Assembly (NCBI RefSeq): GCF_902459525.1
Contig: NZ_LR699166.1
Span: forward strand, 1,031,501 to 1,095,500
DNA from: Sideroxydans sp. CL21
GTDB taxonomy: Bacteria; Pseudomonadota; Gammaproteobacteria; Burkholderiales; Gallionellaceae
DNA length: 64,000 bases
Reading direction: 5' to 3'
In this document: one piece after another, positions 1 through 64,000 of the stretch
How positions within the stretch are numbered: position 1 is the stretch's first letter
How the letters are laid out: every line of letters begins with the position of its first letter
Program-made: the position numbers and the translations under genes
Notes under the pieces: generated by a model
What the model saw: only the letters and a program-made list of their open reading frames with translations
What the model was told of the DNA's origin: nothing
Databases searched by the model: none

Positions 1-1059
1 CCCTTGCCCGGCAAGCCGGGAATTTTGCGCTACGTATTTTTCAACCTGCTGGCACCGCGCGCATTGCGCAAGCACATCGCGCAGCGCGGTACTCCGCCTG
101 TTCTGATCCAGGCGACACAGGGTCAATTCATCGGCGCCGATATTTGTTATGCCCATTTCTGTCATCGGTCCTATCTGGAACATCAGTGGCAATTTCAAAA
201 AGCACGAGGTTTGCGCAGACTGGTACGCTGGATCACTCACCAATACAATGCGACGACTGAGCGGCTTTCTTTCCTCAAGGCTGCTCAGGTGGTAACGCCT
301 TCTCAAGGTCTGGTTAGGGAGTTGACCCAGACTTATTCTTTCCTCAAAGCTCGGGTGATCGCAATTCCAAATCCGGTTGATGTTGAATCATTCGCACGTC
401 CGGAAGGGTTTGACCGTAACCCGCTTCTTGCGCGATTGGGTTTACCGGTTTATTCGCGCGTGCTGTGCTTCGCGGCGCTGGGTGATTTTTCCCGCAAGGG
501 GCTTGGAGTGCTGCTGGAAGCTTTGTCTGGGATAAGCGATCTATCGGTAAGGTTGCTGGTAGTGGGTGGGAATGCAGGGGAAATTGCCGAGTTCAACGAG
601 ATTGCCAGAAAACTGAACGTGTCACAGCGGGTTGCATTTGCCGGTTACCAGAGCGATGTTAGGCAGTATTTGTGGGCATCCGATCTGTTTGTGTTGCCTT
701 CCTTGTACGAAACTTTTGCGCTGGTGGTCATGCAGGCCATGGCTGCAGGTGTACCTGCCATCGTGACCCGTTTGCACGGTGTCGAAGACTATGCGGTGCA
801 GGGCGAGAATGCCTGGTTTGTTGAACGCAATCCCGATGCAGTGCGTGCGGCGATCGTCACTGTGTTAAGCGACGAAAAACTGCTGCAATCGGCTCGAATT
901 ACCGCCAGCCAGACGGTGGCCCGCTATGACAAGGCGCCTTTCGTGGAAGCTTGGCGCAAGTGCATGCGCGAGGCAATCGCTGCCAAGTTAAATGATGGGA
1001 TGTCAGATTCAGTTAAAACTCCGGTTCAACTCCAGACGCAAATGCAAAACAAGATCTAA
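1..1059 (+). CDS. GT-B glycosyltransferase (family 4 type), 5' end outside window
   Basis: The open frame runs in from the first base, so the N-terminus is probably cut by the window edge. The first in-window start codon (TTG at 4) has no visible ribosome binding site. The C-terminal half is a typical retaining GT-B nucleotide-sugar domain, with an SRKGLG stretch, a GYQSDV turn and the donor motif around LPSLYETFALVVMQAMAAG. Such enzymes add sugars to lipid-linked exopolysaccharide repeat units at the inner face of the cytoplasmic membrane. One oddity is that the usual E-x7-E donor motif reads E-x7-Q. It sits 8 bp before another glycosyltransferase in the same direction, so they are probably co-transcribed. 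Donor and acceptor cannot be told. Confidence 0.85.
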   Translation, partial: PLPGKPGILRYVFFNLLAPRALRKHIAQRGTPPVLIQATQGQFIGADICYAHFCHRSYLEHQWQFQKARGLRRLVRWITHQYNATTERLSFLKAAQVVTPSQGLVRELTQTYSFLKARVIAIPNPVDVESFARPEGFDRNPLLARLGLPVYSRVLCFAALGDFSRKGLGVLLEALSGISDLSVRLLVVGGNAGEIAEFNEIARKLNVSQRVAFAGYQSDVRQYLWASDLFVLPSLYETFALVVMQAMAAGVPAIVTRLHGVEDYAVQGENAWFVERNPDAVRAAIVTVLSDEKLLQSARITASQTVARYDKAPFVEAWRKCMREAIAAKLNDGMSDSVKTPVQLQTQMQNKI

Positions 1060-1067
1060 ATCGCACA

Positions 1068-2192
1068 ATGCTTATGAAATCATCCGGCGCTTGCCGCGTT
1101 GCCATCGTCACCAATATCCCCGCACCCTACCGGTTGCCGGTATATGAGGTTTTGGCCGCCGATCCGCAGATTGAGCTGAAGGTGTTTTTTTGCAGTGGAC
1201 GCGAGCCCGATCGTAGCTGGGACTTGCGCGAGGCACGTTTTGATCAGGTGTATCTGCGCGAACGATTCATCAGCTACCGTGGTCGCTTCATCCATTTCAA
1301 TCCTGACGTATGGAGTGAGTTGGATTCGTATCGCCCGGAGGTGGTGATCACCACCGGATTCAACCCCACGCATCTGTTCGCCTATTTGTATGCGCGCACG
1401 TTTGGTCTCAAGCATGTCGCCATGACTGACGGGACATTGAAGTCGGAAGAAAAACTTTCGGGTATCCATCGCTGGATCAGGCGCAGGGTGTTCTCCGGTA
1501 CGCAAGCTTTCATTGGGGCAAGCGATGGCGCTTTTGATCTTTACCGGTCATATGATATTGGCGAGGATCGGATTTTCAAGTCGCATTTGTGCGCCAACAA
1601 CGCTGCATTTTTTGCCGCATCGGACATCGAAAAAAAATACGATTTCATTTTCTGCGGCCGCTTCGTGGACGTGAAGAATCCATTGTTTGTGCTCGAAGTG
1701 GCACGGCAGGTGGCTCGTTACCTGGAACGCAGAATCGTTGTGGCCTTTGTAGGCTCGGGAGAAATGGAAGCCGGAATGCGGGCCCTGGCTGCGACGATGT
1801 CGGCAGAGGTAGAGGCTATTTTTACCGGCTTTGCCCGTCAGGATGAGCTGCCAACATTATACGGCGCTGCCCGGATTTTCATGTTCCCGACGCAATGGGA
1901 TCCTTGGGGGGTAGTGGCGAACGAGGCCTGTGCCTCCGGTTTGCCTGTACTGGTAACGCCTTTTGCCGGAGCGGCAGGGGAACTGGTGCGGAATGGACAA
2001 AATGGCTATGTGCTTCCACTCGAACCGGCTTCCTGGGTAAATGCGTCTGCCAATCTGCTGACTGACGACGATCTGTATGCAAGGTTCTCGCAACGCAGCT
2101 GCGAACTGGTCGGCGAGTACAGCTACGAAAATGCAGCACTTGGAATCAGGAATGCTGCGCTCGCAGCAGCCGGTCGGAGAATGCACACATGA
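1068..2192 (+). CDS. GT-B glycosyltransferase (family 4 type)
   Basis: A 374-residue glycosyltransferase. The N-terminal Rossmann half begins RVAIVTNIPAPYRLPVYEVL, the usual start of group 1 transferases acting on glycan intermediates. The C-terminal donor domain has FCGRFVDVKNP, then GFARQDELPTLY, then the D-PWGVVAN-E donor motif and an AGELVRNGQNGY loop. It follows the previous transferase by 8 bp and precedes a third by about 60 bp, so all three form an exopolysaccharide assembly cluster. The ATG at 1068 is followed by a second Met codon two residues later and either may be used. Sugar specificity is unknown. Confidence 0.88.
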   Translation: MLMKSSGACRVAIVTNIPAPYRLPVYEVLAADPQIELKVFFCSGREPDRSWDLREARFDQVYLRERFISYRGRFIHFNPDVWSELDSYRPEVVITTGFNPTHLFAYLYARTFGLKHVAMTDGTLKSEEKLSGIHRWIRRRVFSGTQAFIGASDGAFDLYRSYDIGEDRIFKSHLCANNAAFFAASDIEKKYDFIFCGRFVDVKNPLFVLEVARQVARYLERRIVVAFVGSGEMEAGMRALAATMSAEVEAIFTGFARQDELPTLYGAARIFMFPTQWDPWGVVANEACASGLPVLVTPFAGAAGELVRNGQNGYVLPLEPASWVNASANLLTDDDLYARFSQRSCELVGEYSYENAALGIRNAALAAAGRRMHT

Positions 2193-2253
2193 GAGTGCAG
2201 CACTACTTGGCGGGTTGTCTGGTGAATGGGTATAAATCTTCTGTGACAATGCC

Positions 2254-3396
2254 ATGCGTATCCTGATTGCGCACAATGCCTATCAGCAAAAAGGCGGAGA
2301 AGATGGCGTCGTGGCATCGGAACTGCAGTTACTGAGCAGCCGAGGCGTTGAAGTTGCAGTGTATTCCCGCCATAACGACGATATTGTGGGGATGTCGCGG
2401 CTCGCACTGGCCGGACAAACCGTCTGGTCTTCGCGTACCGAAGCGGACATAGCAAAGCGGGTGGCCGATTTTCGCCCTGATGTGATCCATGCCCACAACA
2501 CTTTTCCGCTCATATCTCCTTCCCTTTATCTGTCGGCAGGCAAGGCGGGCGTGCCGGTGGTGCAAACATTGCACAATTTCCGGCTGTTTTGTCCGCAGGC
2601 GATGTTATTGCGCAACGGCAAGGTGTGCGAGGACTGTTTGGGAAAATTGCCCTGGCGCGGTGTGGTGCGAGGGTGTTATCGCGGTTCCAGGGCGCAATCG
2701 GCAGTGATCGGTGGCATGCAGGTATTGCACCGGGCGCTTGGTACTTATCGCAACAAGGTGACGAGATATATTGCACTCAATGAATTCTGCCGCAATAAGT
2801 TTATCGAGGGTGGGCTGCCGGCGAAACGGATAGTGGTGAAGCCGAATTTTGTAGATGTACCTGCCGGTGTTGAAGAGACACGGCTAGGCGGTTTGTTCGT
2901 GGGGCGATTGTCCGCAGAAAAAGGTATTGATGTTCTCATGCATGCCATGGGCCATGTGCCGAGATATCCACTGAAAGTAATCGGAAGCGGGCCGGAGGAA
3001 TCGCTCTTGGGTTCGCATGCAAATGTCCACGGGCTGGGCTTTATGTCCAGGGATCAAATATTCAGTCATATGCGTCAAGCCGCCTATTTGCTCATGCCAA
3101 GTATCTGGTATGAAAACTTTCCGCTTACGCTCGTGGAAGCTTTTGCCTGCGGTCTGCCGGTGATCGCCAGCCGCATGGGGGCGATGGCGGAATTGATCGA
3201 GGAAGGCAAGACGGGCCTGCTGTTCGAACCCGGCTCCGCGGTGGATTTGGCGAATAAGATTAAGTGGGCCGAGGCGAACCCGGAGGCAATGATTAAAATG
3301 GGGAAGCATGCCCGTCAAGAATACGAGGCGAAATACACATCAGAGCGCAATTTCGTGCAATTGATGGGGATATATGCCGAAGCAATCTCTGCGTGA
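2254..3396 (+). CDS. GT-B glycosyltransferase (family 4 type)
   Basis: A 380-residue transferase. The N-terminus (RILIAHNAYQQKGGEDGVV) is the G-rich opening seen in polysaccharide glycosyltransferases. A cysteine-rich insert follows around residues 112-145 (FCPQAM, CEDCLG, GCYRGS) and appears in a subset of EPS transferases. The C-terminal donor site is intact: YENFPLTLVEAF supplies the E-x7-E pair, followed by a GMAELIEEGKTG-like loop (read here as GAMAELIEEGKTG). It probably adds one sugar of the exopolysaccharide repeat in the cytoplasm. It is the last gene of the three-transferase run, with repeat DNA and a regulated promoter downstream. Confidence 0.9.
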   Translation: MRILIAHNAYQQKGGEDGVVASELQLLSSRGVEVAVYSRHNDDIVGMSRLALAGQTVWSSRTEADIAKRVADFRPDVIHAHNTFPLISPSLYLSAGKAGVPVVQTLHNFRLFCPQAMLLRNGKVCEDCLGKLPWRGVVRGCYRGSRAQSAVIGGMQVLHRALGTYRNKVTRYIALNEFCRNKFIEGGLPAKRIVVKPNFVDVPAGVEETRLGGLFVGRLSAEKGIDVLMHAMGHVPRYPLKVIGSGPEESLLGSHANVHGLGFMSRDQIFSHMRQAAYLLMPSIWYENFPLTLVEAFACGLPVIASRMGAMAELIEEGKTGLLFEPGSAVDLANKIKWAEANPEAMIKMGKHARQEYEAKYTSERNFVQLMGIYAEAISA

Positions 3397-3436
3397 GCAG
3401 CGAAGCAAGCCGAAAATGAATCAACGGAGCCTCCAA

Positions 3437-3528
3437 TAATTCGTCACACCGGCGTAGGCCGGTGTCCAGTCGATTGAAAACACCGGATTCCGGCCTTCGC
3501 CGCAATGACGAAATCTGAATTACTAGAG
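3437..3528. repeat. Short palindromic intergenic repeat (GTCAnnCCGGCG type)
   Basis: Two head-to-head copies of a short unit, AATTCGTCACACCGGCG and its near complement ending CGCCGCAATGACGAAAT, enclose a block with GCCGGTGTCCAGTCGATTGA. The whole segment can fold as one long hairpin. The block GGTGTCCAGTCGATTGA recurs at 14458-14474, next to a larger element of the same kind. It lies in the roughly 310-bp gap after the third glycosyltransferase and probably terminates or insulates transcription. It resembles REP-like elements common in betaproteobacteria. Confidence 0.7.
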
Positions 3529-3640
3529 GTCCCGTCAATTAAATACATCGGTAAAACCCCGAATACGACGGCGTACCGCCAATCCATAAATGTCTGAAAA
3601 GCCAGTATCCGCTTTATTACAGCTTTTCCAAATTCCGTAA

Positions 3641-3706
3641 TAGTCCGTTTGGACTAGCCTATCCGTAATTCTCCGTACAAATTGTTTCATATTGCTTTTA
3701 TAAAGT
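3641..3706 (+). promoter_or_regulatory. Palindrome-TTCAT promoter module, copy 1
   Basis: An inverted repeat TAGTCC-GTTT-GGACTA (3641-3656) is followed by TTCATATTG (3686-3694) and, 7 bp later, TAAAGT (3701-3706), which looks like a -10 element. The same order and spacing recur at 15791-15856 and 18760-18826. The palindrome centre to the end of TTCAT is 41.5 bp here and 40.5 bp in the other two. The start codon of the PEP-CTERM/WecG fusion is about 55 bp beyond the putative -10. This is read as an activator-dependent promoter; the binding protein is not known. Confidence 0.6.
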
Positions 3707-3761
3707 GCCATCCACTCGGGTGTCCCTTGTTTGCAGTGATTGCAAAGTAACTGGAGAAATC

Positions 3762-5204
3762 ATGGATCATGGAATTTTGTTTTCAAAACAATTTATCGTT
3801 CTCGGATTGTCAGCCTTGTTTGCACTGTCGGGAAATGCCATGGCAACGACGACGGATTTGGGAGCGCAATCTGCGCCGGTCAGTCTGTCTTTCGGAGACT
3901 CATTTTTCGCGCCGCAAAACCAATTTTATGATGATTACCTGTTCAGCATTTCTCCATCATCAGTTGACTCAATTGCATCCACGATCAGCCTCGGGAATCT
4001 GTTCGGCATTAACAATCTCCAATCAAGACTCTACAGCGGGACAGTCACTACTACGGGCGTGCCCAGTGGACTGCTTGAAGCATGGAGTACCGCAATTCAA
4101 ATAACCGGGACGGGCTATACCGGAACGATGGCTGTGATTAGCCCGATCACCTTGGGTGCCGGCAACTATATTCTGGAAGTCAGGGGAGATGTCGTCGGAA
4201 CGTCCGGGGGCAGCTACGCAGGGTCACTTAACATTTCACCGGTGCCCGAGGCTGCGGAATGGTTGCTGATGTTGATCGGCTTGGCTATTGTCGGTTTTGT
4301 GGCCGTTCGCCGCAGGCAGAATGATGTTGGGGAAGTGTCCGGGATGCACGGGGCATATCGTGAGGGTGCGAAGGTGATAGGTTCTTTCATCCATGCGCTG
4401 TCCTGGGATGAAACACTGAATCGCATCACAACATGGGCCAAGGCGCGCGAGTCGCGCTATGTTTGTATCTGCAATGTTCATTCCGTGATTACGGCCACTC
4501 AGGATGCAGGGTTCAAGAATGTGTTGAGGCATGCGGATATGGCCACGCCAGATGGAATGCCGATTGCATGGATGTTGCGCAAGATGGGCTTTGCAAAGCA
4601 AGAGCGCATAAACGGTCCGGATTTGATGTGGAAATACTGTGCCCAAGCATCACGTAGCGGCGAAGCGGTGTATTTCTACGGTAGTACTTTTGAAACGCTG
4701 CAGCTGATGTCCGTGAAGTTGCGGAGAGCGTTTCCCGGGCTGCATATCGGTGGTGTCTATTCGCCGTTGCGTGTCGAAGGCGAGGCCGGGGCAGAGGATG
4801 AGGCGATCATTTCTGCCATCAACGAATCCGGAGCCGGTGTCGTGTTCGTCGGCCTGGGTTGTCCAAAACAGGAGAAATGGATGGCAACGCACCGCCATCG
4901 CATTCGCGCGGTAATGATAGGCGTCGGTGCGGCGTTTGATTACCACGCCGGAACGGTGCAGCGTGCGCCGGTATGGATGCAGCGCAACGGTCTGGAATGG
5001 TCCTATCGTCTTTTCTCGGATCCGCGCCGTTTGTGGAAACGTTATTTTGTCACTAATTCAATGTTTATTATCCGGGCAAGTTTGCAACTATTGCAGTATT
5101 CATGGAGAAACATGAGTTTCCCCCGCTTCACCAGTCGTCACCCAACTTTGAGTTTGAAGCAACGCGGAGTCGATGTTTCGACAGCGGTATCTGGCAGAGC
5201 TTGA
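3762..5204 (+). CDS. PEP-CTERM exported domain fused to WecG/TagA/CpsF glycosyltransferase
   Basis: Start at 3762 is chosen because GGAG lies 6 bases upstream and the product then opens with a signal peptide ending near SGNAMA. Residues about 30-160 form a beta-rich exported domain. A PEP-CTERM-like tail follows at about residues 163-187 (VPEAAEW, hydrophobic segment, RRRQ). Instead of stopping there, the frame continues into a complete WecG/TagA/CpsF glycosyltransferase with NVHSVITA, TPDGMPIAW, RINGPDLMW, GLGCPKQEKW and GVGAAFDYHAG. These enzymes transfer N-acetylmannosamine-type sugars to lipid-linked intermediates. The topology is sensible, since the tail's basic cluster and the enzyme would both face the cytoplasm. 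An internal ATG at 4344 with GGGGAAG upstream could allow separate translation of the enzyme. The PEP motif is VPEA rather than VPEP. Confidence 0.85.
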   Translation: MDHGILFSKQFIVLGLSALFALSGNAMATTTDLGAQSAPVSLSFGDSFFAPQNQFYDDYLFSISPSSVDSIASTISLGNLFGINNLQSRLYSGTVTTTGVPSGLLEAWSTAIQITGTGYTGTMAVISPITLGAGNYILEVRGDVVGTSGGSYAGSLNISPVPEAAEWLLMLIGLAIVGFVAVRRRQNDVGEVSGMHGAYREGAKVIGSFIHALSWDETLNRITTWAKARESRYVCICNVHSVITATQDAGFKNVLRHADMATPDGMPIAWMLRKMGFAKQERINGPDLMWKYCAQASRSGEAVYFYGSTFETLQLMSVKLRRAFPGLHIGGVYSPLRVEGEAGAEDEAIISAINESGAGVVFVGLGCPKQEKWMATHRHRIRAVMIGVGAAFDYHAGTVQRAPVWMQRNGLEWSYRLFSDPRRLWKRYFVTNSMFIIRASLQLLQYSWRNMSFPRFTSRHPTLSLKQRGVDVSTAVSGRA

Positions 5205-5244
5205 AGCTTGAGATAGTGATGATTTTAAGATTCGGACTCAATAA

Positions 5245-6258
5245 ATGATTTTAATTACAGGCGGTGCCGGCTATATTGGTTCTCATACTTGTGTTGAATT
5301 GCTCAAGGCAGGACATGAGGTGGTTGTTGTCGATAATCTCAGCAACAGCCGGATTGAGGCATTGCATCGCGTTGAAAGAATCGCGGGCAAGACGGTTTCG
5401 TATGTTATTGCGAATTTGAATGACAGGAACGCGCTACGGCAGCTGTTTTCTTCCTACCGGATTGAGGCAGTGATTCATTTTGCGGGTCTTAAAGCAGTGG
5501 GTGAATCGGTAATCAAACCGCTGCAATATTATTTCAACAATGTCAGTGGCAGTATTGCCCTGTTTGAAACGATGGCGGAATTTGGCGTGAAGCGCCTGGT
5601 TTTCAGTTCATCCGCCACGGTCTACGGCGATCCGCATGCAGTGCCGATACATGAAGATTTTCCGCTTGTTGCAACGAACCCGTATGGTCGTAGCAAACTG
5701 ATGGTTGAGGATATTTTGCGCGATCTTGCGCAATCCGATTCGTCCTGGCGCATCGCGTTGCTTCGATATTTCAATCCGGTGGGCGCGCATGAGAGCGGAT
5801 TGATCGGCGAAGACCCGAGCGGCATCCCAAATAACCTGATGCCATTTGTGAGTCAGGTCGCAATAGGGAGGCGTGAGGAGTTAATGGTATTCGGTAACGA
5901 TTACCCCACGCACGACGGTACCGGCGTGCGGGACTACATTCATGTACTGGATCTGGCAGTAGGACATTTGGCCGCCTTGGAGGCGCTCGATAAACAAAAG
6001 GCAACGCTGACCGTCAATCTCGGCACCGGGCGCGGCTATAGCGTGCTGGATGTCATACATGCATTCGAGAAAGCCAGCGATCGTGCCGTTCCATTTCGCA
6101 TTACGGAACGGCGTCCAGGCGATATCGCAGCCTGCTATGCAGATTCGGCGCGAGCGTTCGAGTTGATGGGATGGCAAGCAGTCCGCGATCTGGAGACGAT
6201 GTGCCGCGATGCCTGGAACTGGCAATCGAGAAATCCTCGCGGATATATCGGGAAATGA
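5245..6258 (+). CDS. galE: UDP-glucose 4-epimerase
   Basis: A 337-residue short-chain dehydrogenase/reductase of normal GalE length. It interconverts UDP-glucose and UDP-galactose in the cytoplasm and so supplies donors to the neighbouring glycosyltransferases. Visible features are the NAD-binding ITGGAGYIGSH at the N-terminus, the catalytic Ser region FSSSATVYGDP, the catalytic Tyr and Lys in NPYGRSKLMVE, and the GalE-type RYFNPVGAHESG and YPTHDGTGVRDYIHV segments. It starts 40 bp after the PEP-CTERM/WecG fusion and is probably in the same transcript. I see no truncation. Confidence 0.95.
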   Translation: MILITGGAGYIGSHTCVELLKAGHEVVVVDNLSNSRIEALHRVERIAGKTVSYVIANLNDRNALRQLFSSYRIEAVIHFAGLKAVGESVIKPLQYYFNNVSGSIALFETMAEFGVKRLVFSSSATVYGDPHAVPIHEDFPLVATNPYGRSKLMVEDILRDLAQSDSSWRIALLRYFNPVGAHESGLIGEDPSGIPNNLMPFVSQVAIGRREELMVFGNDYPTHDGTGVRDYIHVLDLAVGHLAALEALDKQKATLTVNLGTGRGYSVLDVIHAFEKASDRAVPFRITERRPGDIAACYADSARAFELMGWQAVRDLETMCRDAWNWQSRNPRGYIGK

Positions 6259-6285
6259 TAGCTTGTATGCGTATTTGAAATCCTG

Positions 6286-6762
6286 TTAATCGGTTGCCAA
6301 TCCCTGACGATTTCTACGGCGATTTGCAGCAAAGCCGAGCAGGGCCAGGCCGCAGGCCATCAGAATATACTCGGCAGGTTCCGGTATTGGGCTTACCGGA
6401 AATCCGTCATCGCGATTCCACTCGTGCTGATTGATGTCTCTGTCACCGATATTAGGTATATGCGGTTCACTGCCATCTTGTTCCGGGTGCTGTCTGGAAC
6501 TGTTCAGGAAACTTTCAAAGCTCGGGCCGTTTGGGTCGGCAGCAAAGGTGAAGTTGCCGTCTTTGCCTGACGCGGAGAAAATGAAGCGGACATTGGAATT
6601 GGTAAAGTCACCGGCGGTGTTGTGACTGAAAGTAGTTGAGTCTTGAGTATTGAAAATCGATGAAGATTGCCGATCCAACGCCGTGGCAGTGGCGTTGATG
6701 CTGAAAAGGCCTAAACAGGCGAACATAACTAGTGCTATCTGGAACTTAGCATGCTGTTTCAT
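6286..6762 (-). CDS. PEP-CTERM sorting domain protein
   Basis: A 158-residue exported protein. It has an N-terminal signal peptide (hydrophobic residues about 8-24, ending INATATA), a short Ser/Asn/Asp-rich body, and a C-terminal sorting signal made of PIPEPAEY, a hydrophobic stretch and NRRRNRQ. In PEP-CTERM/exosortase systems the tail is cleaved by an exosortase during export and the protein joins the exopolysaccharide matrix. No exosortase gene lies in this window, so it must be encoded elsewhere. It is convergent with galE, with only 27 bp between stop codons. The body matches no family I recognise. Confidence 0.85.
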   Translation of the reverse strand: MKQHAKFQIALVMFACLGLFSINATATALDRQSSSIFNTQDSTTFSHNTAGDFTNSNVRFIFSASGKDGNFTFAADPNGPSFESFLNSSRQHPEQDGSEPHIPNIGDRDINQHEWNRDDGFPVSPIPEPAEYILMACGLALLGFAANRRRNRQGLATD

Positions 6763-7151
6763 GAGGTGCTCTCCATAAAGATTAGTAAAAATATTCGTTG
6801 ATGGTTGGCTGGTAATTGAAAATGCAAAATTCCGGTACTCGCTGGAATGAGAAAACCTGCGCCGTTACTGACAAGGAAACGCCGGTAAAGTTCGTTCGAC
6901 CCGATCCTTCGACTCTGCGCAGGACATGATTGATATTTCCGCAATAATTAAAGATGACAACAGTCGATCCTGCCGGAAAAGGGGCGGTATTATCTGATTG
7001 GAATGTTGCAAATTTTGGTACAACATCGATGTGCAATATGAGCCGTTCGGACCAGCTTCCGATTTGGCAATTCACTCCGTGCGTCCCTGCTTAAATCTGA
7101 AATATCATTCGGTATAGAATTGCGATCTGCCGGATACTACTGAAAAGCGAT
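6763..7151. other. Divergent intergenic region
   Basis: About 390 bp between the minus-strand PEP-CTERM gene and the plus-strand nucleotidyltransferase. It should carry both promoters. On the minus strand a half-degenerate relative of the CCGTTCGG palindrome (around 7041-7056) is immediately followed by CTCATATTG, but the spacing does not match the three good promoter copies. An open frame of 97 codons on the minus strand has no ribosome binding site or recognisable domain and is not called. Confidence 0.4.
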
Positions 7152-8267
7152 ATGAAAAAAATCAAAGGAATGATCCTTGCCGCAGGACAGGGCACACGAG
7201 TTAGGCCGCTTACGCAGAATCTTCCCAAACCCATGATCCCCATTCTCGGCAAACCGGTCATGGAATATCTGATAGAGCATCTGGCGAAATTCGGCGTCGA
7301 TGAAATCATGGTCAACGTCGCATACAAGCATTACAAGATCGAAAACTACTTCGGCAATGGCAGTCGCTGGGGCGTGGATATCGGCTATTCCTTTGAAGGA
7401 AAGTACGAATACGGAGAGATCACCCCGAAGGCGATGGGCTCCGCCGGCGGTATGCGCAAAATCCAGGATTTTGGCGGCTTCTTCGATACCACCACGATCG
7501 TGCTCTGCGGTGATGCGCTGATCGACCTCGATATCGAAGCTGCGGTGCTGGAACACAAAGCCAAAAAGGCGATGGCCAGCGTCATTACGCTGGAAGTGCC
7601 GAATCTTGAGGTCAGCAACTACGGCGTAGTCGAAACCGACAAGGAAGGCCGCATCGTCGCCTTTCAGGAAAAGCCCAAGCCGGAAGAAGCGCGCTCCAAC
7701 TTTGCCAGTACCGGCATCTATATTTTCGAACCGGAAGTAATCAACCTCATCCCGCCGGGCATGGTGTTCGATATTGGCAGCCAGCTATTTCCCATGCTCG
7801 CGGAAAAGGGCATGCCTTTTTATGCGCAAAAGCGCTTTTTCAACTGGATCGATATAGGCCATGTGCACGATTACTGGGTGGTATTGCAGCGAGTACTGAA
7901 CGGCGAGATCGTGCAAATGCAGATGCCCGGCAAAGAAATCAAACCCGGAGTCTGGGTGGGACTCAACACACGCATCGACTGGGATCACGTCAAGATCATA
8001 GGGCCGGTGTATATCGACTCCGGTGTGTGCATCGAGGCGGGTGCCGAGATCGTCGGGCCGGCCTGGATCACACGCGGATCGCACATTTGCAAGAATGCCC
8101 GTGTCGTTCGTAGCGTGCTATTGGAATACACGCGTATCAGTGCCAACATGACGTTCGAGGAAGCTATCGTCTCGCCAAGTTATTATGTCGAACACCGTTC
8201 CGGCGAAACATACTACATCGGCGATGACCGTACGCAACAGCGCTGGGGAGATGCTCGGGGGCGATGA
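7152..8267 (+). CDS. Sugar-phosphate nucleotidyltransferase with left-handed beta-helix tail
   Basis: A 371-residue enzyme. The N-terminal nucleotidyltransferase domain has the signature GMILAAGQGTRVRPLT...KPMIPI, and PVMEYLIEHL follows. The C-terminal third has hexapeptide-like beta-helix repeats (VWVGLNTRI, GPVYIDSGVCIEAGAEIVGPAWI). This architecture is that of GDP-mannose, or dTDP/UDP-glucose type, pyrophosphorylases, which make activated sugars from sugar-1-phosphate and NTP. Located inside the EPS locus, it probably supplies nucleotide sugars to the glycosyltransferases. The exact nucleotide and sugar cannot be fixed from sequence alone; mannose-1-phosphate guanylyltransferase-like is most likely. 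Confidence 0.85.
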   Translation: MKKIKGMILAAGQGTRVRPLTQNLPKPMIPILGKPVMEYLIEHLAKFGVDEIMVNVAYKHYKIENYFGNGSRWGVDIGYSFEGKYEYGEITPKAMGSAGGMRKIQDFGGFFDTTTIVLCGDALIDLDIEAAVLEHKAKKAMASVITLEVPNLEVSNYGVVETDKEGRIVAFQEKPKPEEARSNFASTGIYIFEPEVINLIPPGMVFDIGSQLFPMLAEKGMPFYAQKRFFNWIDIGHVHDYWVVLQRVLNGEIVQMQMPGKEIKPGVWVGLNTRIDWDHVKIIGPVYIDSGVCIEAGAEIVGPAWITRGSHICKNARVVRSVLLEYTRISANMTFEEAIVSPSYYVEHRSGETYYIGDDRTQQRWGDARGR

Positions 8268-8339
8268 AGGATATCTCACCCCGTCAAATCAAGCGTGCGT
8301 ATTCAAGTTGCGGCTGTGCACTACCAAAAGCGCGAAGCC

Positions 8340-8520
8340 TTTAACCCAAATAGTCCATTCGCAAAAACTGCGTCATTCCGGCGAAGGCCGGAATCCAGAT
8401 GATTAAAATATCCCCACGAAAGTGGGACAACATCATGGTTTTGTCCGCTTCGCGGCATGTTTTCGTGACTGGATTCTGGCCTTCGCCGGAATGACGGTCT
8501 AATAAACCATTTGGGTTAAA
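8340..8520. repeat. MITE-like repeat element, copy 1 (181 bp)
   Basis: The segment begins TTTAACCCAAATAGTCCATT and ends with the complement of TTTAACCCAAATGGTTTATT, giving near-perfect 20-bp terminal inverted repeats. Inside are two inward-facing copies of the GTCATTCCGGCGAAGGCC unit and a central block with AACATCATGGTTTTGTC. The reverse complement of 14471-14717 is a second copy with the same ends, the same GTCATTCCGG units and the same central block. No coding capacity was seen. It fills the gap between two convergent EPS genes and would fold into a large hairpin. Confidence 0.75.
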
Positions 8521-8530
8521 AGGAACAATA

Positions 8531-9997
8531 TTATTCGATAACAGTGCTTACTTCGCGCCCGTAATAATCCTGAAAACGTACGATATCATCCTCACCGAGG
8601 TAAGCTCCTGACTGCACCTCGATGATTTCCAAAGGAACAATACCGGGATTTTTCAAACGATGGGGAGTTCCCAAAGGAATATAAGTCGACTGGTTTTCCG
8701 CCAGAATCAATACCTCGTCCCCTCGTGTCACTTGCGCTGTTCCGGTGACCACGATCCAATGTTCGGCGCGGTGATAATGCATTTGCATGGAGAGGCTCGC
8801 CCCGGGGTTCACCACGATGCGCTTTACCTGAAAACGTGGGCCGCTATCAATACTGTCGTAGTTGCCCCAGGGACGATGCACCTTGCGGTGGACGACAGGC
8901 TCGGAACGACCGGAAGCTTTCAGCGTCGACACCATATCTTTCATATGATCAATGTGGTCGCGACTGGCGACAAGAACTGCATCGGGAGTTTCGATGACAA
9001 TCATGTTGTCGAGACCGATGCATGCGACCAGGCGACTTTTCGCCATGACCAGGCTGCCGTTGCTTTTGATTGCGACTACGTTTTCGCTGAGAACATTCCC
9101 ATTGTCGTCCTTTTTGCCGATATCCAGCAGCGCACCCCAAGCACCGACATCCGACCATCCCGCATCCATCGGGATTACTACTGCCCTTGAATTGCCGTCT
9201 GCGGGGCAGGCGATCTTTTCCATGACAGCGTAGTCGATGGAGTCGGAAGGGCATTTTGCAAATGCATCGTGGGGTATGCGAATGAATGCATGATCGCGAG
9301 TGGCGATCGTAAAAGAGTGCTGGCAAGCCAGCAGAATGTCGGGACGGAACTTTCCGATGAGTTCGATCCAGGTAGAAGCCCTTACCATGAAGATACCGCT
9401 GTTCCAGAAATACCGACCGCTGGCCAGATAGCCCTCAGCTGTTTCAAGGTGTGGTTTCTCGACGAACTCGGCAATCGAGAAAAGACCGTCGGACAACTGG
9501 TCCGAAGCTCGTATGTAGCCGTAACCGGTTTCCGGCGTATCGGGAACGATGCCAAAAGTGACTACATTTCCCTCTTGCGCCGATGGCAATGCCAGATTCG
9601 CCGCGTGACGGAATGCCGCCAATTGAGTTATCACGTGGTCGGCGGGCATGACCAGAAGAAGCGGGTCACCGTCATTGCCCAGCGCATATAGTGCGGCCAG
9701 GGTCAATGCCGGTGCGGTATTGCGGCCTACGGGTTCAAGTATGATCCCTTGCGGGTGCACGTTGACCTGTTGCAATTGTTGCTGAGTAATAAAGCGCGAA
9801 GCTTCGTTGCAGATAATCAACGGCTGTTCTATCTGGATATCCGGCCCATTGAATGAAGCATCCAGGCGCAAGGCCGTAGACTGGAGCATGGTGGTATCAC
9901 CGCATAGCGCCAACAATTGCTTGGGATACTCTTCACGTGACAAAGGCCACAGGCGAGTGCCGGAACCGCCGCTTAAAATTACTGGAATCAGCTGCAT
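8531..9997 (-). CDS. manC: Mannose-1-phosphate guanylyltransferase / mannose-6-phosphate isomerase
   Basis: A 488-residue bifunctional enzyme of the ManC/CpsB/AlgA family, at its usual length. The N-terminal domain makes GDP-mannose from mannose-1-phosphate and GTP, shown by the signature VILSGGSGTRLWPLSREEYPKQ, with FVEKP and YFWNSGIFM further on. The C-terminal cupin-type domain is the type II phosphomannose isomerase part, with RPWGNYDSID, metal-ligand-like MQMHYHRAEHW and YIPLGTPHRLKNPG. GDP-mannose feeds mannosyl, or after conversion fucosyl, units of the exopolysaccharide. It lies 58 bp downstream of the polyprenyl-phosphate sugar transferase on the same strand, suggesting an operon. 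Confidence 0.94.
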   Translation of the reverse strand: MQLIPVILSGGSGTRLWPLSREEYPKQLLALCGDTTMLQSTALRLDASFNGPDIQIEQPLIICNEASRFITQQQLQQVNVHPQGIILEPVGRNTAPALTLAALYALGNDGDPLLLVMPADHVITQLAAFRHAANLALPSAQEGNVVTFGIVPDTPETGYGYIRASDQLSDGLFSIAEFVEKPHLETAEGYLASGRYFWNSGIFMVRASTWIELIGKFRPDILLACQHSFTIATRDHAFIRIPHDAFAKCPSDSIDYAVMEKIACPADGNSRAVVIPMDAGWSDVGAWGALLDIGKKDDNGNVLSENVVAIKSNGSLVMAKSRLVACIGLDNMIVIETPDAVLVASRDHIDHMKDMVSTLKASGRSEPVVHRKVHRPWGNYDSIDSGPRFQVKRIVVNPGASLSMQMHYHRAEHWIVVTGTAQVTRGDEVLILAENQSTYIPLGTPHRLKNPGIVPLEIIEVQSGAYLGEDDIVRFQDYYGREVSTVIE

Positions 9998-10055
9998 GAT
10001 TTATCTTTCCTGAATTGAGTAAATGTAGGTCGGCGTTGCTCCAGCAGAGCGGCGA

Positions 10056-11468
10056 TTAGTATGCATACCGGTCCTTGATCACGACCTGGATGGTTTTAAG
10101 AACAATGTAAAGATCAAGTCGCAGAGACCAGTTTCTGAGGTAATCCAGATCGAAGTCGATGCGTTTTTTCATCTTGTCGAGAACTTCAGTTTCGCCGCGA
10201 TAGCCGTTGACCTGAGCCCACCCCGTGATGCCTGGTTTCACTTTGTGCCGCACCATGTAGCCATCGATAAGCTTGCGGTATTGTTCGTTATGCGCGACTG
10301 CGTGCGGGCGGGGGCCGACCACACTCATCTTTCCTTGCAACACATTGATAAATTGCGGCAGCTCGTCCAGCGATGTTTTGCGCAGGAATGCGCCAAGCGG
10401 TGTGATACGACGGTCATTTTTCTGCGCCTGAGGAATGTTGGGGCCGTCCTCGGTGACCGTCATCGAGCGGAATTTGTAGACGACGATTTCATGCCCATCC
10501 AGGCCGTAGCGACGCTGCCTGAAAATGACAGGGCCAGGCGAAGTGAGCTTGATGCCAATCGAGATGATTGCCATGATAGGCGCGATCATCATGAGAATGA
10601 GGATCGACAATATGATATCGCTCAAGCGTTTGATGATGCCGTCGAATCCGGTGAAAGGAGTCTCGCAGACTGCGACGACTGGCAGTCCGGATACAGTGCT
10701 CAGCCGCCCCTGGATCAGGTCGGTCACAAAAATATCCGGCACAAAATAGATCGAGGCAGTTGTGTCGCGTAATCCATCCAGCAAGGACATGATGCGCGGC
10801 TGGGTAGACATGGGCATTGACAGGTAGATCAGCGGAATTTTGTTTTCATTGACGAACTGGGGCAGCTCGCGGATTTTGCCCAGGACGGAACGTTCGTAGG
10901 GATGAGCCAGACGGCTGACAACGCGGTCATCGAAAAACCCAAGTATCCTGATGTTCGAATACGGATCTTCTTTTAGGCGCTGTGCCAGTTCCATGCTCTG
11001 TTCATTGACGCCGACCACGACGGCATATTTGATTTCCCCCTGAAGCTTCAGGATAGATGGCGCGACCTGACGTACCAGAAGCTGAACCGCGATTTGGCTT
11101 GCGGGTGCCAACCAGAACCAGGCAATGAGGATATCGGTATCAAAATATGACAGATAGTGGCTGGCGTAACCGAAGAATGCCAACAAACCGACCTTGACCA
11201 CCCAATCGAACAAGACATGGCTGATCTTGCGCAGCATTGGCAAATGCAGTTGCGCATCGCCGGGGAAACTGATCGCGAACATCAACAGCGAAAGAATAAA
11301 ATAGGGCGGTGTCAACTCTGTATTGTGTATCAGTACAAGGAAATAGAGCGTAACGATGGCAGTCAAAGGATCGATGAACGCCCCGACCAGGTTCAACAGA
11401 CTTGACCGGTCGATGGTAATGGAGGCGGTTCGCCGGAAAGAAGGGGGTGCTTTAGTTTGAGTCGTCAT
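10056..11468 (-). CDS. Undecaprenyl-phosphate sugar phosphotransferase (WcaJ/EpsB-like)
   Basis: A 470-residue initiating transferase. The N-terminal half carries hydrophobic segments (about residues 24-130) and a CoA-binding-like nucleotide fold (YAVVVGVNEQSMELAQRL). A further membrane segment at about 275-300 precedes the bacterial sugar transferase domain, which has PGPVIFRQRRYGLDG, YKFRSM, RKTSLDELPQFINVL, MSVVGPRPHA and KPGITGWAQVNGYRGE. Members transfer a hexose-1-phosphate, usually glucose-1-phosphate, to undecaprenyl phosphate. This is the first committed step of exopolysaccharide synthesis at the inner membrane. It is followed by manC on the same strand and is divergent from the ankyrin gene. 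Confidence 0.93.
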   Translation of the reverse strand: MTTQTKAPPSFRRTASITIDRSSLLNLVGAFIDPLTAIVTLYFLVLIHNTELTPPYFILSLLMFAISFPGDAQLHLPMLRKISHVLFDWVVKVGLLAFFGYASHYLSYFDTDILIAWFWLAPASQIAVQLLVRQVAPSILKLQGEIKYAVVVGVNEQSMELAQRLKEDPYSNIRILGFFDDRVVSRLAHPYERSVLGKIRELPQFVNENKIPLIYLSMPMSTQPRIMSLLDGLRDTTASIYFVPDIFVTDLIQGRLSTVSGLPVVAVCETPFTGFDGIIKRLSDIILSILILMMIAPIMAIISIGIKLTSPGPVIFRQRRYGLDGHEIVVYKFRSMTVTEDGPNIPQAQKNDRRITPLGAFLRKTSLDELPQFINVLQGKMSVVGPRPHAVAHNEQYRKLIDGYMVRHKVKPGITGWAQVNGYRGETEVLDKMKKRIDFDLDYLRNWSLRLDLYIVLKTIQVVIKDRYAY

Positions 11469-11960
11469 GATTTCCAGAGTTGAACATTACTGAGACACAA
11501 AAATAATTACGCAATCTCAAGTGAAACATCTCGTGTAGCCGACATTTGCCGATTCAGCCGCCACCGGAAAAAAAGAAATATGGATAAAAGCGACTTTGGA
11601 ACCGGGAGCGCAATCTTCCACGAAGAATGTTACGTTTTTGTGGAGTAAGCCAAGTTGTTTGAAGATTACAGACTGCAGCGCAAACAGGGAGCGGACTGCG
11701 TCGTATTTGAAATATTGATTACAGCGGCGTGTCAATGCAACGTATCGCCACTTCAAGCGAGATAATCCATCCGGTGTTTCCGGCACGGCGAAACGCAACA
11801 CGTAGAGTCCATTGATGCGAAAAGGACTAGTCGCGGTTATGTATTTGTCACAAAGAATTAATTTGTATGACATTCAAGAAAAATAGAATCGCACGCTGTG
11901 TAAAAAAACCTGTTAACGATCCAGTTCAATAATTATTTAGGTCCATCTTCCGGGTGAAAT
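11469..11960. other. Intergenic region with divergent promoters
   Basis: About 490 bp between the sugar transferase (minus) and the ankyrin gene (plus). An open frame of 118 codons on the minus strand (11517-11873) lacks a Shine-Dalgarno sequence, has no recognisable domain and is left uncalled. GGTCCATCTTCCGGGTGAAAT precedes the ankyrin start without a strong ribosome binding site. No repeat or palindromic operator was found here. Confidence 0.35.
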
Positions 11961-12719
11961 ATGAAGATCAGGCAATTGGCATGTCCTTCAGTATTGATAT
12001 TGTTTTCTCTGGCTTCAAGTGTGCCCGCTTTTGCAACGACATACGACGACTTGAATCTCATATCGGCGGCAGGCCGTGGCGATCTTAGAATATTCAAGAT
12101 GATGCTGGACATGGGTGCGAATCCGAACGCGCTCGACCATGGCCAAAATTCGGCGATCCTGATGGCGGCCTATCACAGCAAACGCGATATGGTGCGCAGA
12201 CTCATCGAGTTGCACGCAGACGTCAATGTATTGGGAAGTATCGGGTTTACGCCGCTTGGTGCCGCGGCGATGCGCGGGGATGCCGGGATCGTCAGGATGT
12301 TGATCGAAGCCGGCGCGCGCCTGAACGTGCATGACTATGAGGGAGAAACGCCGCTGTTGAGAGCCATACGTGCCCAACGCGACGAGAACCTGAAAATTCT
12401 CCTTGATGCGGGTGCCAGAACGGATATTGCCAATAACACGGGCGAAACACCGTTGATGGTTGCGGCACAGCTCGGGCGTCTGGATTATGTCGAAACCCTG
12501 CTTGCCGAAAAAGCTTATGCCAGTACAAGGAATCCGGATGGCAACACGGCCTTGTATTACGCCATTTTCGAAGGGCACGACGATGTTGCGAAACGACTGA
12601 TCCGGGCCGGAACGGTCGTCGAAGGTTTGAATAATGGCTACACGCTCTTGCATTGGGCAAAGGCCATGGACAGAAAAGATATCGTGCCGCTTCTTGTGCA
12701 GGCAGGGGCAGTCAATTGA
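11961..12719 (+). CDS. Exported ankyrin-repeat protein
   Basis: A 252-residue protein with a clear signal peptide (hydrophobic residues about 9-22, ending SVPAFA before TTYDDL). Six or seven ankyrin repeats fill the rest. Recognisable units are GDLRIFKMMLDMGANPNALD, GFTPLGAAAMRGDAGIVRML, GETPLLRAIRAQRDENLKIL, GETPLMVAAQLGRLDYVETL and GNTALYYAIFEGHDDVAKRL. Ankyrin repeats bind other proteins, and the export signal puts this one in the periplasm or on the surface. It is 45 bp upstream of the EpsA-like regulator on the same strand and may share its transcript. The partner is unknown. Confidence 0.88.
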   Translation: MKIRQLACPSVLILFSLASSVPAFATTYDDLNLISAAGRGDLRIFKMMLDMGANPNALDHGQNSAILMAAYHSKRDMVRRLIELHADVNVLGSIGFTPLGAAAMRGDAGIVRMLIEAGARLNVHDYEGETPLLRAIRAQRDENLKILLDAGARTDIANNTGETPLMVAAQLGRLDYVETLLAEKAYASTRNPDGNTALYYAIFEGHDDVAKRLIRAGTVVEGLNNGYTLLHWAKAMDRKDIVPLLVQAGAVN

Positions 12720-12764
12720 TGCTCGCTTGCCAAAGCGCATTAACCAGGAGAAACCACAGAACAA

Positions 12765-13571
12765 ATGAACCGATCTAGAGATGACATTATGCTGGTAGGA
12801 GAAGAGCCGTCGCGGCTGGCTTCAGTGGTCGATAGCTCCTTGCGCGTATCGAACGAGCAGCAATTCTTTTCCTGGGTTCAGGGAGAATTGCAGTATTTGC
12901 TGTCGCACGAAATCCTGATCTGCGGAATTGCTTCCGGCGCGGATTCGAAGATGCGATGTTATCGATTCTCAAGCACTCGCTACTTCCGGCTGGAACACTT
13001 TAATGCCGTGTGCGATCCGGTGAACGGCTTGTTCACACAGATGATGTCGCTAACGCGCAAGACCGGCGGGCCCTGTTTGTTGGGGCCCGGCATTTCCATC
13101 GGCGGTTGCGATGAGGCATGGTTGCCGTTGCTCGAAAGCAGCGAATTGCGCAATGTCGCCGCCTATGGACAGCGCGGCACGGACGGTCAGCTGAAGAGCT
13201 ATTTCTGTTTTGCCCGTATCGGTGAAGAACTCTGTCCTCGCATCATGTATATCCTCGAGGTACTGGCACCCATTCTGGAATCGACATTCTCCCGTGTGGT
13301 GTCTCATCAGGGATTCAAAACCCAGGCATATTTTCCAAATGCCATGCTGTTGAGCAAACGCGAAACAGAGGTGCTGCACTTTCTGATGGCGGGAAAATCC
13401 AATCAGGTTATAGCGGAAGAACTTTTTCTCAGTCCGTTGACGGTCAAGAATCATGTGCAGAACATCATGAAAAAACTCAGAGTAAAAACGCGCGGCCATG
13501 CCGTCACCATTGGTTTGAAAATGGGCCTTTTAATATCGAAAAATGAAATCCAGGGAGAAAGCAATGTCTGA
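12765..13571 (+). CDS. epsA: EpsA-like LuxR-family transcriptional regulator
   Basis: A 268-residue regulator. The N-terminal 180 residues resemble the sensory part of EpsA-type proteins associated with exosortase/PEP-CTERM loci (NEQQFFSWVQGELQYLLSHE, a quorum-regulator-like start). The C-terminal LuxR helix-turn-helix is clear: LLSKRETEVLHFLMAGKSNQ, then IAEELFLSPLTVKNHVQNIM and KKLRVKTRGHAV. No receiver domain precedes it. The family is known next to exopolysaccharide genes, and this one sits between the sugar transferase cluster and the PEP-CTERM and TPS genes. Its last 8 bases overlap the DsbC-like gene. AGGAG lies rather far (about 13 bases) upstream of the ATG. It is a candidate to bind the palindromes at 3641, 15791 and 18760, but this is inference. 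Confidence 0.82.
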   Translation: MNRSRDDIMLVGEEPSRLASVVDSSLRVSNEQQFFSWVQGELQYLLSHEILICGIASGADSKMRCYRFSSTRYFRLEHFNAVCDPVNGLFTQMMSLTRKTGGPCLLGPGISIGGCDEAWLPLLESSELRNVAAYGQRGTDGQLKSYFCFARIGEELCPRIMYILEVLAPILESTFSRVVSHQGFKTQAYFPNAMLLSKRETEVLHFLMAGKSNQVIAEELFLSPLTVKNHVQNIMKKLRVKTRGHAVTIGLKMGLLISKNEIQGESNV

Positions 13572-14292
13572 ATTGGCCCGTATCGCAAGCGTATTGATCA
13601 TGTTGTCCGTAATGTACAGCGCCTGTGGCGGCGAACAAGAGATCAGAAAGGCCATTACGGAAAATGCGCCGGACATCAAGATCGTCTCCATCTCCAAATC
13701 GCCCTATGCCGGTCTGTATCAGGTTGTCGCCAACGGCTACAGCATTTTCTATACCGATGAAAAGGGCGAAGTCGGATTTTTCGGCAATGTGGTGGATCTC
13801 AAAAATCGACAGAACCTGACCCAGCAGGAAAAGGACAAGATCACTGTGATCGATTTTTCAAAATTGCCGCTCGATAAAGCCATCGTCAGGGTCAAAGGCA
13901 ACGGTACGCGCAAACTCGCCCTGTTTTCCGATCCCGAGTGTCCGTATTGCCAGGGACTCGAAAAACAACTGGAAGGCGTGAACGACGTCACCATCTACAC
14001 ATTTCTGTTGCCGCTCGCCGAACTGCATCCGGGCGCCATGCGCAAAGCGGAATTGATCTGGTGCGCCAAAGACAGAGCCAAGGCCTGGAACGACATGTTG
14101 TTGCTGCAAAAGGAACCCGAAGGCAGCAACACAGACTGTCAGACGCCGATCAAGGATATCGCCGAGATCGCCACAAAAAACTGGATCACCGGCACGCCAG
14201 GCATCGTTTTCAGCAACGGCAAATTGCTGTTTGGAAATCAGCCGACCGATAAAATCGCCAAGATGCTGGATGCGTCAGCGCCGCAACCTTAG
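13564..14292 (+). CDS. DsbC-like thiol:disulfide interchange protein
   Basis: Start chosen at 13564 because AGGGAGAAAGCA precedes it; a start 21 bases earlier lacks one. The 242-residue product has an export signal ending at a possible lipobox (MYSAC, Cys21). An N-terminal DsbC-type dimerisation domain follows (IKIVSISKSPYAGLYQVV), then a thioredoxin fold with the active-site CPYC at residues 126-129 (FSDPECPYCQG) and the cis-Pro region ITGTPGIVF. DsbC-type proteins rearrange wrong disulfides in periplasmic proteins. The start overlaps the epsA stop by 8 bases, so translation is probably coupled. Its client may be one of the surface proteins encoded nearby. Confidence 0.9.
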   Translation: MSELARIASVLIMLSVMYSACGGEQEIRKAITENAPDIKIVSISKSPYAGLYQVVANGYSIFYTDEKGEVGFFGNVVDLKNRQNLTQQEKDKITVIDFSKLPLDKAIVRVKGNGTRKLALFSDPECPYCQGLEKQLEGVNDVTIYTFLLPLAELHPGAMRKAELIWCAKDRAKAWNDMLLLQKEPEGSNTDCQTPIKDIAEIATKNWITGTPGIVFSNGKLLFGNQPTDKIAKMLDASAPQP

Positions 14293-14319
14293 ATATTAGG
14301 TTGATCAAGGAAACGCTGA

Positions 14320-14460
14320 ACAAGTTCCCTCTCCTACTGGGAGAGGGTTAGGGTGAGGGATAGCTCGTTGAATTTTCACCCTCATCCCAACCTTCTCCCG
14401 GGGGAGAAGGAGCGGCTGCGTCCTCTCCCGCTGGGAGAGGATTGAGGAGAGGGTGCCGGT
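14320..14460. repeat. GGGAGAGGGTTAGGGTGAGGG-type intergenic repeats
   Basis: Three inverted copies of a CCCTCTCC..GGGAGAGG unit with a GGTTAGGGTGAGG arm lie between 14320 and 14460. Each can fold as a hairpin. The same kind of sequence occurs at 20750-20865. These are widespread short palindromic repeats of proteobacterial intergenic DNA, with no coding content. They end against the MITE-like copy at 14471. Confidence 0.65.
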
Positions 14461-14470
14461 GTCCAGTCGA

Positions 14471-14717
14471 TTGAACCCAAATAGTTCATTAGACCGTCAT
14501 TCCGGCCCTTCGATAAACTCAGGACAGGCTCACCTCTGGTCAGGCCGGAATCCAGTCATAAAGACATGCCGCGAAGCCGACAAAACCATGATGTTGCTTC
14601 ACTTGACCGAAGGTCAGCCTGTCCTGAGCCTGTCGAAGGGTGGGAATTTTTTAATCATCTGGATTCCGGCCTGCGCCGGAGTGACGCAGATTTTGCTAAT
14701 GGACTATTTGAGTTGAA
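14471..14717. repeat. MITE-like repeat element, copy 2 (about 247 bp, with insertions)
   Basis: Ends are TTGAACCCAAATAGTTCATT and the complement of TTCAACTCAAATAGTCCATT, the same terminal inverted repeats as 8340-8520. In reverse complement the interior matches copy 1 unit by unit (GTCACTCCGGCG, CCAGATGATTAAAA, AACATCATGGTTTTGTC, GCGGCATGT). It carries two extra inserts of the CCCTTCGACAGGCTCAGGAC type (around 14506-14534 and 14603-14643), which are inverted to each other. It is a composite of nested repeats and is non-coding. Confidence 0.72.
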
Positions 14718-14795
14718 ATCACCGGCCCCGGACTATGCCGGACTTCAATCGGCCGGATCAATTAGGCCGGATCAACCGATAAGCCGAGGACTAGC

Positions 14796-15572
14796 ATGTC
14801 GTTGAAGCACACGCCTTTATATTGCCGCAGCGCGGGCTTCACCTACATCGGCCTGCTGATTCTGGTCGCCATCATGGGCGTGACGCTCGCCACGATCGGC
14901 ACTTTCTGGAAGACAGCGCAGCAGCGTGCCAAGGAACAGCAACTGCTGTTCATCGGCAACCAGTTCAGCCAGGCGATCACGGCCTACAATCAAAATACGC
15001 CCAGCGGAGCGGTACAGTTCCCGAAGAAGCTCGAAGATTTAGTGCTGGACAAGCGCTATCTCAACACCACACGTTATCTGCGCAAGATATTTGCCGATCC
15101 CATCACCGGCACCAGGCAATGGGGGCTGATCAAAGGCGCGGATGGCGGTATTGTCGGCGTGTATAGCCTGTCCGAAATTGAGCCGATCAAAAAAAACAAT
15201 TTCGGCAGAGGATGTGAAGCGTTCGCCGGAAAAAAACACTATTCGGAATGGAAATTCGTCTATCACCCCAACGGCAACGCCCTGGCTTCAGCCGCCACGC
15301 CCGCTAGTCCGCCACCCGCCAACCCGTTACCACCCGCCTACCAGGTACCACCGGTGCAACCGCTGCCGGCAGGATCCACTGCCGACCCGCGCAAACAAAA
15401 CTATTGCCAGATCACGTTCAGCACCGATGCGACAATCTGCGCGAATATTGGCGCCAAGTTTGGCGCTGCAGCCGGGGCGACTTGCATGGCGTCGGCCAGG
15501 GCACGCAACGCCATCTGCGTGAGCAGCGATGGAGCCGCATCCATGCCCCCTCTGGCAGTTCAATACCAATAA
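14796..15572 (+). CDS. Type II secretion / type IV pilin-like protein with proline-rich tail
   Basis: A 258-residue protein with a class III prepilin N-terminus: short leader, Gly-Phe cleavage site (CRSAG-FTYIGLLILVAIMGV), then a long helix. The fifth residue of the mature part is Gly instead of the usual Glu. The body (KLEDLVLDKRYL, KIFADPITGTRQWGLIKG) has the GspG-like region seen in pseudopilins. A Pro/Ala-rich linker (about residues 165-195) follows, then a C-terminal domain with four cysteines. It probably forms part of a pilus-like or secretion fibre anchored in the inner membrane. It stands alone, far from the pseudopilin operon at 38-46 kb. Confidence 0.8.
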   Translation: MSLKHTPLYCRSAGFTYIGLLILVAIMGVTLATIGTFWKTAQQRAKEQQLLFIGNQFSQAITAYNQNTPSGAVQFPKKLEDLVLDKRYLNTTRYLRKIFADPITGTRQWGLIKGADGGIVGVYSLSEIEPIKKNNFGRGCEAFAGKKHYSEWKFVYHPNGNALASAATPASPPPANPLPPAYQVPPVQPLPAGSTADPRKQNYCQITFSTDATICANIGAKFGAAAGATCMASARARNAICVSSDGAASMPPLAVQYQ

Positions 15573-15611
15573 CCCGAATCGCGCTGGAATCAACGCGCAT
15601 CTAAACGTAGC

Positions 15612-15672
15612 AACGTAAATCCCGCAGTTGAATCGCAACTGCGGAATTTACGTTGACCCCGTATTTTTTTCT
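15612..15672 (+). terminator. Hairpin, probable terminator of the pilin-like gene
   Basis: A 19-bp nearly perfect stem (AACGTAAATCCCGCAGTTG against CAACTGCGGAATTTACGTT) with a 5-base loop lies at 15612-15654. A T-run at about 15664-15671 follows after a short gap. It lies 40 bp beyond the stop codon, so it probably ends that transcript. It separates the pilin-like gene from the regulatory leader of the PEP-CTERM gene. Confidence 0.6.
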
Positions 15673-15767
15673 CCGATATCAAGCCTACCGATTTTTTCCA
15701 TTGAGATCTGATTTCTCGTTTCACCGGCACCAATACCTGTCTGTCAGCACCCGAGTGTCACGTTCAA

Positions 15768-15784
15768 TAGTCCGGATGGACTAG
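15768..15784. promoter_or_regulatory. Second upstream palindrome (tandem operator half)
   Basis: TAGTCC-GGAT-GGACTA lies 24 bp (centre to centre) upstream of the main palindrome at 15791-15808. It keeps the same arms but has a different 4-base centre. No such second site is seen at the other copies of the module. It may be an auxiliary site for the same regulator. Confidence 0.5.
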
Positions 15785-15790
15785 TAAAAC

Positions 15791-15856
15791 CTAGTCCGTT
15801 CGGACTAGAGAAGATATTTTTTTTGAACATTTCTTTTCATGTTGCCACGCTAATGT
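15791..15856 (+). promoter_or_regulatory. Palindrome-TTCAT promoter module, copy 2
   Basis: CTAGTCCG-TT-CGGACTAG (15791-15808) is followed 27 bp later by TTCATGTTG (15836-15844). After 7 bp comes the -10-like TAATGT (15851-15856). Predicted transcripts would start near 15863 and carry a leader of about 320 bases containing the c-di-GMP riboswitch and its terminator before the PEP-CTERM gene at 16184. The spacing is identical to the copy at 18760-18826. Confidence 0.62.
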
Positions 15857-15992
15857 GCAACTCGCCTGAAAGCCGTTCAGGCACGCACCAAAATAGTCTG
15901 AACGGCTCATGCCAAATGCATTTTCAGACCGAAACTTTGTAATGACCACTCGGTAGATTTGCGGTCGGCTGCACAGGAATGTTGTGGGTCAG

Positions 15993-16076
15993 TTGTTAAG
16001 GCTAAACCCGTTGCGAGGCGGGGGCGGAAAGCCACGGATCTCGACGCAAGTGGAGATGGCCGGGTTGCACATGCAG
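15993..16076 (+). ncRNA. Cyclic di-GMP-I (GEMM) riboswitch aptamer
   Basis: The sequence fits the GEMM-I aptamer. GGCTAAACC is followed by stem CCCGTT/GGCGGG (16007-16012 with 16017-16022), closed by a GNRA tetraloop GCGA. The conserved joining strand GCGGAAAGCC (16024-16033) follows, where the consensus has GACGCAAAGCC. A second hairpin ATCTC/GAGAT (16038-16042 with 16053-16057) and the conserved GGCCGGGTTGC close the core. The GNRA loop, the AAAGCC strand and the CCGGGTTGC element are the parts known to form the ligand pocket and tertiary dock. The outer stem is less clear. It lies in the leader of a PEP-CTERM gene and just before a terminator. Confidence 0.82.
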
Positions 16077-16113
16077 TAGCGGGCGATGCGTTGTCCGTAA
16101 CTTGAATGGCTGT

Positions 16114-16141
16114 GAAACCGCTTGCGGTTTCGGGCTTTCTT
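16114..16141 (+). terminator. Riboswitch expression platform terminator
   Basis: GAAACCG-CTTG-CGGTTTC is followed by GGGCTTTCTT, a compact intrinsic terminator, 40 bp after the aptamer and about 40 bp before the start codon at 16184. Its place suggests transcriptional control of the PEP-CTERM gene by c-di-GMP. Whether ligand turns expression on or off cannot be read from the sequence. Confidence 0.72.
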
Positions 16142-16183
16142 AACAGACCTCCCTCATCAGGGAGTTATTGAAAGGGATTTACG

Positions 16184-17056
16184 ATGAAAATGAAAATGAA
16201 TATGACCGTACTGGCAGGTGCTTTGGCACTGGCTGTTGCTGGTCAGGCAAACGCTACAGCAACTGACACTATCGTCAATGGCGGTACTTTTGCCAACGAT
16301 CTGGTTCTGTCGGTTTGGGATACAACTGCCAACACTTCCTACACCGGCAATCTGGGTGTCACCATGCAGAGCTTCCTGAATGGCATTACCTTTGGTGGCA
16401 CAGCCAAGGTTCCCGCTATTTCCGGTGCTTCAACTCAAGGTAACTTCAGCTTTAGCGATGCCACTTTGACCAGCTTCCTGGCCAAAACTACAGATGCTTA
16501 TGTATGGTCCGTTGCTGCTGTATCTGTGCCTGGGATTGCTTATGGCACCTCTGGTATTCTTAGCACTACTAACAGTGGCACAGCAGCCGTTGCAAATACA
16601 ACTGCACCGAATTTTACAGCTGCAGCTACAGTTATGAATGGCACATACCTCGCTGATGTCAACACAATGTTGACTGCGGCTCCTGCAGGTACAATTTCCA
16701 TCACTACTCCGGCAGGTTATGCGGGTGCAGCTTATATGGGTAATTCCGTTGCCAACGGCTTCGCTGGAGCTGTTCCGTTCACCAATACCGCAGCACTCGG
16801 CGCAAGCCAAAGCTTCTACTTCGTGACCCCGACACAAAACAGCCGTGGCGCTTATGCCGGTTCTACGAACCTGCAATTCCTGAATTCGACAGGCGCGGCT
16901 GCAACATGGACGCTGGGCACAAACGGCGCGTTGTCATACGCCGTAGCTGCAGTTCCGGAACCCGGCGAATGGCTGTTGATGTTGAGCGGTTTGGGATTGC
17001 TTGGTTTCATCGCAACACGTCGTCGTAATAACGAAAGCAGCATGACCTTTGCTTAA
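16184..17056 (+). CDS. PEP-CTERM sorting domain protein under riboswitch control
   Basis: A 290-residue exported protein. The signal peptide (MKMKMNMTVLAGALALAVAG, ending QANA) precedes a Thr/Ala/Gly/Asn-rich beta-type body with little charge. The C-terminus is a full PEP-CTERM signal: VPEPGEW, the hydrophobic run LLMLSGLGLLGFIA and TRRRNNES. Exosortase processing and delivery to the exopolysaccharide matrix is the known fate of such proteins. AAGGG lies 9 bases before the ATG. The long leader holds a regulated promoter, a c-di-GMP-I aptamer and a terminator, making this the most elaborately controlled gene here. A hairpin at 17071-17096 (CCCCTGCC/GGCAGGGG, no T-run) separates it from the next gene, which may be co-transcribed. 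Confidence 0.9.
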   Translation: MKMKMNMTVLAGALALAVAGQANATATDTIVNGGTFANDLVLSVWDTTANTSYTGNLGVTMQSFLNGITFGGTAKVPAISGASTQGNFSFSDATLTSFLAKTTDAYVWSVAAVSVPGIAYGTSGILSTTNSGTAAVANTTAPNFTAAATVMNGTYLADVNTMLTAAPAGTISITTPAGYAGAAYMGNSVANGFAGAVPFTNTAALGASQSFYFVTPTQNSRGAYAGSTNLQFLNSTGAAATWTLGTNGALSYAVAAVPEPGEWLLMLSGLGLLGFIATRRRNNESSMTFA

Positions 17057-17160
17057 GGTTGCGTAGCCAGCCCCTGCCTTGAAGTGGAGGCAGGGGTGAT
17101 GCAAGTGAATAGCACCACTGAATATTTAATTTAATGTCATTCCCAAATTGGAGAAATAAA

Positions 17161-18585
17161 ATGAAATTGAAAGCAATCGCAGCAGTATGCGCCTTGGCCT
17201 TTGCCGGCCAGGCATTCGCCGCAGCCCCGACACCCGCTCAAGCTGCTGCCTCAACAAATCAGTTGTTCATCTCCGGTTCTTCTGCCTTGCAGAATACGAT
17301 CGGCCAGATCGCCAACGGTATTTTCACAGCCGGCACAGTGAGCGTATTTGAAGACGGCTCTGCAACAGTTCCTTCCGGCAACAACTATCGCGCTTATGCC
17401 GGTACGTTCTCGGCTGCAGCGGGTGCTGCTCTGGCTGGGCAGACCGGTGTTGTGTATGAAACTGCCAAGGGCGGTTCTATCATGGGTGTGGTTCCCGTGG
17501 CTTTGGCTCAAAATGTAAACAGAATCGATCTGACCACTTGCGGCGCAGCCGCTGTGGGCGTTGATTCTGTCACGGGCGCACCGCTGTGGTCTTGTACTGG
17601 CGCAGTTGGGGCAGTGCCTGATGCAGGTGTTTCCGACGTAGAGCCAGCCATGTTCGTGGGTATCAACGTACCGGCAGGTACTGCACCGGCTACGCCGGCC
17701 ATCATCGCTGCGCTGACAGCCCAAGCCACACTGGCTCAGCCAATGTCCATCATTGTTACTCCTAACACCGGCATCACCAACCTCACCAAAGCACAGGTAA
17801 CCGGCTTGATGGGCGGTTTGTCCACTGACTGGAGCTTCGTTGACGCAACTTACGCAGCAGGTCCCGTTATTGTTTGCAAACGCACTGCCGGGTCGGGTAC
17901 ACAGGCTTCGATCAACGACTTCTTCTTCGGTTTCCCTTGCACTTCATTACCACAAGGTCCTGCATCTTATCTCGCAACGGTTGCTGGTGGCTACACAGTG
18001 ATCGAGAACACTTCTTCCGGCGCGCTGGGTTCTTGCATGACAGCTGCTCAGAATGGTCTCGCAGCGGGTGCGACTATCGATATCACCAGCGGTGCGATCG
18101 CTGTGCATGCCGTTGACGCAACTCACATCACTTTGGCAGCAGGTGGCCGTGCCATCGGTCTGATGGGTCTGGATCGTCCGCCCCAGCCTTTGACGAATGC
18201 CCTCATCAATGGCTATGCAACCAAGACTACTGAGTTGTATCAGCCTATCAGCATCGGCGGAGCGGTTCCTTCCGTTGTAAACGCTTCTTTGGGTGGCTAT
18301 GATGTTGTTGTGAACAACTCCTGGAACAAGCGTGCAGGAACAGTAGGCACGGTCGCTCCTCTGGCTGGCAATCAATTGGCATTCTTCAACGCCATGGCCG
18401 CGCAATCAGGCAACAAGACCATCCTCGGTACAACCAAGGTTCCACCCGTACCAGGCGTTGCAGCTTTGGCTGATCCGATCAACCTGAACTTCGACCCGAC
18501 TCTGAATGCTGACGGCACCTTTACCAACCCGGTCATGCGCACCAGCAAGTCCAACAGCTGCCAGCCTGCAATCCAAGTGCAATAA
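17161..18585 (+). CDS. Exported PstS-like (periplasmic binding protein fold) protein
   Basis: Start at 17161 has GGAG 7 bases upstream and gives a perfect signal peptide (LKAIAAVCALAFAGQAFAAA); an in-frame Met 9 codons earlier has none of this. The 474-residue protein opens with NQLFISGSSALQNTIGQIA. Further on it has VTPNTGITNLTKAQVTGLMG and VCKRTAGSGTQASINDFFF, the pattern of PstS-like phosphate-binding proteins (SGSSA and R-x-SGT elements). No ABC transporter genes are adjacent and there is no PEP-CTERM tail, so it may act as a matrix or surface protein rather than an uptake receptor. Several cysteines occur, as in GPLWSC- and FPC-type positions. It ends before a strong terminator and may share the riboswitch transcript with the preceding gene. 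Confidence 0.75.
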   Translation: MKLKAIAAVCALAFAGQAFAAAPTPAQAAASTNQLFISGSSALQNTIGQIANGIFTAGTVSVFEDGSATVPSGNNYRAYAGTFSAAAGAALAGQTGVVYETAKGGSIMGVVPVALAQNVNRIDLTTCGAAAVGVDSVTGAPLWSCTGAVGAVPDAGVSDVEPAMFVGINVPAGTAPATPAIIAALTAQATLAQPMSIIVTPNTGITNLTKAQVTGLMGGLSTDWSFVDATYAAGPVIVCKRTAGSGTQASINDFFFGFPCTSLPQGPASYLATVAGGYTVIENTSSGALGSCMTAAQNGLAAGATIDITSGAIAVHAVDATHITLAAGGRAIGLMGLDRPPQPLTNALINGYATKTTELYQPISIGGAVPSVVNASLGGYDVVVNNSWNKRAGTVGTVAPLAGNQLAFFNAMAAQSGNKTILGTTKVPPVPGVAALADPINLNFDPTLNADGTFTNPVMRTSKSNSCQPAIQVQ

Positions 18586-18617
18586 GCAGTTCGTTTATTT
18601 GGCCTGTCTCCTGAGTA

Positions 18618-18646
18618 CCCCGGCGCAATGCCGGGGTTTTTCTTTT
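18618..18646 (+). terminator. Rho-independent terminator
   Basis: CCCCGGC-GCAAT-GCCGGGG followed by TTTTTCTTTTT, 33 bp after the stop codon of the PstS-like gene. It is a strong intrinsic terminator and closes the PEP-CTERM/PstS-like transcript. Confidence 0.9.
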
Positions 18647-18759
18647 TGGGTTGGGTAAGACGATCCTTGAATTTCTCGAGCGGTTGGCCGGTGGTTTGTT
18701 GCAGAAATGTCAGTCCCTATTTTGCCACCAGACCTTTCAACGCCTGAAGTTAGCACGGT

Positions 18760-18826
18760 ACTAGTCCGTTCGGACTAGTCAATTCTCCCCATTTGTATAT
18801 TTATATTCATGTTGGGCCGCTAGAGT
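18760..18826 (+). promoter_or_regulatory. Palindrome-TTCAT promoter module, copy 3 (best palindrome)
   Basis: ACTAGTCCGTTCGGACTAGT (18760-18779) is a palindrome with 9-bp arms around TT, the size of a LuxR-type box. TTCATGTTG follows at 18806-18814 and the -10-like TAGAGT at 18821-18826. It lies about 300 bp upstream of the TpsB start, implying a leader of nearly 290 bases. I did not recognise a riboswitch in that leader, although short T-runs after ACTTGGTTGAGG (near 18935) could act as an attenuator. Confidence 0.65.
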
Positions 18827-19122
18827 CGCTAGTTGCAAAGAACGTTGTCCGGACGTGGGTTCACCGACCATTCGGCAAGCATGTCTGAGCGTCGTTCGTC
18901 CCTTCGGCATAACCAGCGACTTGGTTGAGGTTTTTTGGCAACCTAGTCGAATGGCTAGTAGTTTTATCAAGCTCAGGGCGAACGGATTTTCAGTTATCGG
19001 GGACAGGCTGGATTGCTGGCGCCTGTTTATTGCGTGCGAAATGTTGTGGCGGGCATTTATGGGCCTGCAGTGATGAGCGTCAAATTCGTTGAATTGATAG
19101 GGCGCATTTTGGTAACGAATTG

Positions 19123-20718
19123 ATGAGATTGACCCCCATTTTATGGCTGTGTGCAGGACTCTTGCTTATGTGCACCAGCCGGGCAGAGCCGGTACCCGAG
19201 GCAGCCCCCGCAAGAAAGAACAGTTTCAACGTGATGGAGTATCGCATCGAAGGAAACAGGATGCTGTCTGCAACCCGTATTGAAGAGGCTGTGTATCCGT
19301 ATCTCGGCGAGGACAAAACCATCGCCGACGTGGAGGCTGCACGCAGTGCGCTGGAGAAAGCGTATCGGGATGCAGGCTACCTGACGGTGCTGGTGGATAT
19401 TCCCGAACAGACCATCACCAGCGGAATCGTGCGCCTGGCCGTGGCGGAAGGCAGTGTAGAAAAAGTGCGCGTCGTGGGTTCCCATTATTACGATCTGGGC
19501 CGCATCCTGTCCAAGGTGCCGGAGTTGGCGCAGAACAGCGTGCCGTATTTTCCCGGGGTGCAGAAGCAAATGGCGGACGCGAATCGCGCAGCCGATCTGC
19601 GGGTGACCCCGGTGCTGCGTCCGGGCAAGACGCCGGGCACGGTGGATGTGGATTTGAAGGTTGAGGATAAGTTGCCGTTGCATGGCAGCCTCGATATGAG
19701 CAATTACGCCGCCCCCAGTACCTCTTCGCAGCGGCTGACCGGGATGTTGCGTTACGACAACCTGTGGCAGCAGGAACACAGCCTGTCGCTGCAGTACCAG
19801 ACGTCACCGCAGCAATGGGATCAGATACGTGTGCTGTCCGCTACTTACCTGATCCCGTTGGCAAGCGGAAATCAGTTGGCGATGTACGCGGTCTCTTCGC
19901 ACAGTAACGTGGCAGCCCTGGGCGATTTGACGATGCTGGGGCAAGGCAACATTGCTGGTGCGCGCTGGGTGTTGCCGTTGTGGTCGAAGCCGGACTTGTT
20001 TCATAGCTTCACGTTGGGCGTGGATTACAAGAATTTCAAGAACGATCTGTTGGTTTCCAGTACGAACACCGGACACACGCCGATCAGCTACATCCCGTTC
20101 TCGGTGGGCTACAACGCCACCCTGCCGGGAACGGAAGGGATGACCACCGCCAATGTCACGCTCAATTTCACTTTGCGCGGCGTGGGCGACAAGATGACGA
20201 GTTGCAACGGGCAGACGGTATCGGAGTTCGAGTGCAACCGCTATGGCGCCACGTCGGATTATTTTTATTTGCGCGGCGGCTTCGACCGCACCCAGACCCT
20301 GTTCTGGGGAACGTCGCTGTACGCCAAGCTGGATGGCCAGATGGCCAGCGGCCCGTTGATCAACACCGAGCAATTTCTGGGTGGCGGCGCAGATAGTGTG
20401 CGCGGCTACAGGGAAGCCGAGCAAGCAGGTGACGACGGCACGCACGGCACGCTGGAACTGCGCGGCCCGCAGTGGGCCGAGGGCGATGTGAACGATCTGC
20501 GCATGTTGACGTTCATCGATGCGGCGCATCTGCGGGTGAGAAGTGCGCTGCCTGCGCAGGCAGAAACAGCCAACCTGACCAGCGTCGGTGTCGGGTTGCG
20601 GTTTCAGGCCTGGACGTATTTGAACATGAGGCTGGATGTGGGTTGGCCGCGCAAGAGTACGGCTTACACCCCGGCGGGGGAACCGCGTGTGGGGTTCAGG
20701 GCGAGCTTGGCGTTTTAG
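19123..20718 (+). CDS. Two-partner secretion outer-membrane transporter (TpsB, ShlB/FhaC family)
   Basis: A 531-residue TpsB protein. Signal peptide residues about 1-22 are followed by two POTRA-like domains (VMEYRIEGNRMLSATRIEEA, then LVDIPEQTITSGIVRLAVAE and EKVRVVGSHYYDLGRI). A 16-strand barrel follows, containing the conserved loop motif ADSVRGYREAE and ending in the usual C-terminal Phe (RASLAF). TpsB proteins bind the TPS domain of their partner in the periplasm and thread it to the surface. The ATG at 19123 is preferred over the TTG just before it. The partner exoprotein is the next gene, 193 bp downstream. Confidence 0.92.
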   Translation: MRLTPILWLCAGLLLMCTSRAEPVPEAAPARKNSFNVMEYRIEGNRMLSATRIEEAVYPYLGEDKTIADVEAARSALEKAYRDAGYLTVLVDIPEQTITSGIVRLAVAEGSVEKVRVVGSHYYDLGRILSKVPELAQNSVPYFPGVQKQMADANRAADLRVTPVLRPGKTPGTVDVDLKVEDKLPLHGSLDMSNYAAPSTSSQRLTGMLRYDNLWQQEHSLSLQYQTSPQQWDQIRVLSATYLIPLASGNQLAMYAVSSHSNVAALGDLTMLGQGNIAGARWVLPLWSKPDLFHSFTLGVDYKNFKNDLLVSSTNTGHTPISYIPFSVGYNATLPGTEGMTTANVTLNFTLRGVGDKMTSCNGQTVSEFECNRYGATSDYFYLRGGFDRTQTLFWGTSLYAKLDGQMASGPLINTEQFLGGGADSVRGYREAEQAGDDGTHGTLELRGPQWAEGDVNDLRMLTFIDAAHLRVRSALPAQAETANLTSVGVGLRFQAWTYLNMRLDVGWPRKSTAYTPAGEPRVGFRASLAF

Positions 20719-20749
20719 TTATTGACGTTTCGATGAAGGTCGATGGCCT

Positions 20750-20865
20750 TGCCCCCTCCCTCATTCCCTCCCCCGATGGGAGAGGGAAGCCTAGTCCTTC
20801 TTTGCTATGGAGGAAGGCTTTAATTCCCTCTCCCTTCGGGGGAGGGCTAGGGTGGGGGAAGTAGT
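20750..20865. repeat. Inverted CCCTCCC..GGGAGAGGG intergenic repeats
   Basis: Two hairpin-forming units, CCCTCCCCCGATGGGAGAGG and CCCTCTCCCTTCGGGGGAGGG, sit between tpsB and tpsA. They are of the same family as 14320-14460 and are followed by GGGTGGGGGAAG. The second lies 50 bp before the TpsA start, so it may stabilise or attenuate the mRNA between transporter and exoprotein. Confidence 0.6.
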
Positions 20866-20911
20866 TTTGATTTAACCGAACCCGCACAGAAATAAAGTGG
20901 AAGGAACAGCG

Positions 20912-23900
20912 ATGAAAAATGACAAGCAAAAAGTCGGCACGAAGCAAACGCGTGTACCCCAAATCGGCAGACTGACTTTGCTGGTTGGCGCGCTGATCGC
21001 CACGGGCGTGCTGTCGCCATTGTCGCTGCCGGAAGCAGTAGCTGCGCCGTTGCCGGTGCCGATGGGTTTGCCTTGCGGTGGGTGTACCCTTGCTGCCAAT
21101 GCTCCAACTAACGTGTATAGCAATTTTGCCGGAGCGGGTACATCGGTCACGATGTCGAACATCGATCCGAAAACCGGTCTCCCGAACGCCAACAACCTGA
21201 CTATCAATCAGCAAAGTCAAGTCGCCATCCTCAACTGGCAACAATTCAACATCGCCCAAGGCAATACTGTAACTTTTGTGCAGCCGAGCAGCACGTCGAG
21301 TGCGCTCAACCGCATCTGGGATGCGAACCCAACCACCATCGCCGGTTCTCTCACCGCCAACGGCCAACTCTATCTGATCAACCAGAACGGTATCGTTTTC
21401 GCGAATGGCGCGCAGGTGAACACGAATGCGCTGATCGCCTCGTCACTCAACATTACGGATAGCGTGTATCAGAACGGCTATCTGGCGAACAACAATACAC
21501 CCGGTACCGGTGTGATCACGCCGACATTCTCTGGTAATAGCGGCTTTGTCAGGGTCGATACCGGTGCGGTGCTGAATGGTTCGCGCATCATGCTGTTTGC
21601 GCCGGTGGTGGAGAACAACGGCAGCATCGTTACGGCTGATGGTCAGGCAGTGCTGGCGGCGGGTTACAAGGTCTATCTGGAAGCCAGTCAGGATCCGAAT
21701 TTGCGCGGAGTATTAGTTGAAGTAGATTTCAATAATCCGGGGTCTAGGGCAGGGGGTGTTGCGGCTCCAAACGTAGGTGTGGCCGATCCAAATCTGGCGG
21801 GGAAGGGGCTTCAACATACTGAAGTCGGTACTGTTACCAACACTGCCGACATTGTCGCCCAGCGCGGCAACATCACCCTGATTGGCTATGCCGTAAACCA
21901 GCAGGGGCGGGTTTCGGCCACGACTTCGGTCACCGAGAACGGCTCGATCAAGCTACTTGCCCGTTACAATTTAGCGACGTCTATACCGTACAATCAATCC
22001 CAAACCACCGATGTTAAAGATCCCATTTACGATATCAGGGCGAACCAGACTGGAGTCGTGACACTGGCCAAAGGCAGCCTCACCCAGATAACCCCTGAAA
22101 CGACCGACACTTCGACCACGACAGACGGACAGGGATTCAACCCCTCCATCGTGGAAGTCATGGGCAAGAACGTGAACGTGGAAGGCAGCATCTTCGCACC
22201 CGGCGGCAAGGTGAACCTGGTGGCTGCGGGCTACATCGATCCTACGGTGGGGTCTCTCGGTTACAGCGGAAACGGAATCTACCAGGAAATCGATCCGAAG
22301 CTTGCCTACAGCAGTTTCCTCAATCCCAATTACAAGCCGGTCGCAACGGCGGATGGTGCCAGGGTATTCCTCGACAATGGCAGCCTGATCGACGTTTCGG
22401 GCAGCACGGCTTCGGTTTCCGTTGCGCGAGACATTATTGCCGTGCAATTGCGCGGAACTGAACTGGCGAATGCTCCGTTGCAGAAGAACGGTATGCTGTA
22501 CGGCCAGACTGTATATGTGGATATCCGCAAGGGAACAACTCTTGCCAACTATTCCGGAGAAGAGGCCCAGATCGGGCGCACGGTTGCCGAGCGCACGTCG
22601 GCGGGCGGGAATGTGGTCATCGCATCCACCGGGGACGCAGTGATGAACCCGGGAGCAGTAATCAATATTTCCGGAGGCCAGGTCAATCACACCGGCGCGA
22701 ATATCAATACGACATCGCTTATATCCAACGGCAAAGTCTACGATATCGCCACCGCCTCTCCTAACATGATCTATGCCGGCATCTCCGGCACCTATAGCGT
22801 GACACACAGCAAATGGGGTATCACCGAGACCTTCAGCACGATGGCCGGCGGCGACCTGCGTGGTAGATGGGATCCGGGATATGTCGAAGGCAAGGCGGCC
22901 GGGTCGGTGACATTGCTGGTGCCAAATGCGGCTGTCGAAGGCGAAATCATCGCGAATACGGTTTCCGGTATCTACCAGCGGCAGCCCTATGTGGATATGA
23001 CTGCCTCGGGCACGTTGACCCCTCTATACATGAATACTTGGCAGATGCTGCCCAAGGGCGGAACTCTGACCATAGGCTACAACGGATCGGGAGCATTGAA
23101 TGCGACTACCGGTCAATACAATTTCCTCACGAACCACGATGTGGCAGTACAGGCGAATTCGCAGCAGACGACGAACTATGCACCTCTTGATGCGTTGTCA
23201 CCGACCTCGCCTATTGTTCTGGATACCAGCCTTTTCTCCTCCAACCTGAACAATCTGAACGTTTATACAAACGGCATCGCCAGAATCGATGCCGGCACGC
23301 CACTCGTACTTGCTTCGGGCGGCTCGGTCACGCTGCAGGGAGGGCAGGCTGATATGCTGGGTTCGATCAATGTCTCCGGTGGGTCGGTCAGCTTGGGAAC
23401 GGTGTCAACCGTAAATCCGAAATACAACCTTGCTGGTGCAGTCACGGTCGGCGGCAATATTTCAACGCGCGGTACGTGGGTGAACGATTCAAAATTTTTC
23501 GGGCCGTTTGATCCTTCCAAAGCGATCGTGACGAATGGCGGGAATATTTCCATCAATTCAGGCAATGACCTGATCGTCGCTTCCGGTCTGACATTGGATG
23601 CATCGGCAGGCGGCTGGGTCGATCAATCCGGCACGGTTCACGGCGGCAACGGCGGGAATATCAGCCTTTCCGGGAATTCGGTTAAGGCAACAGATGGTAC
23701 CGCGTTGAGCGGGTTGGACAGTATCGCTTTGAAAAGTTACGGCTTGGATAGCGGCACCGGCGGGAGCTTCAAACTGGCCTTAATTGACGATATTCAGATC
23801 GGAGGTGTTGCAGCTAATGGAGCATTCTTGTTGCCTGCTGAATTTTTCCAGAGCGGCGGATTTTCTGCTTACACGATCAATAGCGGAGGTATCTATGGAC

Positions 23901-26900
23901 TCAACGTGGACGGCTTTATCCAGCCCAAAGCGCAGTCGCTGATACTCAACCGTGATGCGGCATTCAAGGCTACGGGCACGGATGTCTATGCCTTGTCAAA
24001 TCCCGGATTCCAGCCTGACTGGCAGCGTAAACCGGTCAACATTACTCTTGGGCAAACAAGTTCTGCGGGTTTCAGCGCTTTGACCATAGGCGACAAGGCT
24101 GAAATCCTGGTCGACCCCACGGCAAGCATCACCCTGAATTCAGTGAACCAGTTGAACGTGCTGGGCACGCTGGACGCGCCCGCCGGGTCGATCAATCTGA
24201 ATCTGAACTTGCCAGCCAATTTATATATCCCGACGCAGTCGATCTGGCTGGGTTCGGGTAGCCAACTTTTGGCAAGAGGTTATTTTCTGCAGGCTCAACC
24301 CACCAAGAAGAATCTGACCCAAGGGCAAATGCTTGCCGGCGGCAAGATCAACATCAGCGGCGCAAACAATGGCTATGTGGTCGCGCAAAAAGGTTCCCTG
24401 ATGGATGTATCGGGAGCATCAGCCAATATCGATCTGCCGCAACTGCAATCGGGTAATTTGGTTTACCGCACAAGTCATGTGGCTGGGGATGCGGGTTCGA
24501 TCTCTGTCCAGTCAAGTGAAGGCGCACTTTTCGATGGCAGCATGAACGCAGCCGTCGAGGCGGGAAGCCAGGCGGCTGCAGGATCGTTCTCATTGACCTT
24601 GAAAAATAATCCGGGAATCGCCCAACTCGATCCGCTCATCAGCCCGCTCTATCCGACAAATCCTGCGCAGATTCAAGTCATGTCAGGGGGTAATGGTAGC
24701 TTTGCCACCCAAGTTTTTGGATCTAATACCAAACTGGTAGCTGGTGGTATAGCTACTTCTACTATTCTTGATCCACTTGCGGGCCGGGTACTATTGGATG
24801 CAAATGCCCTGCAAAAGGCGGGTTTTGATCAAGTGACGTTGAAGAGCGACAACGCCATTATGCTTGCCGACCAGGTTAATCTGCAAACCCGGCGCAGCAT
24901 CACGCTGGATGCACCACAGCTTGTTTCCAATGGCAACAGTACGGTGTCATCGGCGCAAGTCACGCTCGGCAATCTCAATCTGAATCCTCAACTCCAGTCA
25001 TTGCTTGATCCGATTCTTGCCACAAGCATTAGTCCGGCAAAAGGCAGCGGAACGCTGAATGTTTCGGGCCAGATGGTCGATCTGACGGGTAACTTCGTGG
25101 TCTCCGGCATCAGCCAATTAAATGTCGTCAGTAGCGGCGGCGCCAGCAGCGACGACATCCGTCTGAACGGTGTAATCAACTCTACCAATACTGCCCTGCA
25201 AGGCAGCTTGCATACACTAGGGAATGTGACCCTGACAGCCGATCAGGTCTATCCCACCACCATGTCGCAATTCACGCTTTCGGTGGACCCGGGTAATCAG
25301 AATGGGACGATCACGATTCAGCCCGGTCAACATGGTGCGAGTCCGGTGATGTCTGCCGGAGGTCAACTGACTTTGAGTGCAGCTGACATCGTGCAAAACG
25401 GTGTGCTTAAAGCACCCTTGGGCACGCTTAATCTGAATGGCGGCAATACTGTGACTTTGGGTGGCGGAAGCCAGACTTCAGTGTCGGCAGACGGTCTCAT
25501 CATTCCTTTCGGGCTGATCCAGGGTGGCAATTCCTGGATGTATGACCTGACCGGAAACGGCAATCTTGTTCCAATCTCTGCTCTCCAGCTAAACCAGCAA
25601 AAGATAGTGACTTTGAATGGACCAAAAGTCACGGTTGCGCCAGGCGCGACAGTCAATCTTTCGGGTGGCGGCGATCTTTATGCCAACGAATTCTTTGCCG
25701 GGACGGGCGGTACGGTGAATGTGCTCGATCCGGCCAAAGCGCCAGCCAACACGTTTGCCATCATTCCTGGCATATCCGGCTTCGCACCTTATGATCCGCA
25801 ATCGGTCGGGCAATACCTGCAGGGGGGTTCCAATACCACACTGAAAGCGGGCGCCAGCGTTTATCTTGCAGGTGGCAATGGCCTTGCGGCGGGTTATTAC
25901 ACGCTGCTGCCGGCAAGTTATGCGTTGCTGCCCGGCGCTTACCGGGTGACGGCGGTTTCCGGTTACTCCGACATGCAGCCGGGTCTGGGAGCTACAACCC
26001 TGCTGGATGGGTCGCAGATCATGGCGGGTAAATTTGCCGTCGTCGGCACCAACATCCAGGATGCGCGCTATTCCGGTTTTGAAGTGTCGCCGGGTGCCGT
26101 GGTGCGTACACAGTCTGAATATCACGACAGCTATGCCAATGCATTCTTTGCAGCTCAGGCTGCAACCAGCGGGAGCCTTGCGCCCAGATCACCCGTGGAC
26201 GCAGGCCAGCTCATCGTCGATGCAACGGGTGCGCTCGTATTGGATGGCACTTTCAATTCCCAGCCTGCTGCCGGAGGCAAGGGGGCATGGGTTGATCTTA
26301 ACGGGCCGCAATTCGATATTGTGAATACCGCAGGCACAGGGATCGCAGGCTACGTTGAATTGACGACGAGCATGCTGAACAACCTCGGGGCGGAAAGCCT
26401 GCTGATCGGCGGGGTGAGGACACAGACCTTGACCGGAACTTCAATTGCTGTAGGCGCAGATACTGTTCGCGTCGACAACGCCGGTAGTGTGCTGGCCGGA
26501 CCCGAAATCATCCTGGCCGCGAACAACGCAGTGACCGTCAAGGCAGGAAGCGACATTGAAGGCAAGGGAACGTTCTCCGGTCAAGCGAGCAACATTACCA
26601 TTGCAAATGTGAACGCCAACGGTACTTCAGCGTATGGCGACGGTGCCTTGTTGCGCGTTTCTTCCGCAGCACAGGTGACGGTTGCACGAACCAATACGGC
26701 CCCGGTTCCGCTCACTGCAACGCTTTCCATCGAAGACGGTGCGACAGTCGGTGCCCAGAATGCAGTGTTGCTGGATTCTTCCAATGCAACCACCATTGGC
26801 AACAAAGCCGTTCTCAAAGGACAAGCGCTGAGCGTTGCGGCGCAGGGCATCGATGTCGGAACGAATCCGAATCCCGCCGCGACTTCGCTCGCGCTGACGC

Positions 26901-29900
26901 CGACACTGCTGGCCCAGATGCAGAATTTCCAGGACATCGCCCTGCATAGTTATACCGACATCAATTTCTATGGTGCGGCTGCGTTGGGCGGATCGGTGCA
27001 GGGCAAGTACTCGATATCGAACCTGGTGTTGAATGCCGGAAATCTCAATAGCATCGGCAATGCAGGCAATACCACCATCGACGCATCGACCGTGACCCTC
27101 ATTAACAACAACGGGAGTTCGACTGCGTCAACACCGGGCGGCTCGGGAACACTGAACATCAATGCGAACCAGATTATCCTGGCGGACGGGAGCAAAGGCA
27201 TTCAGGGTTTCGACACTGTCAACCTCAATGCGGCACAGCAGATCACCGGGCAGGGCACCGGCAGCCTGACAGTCAGTTCCGGCAACGCCCAAAAATTGGC
27301 GCTAACCGGAGAGATCACAGGAACAGCGAAATCGAACCTGTCCATTACCGCATCGGATTACGACGTAACCATCGCGGCGGGCACCGTTTCTGCGCCAACG
27401 ACGGCCGATGTCGGAGCGGCGTTCTCCCTCAACGGCAAGAGCATTGCTGACAATGGAAACATTGTCATGCCTTCGGGCGCGGTGACGCTGCATGCAACAA
27501 ATGGTGTGACGCTCGGTGCCGCTTCGCAAATTGTCGCATCTGGCGCAACCAAGGTTATTGCCGGACAAACAGCTTATTCGCCGGCGGGATCCGTTACCCT
27601 GACTTCCGACAACAGCAACGTCGATATCGCGAGCGGGGCGGTTGTGGATGTATCTGGCGCGAGGAATTCGAATGCAAAAGATGGCGGCGATGCAGGAACC
27701 TTTAACGTCAATGCAACGCAAGGGATAGTATCCATTGCGGGCAAACTCAAGGGTTCTGCGGTGCCTGGGCACGCACAAGGCTCTTTTGTGCTGGACGCGA
27801 AATCTCTTGGTACTACTCTCACGACGCTGGACAACCAGTTGATGTCCGGAGGCTTCAACCAGTTGATCGACATACGCGTCCGTTCCGGCGATCTCGCCCT
27901 GGATGCCGGCAGCACGGTAACGGCACATTCCTTCCACCTCGCGGCCGACAACGGAAAAATCGACGTGTCAGGCAAGGTAGATGCATCCGGCATAACGGGA
28001 GGAGACATCCTGTTGGCAGCGCTGAACAATGTGACGCTAAAAAGCGGCGCGCTGCTGGATGCTCATGCAAGCGGCACCGGACAGGCGGGTGGAAAGGTGA
28101 CGCTTGAAACCACGGCGGGGGTGATCGATCTCAATAATCAAAGCATCGATGTGCATGGCGATGGCAATACAGGTGGCAGCGTGCTATTGCGCGCACCGCA
28201 GATTGCAGTCGGAGGTAGTACAACAAATAACGATGTTGCGATCAACAATAATGATTTGGCTACTGCCAAGCCAGCTGCGAGTCTTAATGTGAGCGCTGGT
28301 GCAAACGTCAACGTCGAGGCTTTCAAAACCTATACCGCGACTACGATTGGGGCGGCAGATGTAGTGGCGGCAACAAGCTCGGTTTACTATAACGATGCAA
28401 CAAACTTTGCCAATAACAACGCCGCCGCAATCAAGACTCGGCTTGGCATGACCGCCAGCCAGCATCTGACTCCGGGCATAGAGATCGACAGCACCACAAA
28501 CCTCGCACTTACGGCTGACTGGGATTTGTCACAATGGCGCTTCAATAATGGCAATGGCACTGGCGCGGCCTTCAACACGGAATCTGGCATCCTGACTCTG
28601 AAAGCGGCCGGCGATCTCATTTTCGGTTCTGCACCTACATCTGCGTTGAACGCCACAACCAATCTTGTTGACATAACTTATCACACAGCGTCGTTATCCG
28701 ACGGATTTGCCATTACCCCTGCAACTGCCACTGCTCCCGCTAATTACTTCACGCTATTACCCGTTGGCTCATCCTCCTGGTCGTACCGGCTGGTTGCAGG
28801 CGCGGATGCGACGGGAGCTAACGTGCTTTCTGTGAAAAATGACAAGAAGGGAAATGTGACGCTTGCAGAAGGAGGCTTTGTAGCCGGTACTCAGGAACTA
28901 AAAAATAAAAGAGGTCAGGTGGTTGTTCCTTATAAACCCTCAACAACGTATTTCGAAATGATCCGCACTGGCACCGGCAGCATAGATATTGCGGCTGGAG
29001 GCGACCTGTATTTGGGTAACAGTAATTCGATGATTTACACTGCGGGACAGCAGACGATTTTGCCTGCAAGCCGCGCGGTCACCGCGACACAAGGGCCTGT
29101 ATTTACGACTGGCGGAGGCGATATCAACATCGCCGTCAAGGGCAACATCAGTGCGGTCGGGGCGCCAGATCCGATAACTGGATTGCCATCTGGTTCTGCT
29201 GTCAGTCAGCTCATCACAGATTGGCTATGGCGTCAGGGTTCGCCTAACGGCACAGTGGCCGTGCAGCCCGCATGGTGGGTTGATTTCGGTTCCTTTGCGC
29301 AGAACATCGGCGCATTGGGCGGTGGCAATCTCAACATCAGTGCGGGAGGCAACATCACCAGCCTCTCTGCCGTGGTGCCGAGCACGGGTTATGTGGATAC
29401 GGCCACCGGTGCAACGAAGCTGGTTTCAGGCGGCAACCTCAGCGTGAAAGCCGGGGGCAACATTGACAGCGGTATTTTCTACGTGGGCAACGGGCAGGGA
29501 ACCATCAGTGCGGGGGGGGCTTTGGACTCGTCGCGCAAAGATGCGAATACCACGCTCTATACCATTCTGGCATTGGGGCAGGGCAATATCGATGTACGAA
29601 CAGGCGGAGATTTGAATCTGCAGACTGCGTTCAACCCGACCATGAATGGTGTAGGAACCATGTTTTTCACGTATGGCGATAACAGCGGCATTTCGCTCGA
29701 GAGCCTGAATGGCAACATTTTGCTCAGCAACGCTACAACTTTCTATCAAGGTAACGTAGGTACCAACCTTGCCACTACTCCTTACATCAATCCTATCAAT
29801 ATCGGCACCACAGCCTATCCCAAATACGCAAATCCAGGTGCGTTGACGGTTTATCCCGGCACGCTGAACGTTACGGCCTTGAACGGCAGCATCAGCACCA

Positions 29901-31573
29901 GCAGTTCACCCATGAGGCTTTTCCCCTCGTCTACAGGCAATCTGCAACTCATTGCGGGTGCCGACATTAATTTCAACGGTCTACTGACCATGTCGGATGT
30001 CAGCCCGATTACGCTACAGCCGAATACGCCAGTTTCCAACTACATCGACACAGGTAGTAGCGACCCCATGGCAGGCCATGGTTTTGTGATCGATCCTGTT
30101 CTTGGTCAGGTGCCAGTGCACAACGGGGATACAACTCCGATCATCATCGCGGCGGGTGGCAGCATCATAGGAAACAATACCGTTTCACCGATCACGCCGC
30201 TGTTAACCCTGCCCAAAGCAGCCAATATCCAGGCTGGGGTCGACATCGTGAATCTCTCGATGTCCGTGCAGAATGTTCAGAGTACCGATACCACCGGCAT
30301 GACGGCAGGGCGCGACATCTTGTTCACCCCGAACCCAAACTCTACCAGCACAAGTCCGATCAATACGATGGGCATAACCGTTACAGGGCCGGGGCAACTT
30401 GTTTTGCAGGCCGGACGTAACGTAGATCTGGGGGTTTCGCCCGGTATTGTGTCGAACGGCAATCTCGCCAATCCTTACCTGCCTGCTCAGGGTGCCGGCA
30501 TCACCGTGCTGGCCGGAGTCGGACAAGGCGCAACCGATACGCAGGCGTTCATCGATAAATATATCAACCCTGCCAGCGCAGGAACGACATACGGTGCCGA
30601 CCTGATCGCGTACGTGGACAGCTACGGAATGCCGCAGAATCAGACTGCAGCGCAAGCGTTTGCCTACTTTGACACGTTGTCGCAGCCGCTTCAGGACGCT
30701 TTCGTCAGGCAGGTTTTCTTCAGCGAACTGAGGAGTACGGGACGCAGCGCGGTGAATACGGGCAACTACCACTCTGGATATGCCGCCATCGCCACGCTGT
30801 TCCCTTCCGGCGGGTATCAGGGCGATATCAATCTTTACTACAGCCAGATCAAGACGCTGCGCGGCGGAGATATCAATCTGCTGACTCCAGGTGGCGGTGT
30901 CAACGCGGGACTGGCTAATCCGTCCTCGAACGGCCTTGCAAAAACGGCGGCTGAATTGGGTATCGTCACTGTTGATGGCGGCAATGTGAATGCTTTCGTC
31001 AACAATGATTTCACGGTCAACCAGTCGCGCGTGTTTACGCTGCAGGGCGGCAATATTCTGATGTGGTCTTCTTACGGCAATATCGACGCAGGCAAGGGAT
31101 CGAAGAGCGTATCGTCCACGCCGCCGCCGCTGCTGGTGGTCGATCCGAAGACGGGTACTTTCAATGTGGACGTAACGCAGTCCGTGGTCGGCAGCGGCAT
31201 CCGCGTGTTGCTGGCGAACAAGAACGTCGTGCCGGGCTCAGTCGATCTTTACGCACCTGCCGGCGTGATCAATGCGGGAGATGCAGGCATCGGATCGGCA
31301 GGCAATATTTATCTCGGTGCGTTGCAAGTGCTGGGTGCCAACAACATCAACTTCGGCGGCGTTGCGGCAGGTGTACCGATTGCCGCGCCGGCGCCGGTCA
31401 GTGTGGGTCTGGGCAATCTGCAGGACGCGAGCAAGGCCGCTGATCAGGCGACCCAGAGCCTGGCGAGCGTCAACAGCATGAATACGAATGACTTCAGACC
31501 TACTTTCCTCTCCGTCGAGGTGATCGGATTGGGAGATGACGCAAATCCGAGAGATCAAAACTCGACCCAGTAA
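20912..31573 (+). CDS. Giant filamentous haemagglutinin-type exoprotein (TpsA)
   Basis: A protein of about 3553 residues. Start at 20912 follows GGAAGGAACAGCG; the GTG five codons earlier lacks this. A long signal region (hydrophobic around residues 26-45, ending AVAAPLP) is followed by a CGGC pair. The TPS domain then has INQQSQVAILNWQQFNIAQG, NRIWDANPTTIAGSL and LINQNGIVFANGAQVNTNAL. The body is thousands of residues of Gly/Asn/Thr/Val-rich beta-helix repeats. Near the C-terminus is a DUF3739-like segment (YAAIATLFPSGGYQGDINLY, TLRGGDINLLTPGGGVNAGL). It would be exported by the upstream TpsB and form a long adhesive fibre. No C-terminal cysteine hook, sorting tail or LapG-type site was seen near the end; one PAAG occurs mid-protein (about residue 1785). 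Confidence 0.93.
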   Translation: MKNDKQKVGTKQTRVPQIGRLTLLVGALIATGVLSPLSLPEAVAAPLPVPMGLPCGGCTLAANAPTNVYSNFAGAGTSVTMSNIDPKTGLPNANNLTINQQSQVAILNWQQFNIAQGNTVTFVQPSSTSSALNRIWDANPTTIAGSLTANGQLYLINQNGIVFANGAQVNTNALIASSLNITDSVYQNGYLANNNTPGTGVITPTFSGNSGFVRVDTGAVLNGSRIMLFAPVVENNGSIVTADGQAVLAAGYKVYLEASQDPNLRGVLVEVDFNNPGSRAGGVAAPNVGVADPNLAGKGLQHTEVGTVTNTADIVAQRGNITLIGYAVNQQGRVSATTSVTENGSIKLLARYNLATSIPYNQSQTTDVKDPIYDIRANQTGVVTLAKGSLTQITPETTDTSTTTDGQGFNPSIVEVMGKNVNVEGSIFAPGGKVNLVAAGYIDPTVGSLGYSGNGIYQEIDPKLAYSSFLNPNYKPVATADGARVFLDNGSLIDVSGSTASVSVARDIIAVQLRGTELANAPLQKNGMLYGQTVYVDIRKGTTLANYSGEEAQIGRTVAERTSAGGNVVIASTGDAVMNPGAVINISGGQVNHTGANINTTSLISNGKVYDIATASPNMIYAGISGTYSVTHSKWGITETFSTMAGGDLRGRWDPGYVEGKAAGSVTLLVPNAAVEGEIIANTVSGIYQRQPYVDMTASGTLTPLYMNTWQMLPKGGTLTIGYNGSGALNATTGQYNFLTNHDVAVQANSQQTTNYAPLDALSPTSPIVLDTSLFSSNLNNLNVYTNGIARIDAGTPLVLASGGSVTLQGGQADMLGSINVSGGSVSLGTVSTVNPKYNLAGAVTVGGNISTRGTWVNDSKFFGPFDPSKAIVTNGGNISINSGNDLIVASGLTLDASAGGWVDQSGTVHGGNGGNISLSGNSVKATDGTALSGLDSIALKSYGLDSGTGGSFKLALIDDIQIGGVAANGAFLLPAEFFQSGGFSAYTINSGGIYGLNVDGFIQPKAQSLILNRDAAFKATGTDVYALSNPGFQPDWQRKPVNITLGQTSSAGFSALTIGDKAEILVDPTASITLNSVNQLNVLGTLDAPAGSINLNLNLPANLYIPTQSIWLGSGSQLLARGYFLQAQPTKKNLTQGQMLAGGKINISGANNGYVVAQKGSLMDVSGASANIDLPQLQSGNLVYRTSHVAGDAGSISVQSSEGALFDGSMNAAVEAGSQAAAGSFSLTLKNNPGIAQLDPLISPLYPTNPAQIQVMSGGNGSFATQVFGSNTKLVAGGIATSTILDPLAGRVLLDANALQKAGFDQVTLKSDNAIMLADQVNLQTRRSITLDAPQLVSNGNSTVSSAQVTLGNLNLNPQLQSLLDPILATSISPAKGSGTLNVSGQMVDLTGNFVVSGISQLNVVSSGGASSDDIRLNGVINSTNTALQGSLHTLGNVTLTADQVYPTTMSQFTLSVDPGNQNGTITIQPGQHGASPVMSAGGQLTLSAADIVQNGVLKAPLGTLNLNGGNTVTLGGGSQTSVSADGLIIPFGLIQGGNSWMYDLTGNGNLVPISALQLNQQKIVTLNGPKVTVAPGATVNLSGGGDLYANEFFAGTGGTVNVLDPAKAPANTFAIIPGISGFAPYDPQSVGQYLQGGSNTTLKAGASVYLAGGNGLAAGYYTLLPASYALLPGAYRVTAVSGYSDMQPGLGATTLLDGSQIMAGKFAVVGTNIQDARYSGFEVSPGAVVRTQSEYHDSYANAFFAAQAATSGSLAPRSPVDAGQLIVDATGALVLDGTFNSQPAAGGKGAWVDLNGPQFDIVNTAGTGIAGYVELTTSMLNNLGAESLLIGGVRTQTLTGTSIAVGADTVRVDNAGSVLAGPEIILAANNAVTVKAGSDIEGKGTFSGQASNITIANVNANGTSAYGDGALLRVSSAAQVTVARTNTAPVPLTATLSIEDGATVGAQNAVLLDSSNATTIGNKAVLKGQALSVAAQGIDVGTNPNPAATSLALTPTLLAQMQNFQDIALHSYTDINFYGAAALGGSVQGKYSISNLVLNAGNLNSIGNAGNTTIDASTVTLINNNGSSTASTPGGSGTLNINANQIILADGSKGIQGFDTVNLNAAQQITGQGTGSLTVSSGNAQKLALTGEITGTAKSNLSITASDYDVTIAAGTVSAPTTADVGAAFSLNGKSIADNGNIVMPSGAVTLHATNGVTLGAASQIVASGATKVIAGQTAYSPAGSVTLTSDNSNVDIASGAVVDVSGARNSNAKDGGDAGTFNVNATQGIVSIAGKLKGSAVPGHAQGSFVLDAKSLGTTLTTLDNQLMSGGFNQLIDIRVRSGDLALDAGSTVTAHSFHLAADNGKIDVSGKVDASGITGGDILLAALNNVTLKSGALLDAHASGTGQAGGKVTLETTAGVIDLNNQSIDVHGDGNTGGSVLLRAPQIAVGGSTTNNDVAINNNDLATAKPAASLNVSAGANVNVEAFKTYTATTIGAADVVAATSSVYYNDATNFANNNAAAIKTRLGMTASQHLTPGIEIDSTTNLALTADWDLSQWRFNNGNGTGAAFNTESGILTLKAAGDLIFGSAPTSALNATTNLVDITYHTASLSDGFAITPATATAPANYFTLLPVGSSSWSYRLVAGADATGANVLSVKNDKKGNVTLAEGGFVAGTQELKNKRGQVVVPYKPSTTYFEMIRTGTGSIDIAAGGDLYLGNSNSMIYTAGQQTILPASRAVTATQGPVFTTGGGDINIAVKGNISAVGAPDPITGLPSGSAVSQLITDWLWRQGSPNGTVAVQPAWWVDFGSFAQNIGALGGGNLNISAGGNITSLSAVVPSTGYVDTATGATKLVSGGNLSVKAGGNIDSGIFYVGNGQGTISAGGALDSSRKDANTTLYTILALGQGNIDVRTGGDLNLQTAFNPTMNGVGTMFFTYGDNSGISLESLNGNILLSNATTFYQGNVGTNLATTPYINPINIGTTAYPKYANPGALTVYPGTLNVTALNGSISTSSSPMRLFPSSTGNLQLIAGADINFNGLLTMSDVSPITLQPNTPVSNYIDTGSSDPMAGHGFVIDPVLGQVPVHNGDTTPIIIAAGGSIIGNNTVSPITPLLTLPKAANIQAGVDIVNLSMSVQNVQSTDTTGMTAGRDILFTPNPNSTSTSPINTMGITVTGPGQLVLQAGRNVDLGVSPGIVSNGNLANPYLPAQGAGITVLAGVGQGATDTQAFIDKYINPASAGTTYGADLIAYVDSYGMPQNQTAAQAFAYFDTLSQPLQDAFVRQVFFSELRSTGRSAVNTGNYHSGYAAIATLFPSGGYQGDINLYYSQIKTLRGGDINLLTPGGGVNAGLANPSSNGLAKTAAELGIVTVDGGNVNAFVNNDFTVNQSRVFTLQGGNILMWSSYGNIDAGKGSKSVSSTPPPLLVVDPKTGTFNVDVTQSVVGSGIRVLLANKNVVPGSVDLYAPAGVINAGDAGIGSAGNIYLGALQVLGANNINFGGVAAGVPIAAPAPVSVGLGNLQDASKAADQATQSLASVNSMNTNDFRPTFLSVEVIGLGDDANPRDQNSTQ

Positions 31574-31662
31574 GGATACCAACCTGAATAAACCCAATGA
31601 TCGCGCCGGGATATTTCCCGGTACGTCACTGTCCCGTAACTTGAAATTGAGAAAATGGAAAC

Positions 31663-33453
31663 ATGAAATCTATAACTGCCCAACGTATTAAAACCTTCTC
31701 CATTTTTTGTGTCACCGCCCTCGCGTTATTGCCGGGCCTGTCTCATGCATGGTGGAACGGGGACTGGGATACCCGCAAGAAGATCACTCTGAATACAGCC
31801 CAGATTGGAACCAAGGAGGCTTTAACCCAGGTGCCGGTTCTGGTACGTTTGCATACCGGCGACTTCGATTTTGGCAATGCGAAGGAAAACGGCGGGGACA
31901 TCCGCTTCGTGGCAGACGACGACAAGACGCTGCTCAAGTACCACATCGAAAAATTCGATCCGGTCAACGAGATGGCGATGGTTTGGGTGCAGGTGCCTAA
32001 GCTCACTCCCGGCAAAGCCGACACGATCTGGATGTACTCCGGCAATCCCAAGGCCACACCCGCCGACGATGCGAAGGCGACTTACGATGCCAGCCAGATT
32101 GTGGTGTATCACTTCGACGGGGCGGAAGCGGTGCCGCAGGACCGTAGCGGCAATGGCAATCATGCGTCACAGTCGGGCGCGAAGCTGGGCGATGGATCGC
32201 TGATCGGACGCGGCGCAACATTCGACGGCGGCAGCACAATCACCATCCCGGCATCGCCCACGCTCAGGCTTGTCGCAGCGCAAGGCTACACAGTTTCGGC
32301 CTGGATCAAGACGGCAGTTGTGCAGAACGGTGCCGTTCTGTTCCAGCAGCAGGATGGCGCAAAATCAATCGGCTTGAGTATCTCCGGCGGCAAGCTCGTT
32401 GCATCGGTTGGTGCGACGGAAACACCGAGAACCATGGATGTCAAACCCGGAATGTGGCATCACGTGGCGGTGACTGCCGGGCAGACTCTGATGACCGTGT
32501 ATCTGGACGGGCAGGAAATCGCGCAGGCACCGGTCGCGCTTGCCGACATGCAAGGCGAGGTGACGATAGGCAGGGGTTTTACCGGCGAGATGGATGAACT
32601 GGAACTGTCCGGCGTTGTGCGCCCTGCGGACTGGATCAAGGTCGAGGCGGCAGGTCAGGGTTCCGATGCGTTGCTGGTGGGCTATGGTCAGGATGAGGCG
32701 AATGGCGGCGGCGGGACTTCGTACTTCGGCACCATTTTGCATTCCGTAACGACGGACGGCTGGGTGGTGATCGGCATCCTGTTCGTGATGGCGGTCATCA
32801 GCTGGGTGGTGATGGTACTCAAGGCGGTGGTCATCAACAAAGTGCAAAAAGGGAACAAGGCTTTTCTGCGCGACTACAACAATCTGTCGGTTACCGAAAC
32901 AGCCAAGCTGGATCAGGACGATAGCGAAGAAGATGAAGAAATCGGAAGTTCGCAACTGCTGATCGCGCTATATGGCAAGCATGACCATTATCAGGATTCC
33001 ACGCTGTATCGGATCTACCACACGGGCATGCAGGAGATCAAAAATCGCTTCGGCAAGGCGGAAGCCAAGGATCAATATCTGTCGTCGCAAGCCATCGGTT
33101 CGATCAAGGCCAGCCTTGACGCAACGCTGGTGCGCGAGAACCAGAAGCTCAGCAGCCTGATGGTGTTGCTCACTATCGCCATTAGCGGCGGGCCTTTCCT
33201 GGGGCTGTTGGGTACGGTGGTGGGCGTGATGATCACCTTCGCCGCGATCGCGGCGACAGGCGACGTGAACGTGGCGGCGATCGCACCCGGTATTGCGGCG
33301 GCGCTGGTAGCAACGGTGGCGGGTCTGGCGGTCGCGATTCCGGCTTTGTTCGGCTACAACTATCTCGGCAGCGTGATCAAGAATACTTCAGCGGATATGC
33401 ATATCTTCGTCGATGAATACATCAGCCGCATCACTGAAGCGTATTCGCGCTAG
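31663..33453 (+). CDS. ExbB/TolQ/MotA-type proton channel with N-terminal DUF2341-LamG lectin-like region
   Basis: A 596-residue fusion. A signal peptide ends at LSHA; the next residues WWNGDWDTRKKITLNT begin a DUF2341 domain (to about residue 130). A LamG-like concanavalin fold follows at about 145-315 (VVYHFDGAEAVPQDRSGNGN, YTVSAWIKT, MWHHVAVTAG, MTVYLDGQEIAQ). After a Gly-rich linker come the three membrane helices of an ExbB/TolQ channel (about 365-390, 495-520 and 545-570) with SGGPFLGLLGTVVGVM and IAPGIAAALVATVAGLAVAI. ExbB energises TonB with the proton gradient. Here the channel would carry a periplasmic sugar-binding-type domain, which ordinary ExbB lacks. ExbD follows 9 bp downstream and a TonB-like protein next. 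Confidence 0.9.
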   Translation: MKSITAQRIKTFSIFCVTALALLPGLSHAWWNGDWDTRKKITLNTAQIGTKEALTQVPVLVRLHTGDFDFGNAKENGGDIRFVADDDKTLLKYHIEKFDPVNEMAMVWVQVPKLTPGKADTIWMYSGNPKATPADDAKATYDASQIVVYHFDGAEAVPQDRSGNGNHASQSGAKLGDGSLIGRGATFDGGSTITIPASPTLRLVAAQGYTVSAWIKTAVVQNGAVLFQQQDGAKSIGLSISGGKLVASVGATETPRTMDVKPGMWHHVAVTAGQTLMTVYLDGQEIAQAPVALADMQGEVTIGRGFTGEMDELELSGVVRPADWIKVEAAGQGSDALLVGYGQDEANGGGGTSYFGTILHSVTTDGWVVIGILFVMAVISWVVMVLKAVVINKVQKGNKAFLRDYNNLSVTETAKLDQDDSEEDEEIGSSQLLIALYGKHDHYQDSTLYRIYHTGMQEIKNRFGKAEAKDQYLSSQAIGSIKASLDATLVRENQKLSSLMVLLTIAISGGPFLGLLGTVVGVMITFAAIAATGDVNVAAIAPGIAAALVATVAGLAVAIPALFGYNYLGSVIKNTSADMHIFVDEYISRITEAYSR

Positions 33454-33462
33454 GAGCCGCAC

Positions 33463-33867
33463 ATGAAAGTCCAGGAAGACAATGAACCGTTCGACGATAT
33501 CAACATCACGCCCATGCTCGATCTGGCGTATGTGTTGCTGATCATTTTCATCATCATGACCACGGCTTCCGTGCAGGGCATCAAGGTCAACCTGCCCCAG
33601 GCCAGCAAGTCGCCCGCATTGGCCAAACCCAAGACCAAGGCGATCACCATTGCCGAAGACGGCAGGATTTATCTGGATACCTATCCGGTGACGTTTGCCG
33701 AATTGGAGACAAGGTTGCGCGCCTACAGTGCGGAGACTCCGGACTTGCCGGTGATCATCAAGGGCGATGCAAAGGTGCAATATGAAAAGGTCATCGACGT
33801 GATGGATTTGCTGGGGCGCCTTGATATTACGCATCTGGGATTGGTCACTCAGAAGTCGGCGAAATAA
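33463..33867 (+). CDS. exbD: ExbD/TolR-type biopolymer transport protein
   Basis: A 134-residue single-pass membrane protein. The N-terminal helix carries the conserved acidic residue in NITPMLDLAYVLLIIFIIM (the Asp that takes part in proton movement). The periplasmic domain includes KVNLPQASKSPA, ITIAEDGRIYLDTYPVTFAE and LPVIIKGDAKVQYEKVIDVM, typical ExbD. It pairs with the ExbB-like channel encoded 9 bp upstream and is followed after 3 bp by the TonB-like gene, so the three form one translational block. Confidence 0.93.
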   Translation: MKVQEDNEPFDDINITPMLDLAYVLLIIFIIMTTASVQGIKVNLPQASKSPALAKPKTKAITIAEDGRIYLDTYPVTFAELETRLRAYSAETPDLPVIIKGDAKVQYEKVIDVMDLLGRLDITHLGLVTQKSAK

Positions 33868-33870
33868 GCT

Positions 33871-34515
33871 GTGCGTTCGCCCGTGATTTCAGCTCCGGCC
33901 AAACACAGTAAAAATTACCGCAAGCGTTTGCCGATTCTGGCCGGCGGGGGGTTGATCATCATCGTGGCGTTGGTCGTGGTGATGCTGATCAGGAATTTCC
34001 TCTCCGATGCCGACGAGCCGAAAAAGCACAGGGTGCAGCAGATATCGCTGATCAAGCCGCCGGAACCGCCTCCACCGGAACCCAAGCCGCCGGAGGAGAA
34101 GCCGCCCGAGCCCAAGGAGGAAATGAAGCAGGAACAGCCTCCACCGGAGCCTCTGCAATCGGATCAGCCTCCGCCTGGAATTGGCGGGGCGGGCTACGGG
34201 AATGGCGATACGTCCTTTGGCGGCGGAGGCGGGTGGATGGGAGGTAGTGGCCGTTTCGGTTTCTATCTCGGCGGAGTCCAACAGGGTATCCATGAGGAGC
34301 TTAACCGCAACGAAAAGCTGCGCAAAAGCGAATACAAGGTCGAGGTTGCGCTCTGGATAGGCAAGAGCGGTGTTGTCAACCGTATTGAATTGCTCGGATC
34401 AAGTGGCAGCAATGAGCTGGATGCGTTGATGAAGAAAGTTTTGTCCGGTGCAAAGTTCGAAGAGCCGCCTTCTGATATTCCCCAACCGATCAAGCTGCGC
34501 ATCAGTTCGCGCTAA
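33871..34515 (+). CDS. TonB-like energy transducer
   Basis: A 214-residue protein starting at GTG, 3 bp after exbD. It has one N-terminal membrane helix (about residues 22-44, LPILAGGGLIIIVALVVVML). A long Pro/Glu/Lys linker follows (PPEPPPPEPKPPEEKPPEP), then a Gly-rich patch (GGGGGWMGGSG) and a C-terminal TonB/TolA domain (VEVALWIGKSGVVNRIELLG, ALMKKVLSGAKFEEPP). TonB spans the periplasm and passes ExbB/ExbD energy to an outer-membrane receptor. No TonB-dependent receptor is encoded in the cluster; the next gene is a porin. The Gly-rich patch is unusual. Confidence 0.85.
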   Translation: MRSPVISAPAKHSKNYRKRLPILAGGGLIIIVALVVVMLIRNFLSDADEPKKHRVQQISLIKPPEPPPPEPKPPEEKPPEPKEEMKQEQPPPEPLQSDQPPPGIGGAGYGNGDTSFGGGGGWMGGSGRFGFYLGGVQQGIHEELNRNEKLRKSEYKVEVALWIGKSGVVNRIELLGSSGSNELDALMKKVLSGAKFEEPPSDIPQPIKLRISSR

Positions 34516-34553
34516 GTGAACAATTACATAACTTCTAGAGAAACACGCCAGAA

Positions 34554-36206
34554 ATGAACAGGAACCCAGGCATGAACATTAAAAGCATAATTTCAATATT
34601 TTTGATCTGGGGCATTATTTCTGTCCCGGCTTTCGCAGAAGAAACAGAGCAGAAAAATCAACTCGAAGTATTGCACCAATCCATTCTGAATCTGATTGAC
34701 CAACTGACCAGGAAGGGTGTGCTGACCAAGGAGGTCGCGGACAAGCTGATGCGCGATGCGGATGCGTCAGCCGCCAAGTCTGTTGCGGCCAAGAGCACGC
34801 CGGCCGTGGCTGCGCAGAGTGGCGTCGCAGCGGCGAACCCGGATGCTCAAAGCGGTGTTGCTGCGACGAATGTTCTCCCGACCGTTGAGCCTGTTGCGCC
34901 GGGTGTCGTGCGTGTGCCCTATATACCGGATTCGTTGAAGGATGAAATGACCGAGTCGATCAAACACGAAGTGCTGGCGCAAGCCAGGGGTGAGCGCTGG
35001 GGTGATCCCGGCGCAATGCCCGGCTGGTTGAGCCGTATTTCCTGGGACGGGGAGTTCCGCCTGCGCTATCAGAGCGACAGATATCCGGCAGGCAATGCGC
35101 TGCCAGCCCAGTTCAACCCCGCAGGATTGAACCTGATTTACGATAGCACCAACACACATAACTATATGCGAGTCCTGGGACGCATGGGCATGAAGGCGCG
35201 TGTAAGCGATGACACGATAGTCGTGTTCCGGATTGGCACGGGTAACCAGACGGGAGTATCCACCGGCAACCAGACCATGGGAAACGATTACAACAACTAC
35301 ACCATGGTGCTCACTCGTGCTTATGTCCAGAACATTCCGTATTCATGGCTGGAGCTTAGCGGTGGGAAATTGGCCAATCCCTGGGTGAGCACGGACTTGC
35401 TCTGGGACACCAATATCAACTTTGAAGGCGTGACGGCGAAACTCAAGCCGCAAATCAGCGATGAATGGGGCAGTTTCCTGACTGTCGGTGCTTATCCTTA
35501 TCAGGATGTTCAGGGCTCGGATACGAATCTTGCCAATACCAAGTGGCTTTACGCCACGCAATTGGGTGCAGCCTGGATGGCGCCGAATTCTTCTGCCGCC
35601 CAGTTAGGAGTGGCGCTGTACGATTTCCGTAATGTGCAGGGAACTCAAAACACGATATTGGGTTCGCATTTCTACGATCAGACTGCAGTGCAAAATATGC
35701 AGAAAGGAAATACGCTGATGTATGTCAATGCTGTCGGGGATCCGACCATTTATGGGCTGGCATCGAAATTCAGGGAACTCGATTTCACGGCAAAGATGGA
35801 TTGGGCGGATTTCGACCCGATCCATGTGATGCTCACTGCCGATTTTGTCAGGAATCTGGGATATAACCAGCAGGAAATTGCGCTTCGCACGGGGTTGCCT
35901 GCCCCAACACCCAGAATTAACGGGCACATGGCAATGTTAGCGGTGGGTGTGCCCAGGATTACACGTCCCGGTGAGTGGCAGGCCAGTGCCACGTACAAAT
36001 ATCTGGAAAGAGATGCGGTGCTGGATGCGTTGAACGATCAGGACTTCCACCTGGGGGGTACCAATGCCAAAGGCTTCATCATTGGCGGAAGCTACGGTGT
36101 GGATAACAACGCCTGGTTGACTGTGCGCTGGTTGAGCAGCGATCAGATCGACGGTGCTCCGTTGTCGATCGACACTTTGCAAGTAGACATAAGCGCGCGT
36201 TTTTAA
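34554..36206 (+). CDS. Putative porin with N-terminal helical region
   Basis: A 550-residue outer-membrane protein. The signal peptide ends VPAFAEE. A short coiled-coil stretch (LEVLHQSILNLIDQLTRKGVLTKEVADKLM) and an Ala/Val linker follow, then a beta-barrel of about 400 residues beginning WDGEFRLRYQSDRYPAGNA and ending in Phe (DISARF). This layout matches the putative porin family with a periplasmic oligomerisation segment. Two in-frame starts (34554 and 34572) both allow a signal peptide; AGGAAC precedes the second. Being in the Ton-like block, it may be the outer-membrane partner of the TonB-like protein, but it has no plug domain. Confidence 0.83.
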   Translation: MNRNPGMNIKSIISIFLIWGIISVPAFAEETEQKNQLEVLHQSILNLIDQLTRKGVLTKEVADKLMRDADASAAKSVAAKSTPAVAAQSGVAAANPDAQSGVAATNVLPTVEPVAPGVVRVPYIPDSLKDEMTESIKHEVLAQARGERWGDPGAMPGWLSRISWDGEFRLRYQSDRYPAGNALPAQFNPAGLNLIYDSTNTHNYMRVLGRMGMKARVSDDTIVVFRIGTGNQTGVSTGNQTMGNDYNNYTMVLTRAYVQNIPYSWLELSGGKLANPWVSTDLLWDTNINFEGVTAKLKPQISDEWGSFLTVGAYPYQDVQGSDTNLANTKWLYATQLGAAWMAPNSSAAQLGVALYDFRNVQGTQNTILGSHFYDQTAVQNMQKGNTLMYVNAVGDPTIYGLASKFRELDFTAKMDWADFDPIHVMLTADFVRNLGYNQQEIALRTGLPAPTPRINGHMAMLAVGVPRITRPGEWQASATYKYLERDAVLDALNDQDFHLGGTNAKGFIIGGSYGVDNNAWLTVRWLSSDQIDGAPLSIDTLQVDISARF

Positions 36207-36224
36207 ATGCGGGGAGCTATCCAA

Positions 36225-37061
36225 ATGAAGAACACGGTTTCGCAGTGGGTTTGTTGTCTGGCAGCAACCATCGCGGTGACGGGCTTAATGGCACCTGAAG
36301 CAGTGGCTGAAGTCAGCAAGGAAGCTCGCGAAATACGCCACATGCAGGCGCAATTGTCGGCGGCGCAAAGAGAAAAAGCGGAACTTGCTTCACAGGTCGA
36401 CGATCTGAAAAAGCAGATAGGCGAATTGGGGTCGAAAAGCGCGGCACTGGAAAAGAAATCGGGAGGGCAACGCAAACAGTTTGCCGAGCTGACGGAAAAA
36501 TATCAGGAAACCGAAAAAAGCCTTCAGCAAATGACGCAACAAAATTCCGAGGCCAATAAAAGTCTGCAACAGGTTCAGAAGGAAAAAGAGCAGGAGCAAA
36601 TGCGCCTGTCGGGAGATATCCAGGCTTGTGAAAGGAAGAATGCAGAGCTTTACCGGATCAGCGTGGAGTTGATGGACAAATATCAGTCCAAGGGGATTTT
36701 TACTTCGCTGCTGCAGGCCGAGCCGTTCACTCAACTGGAGAAAGTCAAAATTCAGAATCTGCTGCAAGAGTACAAGGACAAAGCTGACGCCGCCAAAATT
36801 ACGCCTGCCAAACTTCCTGCCGGCGTAACCGCTAACAATACGCCCGCCAGTGCATCCGGAAGTCCGCCTGTCAGTACCCCAAGCGGTGGTGAACCTGTCA
36901 GTGCCGTATCTGATTACGTACAAGGCGGCGGAGTTCACGATACTGCCCCAGCCGATGCTGCACCCGCCAACGTGTCGGGTAGCTCGCCCGGCAATGATAT
37001 TGCCGTCGGCTCAACTGTTACACCTTCCAGCAATAAAGTGCAGGATGTGCCGCGTCCCTAA
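36225..37061 (+). CDS. Exported coiled-coil protein
   Basis: Start at 36225 is chosen because GGGGAG lies 8 bases upstream; the ATG at 36207 overlaps the previous stop region and lacks one. The product (278 residues) has a signal peptide ending EAVAE. A long heptad-rich coiled coil of about 110 residues follows (RHMQAQLSAAQREKAELASQ, EKSLQQMTQQNSEANKSLQQ), then a conserved-looking segment RISVELMDKYQSKGIFTSLL. The Ala/Pro/Ser-rich tail seems disordered. It is a periplasmic structural protein by inference. It is two bases from the porin frame and its stop overlaps the next gene, so the genes are coupled. Confidence 0.8.
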   Translation: MKNTVSQWVCCLAATIAVTGLMAPEAVAEVSKEAREIRHMQAQLSAAQREKAELASQVDDLKKQIGELGSKSAALEKKSGGQRKQFAELTEKYQETEKSLQQMTQQNSEANKSLQQVQKEKEQEQMRLSGDIQACERKNAELYRISVELMDKYQSKGIFTSLLQAEPFTQLEKVKIQNLLQEYKDKADAAKITPAKLPAGVTANNTPASASGSPPVSTPSGGEPVSAVSDYVQGGGVHDTAPADAAPANVSGSSPGNDIAVGSTVTPSSNKVQDVPRP

Positions 37062-37701
37062 TTCATTTGTTCCGGAACGAGTCCGGACAGTGCCTCTGTC
37101 TTTGCTTGGCTTGCTGGTGTGTTTGTGTGCGACTTGCAATGAAGCGCGTAGCGATATCTACATGTATACGGATGCCAACGGTACGCCGAATTTCAGCAAT
37201 GTCCCAACGGATGCGCGCTATGTGCTTAGTCTGCGAACGGATCAGTCTATGGAACCGACAAAATTCGCCGTGCACCGAAGCAACGGTATCAACCTGTCGC
37301 AACAAAAAATATTCACACCGGAAATTAACCGTGTCGCATCGATCTATCATCTTGATCCGGCATTGCTGCATGCAGTCATTGCAACCGAATCAGGCTACGA
37401 CGCAAGAGCAGTATCGGGCAAAGGGGCGATGGGTTTAATGCAGCTGATGCCGGAAACGGCGCGGCACTACGGGGCATCCGATCCTTTCGACCCGGGCCAG
37501 AATATCCAGGCCGGAGCTCAGCACCTGAGCAGCCTGTTGCAGCGTTTTGGCAACAATCTGCAACTTGCGCTCGCTGCCTACAACTCGGGTGAGGCGAATG
37601 TCGTAAAGTACGGAGATCGCATTCCTCCTTTTCCTGAAACTGCGGCCTATGTACCCAGGGTGATCGGGCTGTACAAAAGGTATCAAAGGGAGGTTAGGTA
37701 A
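37045..37701 (+). CDS. Lytic transglycosylase (SLT domain) with DUF4124-like N-terminus
   Basis: The ATG at 37045 overlaps the preceding stop; a GTG at 37090 is an alternative. The 218-residue product has a hydrophobic export segment (VPLSLLGLLVCLCATC), a DUF4124-type motif (DIYMYTDANGTPNFSNVPTD) and an SLT lysozyme-like domain. The catalytic Glu lies in HAVIATESGYDARAVSGKGA, with GLMQLMPETARHYGASDPFD, NIQAGAQHLSSLL and LALAAYNSGEANVVKYGDRI. Such enzymes cut peptidoglycan, often to make room for envelope-spanning machines. It sits between the Ton-like block and the Gsp/Pil-like operon. Confidence 0.92.
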   Translation: MCRVPNSFVPERVRTVPLSLLGLLVCLCATCNEARSDIYMYTDANGTPNFSNVPTDARYVLSLRTDQSMEPTKFAVHRSNGINLSQQKIFTPEINRVASIYHLDPALLHAVIATESGYDARAVSGKGAMGLMQLMPETARHYGASDPFDPGQNIQAGAQHLSSLLQRFGNNLQLALAAYNSGEANVVKYGDRIPPFPETAAYVPRVIGLYKRYQREVR

Positions 37702-37953
37702 ATCCCCTTATTGCAAAGCCTTTAGCCCTTTCCTGCGGGGGCGGCAGCAAAGCCGGGTTCATGATTCTGTAATCTTATCTGCCTACAATCGACATGCTAA
37801 CCACAATGAACTGGCTGTGCTTGTACGGCAGTGTGTTGTCTAGTTCTGATAAGAGTTTGGTTGGTCTTTTCAAGATTGTCTCTTCCAGTCATTTCACCAA
37901 ATTACTGGTGAGCCAACGAATTTCTGCCTTGCAGTGATATTGATCACTGCTTA
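37702..37953. promoter_or_regulatory. Leader of the Gsp/Pil-like operon with 20-bp palindrome
   Basis: About 250 bp without a gene. It ends with a perfect inverted repeat GCAGTGAT-ATTG-ATCACTGC (37931-37950), just before the ATG at 37954 and 33 bp before the better-supported GTG at 37984. It could be an operator or a hairpin in the mRNA leader. Further upstream, GGCAGCAAAGCCGGGTTCATG (37749 onward) looks like part of a c-di-GMP-I core but lacks the hairpins. No promoter could be assigned. Confidence 0.5.
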
Positions 37954-37983
37954 ATGAACAAACGGAGTAATTGGGAGTATTAC

Positions 37984-38415
37984 GTGACCGGGAAAATCAA
38001 GGTTAGGCAAACAAGCATGTCGGGATTCACTTTGCTGGAATTGCTGGTGGTGATGGTGATCATCGGCTTACTGGCCGGCTACGTCGGGCCAAAGTATTTT
38101 GCGCAAATCGGCAAATCCGAAACCAAGACCGCGATGGCTCAGATCGATGCATTGGGAAAGGCGCTGGATCAGTACCGACTGGATGTCGGTCGCTATCCCA
38201 CCACCGAAGAAGGATTGTCGGCATTGTTCACCAAACCCTCAAGCGAGGCCAAATGGGGCGGTCCATACCTTCAAAAAAGCGTGCCGCTCGATCCATGGGG
38301 TAAGCCTTATGTGTACAAGCAGCCTGGAGAACATGGCGAGTACGATCTGCTGTCCTATGGCAAAGACGGACAACCTGGCGGCACAGGCGAAGCGTCCGAT
38401 GTTACCAACTGGTAG
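37984..38415 (+). CDS. gspG: Type II secretion major pseudopilin (GspG-like)
   Basis: A prepilin of about 143 residues. The GTG at 37984 is preferred because GGGAG lies 5 bases upstream; the ATG at 37954 has none. The leader ends at Gly-Phe (SMSG-FTLLELLVVMVIIGLL), with Glu5 present. The conserved GspG body is complete: KTAMAQIDALGKALDQYRLD, GRYPTTEEGLSALFTKP, GGPYLQKSVPLDPWGKPYVY and the calcium-loop-like GEYDLLSYGKDGQPGGTGE. Major pseudopilins form the helical pseudopilus that pushes substrates through the secretin. It heads an operon of nine genes ending at 46536. No prepilin peptidase is in the window. Confidence 0.93.
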   Translation: MTGKIKVRQTSMSGFTLLELLVVMVIIGLLAGYVGPKYFAQIGKSETKTAMAQIDALGKALDQYRLDVGRYPTTEEGLSALFTKPSSEAKWGGPYLQKSVPLDPWGKPYVYKQPGEHGEYDLLSYGKDGQPGGTGEASDVTNW

Positions 38416-38424
38416 AGCGTACAT

Positions 38425-39612
38425 ATGCAGTTCGAGATAAAGGCTCTGCGAAGCGGTGAGGGAGTATCCGTACTTTCCATTTCGGCCCTGAACGAGAGCG
38501 ACGCGACAAACGTTGCAAAAAGTCAGGGATATGCCGTGCTCAGCGTCAAAGCCGCAGGCAAGGCGCTGATTCAATTGAAACCGCGCAGTGCTTTTCCTCT
38601 GGTGCTCTTTAGTCAGGAACTGCTCTCATTGTTGGAAGCCGGGTTGAGTTTGATAGAAGCATTGGTTGCCCTTGCCAACAAAGAACGCAATTCAGATTCA
38701 AAAAAAGTGCTCGACTCGGTTATCTCGCGGTTATATGAAGGGCAGACTTTTTCTGCTGCTTTGCAAGAGTTTCAGGAAATTTTTCCGCCGCTTTATATCG
38801 CTTCCATTCGCGCCAGTGAAAAAACCGGGGGGCTGAATGAGGCATTAAGCAGGTTTGTTTCTTATCAGACACAACTCAATTTCGTAAAAAAGAAAATTGT
38901 CAGTGCATCCATTTACCCTGTGGTGTTGATGGCTGCGGGTGGATTGGTGATGCTGTTTCTTTTGGGATATGTGGTTCCCAGGTTCTCTGCAGTCTATGAA
39001 GGCGCACGCACCTCGCTACCGTGGATGTCGCAGGTGCTGCTCAAGTGGGGTGCAATGCTGCATAACCATGGAATGTTAATGCTGGCGGTGGTCGCCACCT
39101 GTTTATTGGGCGCGATTTATTGTTTGAGCCGCCAATCCGTCCGGGAGGCACTGCTGACCAGACTATGGCGTATCCCCGCGCTCGGAGAGCGCATGCACAT
39201 CTATCAGTTGGCCCGATTTTACCGGACTCTCGCCATGCTGCTCAAAGGCGGAATACCGGCAGTCACCGCGCTCGACATGGTGTCCGGCCTGCTGCAGCCG
39301 GCACTCAGGGGAAAATTGATACTGGCATCCAATAGTATCCGCGAAGGCTGGACGATTTCGCAAGCCATGGAAGCACATGAACTTACCACACCGGTTGCAT
39401 TAAGCATGCTGCGCGTAGGCGAGCGCAGCGGAAATATGGGCGAGATGATGGAGCGCATAGCCACTTTCTACGATGAGGAAATGGCCAGATGGGTTGAATG
39501 GTTCACCAAGTTGTTCGAACCGATCCTGATGGCGGTGATCGGGGTGGTGATCGGGGTGATCGTGGTTTTGATGTACATGCCGATATTCGATCTGGCCGGG
39601 AGCATCCAATGA
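38425..39612 (+). CDS. gspF: Type II secretion inner-membrane platform protein (GspF/PilC-like)
   Basis: A 395-residue polytopic protein with two repeated GspF domains. The first begins LVLFSQELLSLLEAGLSLIE and ends near FVSYQTQLNFVKKK; the second runs from YQLARFYRTLAMLLKGGIPA. Membrane helices are at about 165-190, 210-235 and 365-390. Both domains carry the E-x-SG turns (ASEKTGGLNEAL, VGERSGNMGEMM). The N-terminal 60 residues form the usual cytoplasmic ferredoxin-like part. It anchors the ATPase and helps assemble the pseudopilus. The stop overlaps the ATPase start (ATGA). Confidence 0.93.
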   Translation: MQFEIKALRSGEGVSVLSISALNESDATNVAKSQGYAVLSVKAAGKALIQLKPRSAFPLVLFSQELLSLLEAGLSLIEALVALANKERNSDSKKVLDSVISRLYEGQTFSAALQEFQEIFPPLYIASIRASEKTGGLNEALSRFVSYQTQLNFVKKKIVSASIYPVVLMAAGGLVMLFLLGYVVPRFSAVYEGARTSLPWMSQVLLKWGAMLHNHGMLMLAVVATCLLGAIYCLSRQSVREALLTRLWRIPALGERMHIYQLARFYRTLAMLLKGGIPAVTALDMVSGLLQPALRGKLILASNSIREGWTISQAMEAHELTTPVALSMLRVGERSGNMGEMMERIATFYDEEMARWVEWFTKLFEPILMAVIGVVIGVIVVLMYMPIFDLAGSIQ

Positions 39613-41300
39613 ATACCGTATCGGAGAAGCGGAACCTGGATCTCGCTGTGGAGCATTTTCGCAAGGCGCATGTCGATGCCAAGCGACTGGGGAGACATAC
39701 CACCGAAGTACTGGAAGATGAGTTTTCCCTGACGCCGCATGAGGCGGTTGAAGCGATGGGGCGTCTGTTCCATTACCCGGTAATGGATATGCAGACTTTG
39801 AATACTTGTTCGCCGACATTCGATAGCATTTCCTTCGCCGAGGTCTCGCGCCGGGAATGCATGATATTGCGCGATGCCAGCGATAATCTGACGGCGGTGT
39901 TCTGCGATCCATTTGAAGCCGAACTGCAAGAATGGGCCGAAGCCGTTTCCGGACGCTCCTATACCTGGCACCTCATCCATCCGACAGATTTCGCGGCATA
40001 TCTTGCACGCTATGAAGAAAACATGCGCGCAATGGACAGCATCATGTCCAACAGTGGCAAAACAACCGACGAAACGGAACATACCGAAAATCTCACCTTG
40101 AAAGGGATTAGCGAAGATACCAATCCGGTGGTCAAGCTGGTTCACTCCACTCTCTACGACGCGCTCAAGGGAGGTGTGAGCGACATTCATATCGAGTCGC
40201 ACTCCACCGGACTGAAAATAAAATACCGTGTCGACGGGGTGTTGATCTCTGCCGGAGAAGTTTCGGGAGTCGAGATGGCGGAGCAAGTCATCTCGCGCAT
40301 CAAGGTGATGTCCGAACTGGATATCACCGAGCGCCGTATTCCCCAGGACGGGCGCTTCAAGGTAAATACCCAGGGGCATGAGGTCGATTTTCGCGTGTCT
40401 ATCATGCCCAGCAGCTTCGGTGAAGATGCGGTGCTGAGAATTCTGGATCGACGCAGTCTTTCCGATGAAATGCAAGGCCTTCGCCTCGAAAGGCTGGGTT
40501 TCGATGAGGAAAGCATGGCGCGGTTCAGACGCCTTTCAAACGAGCCGTACGGTATGGTACTGGTGACCGGGCCTACCGGCAGCGGCAAGACGACAACGCT
40601 ATACGCGGCGATCAGCGAGATCAACAATGGCGAGGACAAGATCATCACCATTGAGGACCCGGTTGAATACCAGTTGCCCGGAATTCTCCAGATCCCGGTG
40701 AACGAAAAGAAAGGACTGACTTTCGCCCGGGGGCTGCGATCAATCCTGCGGCACGATCCTGACAAGATCATGGTGGGCGAGATACGCGATCCGGAAACCG
40801 CCCAGATTGCCGTTCAATCGGCGTTGACGGGACATTTGGTGTTCACGACCGTGCATGCCAACAACGTATTCGATGTGATTGGACGCTTTATGCATATGGG
40901 TGTGGATCCCTATAGTCTGGTGTCGGCATTGAATGGCGTGTTGGCACAACGCCTGGTGCGGCTGTCCTGTCCTCATTGTGTAGAGCCGACCGAGCCCGGT
41001 GCCGAATTGCTGAAAAGCTCGGGTATCGAACCGGAGGCCGTGCACGAGTACAAATTTATGGCTGGCCGCGGCTGCGGACTTTGTCGGGGAACCGGCTATA
41101 AAGGGCGCAAGGCGATCGCAGAGATGCTGCATCTGAACGATGAAATCAGGGAACTGATCGTCGCCAGAGAACCGATCCGGAAAATCAAAGAAGCCGCCCG
41201 CCGCAACGGTACACGCTACCTGCGGGAATCGGCGCTCGCTCTGGTGAAGCAGGGCGAGACCACGTTACAGGAGATCAACCGTGTTACCTTTGTGGCGTGA
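39609..41300 (+). CDS. gspE: Type II secretion / pilus assembly ATPase (GspE/PilB-like)
   Basis: A 563-residue hexameric ATPase. The ATG at 39609 overlaps the gspF stop by four bases; an open frame extending upstream into gspF is not used. It has an N-terminal MshE/GspE domain (about residues 10-130). Visible motifs are Walker A GPTGSGKTTT (321-330), the Asp box region ITIEDPVEYQLPGI, Walker B-type KIMVGEIRDPETAQIA, the His box GHLVFTTVHANN, and the tetracysteine motif (SCPHC then GCGLCRG). It powers pseudopilus assembly at the inner membrane. The next gene starts 20 bases before its stop. Confidence 0.95.
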   Translation: MNTVSEKRNLDLAVEHFRKAHVDAKRLGRHTTEVLEDEFSLTPHEAVEAMGRLFHYPVMDMQTLNTCSPTFDSISFAEVSRRECMILRDASDNLTAVFCDPFEAELQEWAEAVSGRSYTWHLIHPTDFAAYLARYEENMRAMDSIMSNSGKTTDETEHTENLTLKGISEDTNPVVKLVHSTLYDALKGGVSDIHIESHSTGLKIKYRVDGVLISAGEVSGVEMAEQVISRIKVMSELDITERRIPQDGRFKVNTQGHEVDFRVSIMPSSFGEDAVLRILDRRSLSDEMQGLRLERLGFDEESMARFRRLSNEPYGMVLVTGPTGSGKTTTLYAAISEINNGEDKIITIEDPVEYQLPGILQIPVNEKKGLTFARGLRSILRHDPDKIMVGEIRDPETAQIAVQSALTGHLVFTTVHANNVFDVIGRFMHMGVDPYSLVSALNGVLAQRLVRLSCPHCVEPTEPGAELLKSSGIEPEAVHEYKFMAGRGCGLCRGTGYKGRKAIAEMLHLNDEIRELIVAREPIRKIKEAARRNGTRYLRESALALVKQGETTLQEINRVTFVA

Positions 41301-42108
41301 CAAAGTACGTATCGTACTTTGCAAAGATCGTTTGATCGTCCTGCATCATCAGGGAGGCAAGCGAAGCCGCATTCATTCGAAGCAGGTGTTGCCTTATACG
41401 GGTCCTGAGTCTGGGTGGCAGCCGGTGGTTGCCATGCTGGAAAGCGTTTTGAACGGCAAGGATTGGAAAAAAGCGGACGCGACGGTCATCCTGTCCAATT
41501 ACTTCGTGCGCTACCTGGTGTTGCCATGGAACGAAGCAATATTGTCAGGGCCGGAAAAAATGGCCCTGGTCCAACATCGTTTCGACGAAGTTTATGGAGA
41601 GGCGAGTTCGAGCTGGGAGTTTCGCCTGAGCGAAGGATCGTTCGGATCTCCATCGATAGCCTGCGCGATACCACATGCGCTGCTGAATCATCTCAAGGTG
41701 CTGTTTGAGGCTACGACTTTGAGCCTGAAATTTGTACAGCCGTATTTGATGAGTGCATTCAATGCTTGCCGGAGCGAATTGGGTAGCGGCGCGTCCTGGT
41801 TCGTGCTGGCGGAGCGAGACAATATCTGCGTTGGATTACAGCAAGCGGGGCAATGGTCCAGCATCCGCCTGCGCCATGTAGTTTCCGACTGGTTCGAGGA
41901 AGCGATGTTGATGCTGGAGCGCGAGGCATTGCTGGCGGCCAACGGGGAGAAACTCAACAAGGTGTTTGTTTTGGCTCCGGAGGTGGCGGGAATGACATCG
42001 ATAAAACGCGGGCACTGGTCGATAAACAGGCTCGTGTTGAATCCTCCCCTTGGGCTTTCGCAAGAGGAAATGACTACTAGCTATGCGATGGTTACGGCGG
42101 GGATGTAG
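41281..42108 (+). CDS. PilM/GspL-like cytoplasmic platform protein
   Basis: A 275-residue soluble protein starting at GTG inside the end of the ATPase gene (20-base overlap). The N-terminal strand pair (DKVRIVLCKDRLIVLHHQGG) and the later FVLAERDNICVGLQ segment suggest an actin-like ASKHA fold of the PilM/GspL/MshI type, and by position it occupies that slot. Such proteins link the ATPase to the inner-membrane PilN/PilO pair. Sequence conservation is low and the assignment depends on gene order. Confidence 0.65.
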   Translation: MLPLWRDKVRIVLCKDRLIVLHHQGGKRSRIHSKQVLPYTGPESGWQPVVAMLESVLNGKDWKKADATVILSNYFVRYLVLPWNEAILSGPEKMALVQHRFDEVYGEASSSWEFRLSEGSFGSPSIACAIPHALLNHLKVLFEATTLSLKFVQPYLMSAFNACRSELGSGASWFVLAERDNICVGLQQAGQWSSIRLRHVVSDWFEEAMLMLEREALLAANGEKLNKVFVLAPEVAGMTSIKRGHWSINRLVLNPPLGLSQEEMTTSYAMVTAGM

Positions 42109-42110
42109 TC

Positions 42111-42641
42111 ATGGAAGCGCTTAGACTTGATTTCTTGAACGATGGGCGCAACATCCGGGCCGGGCTTGCTGTGCTGTTGGTGGGATTGTCCGGTACGATA
42201 TTCATGGCTTGGAGTTACCACGAGGAAAGCCAGAAAATCTCCCAGCAGGAAACACTGATCGCCAGTCTCAGGAGTGCAAGAATCCCGCGGCTGGATAAGA
42301 TGCCGGTAGAGAAAGACAGCGAACAAATTGCCCTTGAGACCAGTCAAGCGAAGGCCATCATTCTCGAACTCAACTTGCCGTGGAAAGAATTATTCGAGGC
42401 GATCGAGTCGTATCAGAAAGATGACATTGCGGTCCTGGCCATCGAGCCCGATGCACAGAAGGGATTTGTTCGTATCAACGCTGAAGCAAAATCGCTGGAT
42501 AGCATGATTGCTTACCTTGCCTATCTGCAAAATATTTCCCTGTTTCGAGATGTGGAGTTGGTGAATCACCAGATTCAGGAACAGGACCCGCAACAGCCTG
42601 TCAGGTTCATGCTCCAGGCCTCATGGGGAGGACGCCCATGA
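42111..42641 (+). CDS. PilN-like inner-membrane assembly protein
   Basis: A 176-residue protein, 2 bases after the PilM-like gene. A short cytoplasmic N-terminus (EALRLDFLNDGRN) precedes one membrane helix (about 17-36, IRAGLAVLLVGLSGTIFMAW). A coiled-coil stretch and a small alpha/beta periplasmic domain follow (DDIAVLAIEPDAQKGFVRIN, LDSMIAYLAYLQNISLFRDV), the common PilN layout. It probably pairs with the next product. The ATGA overlap with the downstream gene indicates coupled translation. Confidence 0.75.
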   Translation: MEALRLDFLNDGRNIRAGLAVLLVGLSGTIFMAWSYHEESQKISQQETLIASLRSARIPRLDKMPVEKDSEQIALETSQAKAIILELNLPWKELFEAIESYQKDDIAVLAIEPDAQKGFVRINAEAKSLDSMIAYLAYLQNISLFRDVELVNHQIQEQDPQQPVRFMLQASWGGRP

Positions 42642-43186
42642 ATCGTTTTTTATGGATTACTTCCCGGTGGGTGAAGAATCTCGGGTTGACGGGAATGGCC
42701 GGGATGGCCCTGGTGGCTTTTTCGCTAGCCGGCTATTTGTCCATGATCCTTCTGGAACATTCGAAGCTGGAGCAGTTGACGCAAGACGTGGCGGAAGAAC
42801 GGAAACGCTTGGAAATGGCTCGCCTGAATCCGGAGGAGGATACGTATTCGGCGGGCGGGCAGCTACATGCATTCTACGAATTCTTCCCAGTCCGGCAGAA
42901 AGCGCCGAATTTGTTCAAGGCTATATACAGTGCCGCTCACGATGAATCGATCAGCCTGTCGCAGGGAGAATACAAATATAGTCTTGGCAAATCGGGGAGG
43001 ATGGGAATTTACGAGGTCAATCTGCCGGTGCAAGGTTCGTATATCCAGATCAGAAAATTCATCGTCAAGGTTTTGAATTCGGTGCCATCGGCAGCGTTGG
43101 AAGAAGTCAGTTTCAGGCGAGAAGCCGTCGGCAAAGGCGATCTTGAAGCCAAAATCCGCTTCTCCATCTATCTGAGCGTTATTTGA
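42638..43186 (+). CDS. PilO/GspM-like inner-membrane assembly protein
   Basis: Start at 42638 follows GGGGAGG at good distance and overlaps the previous stop (ATGA); a start 15 bases earlier has no such site. The 182-residue protein has one membrane helix (about 15-37, GLTGMAGMALVAFSLAGYLS). A coiled coil (HSKLEQLTQDVAEERKRLEM) follows, then a periplasmic ferredoxin-like domain (EYKYSLGKSGRMGIYEVNLP, SYIQIRKFIVKVLNSVPSAA), the PilO type. It ends in TGATG, sharing one base with the next start. Confidence 0.75.
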   Translation: MNRFLWITSRWVKNLGLTGMAGMALVAFSLAGYLSMILLEHSKLEQLTQDVAEERKRLEMARLNPEEDTYSAGGQLHAFYEFFPVRQKAPNLFKAIYSAAHDESISLSQGEYKYSLGKSGRMGIYEVNLPVQGSYIQIRKFIVKVLNSVPSAALEEVSFRREAVGKGDLEAKIRFSIYLSVI

Positions 43187-43695
43187 TGAATATCCCGAAA
43201 AAATACCGCAGCTGGTTATTGGGGGCAGCCTTGTTGCTGACAGTTGCGGCTACGGCATCGGTCAATAATCAGGATGATGGGGACATAAGGGTCGTTCATC
43301 CGGAGATTCCCAAAGACCGGGAAATGTACCAAAGGCCAGAACATCCGGCACTCGAGGAGGCGGATTCTCTTGTGAAAAAGTTGAAAAGACCGGCCCTTCC
43401 CGAAGGCGTAAAGGATATGTTCACAGCCAAATCATGGTATGCCCCGCCACCGCCACCCAAGATTCCGCCGCGTCCTTCCGCGCCGCCATTACCCTTCAAT
43501 TACATCGGCAAAATGCTGGAAGAGGGAGATCATCGCGCCGTTTTTCTGGAGAAGCAAAGCCGGATTTTTGTGGTACGGGAAGGGGATGCAATTGAAGCCA
43601 GTTATCGAGTGGATGCGATCAATCCCCCGGTGATGATCTTGACCTATTTACCGTTGGAAATAAAACAAACTGTGCAAATTGGAGAAGCAAATTGA
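43186..43695 (+). CDS. GspC/PilP-like periplasmic coupling protein
   Basis: A 169-residue protein. One N-terminal membrane helix (YRSWLLGAALLLTVAATASV) is followed by a Lys/Glu-rich stretch and a proline-rich linker (YAPPPPPKIPPRPSAPPLPF). A C-terminal small beta domain follows (NYIGKMLEEGDHRAVFLEKQ, IFVVREGDAIEASYRVDAIN), as in the homology region of GspC or PilP. These domains contact the secretin N-domains. ATG at 43186 shares a base with the previous TGA; the stop overlaps the secretin TTG start. Confidence 0.72.
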   Translation: MNIPKKYRSWLLGAALLLTVAATASVNNQDDGDIRVVHPEIPKDREMYQRPEHPALEEADSLVKKLKRPALPEGVKDMFTAKSWYAPPPPPKIPPRPSAPPLPFNYIGKMLEEGDHRAVFLEKQSRIFVVREGDAIEASYRVDAINPPVMILTYLPLEIKQTVQIGEAN

Positions 43696-45644
43696 AGTTG
43701 AGGCCTGTTGAGTTGTTGTTGCTCTGGATGGTGTTGGGTGTGGGCGGATGCGCCAATCAGCAACCGGTACGTGACTTTGAGGCGGGCAAGGAAAAACTGT
43801 CTGAAGGACAAATTGAGCAAGGATTGGCTCAGATCGGACAAGCTTCCGCGGCTGATCCCGAAAATGTGGAATATAGGCAATACCTGTTCACCCAGCGCGA
43901 GCGGATTGTGAGTCAGCTGCTGGGAAAAGCAGAATTTGAAAGGGTGAATGAAGCATTTGACGCCGCAGTGAACGATTATAAGCGAGTGCAGGGCATCGAT
44001 CCGAACAATCAGCGTGCCAATGACGGGATAGATCAGGTGCAGGGAGACAAGGTGCGCAAGCAACAGTTGGCAGAGGTACAGGCTTTATTCAACAAGGGTG
44101 ACAGAGAGGAGGCCGCAGCTAAGCTGCGACCGATTCTCGCGGAAAATCCTTTGAATCACGACGCTAAAGTTTTACAGAAACAGATAGATGAGAAGAATGC
44201 TGAGGATCGTGAAGTGTCTGCGTCGCCTATTATCAAGAAGGCGCTCAAAAAGACACTCTCTCTGGAATTTCAGGATGCCGGCCTCAAGTCCGTTTTCAGC
44301 GTGATATCCCGTGTTTCCGGATTGAATTTTGTGTTCGATAAGGACATCAAGCCCGAGTTGAAAACGACCATCCTCGTCAAGGATATGACGATCGAAAATG
44401 CAATCAAGCTTGTGCTTGTTACAAATCAATTGCAACAAGAGGTGATAAATGAAAACACCATTATCATCTACCCGGATACACCCGCAAAAATGAAGGATTA
44501 CCAGCAACAGGTGGTCAAGAGTTTTTATCTGGCCAATGCCGATGTAAAAAAGACCCTGGAAATGGTCAAAACAATTCTCAAAGCCAAGGATGTCTTTATT
44601 GATGAGAGAAGGAATTTGCTGGTCATGCGAGATACTCCGGAAGTCATTCGCCTGACGGAAAAGCTCATCGCTGCACAAGATTTGCCGGATTCGGAAGTGG
44701 AGCTGGAAGTCGAAATTCTGGAAATCGATACTGCCCGCCTGAACGATCTGGGTCTGCAATTCCCCCAGCAACTCAGTGCCAGCCTGGGAACTGCAGGGAG
44801 TTATACGCTCAATCAATGGCAGAATCGCGACTCCAATTTCTTGACCTATAAAATCACTGACCCGGCATTTGCGCTTAATCTGCAAAAAACCGATACCGAT
44901 ACTACCTTGCTTGCCAATCCGCGCATCCGTGTAAAAGATCGGGAAAAAGCCAATATTCACATCGGCCAAAAACTGCCAATCCTGACGACGGTGGCGACTG
45001 CCGGAGTGGGTAGCGCGGAATCGGTTAACTATATCGATGTAGGGCTCAAGCTGGACGTGGAGCCGAGCATCCGGCTGGATGACGAAGTCGATATGAAGGT
45101 CAAGCTGGAAGTGAGCAGTGTCAACCAAACGATCACGACGGCTGCAGGCACTCAGGTCTACGAGCTGGGCACGCGTAATGCGGATACCGTATTAAGGCTT
45201 AAAGATGGTGAAACGCAGGTCCTGGCCGGGTTGATTCAAAACGACATCACTTCCACAGTGAACAAGATTCCCGGCTTGGGCGAGATACCTTTGATCGGCA
45301 GACTGTTCTCTAACGACAACAGCAATAAGAAAAAAACAGATCTTGTGCTTCTGATCACGCCGCATGTTGTTCGCAATGTGACGCGACCTGACGAGCTGTC
45401 CAACCAATTTGCATCCGGCACCGACAACGCTATTGGTAGCGCCCCCAAGAAAACACCTTACCTTCTACCAGTCGAGATTAATATCGTGCCGGCACCTGCC
45501 GTGAAACCGGTCGATTTACCAGCGAATGAACCAGCGCCGACTCCCGTTCCCCCTGTCAGTTCCGTACAGCCTGCATCTCCGGTGGAGCTGACCAAGCAGG
45601 AATTGAAACCGGATCTTTCGGCACAACCTGTCGCATCCCCATGA
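43692..45644 (+). CDS. gspD: Outer-membrane secretin (GspD/PilQ/MshL-like lipoprotein)
   Basis: A 650-residue secretin starting with TTG inside TTGA, with GGAGAAG upstream. The signal sequence ends in a lipobox (VLGVGGC), so it is probably a lipoprotein. Residues about 25-170 form tetratricopeptide-like helices, a less common N-terminus. An STN/N0-type domain follows (LEFQDAGLKSVFSVISRVSG), then one N1-like module (SFYLANADVKKTLEMVKTIL). The secretin core has VELEVEILEIDTARLNDLGL and VLAGLIQNDITSTVNKIPGL, with the end signature GEIPLIGRLFSNDNSNKKKT. A Pro-rich tail ends the protein. It forms the outer-membrane gate. The stop overlaps the next start (ATGA). Confidence 0.93.
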   Translation: MKLRPVELLLLWMVLGVGGCANQQPVRDFEAGKEKLSEGQIEQGLAQIGQASAADPENVEYRQYLFTQRERIVSQLLGKAEFERVNEAFDAAVNDYKRVQGIDPNNQRANDGIDQVQGDKVRKQQLAEVQALFNKGDREEAAAKLRPILAENPLNHDAKVLQKQIDEKNAEDREVSASPIIKKALKKTLSLEFQDAGLKSVFSVISRVSGLNFVFDKDIKPELKTTILVKDMTIENAIKLVLVTNQLQQEVINENTIIIYPDTPAKMKDYQQQVVKSFYLANADVKKTLEMVKTILKAKDVFIDERRNLLVMRDTPEVIRLTEKLIAAQDLPDSEVELEVEILEIDTARLNDLGLQFPQQLSASLGTAGSYTLNQWQNRDSNFLTYKITDPAFALNLQKTDTDTTLLANPRIRVKDREKANIHIGQKLPILTTVATAGVGSAESVNYIDVGLKLDVEPSIRLDDEVDMKVKLEVSSVNQTITTAAGTQVYELGTRNADTVLRLKDGETQVLAGLIQNDITSTVNKIPGLGEIPLIGRLFSNDNSNKKKTDLVLLITPHVVRNVTRPDELSNQFASGTDNAIGSAPKKTPYLLPVEINIVPAPAVKPVDLPANEPAPTPVPPVSSVQPASPVELTKQELKPDLSAQPVASP

Positions 45645-46150
45645 TATCGCGCAATTACACATTGCATTTATGGAAACTCAATCGCCAGCCCGGCTTTACG
45701 CTGATCGAGCTGTTGATTACTGTGTCCATTGTTGCAACTCTGGCGAGTATTGCATTGCCTATGGCGGAGCTCGTTGTGCAGCGGAATAAAGAGCAGGAAT
45801 TGCAATCCGGCTTGCGACAAATTCGCGGAGCAATCGATGCCTACAGACAGGCAGTTGAAGAAGGGCACATAGCAAAAGCGGTTGGGGAATCGGGCTATCC
45901 CAAGTTGTTGAAGGACCTGGTTTATGGTGTCGAAAAAATCGATGACCCAAAAAAAGGAAAAATATATTTTTTAAGGCAAATCCCTCGCGATCCATTTGCC
46001 CAGGATTCGAATGTGCCTGCTGAACAGACATGGGGTAAACGAAATTATGAAAGCAGTCCGGACTCCCCGCATGAGGGCACTGACGTATTTGACGTTTATA
46101 CGCTTTCCAATGGGGTTGGACTTAACGGTATTCCTTACAGGGACTGGTAA
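45641..46150 (+). CDS. Pseudopilin (type II secretion / type IV pilin-like)
   Basis: A 169-residue prepilin. The leader ends at Gly-Phe (NRQPG-FTLIELLITVSIVAT) with Glu5 present. The long helix continues (VQRNKEQELQSGLRQIRGAI), followed by YPKLLKDLVYGVEKIDDPKK and IPRDPFAQDS, as in GspG-type bodies. There is no calcium-loop ending. It overlaps the secretin stop by four bases and shares one base with the next gene (TAATG). It is probably a minor or alternative subunit of the same fibre. Confidence 0.88.
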   Translation: MISRNYTLHLWKLNRQPGFTLIELLITVSIVATLASIALPMAELVVQRNKEQELQSGLRQIRGAIDAYRQAVEEGHIAKAVGESGYPKLLKDLVYGVEKIDDPKKGKIYFLRQIPRDPFAQDSNVPAEQTWGKRNYESSPDSPHEGTDVFDVYTLSNGVGLNGIPYRDW

Positions 46151-46536
46151 TGACCAATCGCCGTAAAAGCAAGGGGTTCACGCTCATTGAATTACTCGTT
46201 GTTATGTCGATCATAGCAATGTTATTAAGCTTGACCATGCCGCGTTATTTTCGTAGCGTTGATAAATCCAAAGAGGCTGCTTTGCATTCGGATCTTAGCG
46301 GGTTTCGTGATGCCATAGACAAATACTATGGCGATAACGGGAAATATCCGGATTCATTGGATGATCTGGTGGTTAAAAAATATCTGAGAGAAATTCCTCC
46401 CGACCCGTTGACCGGAAGCAACCAGACTTGGGTGGTCATTGCGCCGACAGGAGGAGATGTTCAAGGCAAAGTTTACAATGTAAGAAGCGCAGCACCGGGT
46501 AATGCCATAGATGGAACGCCGTATAGTCAATGGTAA
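46150..46536 (+). CDS. Pseudopilin (type II secretion / type IV pilin-like)
   Basis: A 128-residue prepilin, the last gene of the operon. The leader ends Gly-Phe (KSKG-FTLIELLVVMSIIAML). The body has SDLSGFRDAIDKYYGDNGKY and LREIPPDPLTGSNQTWVVIA, a short GspG-like layout without the calcium loop. It ends INGTPYSQW-like (DGTPYSQW), echoing the ending of the preceding pseudopilin (NGIPYRDW), so the two probably arose by duplication. It is convergent with the LapD-like gene, with only 4 bp between stops. Confidence 0.88.
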   Translation: MTNRRKSKGFTLIELLVVMSIIAMLLSLTMPRYFRSVDKSKEAALHSDLSGFRDAIDKYYGDNGKYPDSLDDLVVKKYLREIPPDPLTGSNQTWVVIAPTGGDVQGKVYNVRSAAPGNAIDGTPYSQW

Positions 46537-46540
46537 AGGG

Positions 46541-48511
46541 TTAGGAGGGGTCTTGCTCGATATTCGCGGGATTCTCCAGTGATGAAACCGGCCCGATCAG
46601 TTGTCCCTGAAAGCCCAGAACTCCAGCCTTGACCAAGCGTTCGAACCATTCCTTTTTTTCAACGCAAGTTGCGATGACCGGAACCCCCAAAATCTCTGAT
46701 GTTTTTACAAGCCAGGCTATATATTCGCCATATTCTTCCACTTCGGAACAATGACGGGTAAGGTCAGTTGCCAATTTGAAGTAAGAAGGACGTAATTTCG
46801 CCAGTTCAGTTACGGTGCCCTTGTGCAATCCGAATTGATCTATTCCGAATGACAGTCCTTGTTGAAGCATAGTTTCCGAGAAACGTTGCGCCTCTTGCGG
46901 TGATGCGTGCAGGAACGATTCGGCAACCTCAAGAATCAGACTGCTTTTGGCCAGAGCGGAATCATCAAGCTGCTTACTGAGCCATTCAGGGAAAGCATGG
47001 TCACGCAGTACCTCATGGGAAATATTGAAAGCATATCGTTTTCCGGCCGCATTATACGATTTCATGATTCGTACGAGGTTGAGCAGGCAGTGTCTGTCTA
47101 TATCCGTAGCGAGACCATGCCTTATAGCCATCGGCATGAATCGTGCGGCCTTGATCAATTTTCCGTCGGAATCGATCAACCGGGAAAAAACCTCAAAATG
47201 AAGCGGGTCAGGTACTTCTTGAAGCTCTTTTCCCACTTGGCCGATCACCGGTTGCTCATATAAAACGAAACGGTTGTCCGCCATGGCTTCTTGCAGAAAT
47301 TTCTTCCACAGACCTGATGGCATCCCTGACCCTTGGGCATAGTCGACCTCACTTTGACCAGACTTTTGGGCTCGAGCCAGAGCCTCGTCTGCTTTGGCCA
47401 GTGCTTCGCTGCTTGTATGATTATAAAATAATCGAACCGCTCCTGCGGAGCAACGTACCTCGCTTGAGAGGTCGAAATTTTTGCAAACATTTTCGAGACT
47501 CAGGCTGATTGCATCCAATATTTCCGCCAGTGCGCTTTCCGATGTGGATTCCAGCAGCAAGGCAAAGGTGGATCCCTGGACTCTGGCGAGAAATGTCAGG
47601 TGGGGAGACTCTGCTATGGCGTCGACCAAGGCAAGCACGAATTGGTCACCTTGCTCATGACCGGTCGAGCTGTTCAATTCAGTCAATCCCCCAACCTGAA
47701 TCAAAGCAAGCGCATACTCACTTTGGGGAGATTCAAGCAACATTTCGATATTTGCAACCAGACTGCGACGGTTGCCTATGCCTGTCAGCGTATCAGTCAA
47801 TGTTTGCTTGCGAAATTGCTCGGCAAGATTTTCTGCCTCGCTCAGCATCAAGCGAACTGAAGAAGACAGGGTGTTGAAAGCTTTCACAACTCGTCCGAGT
47901 TCGCGCGCGCGCGGTATGGGAGCGATGACGGGGAAGTGCCTGTTGGAAACGGCTAGCGCCGCTTTTTCAATTTGACCGAGAGGACGAAGTATAGATCGCA
48001 CCAGCGCTGCCATGAGGAGCATTGTGAAAAGGATCGCGGCTGATAGCCATATTGTTGCATCTTTCATCAGTTGCCAAAGCTCCCGGTAGGCAAAAGCCGG
48101 CTGACTGGTAACCTCGACGACTCCTGCCTGCTTCCAGCCGGAGGTGACAAATGCAGAGCGGAGTGGTGTGTCGAGCTTGATGACTTTCGGGAGCCACTTT
48201 GGTACGTCTCCGGTGGTCGGCGGGAGAGTTTTTTCCACTATTTGTTTGCCGGCGGCATCCATTACGGCGACGCGTTTGTAATAGCCACTATCGAAGACTG
48301 CCTGGACCGTGGTTTCCAGTAGTATCGAGTCTCGTTGGCGCATTGCCGAGTTGATGGCAACTGCCAGTGATGTAGCGGTATCTTGAGCGTGAGAGCTGAG
48401 TTGACCTTGGAAATAATGCTGTAGCCGCATTCCCATGCCCATAAAAAGCATGGTAAATACCGATAGCACAACGATCAGGCTTCCAAGCAAAAACTGGACT
48501 TTCAGATTCAT
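46541..48511 (-). CDS. lapD: LapD-like c-di-GMP receptor (degenerate GGDEF-EAL)
   Basis: Start at 48511 is preferred (GAGAACGCG upstream); the TTG six codons earlier lacks support. The 656-residue protein has an N-terminal membrane helix. A LapD-type periplasmic output domain follows (about 30-150; ATSLAVAINSAMRQRDSILL, SAFVTSGWKQAGVVEV), then a second helix, a HAMP-like linker, a GGDEF-like domain and an EAL-like domain. The cyclase site reads RVQGSTF and the EAL site reads FEVFSR, so neither activity is expected. That fits a receptor that binds c-di-GMP and holds the protease LapG away from its adhesin substrate. The neighbouring lapG-like gene ends 7 bases upstream of this start. Confidence 0.9.
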   Translation of the reverse strand: MNLKVQFLLGSLIVVLSVFTMLFMGMGMRLQHYFQGQLSSHAQDTATSLAVAINSAMRQRDSILLETTVQAVFDSGYYKRVAVMDAAGKQIVEKTLPPTTGDVPKWLPKVIKLDTPLRSAFVTSGWKQAGVVEVTSQPAFAYRELWQLMKDATIWLSAAILFTMLLMAALVRSILRPLGQIEKAALAVSNRHFPVIAPIPRARELGRVVKAFNTLSSSVRLMLSEAENLAEQFRKQTLTDTLTGIGNRRSLVANIEMLLESPQSEYALALIQVGGLTELNSSTGHEQGDQFVLALVDAIAESPHLTFLARVQGSTFALLLESTSESALAEILDAISLSLENVCKNFDLSSEVRCSAGAVRLFYNHTSSEALAKADEALARAQKSGQSEVDYAQGSGMPSGLWKKFLQEAMADNRFVLYEQPVIGQVGKELQEVPDPLHFEVFSRLIDSDGKLIKAARFMPMAIRHGLATDIDRHCLLNLVRIMKSYNAAGKRYAFNISHEVLRDHAFPEWLSKQLDDSALAKSSLILEVAESFLHASPQEAQRFSETMLQQGLSFGIDQFGLHKGTVTELAKLRPSYFKLATDLTRHCSEVEEYGEYIAWLVKTSEILGVPVIATCVEKKEWFERLVKAGVLGFQGQLIGPVSSLENPANIEQDPS

Positions 48512-48518
48512 CGCGTTC

Positions 48519-49211
48519 TCACAATGCAAACTCCTTGTTCATATGCTCTACCAGCTCGCCCCATTTGCGCATGGCCGGACCACTGAATTTGTCCGAAAGA
48601 TCGCCATTGAATTCATATACGGGCAGGAGGTCGGGCCTTTTGCTAGCCGGCAGCATTTGAGGCTGAATGTTATCCAGCAGCAATGGCTCGTCGCTGGGAA
48701 CTGGATAATATGCAAGCACCATGTGGTTTTCTATTTTCCCTCCCTGAAAGGATTTAACGTAAGCCAAGCGCATTTTTTCGGCAGGGATCCCGCTTTCTTT
48801 TAAAGCGAAATATTTGGCAATGACAAAGTCCTCGCAATCGCCGCCATTGCTGGCGATAAATTCGGCGGGGCTGGCCCAGTAGTCTACTGCGCCCCAATGC
48901 GCGAGATCTTCAACTTGGGGAACACTATTAAGCAGATCATTAACGAATCGCAATGTGATTGCATCGTTAATTGGCAACTTTTTCATGTGCTCCAGAAGCA
49001 GTTGGCGCGTATAGGCAAGGCGAAACGCACCAGATGGCTCAAAGCGATTGGCTATGTGGTCGAAAAAATTCTTGTCCATATTGGAGAAATAGTTCTGAGT
49101 AAAGCTTTCTGCGACGCACAGAGAAATTATCAACGAAAGAATCAATACAGCGACACCTTTATGTCCAGTTTTAAGTATTGGAGATTCGTTACTTCCAACT
49201 GGAGATGACAT
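48519..49211 (-). CDS. lapG: LapG-like periplasmic cysteine protease
   Basis: A 230-residue bacterial transglutaminase-like cysteine protease. One N-terminal hydrophobic segment (about 18-35) exports it. The catalytic Cys is in NGGDCEDFVI (Cys126), His in ENHMVLAYY (His163) and Asp in LLLDNIQ (Asp180). In the Lap system LapG cuts the N-terminal retention part, or in other species the C-terminal part, of a surface adhesin when c-di-GMP falls. Its partner LapD is the next gene. No classical LapA-type RTX adhesin with a TAAG site lies in this window, so the substrate is open. Confidence 0.92.
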   Translation of the reverse strand: MSSPVGSNESPILKTGHKGVAVLILSLIISLCVAESFTQNYFSNMDKNFFDHIANRFEPSGAFRLAYTRQLLLEHMKKLPINDAITLRFVNDLLNSVPQVEDLAHWGAVDYWASPAEFIASNGGDCEDFVIAKYFALKESGIPAEKMRLAYVKSFQGGKIENHMVLAYYPVPSDEPLLLDNIQPQMLPASKRPDLLPVYEFNGDLSDKFSGPAMRKWGELVEHMNKEFAL

Positions 49212-49386
49212 GTTTGCCGATTTCTATCTTGCATTTGCGAGAAAACGCGGGTTAGATTCCCGCAACGTGATCTGTAATGTGGACAAAGCCTGCGTGCGTG
49301 TGGCTGCAAATGCCGCAAAATTTCAGTTCAATCGGCAACACTGGCCACACGTATGATGCGGACAGCTCGTTTGCTAAAACTCGAAA

Positions 49387-50148
49387 TCAGGCATGCGCGA
49401 CAGCAGGTTTGACAAAATCCGTTTCAGTGTTTCTTTTAGAACGCCCGGCTTGTAAACCAATCAGCCGGTCCCAGTTATCCAAAGAAGACAGGTGCAGGTA
49501 CGCAACGTGCAGGGCTCCGGACTGGAACATGCTATAGGTGGTTTCAGGAGGAAGCTTGGATAGTTTTTCCGTATCGACCATAAAGAACCCGGAGAGACTG
49601 AAAGTTTGCCCATCATTAAGCTGGAAATTTGCCGTTTTCTCAGTAAGCAGGCCGGCATCGGCCAATTGTTTGACAAGCGCTATGGTTGTGTCAGTTTGTG
49701 CTTTGTATTCCTGTAGGAATTGAATTGTTCTTTCCAGTAATGCAGAATTTCTTCCGTCAAAAAACAAATGCTCGCCATGATCCCGATTTACGCATTCGGC
49801 GGCTTCGTCGATGCATATTGTCATCGTGTCTTCTTGCCCCATGGCAGGTACGAAAGGATACCGGCGAATGAAGGCCGGGGTATAGCGTGCTGTCCATTGC
49901 CCCGACTCATCGACAAACAGGTTTTGATTTTGTTGAAGACCAAAAATGGCCGTAGGCAAATAGCTGTCGTTTTCTTTAATGAATACGACCGGGAATTCCT
50001 TGCTTGCGTGATTCATCTCGATTGCTGCAAGAATCGCGGACTGGCATGCGCTCGCAAAGAAAAAATTCCTGTCGCCATTGATTCGTATTTCTTGATGAAC
50101 ATTTCGATCGAGTGCAACTGGACGTTCGTATATTTGCATGACTGGCAT
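49387..50148 (-). CDS. SapC-family protein
   Basis: A protein of about 253 residues. The Met at 50148 has AGGAAAGCT just upstream and is preferred to the ATG at 50160. The sequence matches the SapC family pattern: YERPVALDRNVHQEIRINGD near the start, FFFASACQSAILAAIEMNHA, FPVVFIKENDSYLPTAIFGL, and YTPAFIRRYPFVPAMGQED. SapC is named from a Campylobacter S-layer-associated locus, but the biochemical role is not settled. There is no signal peptide, so it is probably cytoplasmic. It is alone, divergent from the GAF-GGDEF gene, and follows the lapG gene by about 175 bp. Confidence 0.8.
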   Translation of the reverse strand: MPVMQIYERPVALDRNVHQEIRINGDRNFFFASACQSAILAAIEMNHASKEFPVVFIKENDSYLPTAIFGLQQNQNLFVDESGQWTARYTPAFIRRYPFVPAMGQEDTMTICIDEAAECVNRDHGEHLFFDGRNSALLERTIQFLQEYKAQTDTTIALVKQLADAGLLTEKTANFQLNDGQTFSLSGFFMVDTEKLSKLPPETTYSMFQSGALHVAYLHLSSLDNWDRLIGLQAGRSKRNTETDFVKPAVAHA

Positions 50149-50160
50149 AGCTTTCCTCAT

Positions 50161-50494
50161 TAGAAAATAGTTTCAAGCATTGATTTACTTGTTTTCTTAT
50201 AGCTAAAGAAGTATGTCATTAACTTATTGCAGTTGTGTTTCGCCCTTCAAATTGGAAGAAACGTCTCATCTGGTAATATTCCTGTCATCTGCCTTCTCTA
50301 TTTTGTGGGCATAGGCGATTCGAGAATGCGGTGAAATTTAAATTGGCTGATCAAAAAGGCACAGATGCAAGCGAATTCCGTTTTCTTGTGGTTGCGCCTT
50401 TAAATTGCACCGCTTCAAATTCGAACTCGCGATTGTTGAACGGGAACCCTGGCCGATTTATACAATAGTCGAACAAATCACACGTGCAGCCGCT
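50161..50494. other. Divergent intergenic region
   Basis: About 330 bp between the SapC-family gene (minus) and the diguanylate cyclase (plus). It is AT-rich near 50165-50215 and should contain both promoters. No palindrome, riboswitch core or terminator was recognised. A longer reading frame for the cyclase begins at TTG 50405 but lacks a binding site. Confidence 0.35.
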
Positions 50495-51622
50495 ATGAAC
50501 GCAAGTGAAGCCGAAAATCAGATATTGCGACGTCAACTTCGGTCTTTGATGGATGAAGCGCGATTGAATGAAAAGAAATGGCGCCGCTTTGACCAACTGG
50601 AAAGGCGGCTAATTTCTACGCACTCCTTGCCCGAGCTTATTCATCTAATTCTAAATGACTATAAATCGGCAAGCGAAACCGATACCGCTACACTCGTACT
50701 TTCCGATCCGGATTTCGAAATCAGGCGATTTCTTGAAAGGGAGAAATCGGGCGCATCGGAAGTACGCGGTCTGGTACTACTTGAAAAGCTACGCACTGAT
50801 GATCCAGTGCTATATCTCGGGGCTTTCGATATGGACCACCCGCGCGCGATATTCGATACTTTGCCTTCCGAAAGCCGGTCGATGATCCTGTTGCCTTTGA
50901 TGCGGAAGAATGAACTGATTGGCTGTTTGAATCTGGCTAGTTGCAAAACTGAACGCTTTACCGATGACAGCAGTACAGACTTCATAGAAAGGCTGGCAAA
51001 TATTTTTTCTATTTGTCTGGAAAATTCCCTCAATCATGAGCGCCTGAAAAATGTCGGTTTCACCGACGCCCTAACCGGAATATTTAACAGGCGATACTTT
51101 GAGTCTCGCTGCCAAGAGGAGGTTGCCAGCATTCGGCGACATAAGACACCTTTGGCTTGCATGTTCCTGGATATAGATAAATTCAAACGCATAAACGATT
51201 CATTCGGCCACCCTGCCGGAGATGAAGTATTGCGTAACATATCCAAACAAATTAAAACCCAGTTGCGCGGCAATGATGTGCTGGCTCGCTTTGGAGGCGA
51301 GGAGTTTGTAGTGCTGTTACCCCAGACCGGACTTCAGCATGCTTGTGAAATTGCCGAGCGGATACGCTCTACAATTGCCTTACAACCATTTCAGATCACC
51401 CCAAAGAATAGTTTGTCTGTAACCATTTCCATAGGTGTGGCCTTGGCACCCGATGAATTGGATGGAGATGACCGGGCAGTTGCACACAAGCTGATATCCA
51501 CAGCCGATGAGGCGTTGTTCCAGGCAAAAAGGAAAGGGCGAAACAGAGTTGTCAGCGAAAACAGGTTGGCCGGAACGATCGGGATGAGAGGTGGCTTGAG
51601 CAAGTTGCTCAACTTCGATTGA
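50495..51622 (+). CDS. Diguanylate cyclase with GAF (DUF484-like) sensor
   Basis: A protein of about 375 residues from the ATG at 50495; a TTG 30 codons upstream is possible but less likely. The N-terminal coiled start (MNASEAENQILRRQLRSLMD) and the GAF-like domain (about 45-200; ALLVL-type core, SMILLPLMRKNELIGCLNLA) resemble DUF484 proteins. The C-terminal GGDEF domain is intact: DALTGIFNRRYFESRC, MFLDIDKFKRINDSFGHPAG and the signature RFGGEEFVVLL. It should make c-di-GMP from two GTP. The ligand of the GAF domain is unknown. It ends before a hairpin terminator shared with the convergent phosphoesterase gene. Confidence 0.9.
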   Translation: MNASEAENQILRRQLRSLMDEARLNEKKWRRFDQLERRLISTHSLPELIHLILNDYKSASETDTATLVLSDPDFEIRRFLEREKSGASEVRGLVLLEKLRTDDPVLYLGAFDMDHPRAIFDTLPSESRSMILLPLMRKNELIGCLNLASCKTERFTDDSSTDFIERLANIFSICLENSLNHERLKNVGFTDALTGIFNRRYFESRCQEEVASIRRHKTPLACMFLDIDKFKRINDSFGHPAGDEVLRNISKQIKTQLRGNDVLARFGGEEFVVLLPQTGLQHACEIAERIRSTIALQPFQITPKNSLSVTISIGVALAPDELDGDDRAVAHKLISTADEALFQAKRKGRNRVVSENRLAGTIGMRGGLSKLLNFD

Positions 51623-51690
51623 TCGAACCACTTTGGTAAGCACCGCACTTACCGCGCGAGTATTCAGGAATACTCAATAACAATATAGTG

Positions 51691-51720
51691 AAAGGGCTGC
51701 ATTCGCAGCCCTTCCGTTTG
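51691..51720. terminator. Hairpin between convergent genes
   Basis: AAGGGCTGC-ATTC-GCAGCCCTT (51692-51713), 70 bp after the cyclase stop and 60 bp from the phosphoesterase stop. The following T-content is modest (CCGTTTGGTGTTG). It probably serves as a shared terminator. Confidence 0.65.
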
Positions 51721-51774
51721 GTGTTGCCTCAACTGGCAGGACATTCCGGGCAGTTGCTCGGACGTGTCCTTCGA

Positions 51775-53034
51775 TTATTTCTTGTCGTGCTGGGAGCCGA
51801 AAAGATCGGACATTACTTGCACGTTTGCGTCGCAGGCATGATTCAGACATGGCAACTCGAACGCGGCCTCGATTGTCTTGAGCAAGGAGAAGTGGTTGTA
51901 GCGGATTGCACTTGTCTTGCCGTTCGCTCCGTAGTTTGTGTCCACGATCAGAGCTACCTTATTGATATTCGGTGTTAGGCTATAGTCATTCTCATCCCAA
52001 AGCACAACAATCGCATTGTTGCCTTCGCTCCAGGCTGGAGAGTTCTTGATTGCCGTCACGAGTTTTTTGATCGTCATATCGCCACGTTGAATCAGAGCGG
52101 GATTCAGGCCGGCCTGAGTACCATCCGAGACCGGATCGTAGTTGCAGAACGGCCCCGAATTGCCGCGACCATGTTGATCGTTGCATTGGTTCGGTGCGAT
52201 GAAGGAGAAAGCCGGAACCTTGCCCGAAGCGAGATCGCCGAACAATCCGTTTGCCCCGTCGAAACCTACCGTGTTTGCCAAACTTAATTCGGGATTGCGG
52301 CCTTCCTGAACGCTTTGGAAGTAGACAAACGGGTTGTGCTTGGCCGCATAGAGGCTGACGATGCCGGCAGAAGTCAGCGGCGGATTCATTACCGGCGTGA
52401 TCTTGGAGAAATCAGTCAGGTTTGAATAAACGCCATCGCTGTAGTTCACCGAGTCAGCACTGGCCGGTACATTTTCCTGATAGCTTTTCCAAGTGCGGCC
52501 TGCTTCAACAAGCTGGTCGGCAATGGTTTTTCCTGTTATGTGTTCCGCAGCCGGAATAGCCTGGATGCCATCGATATTGTTAAGGAACGATACTTGAGTT
52601 TCGTTTGTTGAGTCGATGGCAGGCGTTGCAGCGTCAGTGCCGGAACCCGAAATCGGGCAGATGCTTGGGCTTGGCGGATTGTCGGTATTCGCAACACCCG
52701 TTGTGAGGTTGGTGGCGCAAGATGTGCTGTGCCAATCTGAATCATTGTCGCTTTGCACGCCGAAGTTGGAGCCGCCAACTACTTCCAGATAGTTGGTCAA
52801 ACTGGGATGGCCAATACCAAAATAGTTTGTTGCCAAATTGCCTGTATGAGCCAGTTGATTGATAAATGGGGCGTTCGGGTTATTGAGAATCTGGTTAAAG
52901 CTGGTGTTTTCCATCATGATCACAAAAACATGATCCAGATGGCGGATACCTTCGGGTGTTTTGCCCTCGCTGGCGAAAGCCGAGCTCGCTAGCGCGATGC
53001 CCAGCAGGCTTAGAGCTGCAATGGATTTTTTCAT
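51775..53034 (-). CDS. Secreted phosphoesterase (acid phosphatase / phospholipase C type)
   Basis: A 419-residue exported enzyme of the phosphoesterase family that includes AcpA and non-haemolytic phospholipase C. The signal peptide ends SSAFASE and AGGAGATCCC precedes the ATG. Family landmarks are HLDHVFVIMMENTSFNQI near the N-terminus (metal-site Glu), NYFGIGHPSLTNYLEVVGGS, FIAPNQCNDQHGRG, and VVLWDENDYSLTPN with KVALIVDTNYG near the end. It would release phosphate from organic esters outside the inner membrane. Its upstream region carries a version of the palindrome promoter module, linking it to the PEP-CTERM and TPS genes. Confidence 0.85.
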   Translation of the reverse strand: MKKSIAALSLLGIALASSAFASEGKTPEGIRHLDHVFVIMMENTSFNQILNNPNAPFINQLAHTGNLATNYFGIGHPSLTNYLEVVGGSNFGVQSDNDSDWHSTSCATNLTTGVANTDNPPSPSICPISGSGTDAATPAIDSTNETQVSFLNNIDGIQAIPAAEHITGKTIADQLVEAGRTWKSYQENVPASADSVNYSDGVYSNLTDFSKITPVMNPPLTSAGIVSLYAAKHNPFVYFQSVQEGRNPELSLANTVGFDGANGLFGDLASGKVPAFSFIAPNQCNDQHGRGNSGPFCNYDPVSDGTQAGLNPALIQRGDMTIKKLVTAIKNSPAWSEGNNAIVVLWDENDYSLTPNINKVALIVDTNYGANGKTSAIRYNHFSLLKTIEAAFELPCLNHACDANVQVMSDLFGSQHDKK

Positions 53035-53404
53035 GATGGGATCTCCTGTGTTGGTTTGAATTGCTGGTTGCTTCTCTGTAACAAAAAATCAAGCATGACA
53101 AATCACAATAATGAAATTGGCAGCTCGGTTGTGATTATTGGGGCGCAAAATGACATGCATATGAATTGAGAATGATCCGAACGGACTATTCTGCAGGAGG
53201 CTACTTAGTCATGCCCATACGTATGTATGCAGAATCGATAGCCTTTATTTTGGGAAATGAAATTCAGGATTAGTTAACGAATGCCGCCGTATCTCTCCTC
53301 CCAATCTGCGTCATTATTAATTGCTCCCTTCCTGAACCTTCCTCATAATTCAGCGCGCCCTCTAACCGGGATTTCGGAAAGAGTTGCAGTGCGTGGCTTT
53401 CAGA
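53035..53404. other. Intergenic region upstream of phosphoesterase
   Basis: About 370 bp. The half nearest the phosphoesterase holds its promoter module (53134-53191). The rest, up to the convergent end of the REC-PAS-GGDEF-EAL gene, shows no gene, strong terminator or repeat that I can support. Confidence 0.4.
53134..53191 (-). promoter_or_regulatory. Palindrome-TTCAT promoter module, copy 4 (shorter spacing)
   Basis: On the minus strand TAGTCCG-TT-CGGATCA (53188-53173) is followed by GTCATTTTG (53154-53146). The -10-like AATAAT follows at 53139-53134. One palindrome arm is perfect and the other is altered. The centre-to-TTCAT distance is 30.5 bp, exactly 10 less than in copies 2 and 3, so the face of the helix is kept. 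The gene start is about 100 bp further. Confidence 0.45.
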
Positions 53405-55651
53405 TTATTTCGCGCCGGCCTGTTCGAAGGATTTTTCCAGTTGCTCTGATTCCAGTTCAGCCAGCTTTTGAATTAGTTTGGTTTTGGGAATCGGGCGGTG
53501 ATACAAGTATCCCTGCATGATATTGCAGCCGGCGCGTTCCAGATATCTCGACTGGATTTCTGTTTCAACACCTTCGGCGACCACATTCAAGCCGAGCCCC
53601 TTCGCGATGGAGATGATGGCGAGGATGATGGGCGAATGGGCGCTCTCCCAATGGATTTCCTTCACAAATGATTGGTCGATCTTGAGCGTGTGGATCGAGA
53701 ACCGTTGCAAGTACGCGAGGGAAGAATAGCCGGTGCCGAAATCGTCGATTGCAATGCTCACGCCGAGCTGACACAGTCTGTTGAATTGCTCGATTGCATG
53801 GTCGGGGTTGCGTATGAAGGTGTTTTCAGTGACTTCGATTTCTATTTGCTGCGGGGAAATTTCGTGACGTTTCAGCGCGCTGGTCAGCTTTTCAACAAAC
53901 TTTCCCCGTTCGAGATACTGCGGCGAAAGGTTCAGCGCTACCCTGACCGGTTCGTTCAATGTCGTATTCCACTCGATCAGGTCATTGCATATGGACTCAA
54001 GCATCCAGTCGCTGATGGGGATCATGAGGCCGTTTTCTTCAGCAAAAGGCAAAAACTCGCTGGGTGTCAGCAAGCCCCGCTCCGGGTGATTCCAGCGCAT
54101 CAGGGCTTCTGCGGCCACAATACGACCTGTTGATACATCCACTTGAGGCTGGTAGTACATTTCAAGTTCACCGCGCTCCAGCGCTCTGTGCAGATCTTGC
54201 TCGACCACCAGTTTCTGGTGCGATGCATCAACCATTGAGCTGTCATAGAAAGAATGGCCGTTCTTCCCCTGCGCCTTGACGTGGTACATGGCCAGGTCGG
54301 CATGCCGCACCAGTTCCTCGATGGATGAACCGTCATCCGGGTACATGGCAATACCGATGCTGGCTGAAATTCGCACTTCGGTGCTGCCGAGGAAGAACGG
54401 TTGTTGCAGACAATCGAGAAATTTTTCTGCGATCTCCGCGACGTCCTGCCTGTCCCGCAAGTCGGGGATGGACAATATGAATTCGTCTCCGCCCAAACGG
54501 GCCAGCGTGTCACTCCGGCGCAAGCATTCTTTCAATCGAACGGCGACCTGCTGCAAGAGCTCGTCACCCCTGACATGGCCCATCGAGTCGTTGACCAGCT
54601 TGAAGCGGTCGAGGTCTATGAACATGACCGCCAGTTTGGTCTCGTTCCGCTGAGATTGAATGATCGACAGGCCCAGGCGGTCCTTGAACAGCACCCGGTT
54701 GGGCAGGTCGGTCAGAATGTCGTGATAGGCATGATAGGCGATCAACTCCTCGGCCCGCTTGCGTTCCGTGATATCCCGCGCAACTCCGTAGGTTCCAAGA
54801 AACTCGGGGTTGTTTTCGTTCTGGTTCAGCGCGTACATTCCCATTGAGCTGAACGAGATGGTCAGAAGAGAGTTTTCAAATGTCCGGCTTTCGCAATATC
54901 CCTTGTGACTCCTGAGTCGCAGCTCGACATTGCGGGAAGCGCGTTCGTCGACTCTGCGTTCTATGAAAACATAGCGGGCCAGTTCATTGTCTTCGTCGTG
55001 AACCAGTGAAGAATAGTGTTTGCCTATCAGTTCCTCGCGCGACAATCCGAGCAATTGCTCGACCCGGTTGTTTACAAATGTAAACATGCCTTCGTTGTTC
55101 AGCGTGTAGATGATGTCCGGAGAGTTTTCAACGAAATACCGGTAGACTCTTTCGGAACTTTCAAGCTGCCAGGCAAAGCGCTGGTTGTCCGCCTTAAGGT
55201 CGCGTTGCTTCAGGACGTTTCCGACCGCTTTGAGAAGTTCTTCGCGGGCATAGGGTTTGCGCAAGTAGTCGAATGCGCCGCGCTTTAATGCTCCGATTGC
55301 AGAATCAATATCGTTGTTTCCGCTGACCACGATCACATCCGTGTCCACATCGCTGGAGATGATGAAGTCCATGACCTCACGACCGCTTATGTCCGGAAGG
55401 GACATATCGAGGATGACCAGATCAAATTTGCCCTTGCCCAAGTGGTCTATCGCTTCAAAACCGGATACGGCAGTAGCCAGCTGATAACCGCCTGTTTTGA
55501 GGAGTTCGCCGAGGCTGCTGAGCATTCTTGGTTCATCGTCAACCAGAAGAACGCGGGACGGCGGCTTGATGTCAATTTGTACTCCCCCGCCACCCAGCAG
55601 ACCGGAGGTAAAGTTCATGAAGGCCAACTTGGGGTATTCCATAGTATCCAT
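53405..55651 (-). CDS. Response regulator with PAS, GGDEF and EAL domains
   Basis: A 748-residue c-di-GMP enzyme. Domains in order are a receiver (about 32-150; VLLVDDEPRM, phospho-Asp in LVILDMSLPD, Lys in YLRKPY), a PAS domain (about 170-310; YRYFVENSPDIIYTLNNEGM), GGDEF (signature RLGGDEFILS) and EAL. The EAL part keeps EALMRW, TENTFI, DDFGTGYSS, LKIDQSFV and AEGVET, so phosphodiesterase activity is expected. The cyclase site also looks intact. No histidine kinase is adjacent. With the cyclase at 50.5 kb and LapD it forms a local c-di-GMP group. Several in-frame Met codons make the start uncertain. Confidence 0.92.
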   Translation of the reverse strand: MDTMEYPKLAFMNFTSGLLGGGGVQIDIKPPSRVLLVDDEPRMLSSLGELLKTGGYQLATAVSGFEAIDHLGKGKFDLVILDMSLPDISGREVMDFIISSDVDTDVIVVSGNNDIDSAIGALKRGAFDYLRKPYAREELLKAVGNVLKQRDLKADNQRFAWQLESSERVYRYFVENSPDIIYTLNNEGMFTFVNNRVEQLLGLSREELIGKHYSSLVHDEDNELARYVFIERRVDERASRNVELRLRSHKGYCESRTFENSLLTISFSSMGMYALNQNENNPEFLGTYGVARDITERKRAEELIAYHAYHDILTDLPNRVLFKDRLGLSIIQSQRNETKLAVMFIDLDRFKLVNDSMGHVRGDELLQQVAVRLKECLRRSDTLARLGGDEFILSIPDLRDRQDVAEIAEKFLDCLQQPFFLGSTEVRISASIGIAMYPDDGSSIEELVRHADLAMYHVKAQGKNGHSFYDSSMVDASHQKLVVEQDLHRALERGELEMYYQPQVDVSTGRIVAAEALMRWNHPERGLLTPSEFLPFAEENGLMIPISDWMLESICNDLIEWNTTLNEPVRVALNLSPQYLERGKFVEKLTSALKRHEISPQQIEIEVTENTFIRNPDHAIEQFNRLCQLGVSIAIDDFGTGYSSLAYLQRFSIHTLKIDQSFVKEIHWESAHSPIILAIISIAKGLGLNVVAEGVETEIQSRYLERAGCNIMQGYLYHRPIPKTKLIQKLAELESEQLEKSFEQAGAK

Positions 55652-55862
55652 TTTCTATTTGTCCGCCCTATCTTTTTGCTTTTTGGCAAAAAAAATAATC
55701 AATTTGATGAGTTTCTGAGGTATGGGTGGTTCCGAGTGACCAACGAAAGATTGCGAATTGGTTATAAAGTCCATTTATCAATGGTGTCACTTTCTAATGT
55801 TTTTGAATGAAGCAAAGTTGAGCAAAGAAGCCGTATATAAATTACTAGACATAACTATCACA

Positions 55863-57038
55863 TTAAGGAAACGCCGAACTAGCACCTGCACAGTGCAGGT
55901 GCAGTGTTGATGAATCCGAATTGTTGAACAAAAAGACGCTTTTCATCTGCGATTGAGCATCTTGTTTTGTCATTCAGGAAACATTCCCCTGATCTTTGCT
56001 ACGCTGGACACTCCTGTCCTGTCAGTGGCGATCCCCACTTGTCCAAATTGATCAGTGCCAGCAACGCAAATGCACGGTTGGCGTTCTTCATCAGGCCACG
56101 GTAGCGCGCCTTGGCAAATCCGTAGATGTTTTTGAGCGGTCGAAACGGGTGTTCGACCTTGGCTCGCACCTGTGACTTCCTGCGATTGGTTTCCTTGTCG
56201 GCATCAGTCAATAGGGTGCTGCGGCTGGCGCGTTTGTTGGTGAAGTCTTTTGCTTTTGGCGCAACCTGATTGAGTACTTCTTTCTGACCAATGTAGGCAC
56301 TGTCACCATACAAACGGGTTTCGTTGCCATGCAGCAGGTTTGGCAGTTCCTGACTGCCGCGGATGTTGGCGGGCGTGACCGTGACGCTGTGAGCAAGGCC
56401 TGATTTGCTATCCACACCAATGCGTACCTTCATGCCGAAGTGCCACTGGTTGTTCTTCTTGGTCTGGTGCATTTCGGGATCACGCGCATTGTCGGCGTTC
56501 TTGGTCGAGCTTGGTGCTGCAATAATGGTGGCATCCACGATGGTGTCGCCTGAGAGTTTCATCCCATTGGCCAGAAGCAACTCGCCCACCTTGCTAAACA
56601 TTGCAGCACCCAGATTGTACTGTTCGAGTAAGTGGCGGAAGTTCATCAGGGTCGTAGCGTCAGAGATACGCTCACACCCCAAGTCAAACTGACAGAAGTC
56701 ACGAAATGCCGGTACGTCATACAAGGCATCTTCACAGGCGACATCGGACAGGTTGAACCAGTTGGCAATGAAGTACATCCGCAGCATGCGTTCCAGACCA
56801 ACCGGCGGGTGTCCGTTTCCGGCCTTGGGATAGAAAGGATCGATCACTGCGCAGAACTCTGACCAGGGAACCAGCTTATCCATGCGCCCAAGAAACTCCG
56901 CCTTGCGCGTCGTCTTCCCAAATGCCTCGAATCCGTTTACTGCCAATGTTTGTTGTTTCATCTCATTCGCCTCGTGGTGTGCCTTGGGCTTTAACGCACT
57001 ACACCCTCCTCGCGTGGACTTATTCGGCATTTCCTTAA
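55863..57038. mobile_element. IS5-type insertion sequence with TTAA target duplication
   Basis: The element spans 55867-57034 (1168 bp) and is flanked by TTAA on both sides (55863-55866 and 57035-57038), the four-base duplication expected of IS5-group elements. The ends read GGAAACGCCGAACTAGCAC (left) and, in complement, GGAAATGCCGAATAAGTCC (right), similar to classical IS5 ends. It encodes one full-length transposase. The intact frame and clean duplication suggest a fairly recent insertion. Confidence 0.88.
55999..56961 (-). CDS. IS5-family transposase
   Basis: The Met at 56961 (start of MKQQTLAVNGFEAFGKTTRK) fits the family better than one 23 codons upstream. The 320-residue DDE transposase has the N-terminal DUF772-like domain (PPVGLERMLRMYFIANWFNL, SDATTLMNFRHLLEQY). 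The catalytic core shows DTIVDATIIAAPSS (first Asp), LYGDSAYIGQ (second Asp) and RRKSQVRAKVEHPFRPLKNI (Glu). It fills almost the whole element between the inverted repeats, with no frameshift. It cuts and joins the element ends during transposition. Confidence 0.93.
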   Translation of the reverse strand: MKQQTLAVNGFEAFGKTTRKAEFLGRMDKLVPWSEFCAVIDPFYPKAGNGHPPVGLERMLRMYFIANWFNLSDVACEDALYDVPAFRDFCQFDLGCERISDATTLMNFRHLLEQYNLGAAMFSKVGELLLANGMKLSGDTIVDATIIAAPSSTKNADNARDPEMHQTKKNNQWHFGMKVRIGVDSKSGLAHSVTVTPANIRGSQELPNLLHGNETRLYGDSAYIGQKEVLNQVAPKAKDFTNKRASRSTLLTDADKETNRRKSQVRAKVEHPFRPLKNIYGFAKARYRGLMKNANRAFALLALINLDKWGSPLTGQECPA

Positions 57039-57267
57039 ATTGTGGCTCCGCGATGACCTTGGGTGATTGAATATAAAACTAATAGGTAACAGGATTATGA
57101 CGCGGGTTCAAATTTGATGCGTAACACTTGACAGGAATCCTGAACATCAGGCTAGCTGCGTGAATCTACTTGCCCAAAATATCCTATGTTTGATCGTTGA
57201 CATCCTACTCTGACCTGCTCTCAGTTGTAGTGCCGGGGCTCTTGGCAAAGTTCGGAAATCAGCTATC
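57039..57267. other. Non-coding stretch between insertion remnants
   Basis: About 230 bp with no plausible gene. It joins the right flank of the IS5-type element to the broken IS3 fragment. It may contain eroded insertion-sequence ends, but I cannot identify any. Confidence 0.3.
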
Positions 57268-57530
57268 CATTCTCAGTTTCTACGCTACCGGGCGGAAGCG
57301 CAGCAAATTCAGCTGGCGTCTTATAGTTCAGCACACTGTGCAGGCTTCTCATTGAAATCGCGCCTCCATGCAGCAACTAGAACCCGTGTTTCCACCAAAC
57401 TGGTTAACCAATGCTCGTTCAGGCACTCATCCCAGAACCGACCGTTGAGACTTTCGATATAGGCATACTGCATCGGCTTGCCAGATTGGATCAGCTTGAG
57501 CTGAACGCCGTTACGATACCGATACCGACA
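57268..57530 (-). pseudogene. IS3-family transposase fragment (C-terminal end, frameshifted)
   Basis: On the minus strand the reading frame gives NGVQLKLIQSGKPMQYAYIE, then SLNGRFWDECLNEHW and AAWRRDFNE, which is the end of an IS3-family integrase core (the SGKP..NAYIES, FNGRFRDECLNEHW pattern). After NE the frame shifts, and the continuation SLHSVLNYKTPAEFAALPPG lies in another frame before a stop. No upstream DD-containing part was found. It is a dead remnant. Confidence 0.8.
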
Positions 57531-57854
57531 CCAACGACCATGCCCTCGAATGACACCTATTATTACAATCCACATTGCGTGTCCGGATATTGCAGCGTCA
57601 TGTCAGGGCACACAGTGGAGTTGGGCGCGAGCAGTAATGCAGGCATCAGTAACGTCGCCCGCGTGTGGCGCAAGGTCTTTCTTCCCTGCGAGGGGATAAG
57701 CGCTTTTACAGTATCGATAATGGGGGCTAGATGAAACGAAAGTCGACTACCATAGGCATGATGCGCATTGTTGAGTTGAGTGCTTTCCTGCCCGACAGCG
57801 CGTGGCATAATAGACCGATACGAGCAGGCTGGTTCAGCAGCAATAAAGCCCGCT

Positions 57855-58590
57855 TCTCGTGGCAGACAAGGTGGCGATGGCCGTTTCTTGAGTGACGAAC
57901 AAGAGAGATCAGTTCGGCAGATCATCTGCGACAAGCGACCGGAACAACTGAAGATGTAATTTGCGCTGTGGAACCGTGCTGCGGTCATGCAACTGATTGA
58001 GGGCGAATGCGGCATCAAGCTATCGGCGCGGGGTGTTGGCAACCACCTCAAACGTTGGGGATTCACACCGCAAAAGCCAATCAAGAAAGCGTATGAGCAA
58101 CGCCCTGAAGCCGTGCAGGAATGGTTGGATAACGAATATCCGGCAATCGAAAAACGCGCCAAGCTTGAGGAGGCCGAGATTCACTCGGGTGATGAAACGG
58201 TGGTGGTGAATACCGAGCGCGAGGTCGAAGCTACGCCCCCGCTGGTAAAACACCGGTGACCTATGCGGTAGGCGGCTCACGCCAGAAGCTATCGATGATC
58301 GCCACCGTCACCAACCAGGGCAAGGCACGCTGGATGATCATTGATGAGGCATTCAACTCGGACAAGCTGGTCGAGTTCTTGGAAGCGCTGATCAAAGAGG
58401 CGGAGAAGAAAGTGTTTTTGATTCTCGATAACCTACGAGTGCATCACAGCAAACCAGTCAAGAAATGGGCGGAAGAACATAAAGACAAGATCGAATTGTT
58501 TTACCTACCCAGCTATAGCCCGGAGCTAAATCCTGAAGAGCGGCTTAACGCCGATTTGAAGCACGCCATTTATACAAAGGTTCCTCAGGA
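57855..58590 (+). pseudogene. IS630-family transposase remnant
   Basis: Pieces of one IS630-type transposase are readable in order. LSDEQERSVRQIICDKRPEQ ends in an in-frame stop (TAA at about 57957). The frame then resumes with FALWNRAAVMQLIEGECGIK and LSARGVGNHLKRWGFTPQKP (helix-turn-helix). AEIHSGDETVVVNTER follows, with Asp of the catalytic core. Then comes a frameshift near 58250 and MTYAVGGSRQKLSMIATVTN, VFLILDNLRVHHSKPVKKWA and LPSYSPELNPEERLNADLKH. The normal C-terminus after this point is missing. At least one stop, one frameshift and a truncation make it inactive. Confidence 0.85.
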
Positions 58591-58795
58591 TCAACCCGCA
58601 CGCTGTTACCCCACTCGTTTTTTGACAGAACCAATATTAAAGATGTCGGGATATTTCATCAGGCCGGAAAAATATGAGTCTACAAACGCTTACTTGCATT
58701 GGCGTACAATTGTGGCAACAACCCAGGCAAAAAAGACTTGTTCTGCAACTGAACACGACTGAAGTCAGAATTTAATTCGCATAAGGATCGCGCTT

Positions 58796-59041
58796 ATGAC
58801 AACAAGCAATCAAAATATGCAAATCGAACCGCCCCTTATTGGGCAGACATACGTTTCACGCGCCACGCCGGATTTGATTATCTACGTGGTGGATGTGATT
58901 GACTCGGATCCGGATGAAGATTTTGCCTTTATAGTTGAAGGTTGCGATCCTGCCTACAAAGACGACACTACAAATGCCGACGGATATGAAATTACTTCGG
59001 ACGTTTGGATAAAGCACGATTTCGCACTTGTATTCGAATAA
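58796..59041 (+). CDS. Small acidic protein of unknown function
   Basis: An 81-residue protein with AAGGATCGCGCTT just before the ATG, a reasonable ribosome binding site. The sequence is acidic (DVIDSDPDEDFAFIVEGCDP, TTNADGYEITSDVW) and has no signal peptide or membrane segment. It sits alone between the IS630 remnant and the yceI gene. I do not recognise a family. It is called because of the binding site, the codon use similar to neighbours and the lack of a better frame. Confidence 0.55.
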   Translation: MTTSNQNMQIEPPLIGQTYVSRATPDLIIYVVDVIDSDPDEDFAFIVEGCDPAYKDDTTNADGYEITSDVWIKHDFALVFE

Positions 59042-59076
59042 CAATTTTCGGGAGGCGAACCCCGAATAAAGTTGTT

Positions 59077-59640
59077 TTAGTCCTTGTTGGCCTCGATCGG
59101 AGAATAGAGCTTGATTTCGTCACCAACCATAGGCACGAATTTCGCCATGCCGAACTGAATGCGCGAGATGGTGGCGGAGATGTCCGCGCCGCAGTGCATT
59201 TTCCTGGTCAGCGGGAACGGTGCGCAATGAAAGTTTTCCACCCGCAGGGTCAGGGGCCGCGTAGTGGCGAGCAGAGTGAACTTTCCCTCGGCACCGACGA
59301 CTTTGTCGCCGTCGAAAATCAGCTTGTCGGAAGTGAAACGTATGGTCGGGTATTGTGAGACGTTAAAAAACTCCTCCCCTTTCATGTGTTCGTCCCACTT
59401 GGCGAAGCCCATGTCGAGAGAGTTTGCATCGATGACGATGTCGACGCTGCCTTGCCTGGCGGCGACATCGAGAGTAATCGTGCCGCTGGATTTGTTGAAA
59501 CGTCCGCGCTGGGTGGAGTATCCAAGATGATTTACTTCGAACATCGGCCAGGTATGTGTCGGGTCGATCGTGTAATTGTCCAGGGCATAAGCGGGAATGG
59601 CGAATATTGTGGCGAGAAGGATAAGCAGCGGTTTATTCAT
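59077..59640 (-). CDS. YceI-family periplasmic protein
   Basis: A 187-residue exported protein. The signal peptide ends PAYA and the mature part starts LDNYTIDPTHTWPMFEVNHL. The YceI lipocalin-like barrel is complete, with GTITLDVAARQGSVDIVIDA, HMKGEEFFNVSQYPTIRFTS and the C-terminal ISRIQFGMAKFVPMVGDEIK. YceI proteins bind isoprenoid-type lipids. Two cysteines (FHC and MHC) are present. It is 52 bp downstream of the cytochrome b561 gene on the same strand, a pairing common in proteobacteria. Confidence 0.93.
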   Translation of the reverse strand: MNKPLLILLATIFAIPAYALDNYTIDPTHTWPMFEVNHLGYSTQRGRFNKSSGTITLDVAARQGSVDIVIDANSLDMGFAKWDEHMKGEEFFNVSQYPTIRFTSDKLIFDGDKVVGAEGKFTLLATTRPLTLRVENFHCAPFPLTRKMHCGADISATISRIQFGMAKFVPMVGDEIKLYSPIEANKD

Positions 59641-59692
59641 GGCAGTTTTTCCTTGCAGGTGGTGAATTTACAAAAAAGCGACTGTTGCATTC

Positions 59693-60235
59693 TCAGGATT
59701 TTTTGTCGAGGAATGGAATCATGCGCGTAAGTATGTCATCGCGTTCGATGAAGTGATGCTTGATTGCAGCGGCGACGTGGGCAATTACCAGACCGAGCAT
59801 GATGTAGTTGAACATCTCGTGCAGCTCTTGCAGCAAGTCGCCGAGTGCCTTGTTCTTGCCGACCAGGTCGGGCAGAGGCAGAACACCAAACCACACGGTC
59901 TGGAACCCTTTGGCTGAACTCATCAGCCAGCCGGTGATTGGAACGATGAAGATCAATGTGTAAAGCAGGTAATGCACACTTTCGGCGGCGATCTTTTCCC
60001 AGCGCAGCATGGCGTCAGGCAAAAGCGGCGGACGGTGGGTTGATCGCCAGAATACGCGAATTACCGCAAATAGAAATACGGTGACTCCTATCCACTTGTG
60101 GTAACTGTATAAGCGCAATTTGGTGGGCGAGAGCGGCAGGCCATGCATGTAAAGCCCCAGCGGGAAGGCGGCGAAGATCAGCAGTGCGATAAGCCAATGC
60201 AGGATGACAGCGGTTTTTGTATAGCGATCAGTCAT
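59693..60235 (-). CDS. Cytochrome b561 family protein
   Basis: A 180-residue membrane protein with GAGG five bases before the ATG. Four helices carry the haem-ligand histidines, seen in AVILHWLIALLIFAAFPLGL, YSYHKWIGVTVFLF, SVHYLLYTLIFIVPITGWLM and LVIAHVAAAIKHHFIERDDI. These di-haem proteins move electrons from quinol in the inner membrane, and many partner a YceI protein, which is the next gene. No anomaly was seen. Confidence 0.92.
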   Translation of the reverse strand: MTDRYTKTAVILHWLIALLIFAAFPLGLYMHGLPLSPTKLRLYSYHKWIGVTVFLFAVIRVFWRSTHRPPLLPDAMLRWEKIAAESVHYLLYTLIFIVPITGWLMSSAKGFQTVWFGVLPLPDLVGKNKALGDLLQELHEMFNYIMLGLVIAHVAAAIKHHFIERDDILTRMIPFLDKKS

Positions 60236-60490
60236 TTCTGCCTCTTTAATATGCGCTCTTCATAATATCCTAGTGAAGAGCTCGGCAGCGTGTCAATCAA
60301 AGTTTTGTACTTGCACGGACATGCTTTGTGACAGACAGGCAGATGCAACTTTTCTTGCCGACATCATTCAAATACACGCCCGAGCGGGGTGGTAGGGCTT
60401 GAAAATCCCCGATCCGCCCGCATTATGGTGGCCGTGGCCGGGTGATACATTCCGCGCCGCCATACTTCGTACTTTTGGAGAGTTTACGCA

Positions 60491-61372
60491 ATGAAACGAA
60501 TATTCTTGTTCATCTTGACCAACCTCGCTGTCTTGCTGGTTATCAACTTCACCTTGCGCCTGCTGGGGGTGGATCGTGTTCTGGATCAAAGCGGCGGAAT
60601 CAATTTCAGCGCGCTGATGGTGATGTCTGCGGTGATCGGTTTTTCCGGTTCCATCATTTCCCTGCTGATGTCCAAGTGGTTGGCCAAAATGTCGGTCGGG
60701 GCCCAGGTCATTGAGAACCCGCAAGACCCGACTGAGCGCTGGCTGGTGGAGACCGTGCGCCGTCACGCGCAAGCCGCCGGCATCGGTATGCCGGAAGTGG
60801 CAATCTACGATGCACCGGACGTGAATGCTTTTGCCACCGGCTGGAACCGGAATGATGCACTGGTGGCAGTGAGTACCGGCCTGTTGCACAGCATGAGCCG
60901 CGACGAAGCGGAAGCCGTGCTCGGCCACGAGATCAGCCATGTCGCCAACGGGGATATGGTCACGCTCGCGTTGATCCAGGGCGTGGTCAATACCTTCGTG
61001 GTGTTCTTTGCCAAGATCATCGGTATTCTCGTGGACCGCGTGCTGCTCAAGAACGACCCGCGCAACGGCCCCGGTATCGGTGCATTCGTTGCCGAGATCG
61101 CCGCGCAGATCGTGCTGGGTATCCTGGCCAGTATCATCGTCATGTGGTTCTCGCGTCAGCGCGAGTTCCGTGCGGATGCCGGCGGAGCGAATCTGGCAGG
61201 ACGGCAGAAGATGATCGCGGCACTGGAGCGCCTGAAGGTGAACCATGAGCAAGCCGCGATGCCGCAGAATATGGCCGCGATGGCGATCTCCAGCCAGGGT
61301 GGATTTTCCAGGCTGTTCATGACGCACCCGCCCCTGGATGAGCGCATCGAAGCCTTGCGTGCAGCGAAATAA
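60491..61372 (+). CDS. htpX: HtpX membrane metalloprotease
   Basis: A 293-residue zinc protease of normal HtpX length with GGAGAG before the ATG. Two N-terminal helices (about 4-22 and 38-60) are followed by the HExxH motif in [13 protein letters not shown] (His146, Glu147, His150). Two further helices follow (about 160-180 and 195-220), then the third zinc-ligand region [20 protein letters not shown] (Glu). It degrades misfolded inner-membrane proteins with FtsH. It ends just before a strong terminator shared with mlaA. Confidence 0.96.
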
Positions 61373-61396
61373 TTGAGAGCGATTGAGCCGCAACAA

Positions 61397-61426
61397 AAAC
61401 GGCGGGTTAAACCCGCCGTTTTTTAA
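61397..61426. terminator. Bidirectional terminator between htpX and mlaA
   Basis: AAAAACGGCGGGT-TAA-ACCCGCCGTTTTTT, a perfect GC stem flanked by A and T runs, lies between convergent htpX and mlaA. Its T run overlaps the mlaA stop codon. It works on both strands. Confidence 0.92.
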
Positions 61427-62133
61427 TTGTCATCGTCGAATTTCTGGCGCGGCGGGTTGCCGTCATACACCAGGCTTTGCCGGTGCTGCAGATATGCATC
61501 CCGAATGAAGCTGTAACGGTCGATGATTGCATCATCCAGCACTTTTTCCTGTTCCAGCAAGCCTACCCGCATGTCCAAACCCTCGAGAGCCCAGGCGCTG
61601 TTGCGCGCCGGAACATTTTTGGTGTTGCTGATGACGCTGAAGTAGCTATCCGTGTAGAGTCCTGTGCCATCGCGTATCGTGCTTGGTCCCAGGATAGGCA
61701 ACACCAGATACGGGCCGCTAGGCACACCCCAATAGCCGAGCGTCTGACCGAAGTCTTCGTTGTGTTTTTCCAGACGATCGGTGATGTTGATCAAGCCGAA
61801 AATGCCGAAAGTGGTGTTGAAGGCCACCCGTGCCGCATCGCTCGCAGCTTGCCTGAATTTCAATTGCAGAATGTCGTTGGCGGTAACCACCACATCATCC
61901 AGATTGGAAAAGAAGTTGCTGACCATGGTTTTCACCGGGCTGGGCACGACCTTGTTATAACCCTGCGCAACCGGTTTGATCACGGCCCGGTCTAGCTTGT
62001 CGTTGAATTTATCGACACCGCGATTGAAGGATTCGAAAGGATCTTTTTCCTGGGTGTATGCACTGAGATTGATTGAGCTGCAACCTGCCAACAGCAGACT
62101 TGCAAGCAACATGGATATTCGCATCAAAAGCAT
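61423..62133 (-). CDS. mlaA: MlaA/VacJ outer-membrane lipid asymmetry lipoprotein
   Basis: A 236-residue lipoprotein. The signal peptide ends at a perfect lipobox (LLAGC-SSINLS). Family motifs are present: EKDPFESFNRGVDKFNDKLD, RAVIKPVAQGYNKVVPSPVK, FFSNLDDVVVTANDILQLKF, NTTFGIFGLINITDRLE, DFGQTLGYWGVPSGPYLVLP and LGPSTIRDGTGLYTDSY. MlaA removes misplaced phospholipids from the outer leaflet of the outer membrane and hands them to the Mla pathway. Three close Met codons leave the start uncertain by a few residues. Confidence 0.95.
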   Translation of the reverse strand: MLLMRISMLLASLLLAGCSSINLSAYTQEKDPFESFNRGVDKFNDKLDRAVIKPVAQGYNKVVPSPVKTMVSNFFSNLDDVVVTANDILQLKFRQAASDAARVAFNTTFGIFGLINITDRLEKHNEDFGQTLGYWGVPSGPYLVLPILGPSTIRDGTGLYTDSYFSVISNTKNVPARNSAWALEGLDMRVGLLEQEKVLDDAIIDRYSFIRDAYLQHRQSLVYDGNPPRQKFDDDN

Positions 62134-62238
62134 GAAAATGTGGGCGAGCCGTAAGAATAGTTTTGATTATAGAGGGAAATCGGTGCAGGGTGCATCAGTC
62201 TTGTCGCAACCTGCGCAAAGCGTTTAGTATGCGCGACT

Positions 62239-64000
62239 ATGGACAACCCGCCTTCATCGAATAGCCGTCAGACTTCGTTACGCATCGGGGCTTTGTTTCT
62301 GATGTTGGCGTTTCTTGAACTGACCTGGCTGCACGCATTATCTCCATTGGAAAATCGTTTGTCCGACTGGTTCGTGAGCCTGCAGGCTCAGGGACTGGCG
62401 CCGGACAAAGATATCGTTATCGTCGATATCGACGATGCCAGCCTCGCGCGCATGCAGGATACGGCCGGAAGCTGGCCATGGCCGCGCTCGGTGCATGGCG
62501 AATTGTTGCAAGGAATCGCCAAACAACAGCCCAGAGCCATTGTGTTCGACATCCTGTTCAGCGAACGTGATGAATTCAGGCCGGAGAGTGATCGCGAGTT
62601 CAATCGATCCCTGCAAGGACTGAATAACGTGTATTTCCCGATGGTGAGGCGCGATGCCGAACTGGACAAGCAGGGTGCTCCTGCCGCGCAAGTGGCGGTC
62701 ATGCTCGGTTTGCGGCGCACGGAACATGCGGATGACAAGGCGCGCATTGCCGTGTTGCCGCCCTTGGCGGTGGATCCGGCGTATTGGCGTGCGGGTACGA
62801 TCAATTTTGAAGAAGATGCCGACGGAGTGGGGCGGCGTTACCAGATTTATACCGATGCATACGGTTGGCTCATTCCATCACTGCCGGCGAGAGTGGCGCA
62901 GGATCTGGGCTATGCAGTACCGAATCAGCCGGATATGGTGTTGGCGTGGCGCGGGGGGCCGGGAACATTCAAGCATATTTCCTATGCGGATCTTTACGAG
63001 GATTTCAATCGCGAGCATGCGCGGCGCGCCCTTGACGAATTGAAAGGCAAAATCGTCATCATCGGCACGGCGGCAACCGGTTTGCATGATATGCGCGTAA
63101 CGCCGATGGCTAGCTTGTATCCGGGCACGGAGATATTGGCTACCGCCATCGACGACCTGAAGAACCAGCGCATGATGCACCGTACGCAAGGCGACTTTGC
63201 GCTGTATTTGGCTTTCCTGTTGCTGGCCTTGTTGAACATCGCCTTCCTGCGCGGCATGAATGCGATCAAGGTGGGGGTCGCGTTGCTCTCAATCAGCCTG
63301 CTGGCGCTGCTTGTCAGTTACCTTGCGGTAGCCCGGCTGTATCTGCTGCCGGTGTTGCTGCCCCTGATGCTGGCTTGGGCCTGTTACTTCGTGTTTGCCC
63401 TGCGCGAATATCTGCTTGAGCGCAAATCTCGCGAACAGGCGGTGCAGATGTTCAGCCGCTTCGTCAATCCTCACGTGGTTAAAGAGTTGGTTGCACATGG
63501 CGGCCTGAGTCGCGCGGGGGAAAGCCGCCAGATCACCATTTTGTTTTCCGACATACGCGGCTTCACCACCTTGTCGGAAAAACGCACGCCGCAGCAGGTG
63601 GTGGAGCTGCTCAACCGCTATTTCACTTTGCAGGTCGAGGTGGTGTTTCGCCACGGCGGCTCGCTGGACAAGTTCATCGGCGATGCCATCATGGCGTTCT
63701 GGGGCGCTCCGCTGGATGACCCGGATCATGCGTGCCATGCCGTAGAGGCAGCGATGGAAATGGGCGAGGTGTTGCAGCGATTCAAGAAAGAATTGGGCGA
63801 GGAAGATGCGAATTTTGATGTCGGCATCGGCATCCATACCGGCCCCGCGGTAGTCGGCCTGATCGGCTCCGAACAGCGCCGCGAATATACCGCCATCGGT
63901 GATACGGTCAATCTGGGCAGCCGCATCGAAGGCCTGACCAAGGGCGTGTCGCGCATTCTTGTTTCGCGTGAGACCATGGAGGCCTGTGGCGATGCATACC
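62239..64000 (+). CDS. CHASE2-domain adenylate cyclase (class III), 3' end outside window
   Basis: The frame opens at ATG 62239 and is still open at the window end (587 residues so far). An N-terminal helix (about 14-34) is followed by an extracytoplasmic CHASE2 domain (DIVIVDIDDASLARMQDTAG, SWPWPRSVHGELLQ, RAIVFDILFSERDE, KGKIVIIGTAATGLHDMRVT). Three closely spaced helices follow at about 315-390, then a class III cyclase domain. Catalytic landmarks are the metal Asp in FSDIRGFTTLSE, the second metal Asp in FIGDAIMAFWG, the adenine-specifying Lys in SLDKFIGD and Asp in TAIGDTVNLGSRIE. ATP-to-cAMP activity is expected. The signal sensed by CHASE2 is unknown. Confidence 0.92.
   Translation, partial: MDNPPSSNSRQTSLRIGALFLMLAFLELTWLHALSPLENRLSDWFVSLQAQGLAPDKDIVIVDIDDASLARMQDTAGSWPWPRSVHGELLQGIAKQQPRAIVFDILFSERDEFRPESDREFNRSLQGLNNVYFPMVRRDAELDKQGAPAAQVAVMLGLRRTEHADDKARIAVLPPLAVDPAYWRAGTINFEEDADGVGRRYQIYTDAYGWLIPSLPARVAQDLGYAVPNQPDMVLAWRGGPGTFKHISYADLYEDFNREHARRALDELKGKIVIIGTAATGLHDMRVTPMASLYPGTEILATAIDDLKNQRMMHRTQGDFALYLAFLLLALLNIAFLRGMNAIKVGVALLSISLLALLVSYLAVARLYLLPVLLPLMLAWACYFVFALREYLLERKSREQAVQMFSRFVNPHVVKELVAHGGLSRAGESRQITILFSDIRGFTTLSEKRTPQQVVELLNRYFTLQVEVVFRHGGSLDKFIGDAIMAFWGAPLDDPDHACHAVEAAMEMGEVLQRFKKELGEEDANFDVGIGIHTGPAVVGLIGSEQRREYTAIGDTVNLGSRIEGLTKGVSRILVSRETMEACGDAY

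Follow-up and report, generated by a model that had tools for sequence, protein, structure and literature searches.

A palindromic promoter module beside epsA as a candidate EpsA operator in Sideroxydans sp. CL21 and related bacteria

Introduction

According to the accessible text of Haft et al. (2006; PMC1569441), genes for PEP-CTERM proteins have long upstream regions and are controlled by the PrsR/PrsK pair with sigma-54 through an upstream motif, and the accessible part of a further study describes pepA as RpoN-dependent (PMC9850573). The PrsR/PrsK/sigma-54 system thus acts on PEP-CTERM genes, as the system proposed here would, but it has a DNA motif of its own, a sigma-54 promoter and an NtrC-like activator. 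A regulator of biofilm formation, EmbR of Rubrivivax gelatinosus, belongs like EpsA to the LuxR family and is found in a bacterium with PEP-CTERM/EPS genes, but is a response regulator with a receiver domain, as described in the accessible portion of its paper (PMC3684757). That portion mentions no promoter, EpsA or binding site, and this paper on EmbRS and one on Geobacter gsu1771 (PMC10599522) were set aside as having, in their accessible parts, no bearing on EpsA.

In structure, EpsA comes close to the LuxR-type quorum-sensing activators RhlR, QscR, CviR and SdiA: the fold matches over nearly the full length. The site proposed for it is, like a lux box, a dyad of about 20 bp. EpsA itself is represented by the family TIGR03020 (XrtB/PEP-CTERM-associated transcriptional regulator EpsA); the protein studied here exceeds the curated cut-off of this family, and its genome encodes two XrtB exosortases. 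In the open-access literature covered, of which the 2003 description of the eps genes of Methylobacillus is not part, we found for EpsA no DNA site, no promoter geometry and no set of targets, nor any account of PEP-CTERM genes being controlled by it. A literature search with the letters of the core palindrome returned, in the text accessible to it, a single match, a paper on Toxoplasma (PMC8951120).

Here we analyze a 64,000-nt stretch of the Sideroxydans sp. CL21 genome (NZ_LR699166.1, positions 1,031,501 to 1,095,500, forward strand), referred to below as the window, in which palindromic boxes stand before genes for PEP-CTERM and secreted proteins on both sides of epsA.

Results

A repeated box, 9-mer and hexamer in the window

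An earlier note on this sequence had described a three-copy module at about 3641–3706, 15791–15856 and 18760–18826, and all three copies were recovered, with box, 9-mer and hexamer in the same order. The boxes lie on the plus strand at 3639–3658 (AATAGTCCGTTTGGACTAGC, 25.1 bits), at 15790–15809 and at 18760–18779 (a 9+2+9 palindrome with perfect arms, ACTAGTCCGTTCGGACTAGT), with centres between 3648/3649, 15799/15800 and 18769/18770. On the same strand follow TTCATATTG and TAAAGT at 3686–3706 (9-mer 3686–3694, hexamer 3701–3706), TTCATGTTG and TAATGT at 15836–15856 (9-mer 15836–15844, hexamer 15851–15856), and TTCATGTTG and TAGAGT at 18806–18826 (9-mer 18806–18814, hexamer 18821–18826). The hexamer begins at base 53 after the box centre in the first copy and at base 52 in the other two. 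Measured from the box centre, the first base of the 9-mer, which is also the start of its TTCAT, lies at 37.5, 36.5 and 36.5 bp in the copies at 3639, 15790 and 18760; the previously reported distances of 41.5, 40.5 and 40.5 bp are correct when taken to the middle of the 9-mer. The gap between 9-mer and hexamer, reported as 7 bp, is 6 bp in each of the three copies.

For the scans described below, a box matrix was trained on seven sites of the window's own lineage, three of them in locus L091 and four in the window (the three boxes above and the one at 15766), so that window scores at the training sites are in-sample. Two further boxes in the window are absent from the earlier note: an upstream tandem member at 15766–15785 (plus strand), 24 bp before the 15790 box, and a fifth, minus-strand box at 53171–53190 (AATAGTCCGTTCGGATCATT, 20.2 bits), which is outside the training set. 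With at most three mismatches allowed, CTAGTCCGNNCGGACTAG has four matches in the window, where 0.12 would be expected, and none of 100 shuffled windows reached four. The pattern TTCATNTTG-N6-TANNGT, composed after the three copies had been seen, matches with at most one mismatch exactly these three copies (0.28 expected; one of 100 shuffles reaches three), and the same pattern with a 7-bp gap gives four window matches (1.46 expected), the three copies not among them.

A box-like match at 15892 (10.6 bits) was set aside, since by eye it is one arm of a leader inverted repeat. This repeat, AGCCGTTCAG / CTGAACGGCT at 15871–15907, lies upstream of the riboswitch described below, and one of its arms overlaps the match. 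Between a glycosyltransferase gene and the 3639 box, a stretch at 3440–3510 with an inverted repeat resembles, by eye, a dispersed repeat.

The boxes are local in the Sideroxydans genome

Across the genome (3,772,857 bases in one contig), CTAGTCCGNNCGGACTAG occurs with at most two mismatches in four places, all in the window, and in five other places with three mismatches. At this looser limit, the backwards-read control is commoner than the motif (48 vs 9 places). Similarly, a looser palindrome pattern has three exact places, all in the window, and with one mismatch allowed finds 11 places in the genome vs 8 for the backwards-read control. A genome-wide regulon in this organism was rejected, as close matches are confined to the window and loose matches are below or about at the level of the control. 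The five window boxes with at least 20 bits, which include the four places with at most two mismatches, all lie within about 40 kb of epsA. In this genome the regulon is therefore a small, local one, with five boxes, a tandem pair among them, in about 50 kb, and the earlier suggestion of a biofilm-surface regulon is to be corrected to this extent.

EpsA is encoded between the boxes

The gene at 12765–13571 (plus strand) encodes a LuxR-type transcriptional regulator that matches TIGR03020 with 198.2 bits (cut-off 170) over positions 4–243 of 247, and is the proposed binder of the boxes. Twelve proteins of the genome match TIGR03020, EpsA included; EpsA is the only full-length match, the 11 others being partial and including the HTH. 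At its C-terminus EpsA carries a GerE-type HTH (PF00196, residues 195–248), and no Pfam autoinducer domain was found in it at E <= 0.001. An AlphaFold2 model, built from the EpsA of the window together with nine relatives and with a mean pLDDT of 83.6, matches RhlR, QscR, CviR and SdiA over about 250 columns, that is, nearly full length, with RhlR as the best match (7r3i; E 3.8e-10, TM about 0.5, rmsd 7.8). The EpsA sequence profile likewise matches CviR residues 21–256 with an E-value of 2.2e-23. CviR differs, however, at W84 and D97, which we take to be ligand contacts and which are not conserved in the EpsA profile: in an alignment that is weak at this place, they are aligned to H and S. 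An AHL signal for EpsA is therefore not supported.

The genome contains three exosortase-family matches (PF09721), of which two were typed, both as XrtB (357 and 396 bits vs the TIGR03113 cut-off of 275); one XrtB lies 16 kb before the window. No box of at least 10 bits was found before epsA itself in the window. In four loci of one family (L119, L121, L123 and L129), the reading frame of epsA is preceded, at about 130 bp, by weaker boxes of 12–14 bits; judged from these sequences, self-regulation of EpsA is possible in that family, with no counterpart in the window.

The box recurs beside epsA in other genomes

At E <= 1e-30, EpsA is present in 71 genomes out of 399 in the order and in 12 out of 369 in the class, the Sideroxydans genome being counted in both, as well as in five of eight genomes of one more distant family. 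Part of the loci found in these surveys, together with 11 from a public genome collection, gave, after five duplicates had been dropped, a test set of 74 non-duplicate held-out epsA loci (1,200,399 bases), which are not phylogenetically independent. At 18 bits or more, 22 sites were found in 17 of the 74 loci (200 column-permuted motifs: mean 0.45 sites, maximum 3), and at 14 bits or more, 44 sites in 31 loci (permuted mean 5.53, maximum 25). Four loci (L131, L149, L151 and L155) come from genomes picked because the box was already known there; without them, 20 sites remain in 15 of 70 loci at 18 bits (permuted mean 0.42, maximum 3) and 39 sites in 28 of 70 at 14 bits (permuted mean 5.31, maximum 25). 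The 43 held-out loci with no site of at least 14 bits may have a diverged site or one placed elsewhere, or the box may not be universal. Regions of the same genomes were also compared: 40 regions away from epsA (800,000 bases) contain one site of at least 14 bits, and 29 epsA regions (564,304 bases) contain 29 such sites, in 19 of the regions.

These comparisons bear on whether the box is a chance palindrome or a dispersed palindromic repeat. Such an origin would suit the loose-match counts in the Sideroxydans genome, in which the backwards-read control outnumbers the palindrome (48 vs 9) or roughly equals it (8 vs 11). The shuffles, the permuted motifs and the control regions all argue against it, as does the fixed spacing at sites outside the training set (see below), and we regard it as highly improbable.

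The position of the boxes relative to epsA is also informative. The 700 bp after the epsA stop codon make up 4.2% of the bases and hold 19 of the 44 boxes, in 15 of the 31 boxed loci and in several families; without the four box-picked loci, 18 boxes in 14 loci remain in this zone. In the order, the box (at most one mismatch) occurs in 10 of 399 genomes, and EpsA is present in 6 of these 10 vs 65 of the 389 genomes without a box (Fisher p 0.003). The four other box-bearing genomes have HTH-level matches only. Each of them (G461, G434, G772 and G264; loci L166–L169) carries one near-perfect box with full-length EpsA absent, and in G434 and G772 another LuxR-type gene lies on the contig of the box, about 2.5 and 6.6 kb away. 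The boxes of these four genomes may be due to chance or may be used by another LuxR-type protein; because of them, other LuxR-type proteins may use similar sites.

By extension, the palindrome in the window might be bound by a different GerE/LuxR-type regulator, with epsA merely linked to the gene cluster. The four EpsA-less genomes, two of them with a LuxR-type gene near the box, would fit such a regulator, and genes for GerE-type HTH proteins are common in the Sideroxydans genome, as the 12 TIGR03020 matches indicate. The concentration of boxes just after epsA in several families, the nearly box-free control regions of the same genomes and the lack of a second TIGR03020 match (E <= 0.001) within the window speak against it, and we consider it unlikely. 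The earlier guess of a LuxR-type activator fits EpsA: the gene lies between the boxes, and in other genomes boxes beside epsA keep the spacing to a -10-like hexamer and precede PEP-CTERM genes.

Genes downstream of the boxes

In accord with the earlier description, domain and family matches place the three module copies before a PEP-CTERM/WecG fusion gene, a PEP-CTERM gene with a riboswitch and a TPS operon. The target of the 3639 box (3762–5204, plus strand) encodes an N-terminal PEP-CTERM region of the FxDxF family and a C-terminal WecG/TagA/CpsF glycosyltransferase; on topology, the enzyme part of the product would remain cytoplasmic on exosortase cleavage. The tandem boxes 15766/15790 precede the gene for a PEP-CTERM protein (16184–17056, plus strand). 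Downstream of the 18760 box, genes for a ShlB/FhaC-type two-partner transporter (19120–20718, plus strand) and a TPS-domain protein of 3558 aa (20897–31573, plus strand) would form one co-transcribed target operon, 19120–31573. The fifth box has as its target a gene for a phosphoesterase-family protein (51775–53034, minus strand), which begins with what, by eye, resembles a signal peptide.

A weak candidate sixth box (7037–7056, minus strand, 9.3 bits) lies about 285 bp upstream of a gene for a short PEP-CTERM protein (6286–6762, minus strand) and is followed on the minus strand by GCAACA (7009–7004) and GATAAT (6994–6989) at the spacing of the module. We keep it as a candidate only, because it falls below the cut of 16 in the three-part scan described below. 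The genome has seven PEP-CTERM places over cut-off, of which two have a strong box and 6286–6762 has the weak candidate only.

In the held-out loci, where PEP-CTERM-like ORFs were called by a regular expression, a box of at least 14 bits lies within 450 bp upstream of 17 of 53 such ORFs vs 12 of 936 other ORFs; the Fisher p of about 5e-16 is too small because the loci are related. The remaining 36 of the 53 have no box of at least 14 bits. Without the four box-picked loci, the counts are 17 of 51 vs 9 of 891. Eight proteins encoded downstream of boxes in other loci were checked against NCBIfam: those of L132 and L162 exceed PEP-CTERM cut-offs, those of L113 and L137 match PEP-CTERM models below cut-off, that of L123 carries an IPTL-CTERM domain, and that of L129 (532 aa) had no NCBIfam match. 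The transporters of L130 and L171 match Omp85-type NCBIfam models only, and weakly; Pfam finds ShlB/POTRA domains in both, so a two-partner transporter follows the box in the window, in L171 and in L130.

With targets of this kind, the boxes might mark promoters of the PrsR/sigma-54 type, which Haft et al. (2006) described for PEP-CTERM genes, and the similar target genes and long intergenic regions described in the accessible part of that paper (PMC1569441) would agree with this. In the three window promoter regions, however, TGGCACG-N4-TTGCW is absent even with three mismatches allowed; the best of the 50 PrsR matches in the genome reaches 380 bits vs a cut-off of 502.6, so that none is over it; and motif 1, as given in the accessible text, ends in TTTACA, unlike the box. 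A PrsR/sigma-54 promoter was therefore rejected and has, in our estimate, hardly any chance of being correct.

A c-di-GMP-I riboswitch ahead of one PEP-CTERM gene

The leader of the PEP-CTERM gene at 16184–17056 contains a c-di-GMP-I riboswitch (15991–16072, plus strand). Riboswitches of this class are present at the corresponding place in L171 (12876–12957) and L172 (5350–5466), where, as in the window, two tandem boxes come first, the riboswitch follows the second of them at about 200 bp, and a PEP-CTERM gene comes next; the tandem boxes are 24 bp apart in L171 and 23 bp apart in L172. None was found in four other loci searched.

The distance from box to hexamer is conserved

The geometry proposed earlier placed the palindrome about 62 bp before an inferred start, and the underlying spacing of box to hexamer holds outside the window. 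Among 35 sites of at least 16 bits from outside the window's own lineage (70 strands; L161, nearly identical to L160, was omitted from the spacing and promoter tables), TAnnnT starts at base 52 in nine and at base 53 in six, compared with a mean of 0.83 and a maximum of 4, at base 32, for the other offsets. Eight of these sites come from genomes picked for a known box; the 27 others (54 strands) have TAnnnT at base 52 in five and at base 53 in six, with a mean of 0.71 and a maximum of 4, again at base 32, elsewhere. When the strand is set by the PEP-CTERM gene, TAnnnT is found at base 32, 52 or 53 in 20 of 32 genes whose best box has at least 8 bits and in 3 of 19 genes with a best box below 8 bits (p 0.0015); offsets 52 and 53 were fixed beforehand by the window, and offset 32 and the split at 8 bits were chosen afterwards.

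A dyad of about 20 bp is thus found at a conserved distance from the hexamer, which would place it at about -42 or about -62 from the putative transcript start. In class I and class II lux-box promoters, the positions of the box differ by 20 bp, and the offsets 52 and 32 found here, also 20 bp apart, recall this difference. At the fifth box, GTCAT (53154–53150) is followed by AATAAT (53139–53134), and base 42 is where the hexamer begins, nearer to the box than at the other promoters by about one turn of the helix (about 10 bp).

No consensus -35 was found among the 31 promoters compared: the best match to TTGACA at a spacing of 16–18 bp has at most 2 of 6 letters in 27 of them, a raw count made without a random baseline. 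LuxR-type proteins are capable of repression, and a box that serves as an operator for repression rather than activation is compatible with the sequence. Against repression, the box stands ahead of the core promoter (offsets 52/53 and 32, about 20 bp apart) and leaves the -10 uncovered, and the poor -35, even as a raw count, points the same way; repression is accordingly given a small probability, and activation is the preferred reading in what follows.

The middle element

At exactly 15 nt before the hexamer, TTCAT is present in five of six promoters of the window's own lineage (TTCA in all six) and in none of 25 others; TTCATNTTG as a generally conserved 9-mer was rejected on this account. 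The 25 outside promoters gave 22 aligned ones (two L145 rows and L132:11227 were dropped as near-duplicates) and then 17 clusters, labelled by hand. With these clusters aligned on the hexamer, the 5-mer KYMAB stands at exactly -15 in 13, and their best six columns hold 3.57 bits vs at most 2.07 in 2000 circular-shift controls. From the 13 of 17 clusters with KYMAB at -15, we take TTCATNTTG to be a local version of a more widespread element that resembles GTMAYA.

We give about even weight to the reading that TTCATNTTG/GTMAYA is a separate element, which might belong to the core promoter, at 10 bp from the hexamer, or be bound by a second factor; this would be compatible with EpsA binding at the box. 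The fixed position and information content of KYMAB argue for it, as does the fifth box, where GTCAT keeps its 15 nt to AATAAT despite the nearer hexamer, that is, with the box about 10 bp closer. On the other side, GTMAYA was identified after the fact, 4 of the 17 clusters are unmatched, the clusters were labelled by hand, three of them (L131, L132 and L149) come from genomes picked for a known box, and we know of no sigma factor that uses the pair of GTMAYA and hexamer.

Box, middle element and hexamer were also combined in a three-part score. The three window promoters are part of both its matrices, and 42 is among the allowed offsets because it had been seen beforehand. The fifth box, which is in neither training set, scores 31.2, whereas the control regions (800 kb) reach 18.5 at best; in 10 simulated windows taken together, a single match had a score of at least 16.

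In the L131 promoter (box 749), an inverted repeat, TGACAC-N4-GTGTCA, extends across the middle element, and a degraded form of it is seen in L157 (box 278). The repeat is possibly the site of a second factor.

Tentatively, and with less confidence than in a separate element as such, we suggest that EpsA promoters of several families share a three-part core of box, GTMAYA/TTCAT and, 15 nt on, TAnnnT, with the middle element replacing the -35 at an unusual 10-bp spacing.

Discussion

We consider it likely that the palindrome is the operator of EpsA and that, together with the hexamer, it forms an activator-dependent promoter for surface and secreted proteins of an XrtB-type exosortase/EPS cluster. 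This reading is drawn from features of the sequence, namely the box and its spacing, the co-location with epsA, the targets and the riboswitch; binding and activation by EpsA, the transcript starts and the signal that EpsA would sense are what we infer from them. Against this reading count the held-out epsA loci (43 of 74) and PEP-CTERM-like ORFs (36 of 53) that lack a box of at least 14 bits, the box-bearing genomes in which full-length EpsA is missing, the five of seven PEP-CTERM places of the Sideroxydans genome that have no strong box, the lack of a box before epsA in the window, the deviating spacing at the fifth box and the one column-permuted motif that scored 25 sites of at least 14 bits.

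An EpsA dimer would occupy the box, with its centre some 63 bp (in certain relatives some 43 bp) upstream of the presumed start, and would recruit RNA polymerase to a promoter with a TAnnnT -10 and a weak -35. The PEP-CTERM proteins, the two-partner adhesin and the phosphoesterase of the XrtB-type exosortase/EPS cluster would thereby be switched on. In the window's lineage, one target would come under a second checkpoint through the c-di-GMP-I riboswitch of its leader.

If the three-part core suggested above is real, it would constitute a distinct promoter architecture, read either by a second partner factor or by recruiting polymerase in a way that has so far gone unrecognised. EpsA and the box make up a candidate pair of regulator and site, to which a defined spacing, a set of target genes and a joint riboswitch belong. 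How environmental bacteria control XrtB-type surface proteins is thereby open to direct test.
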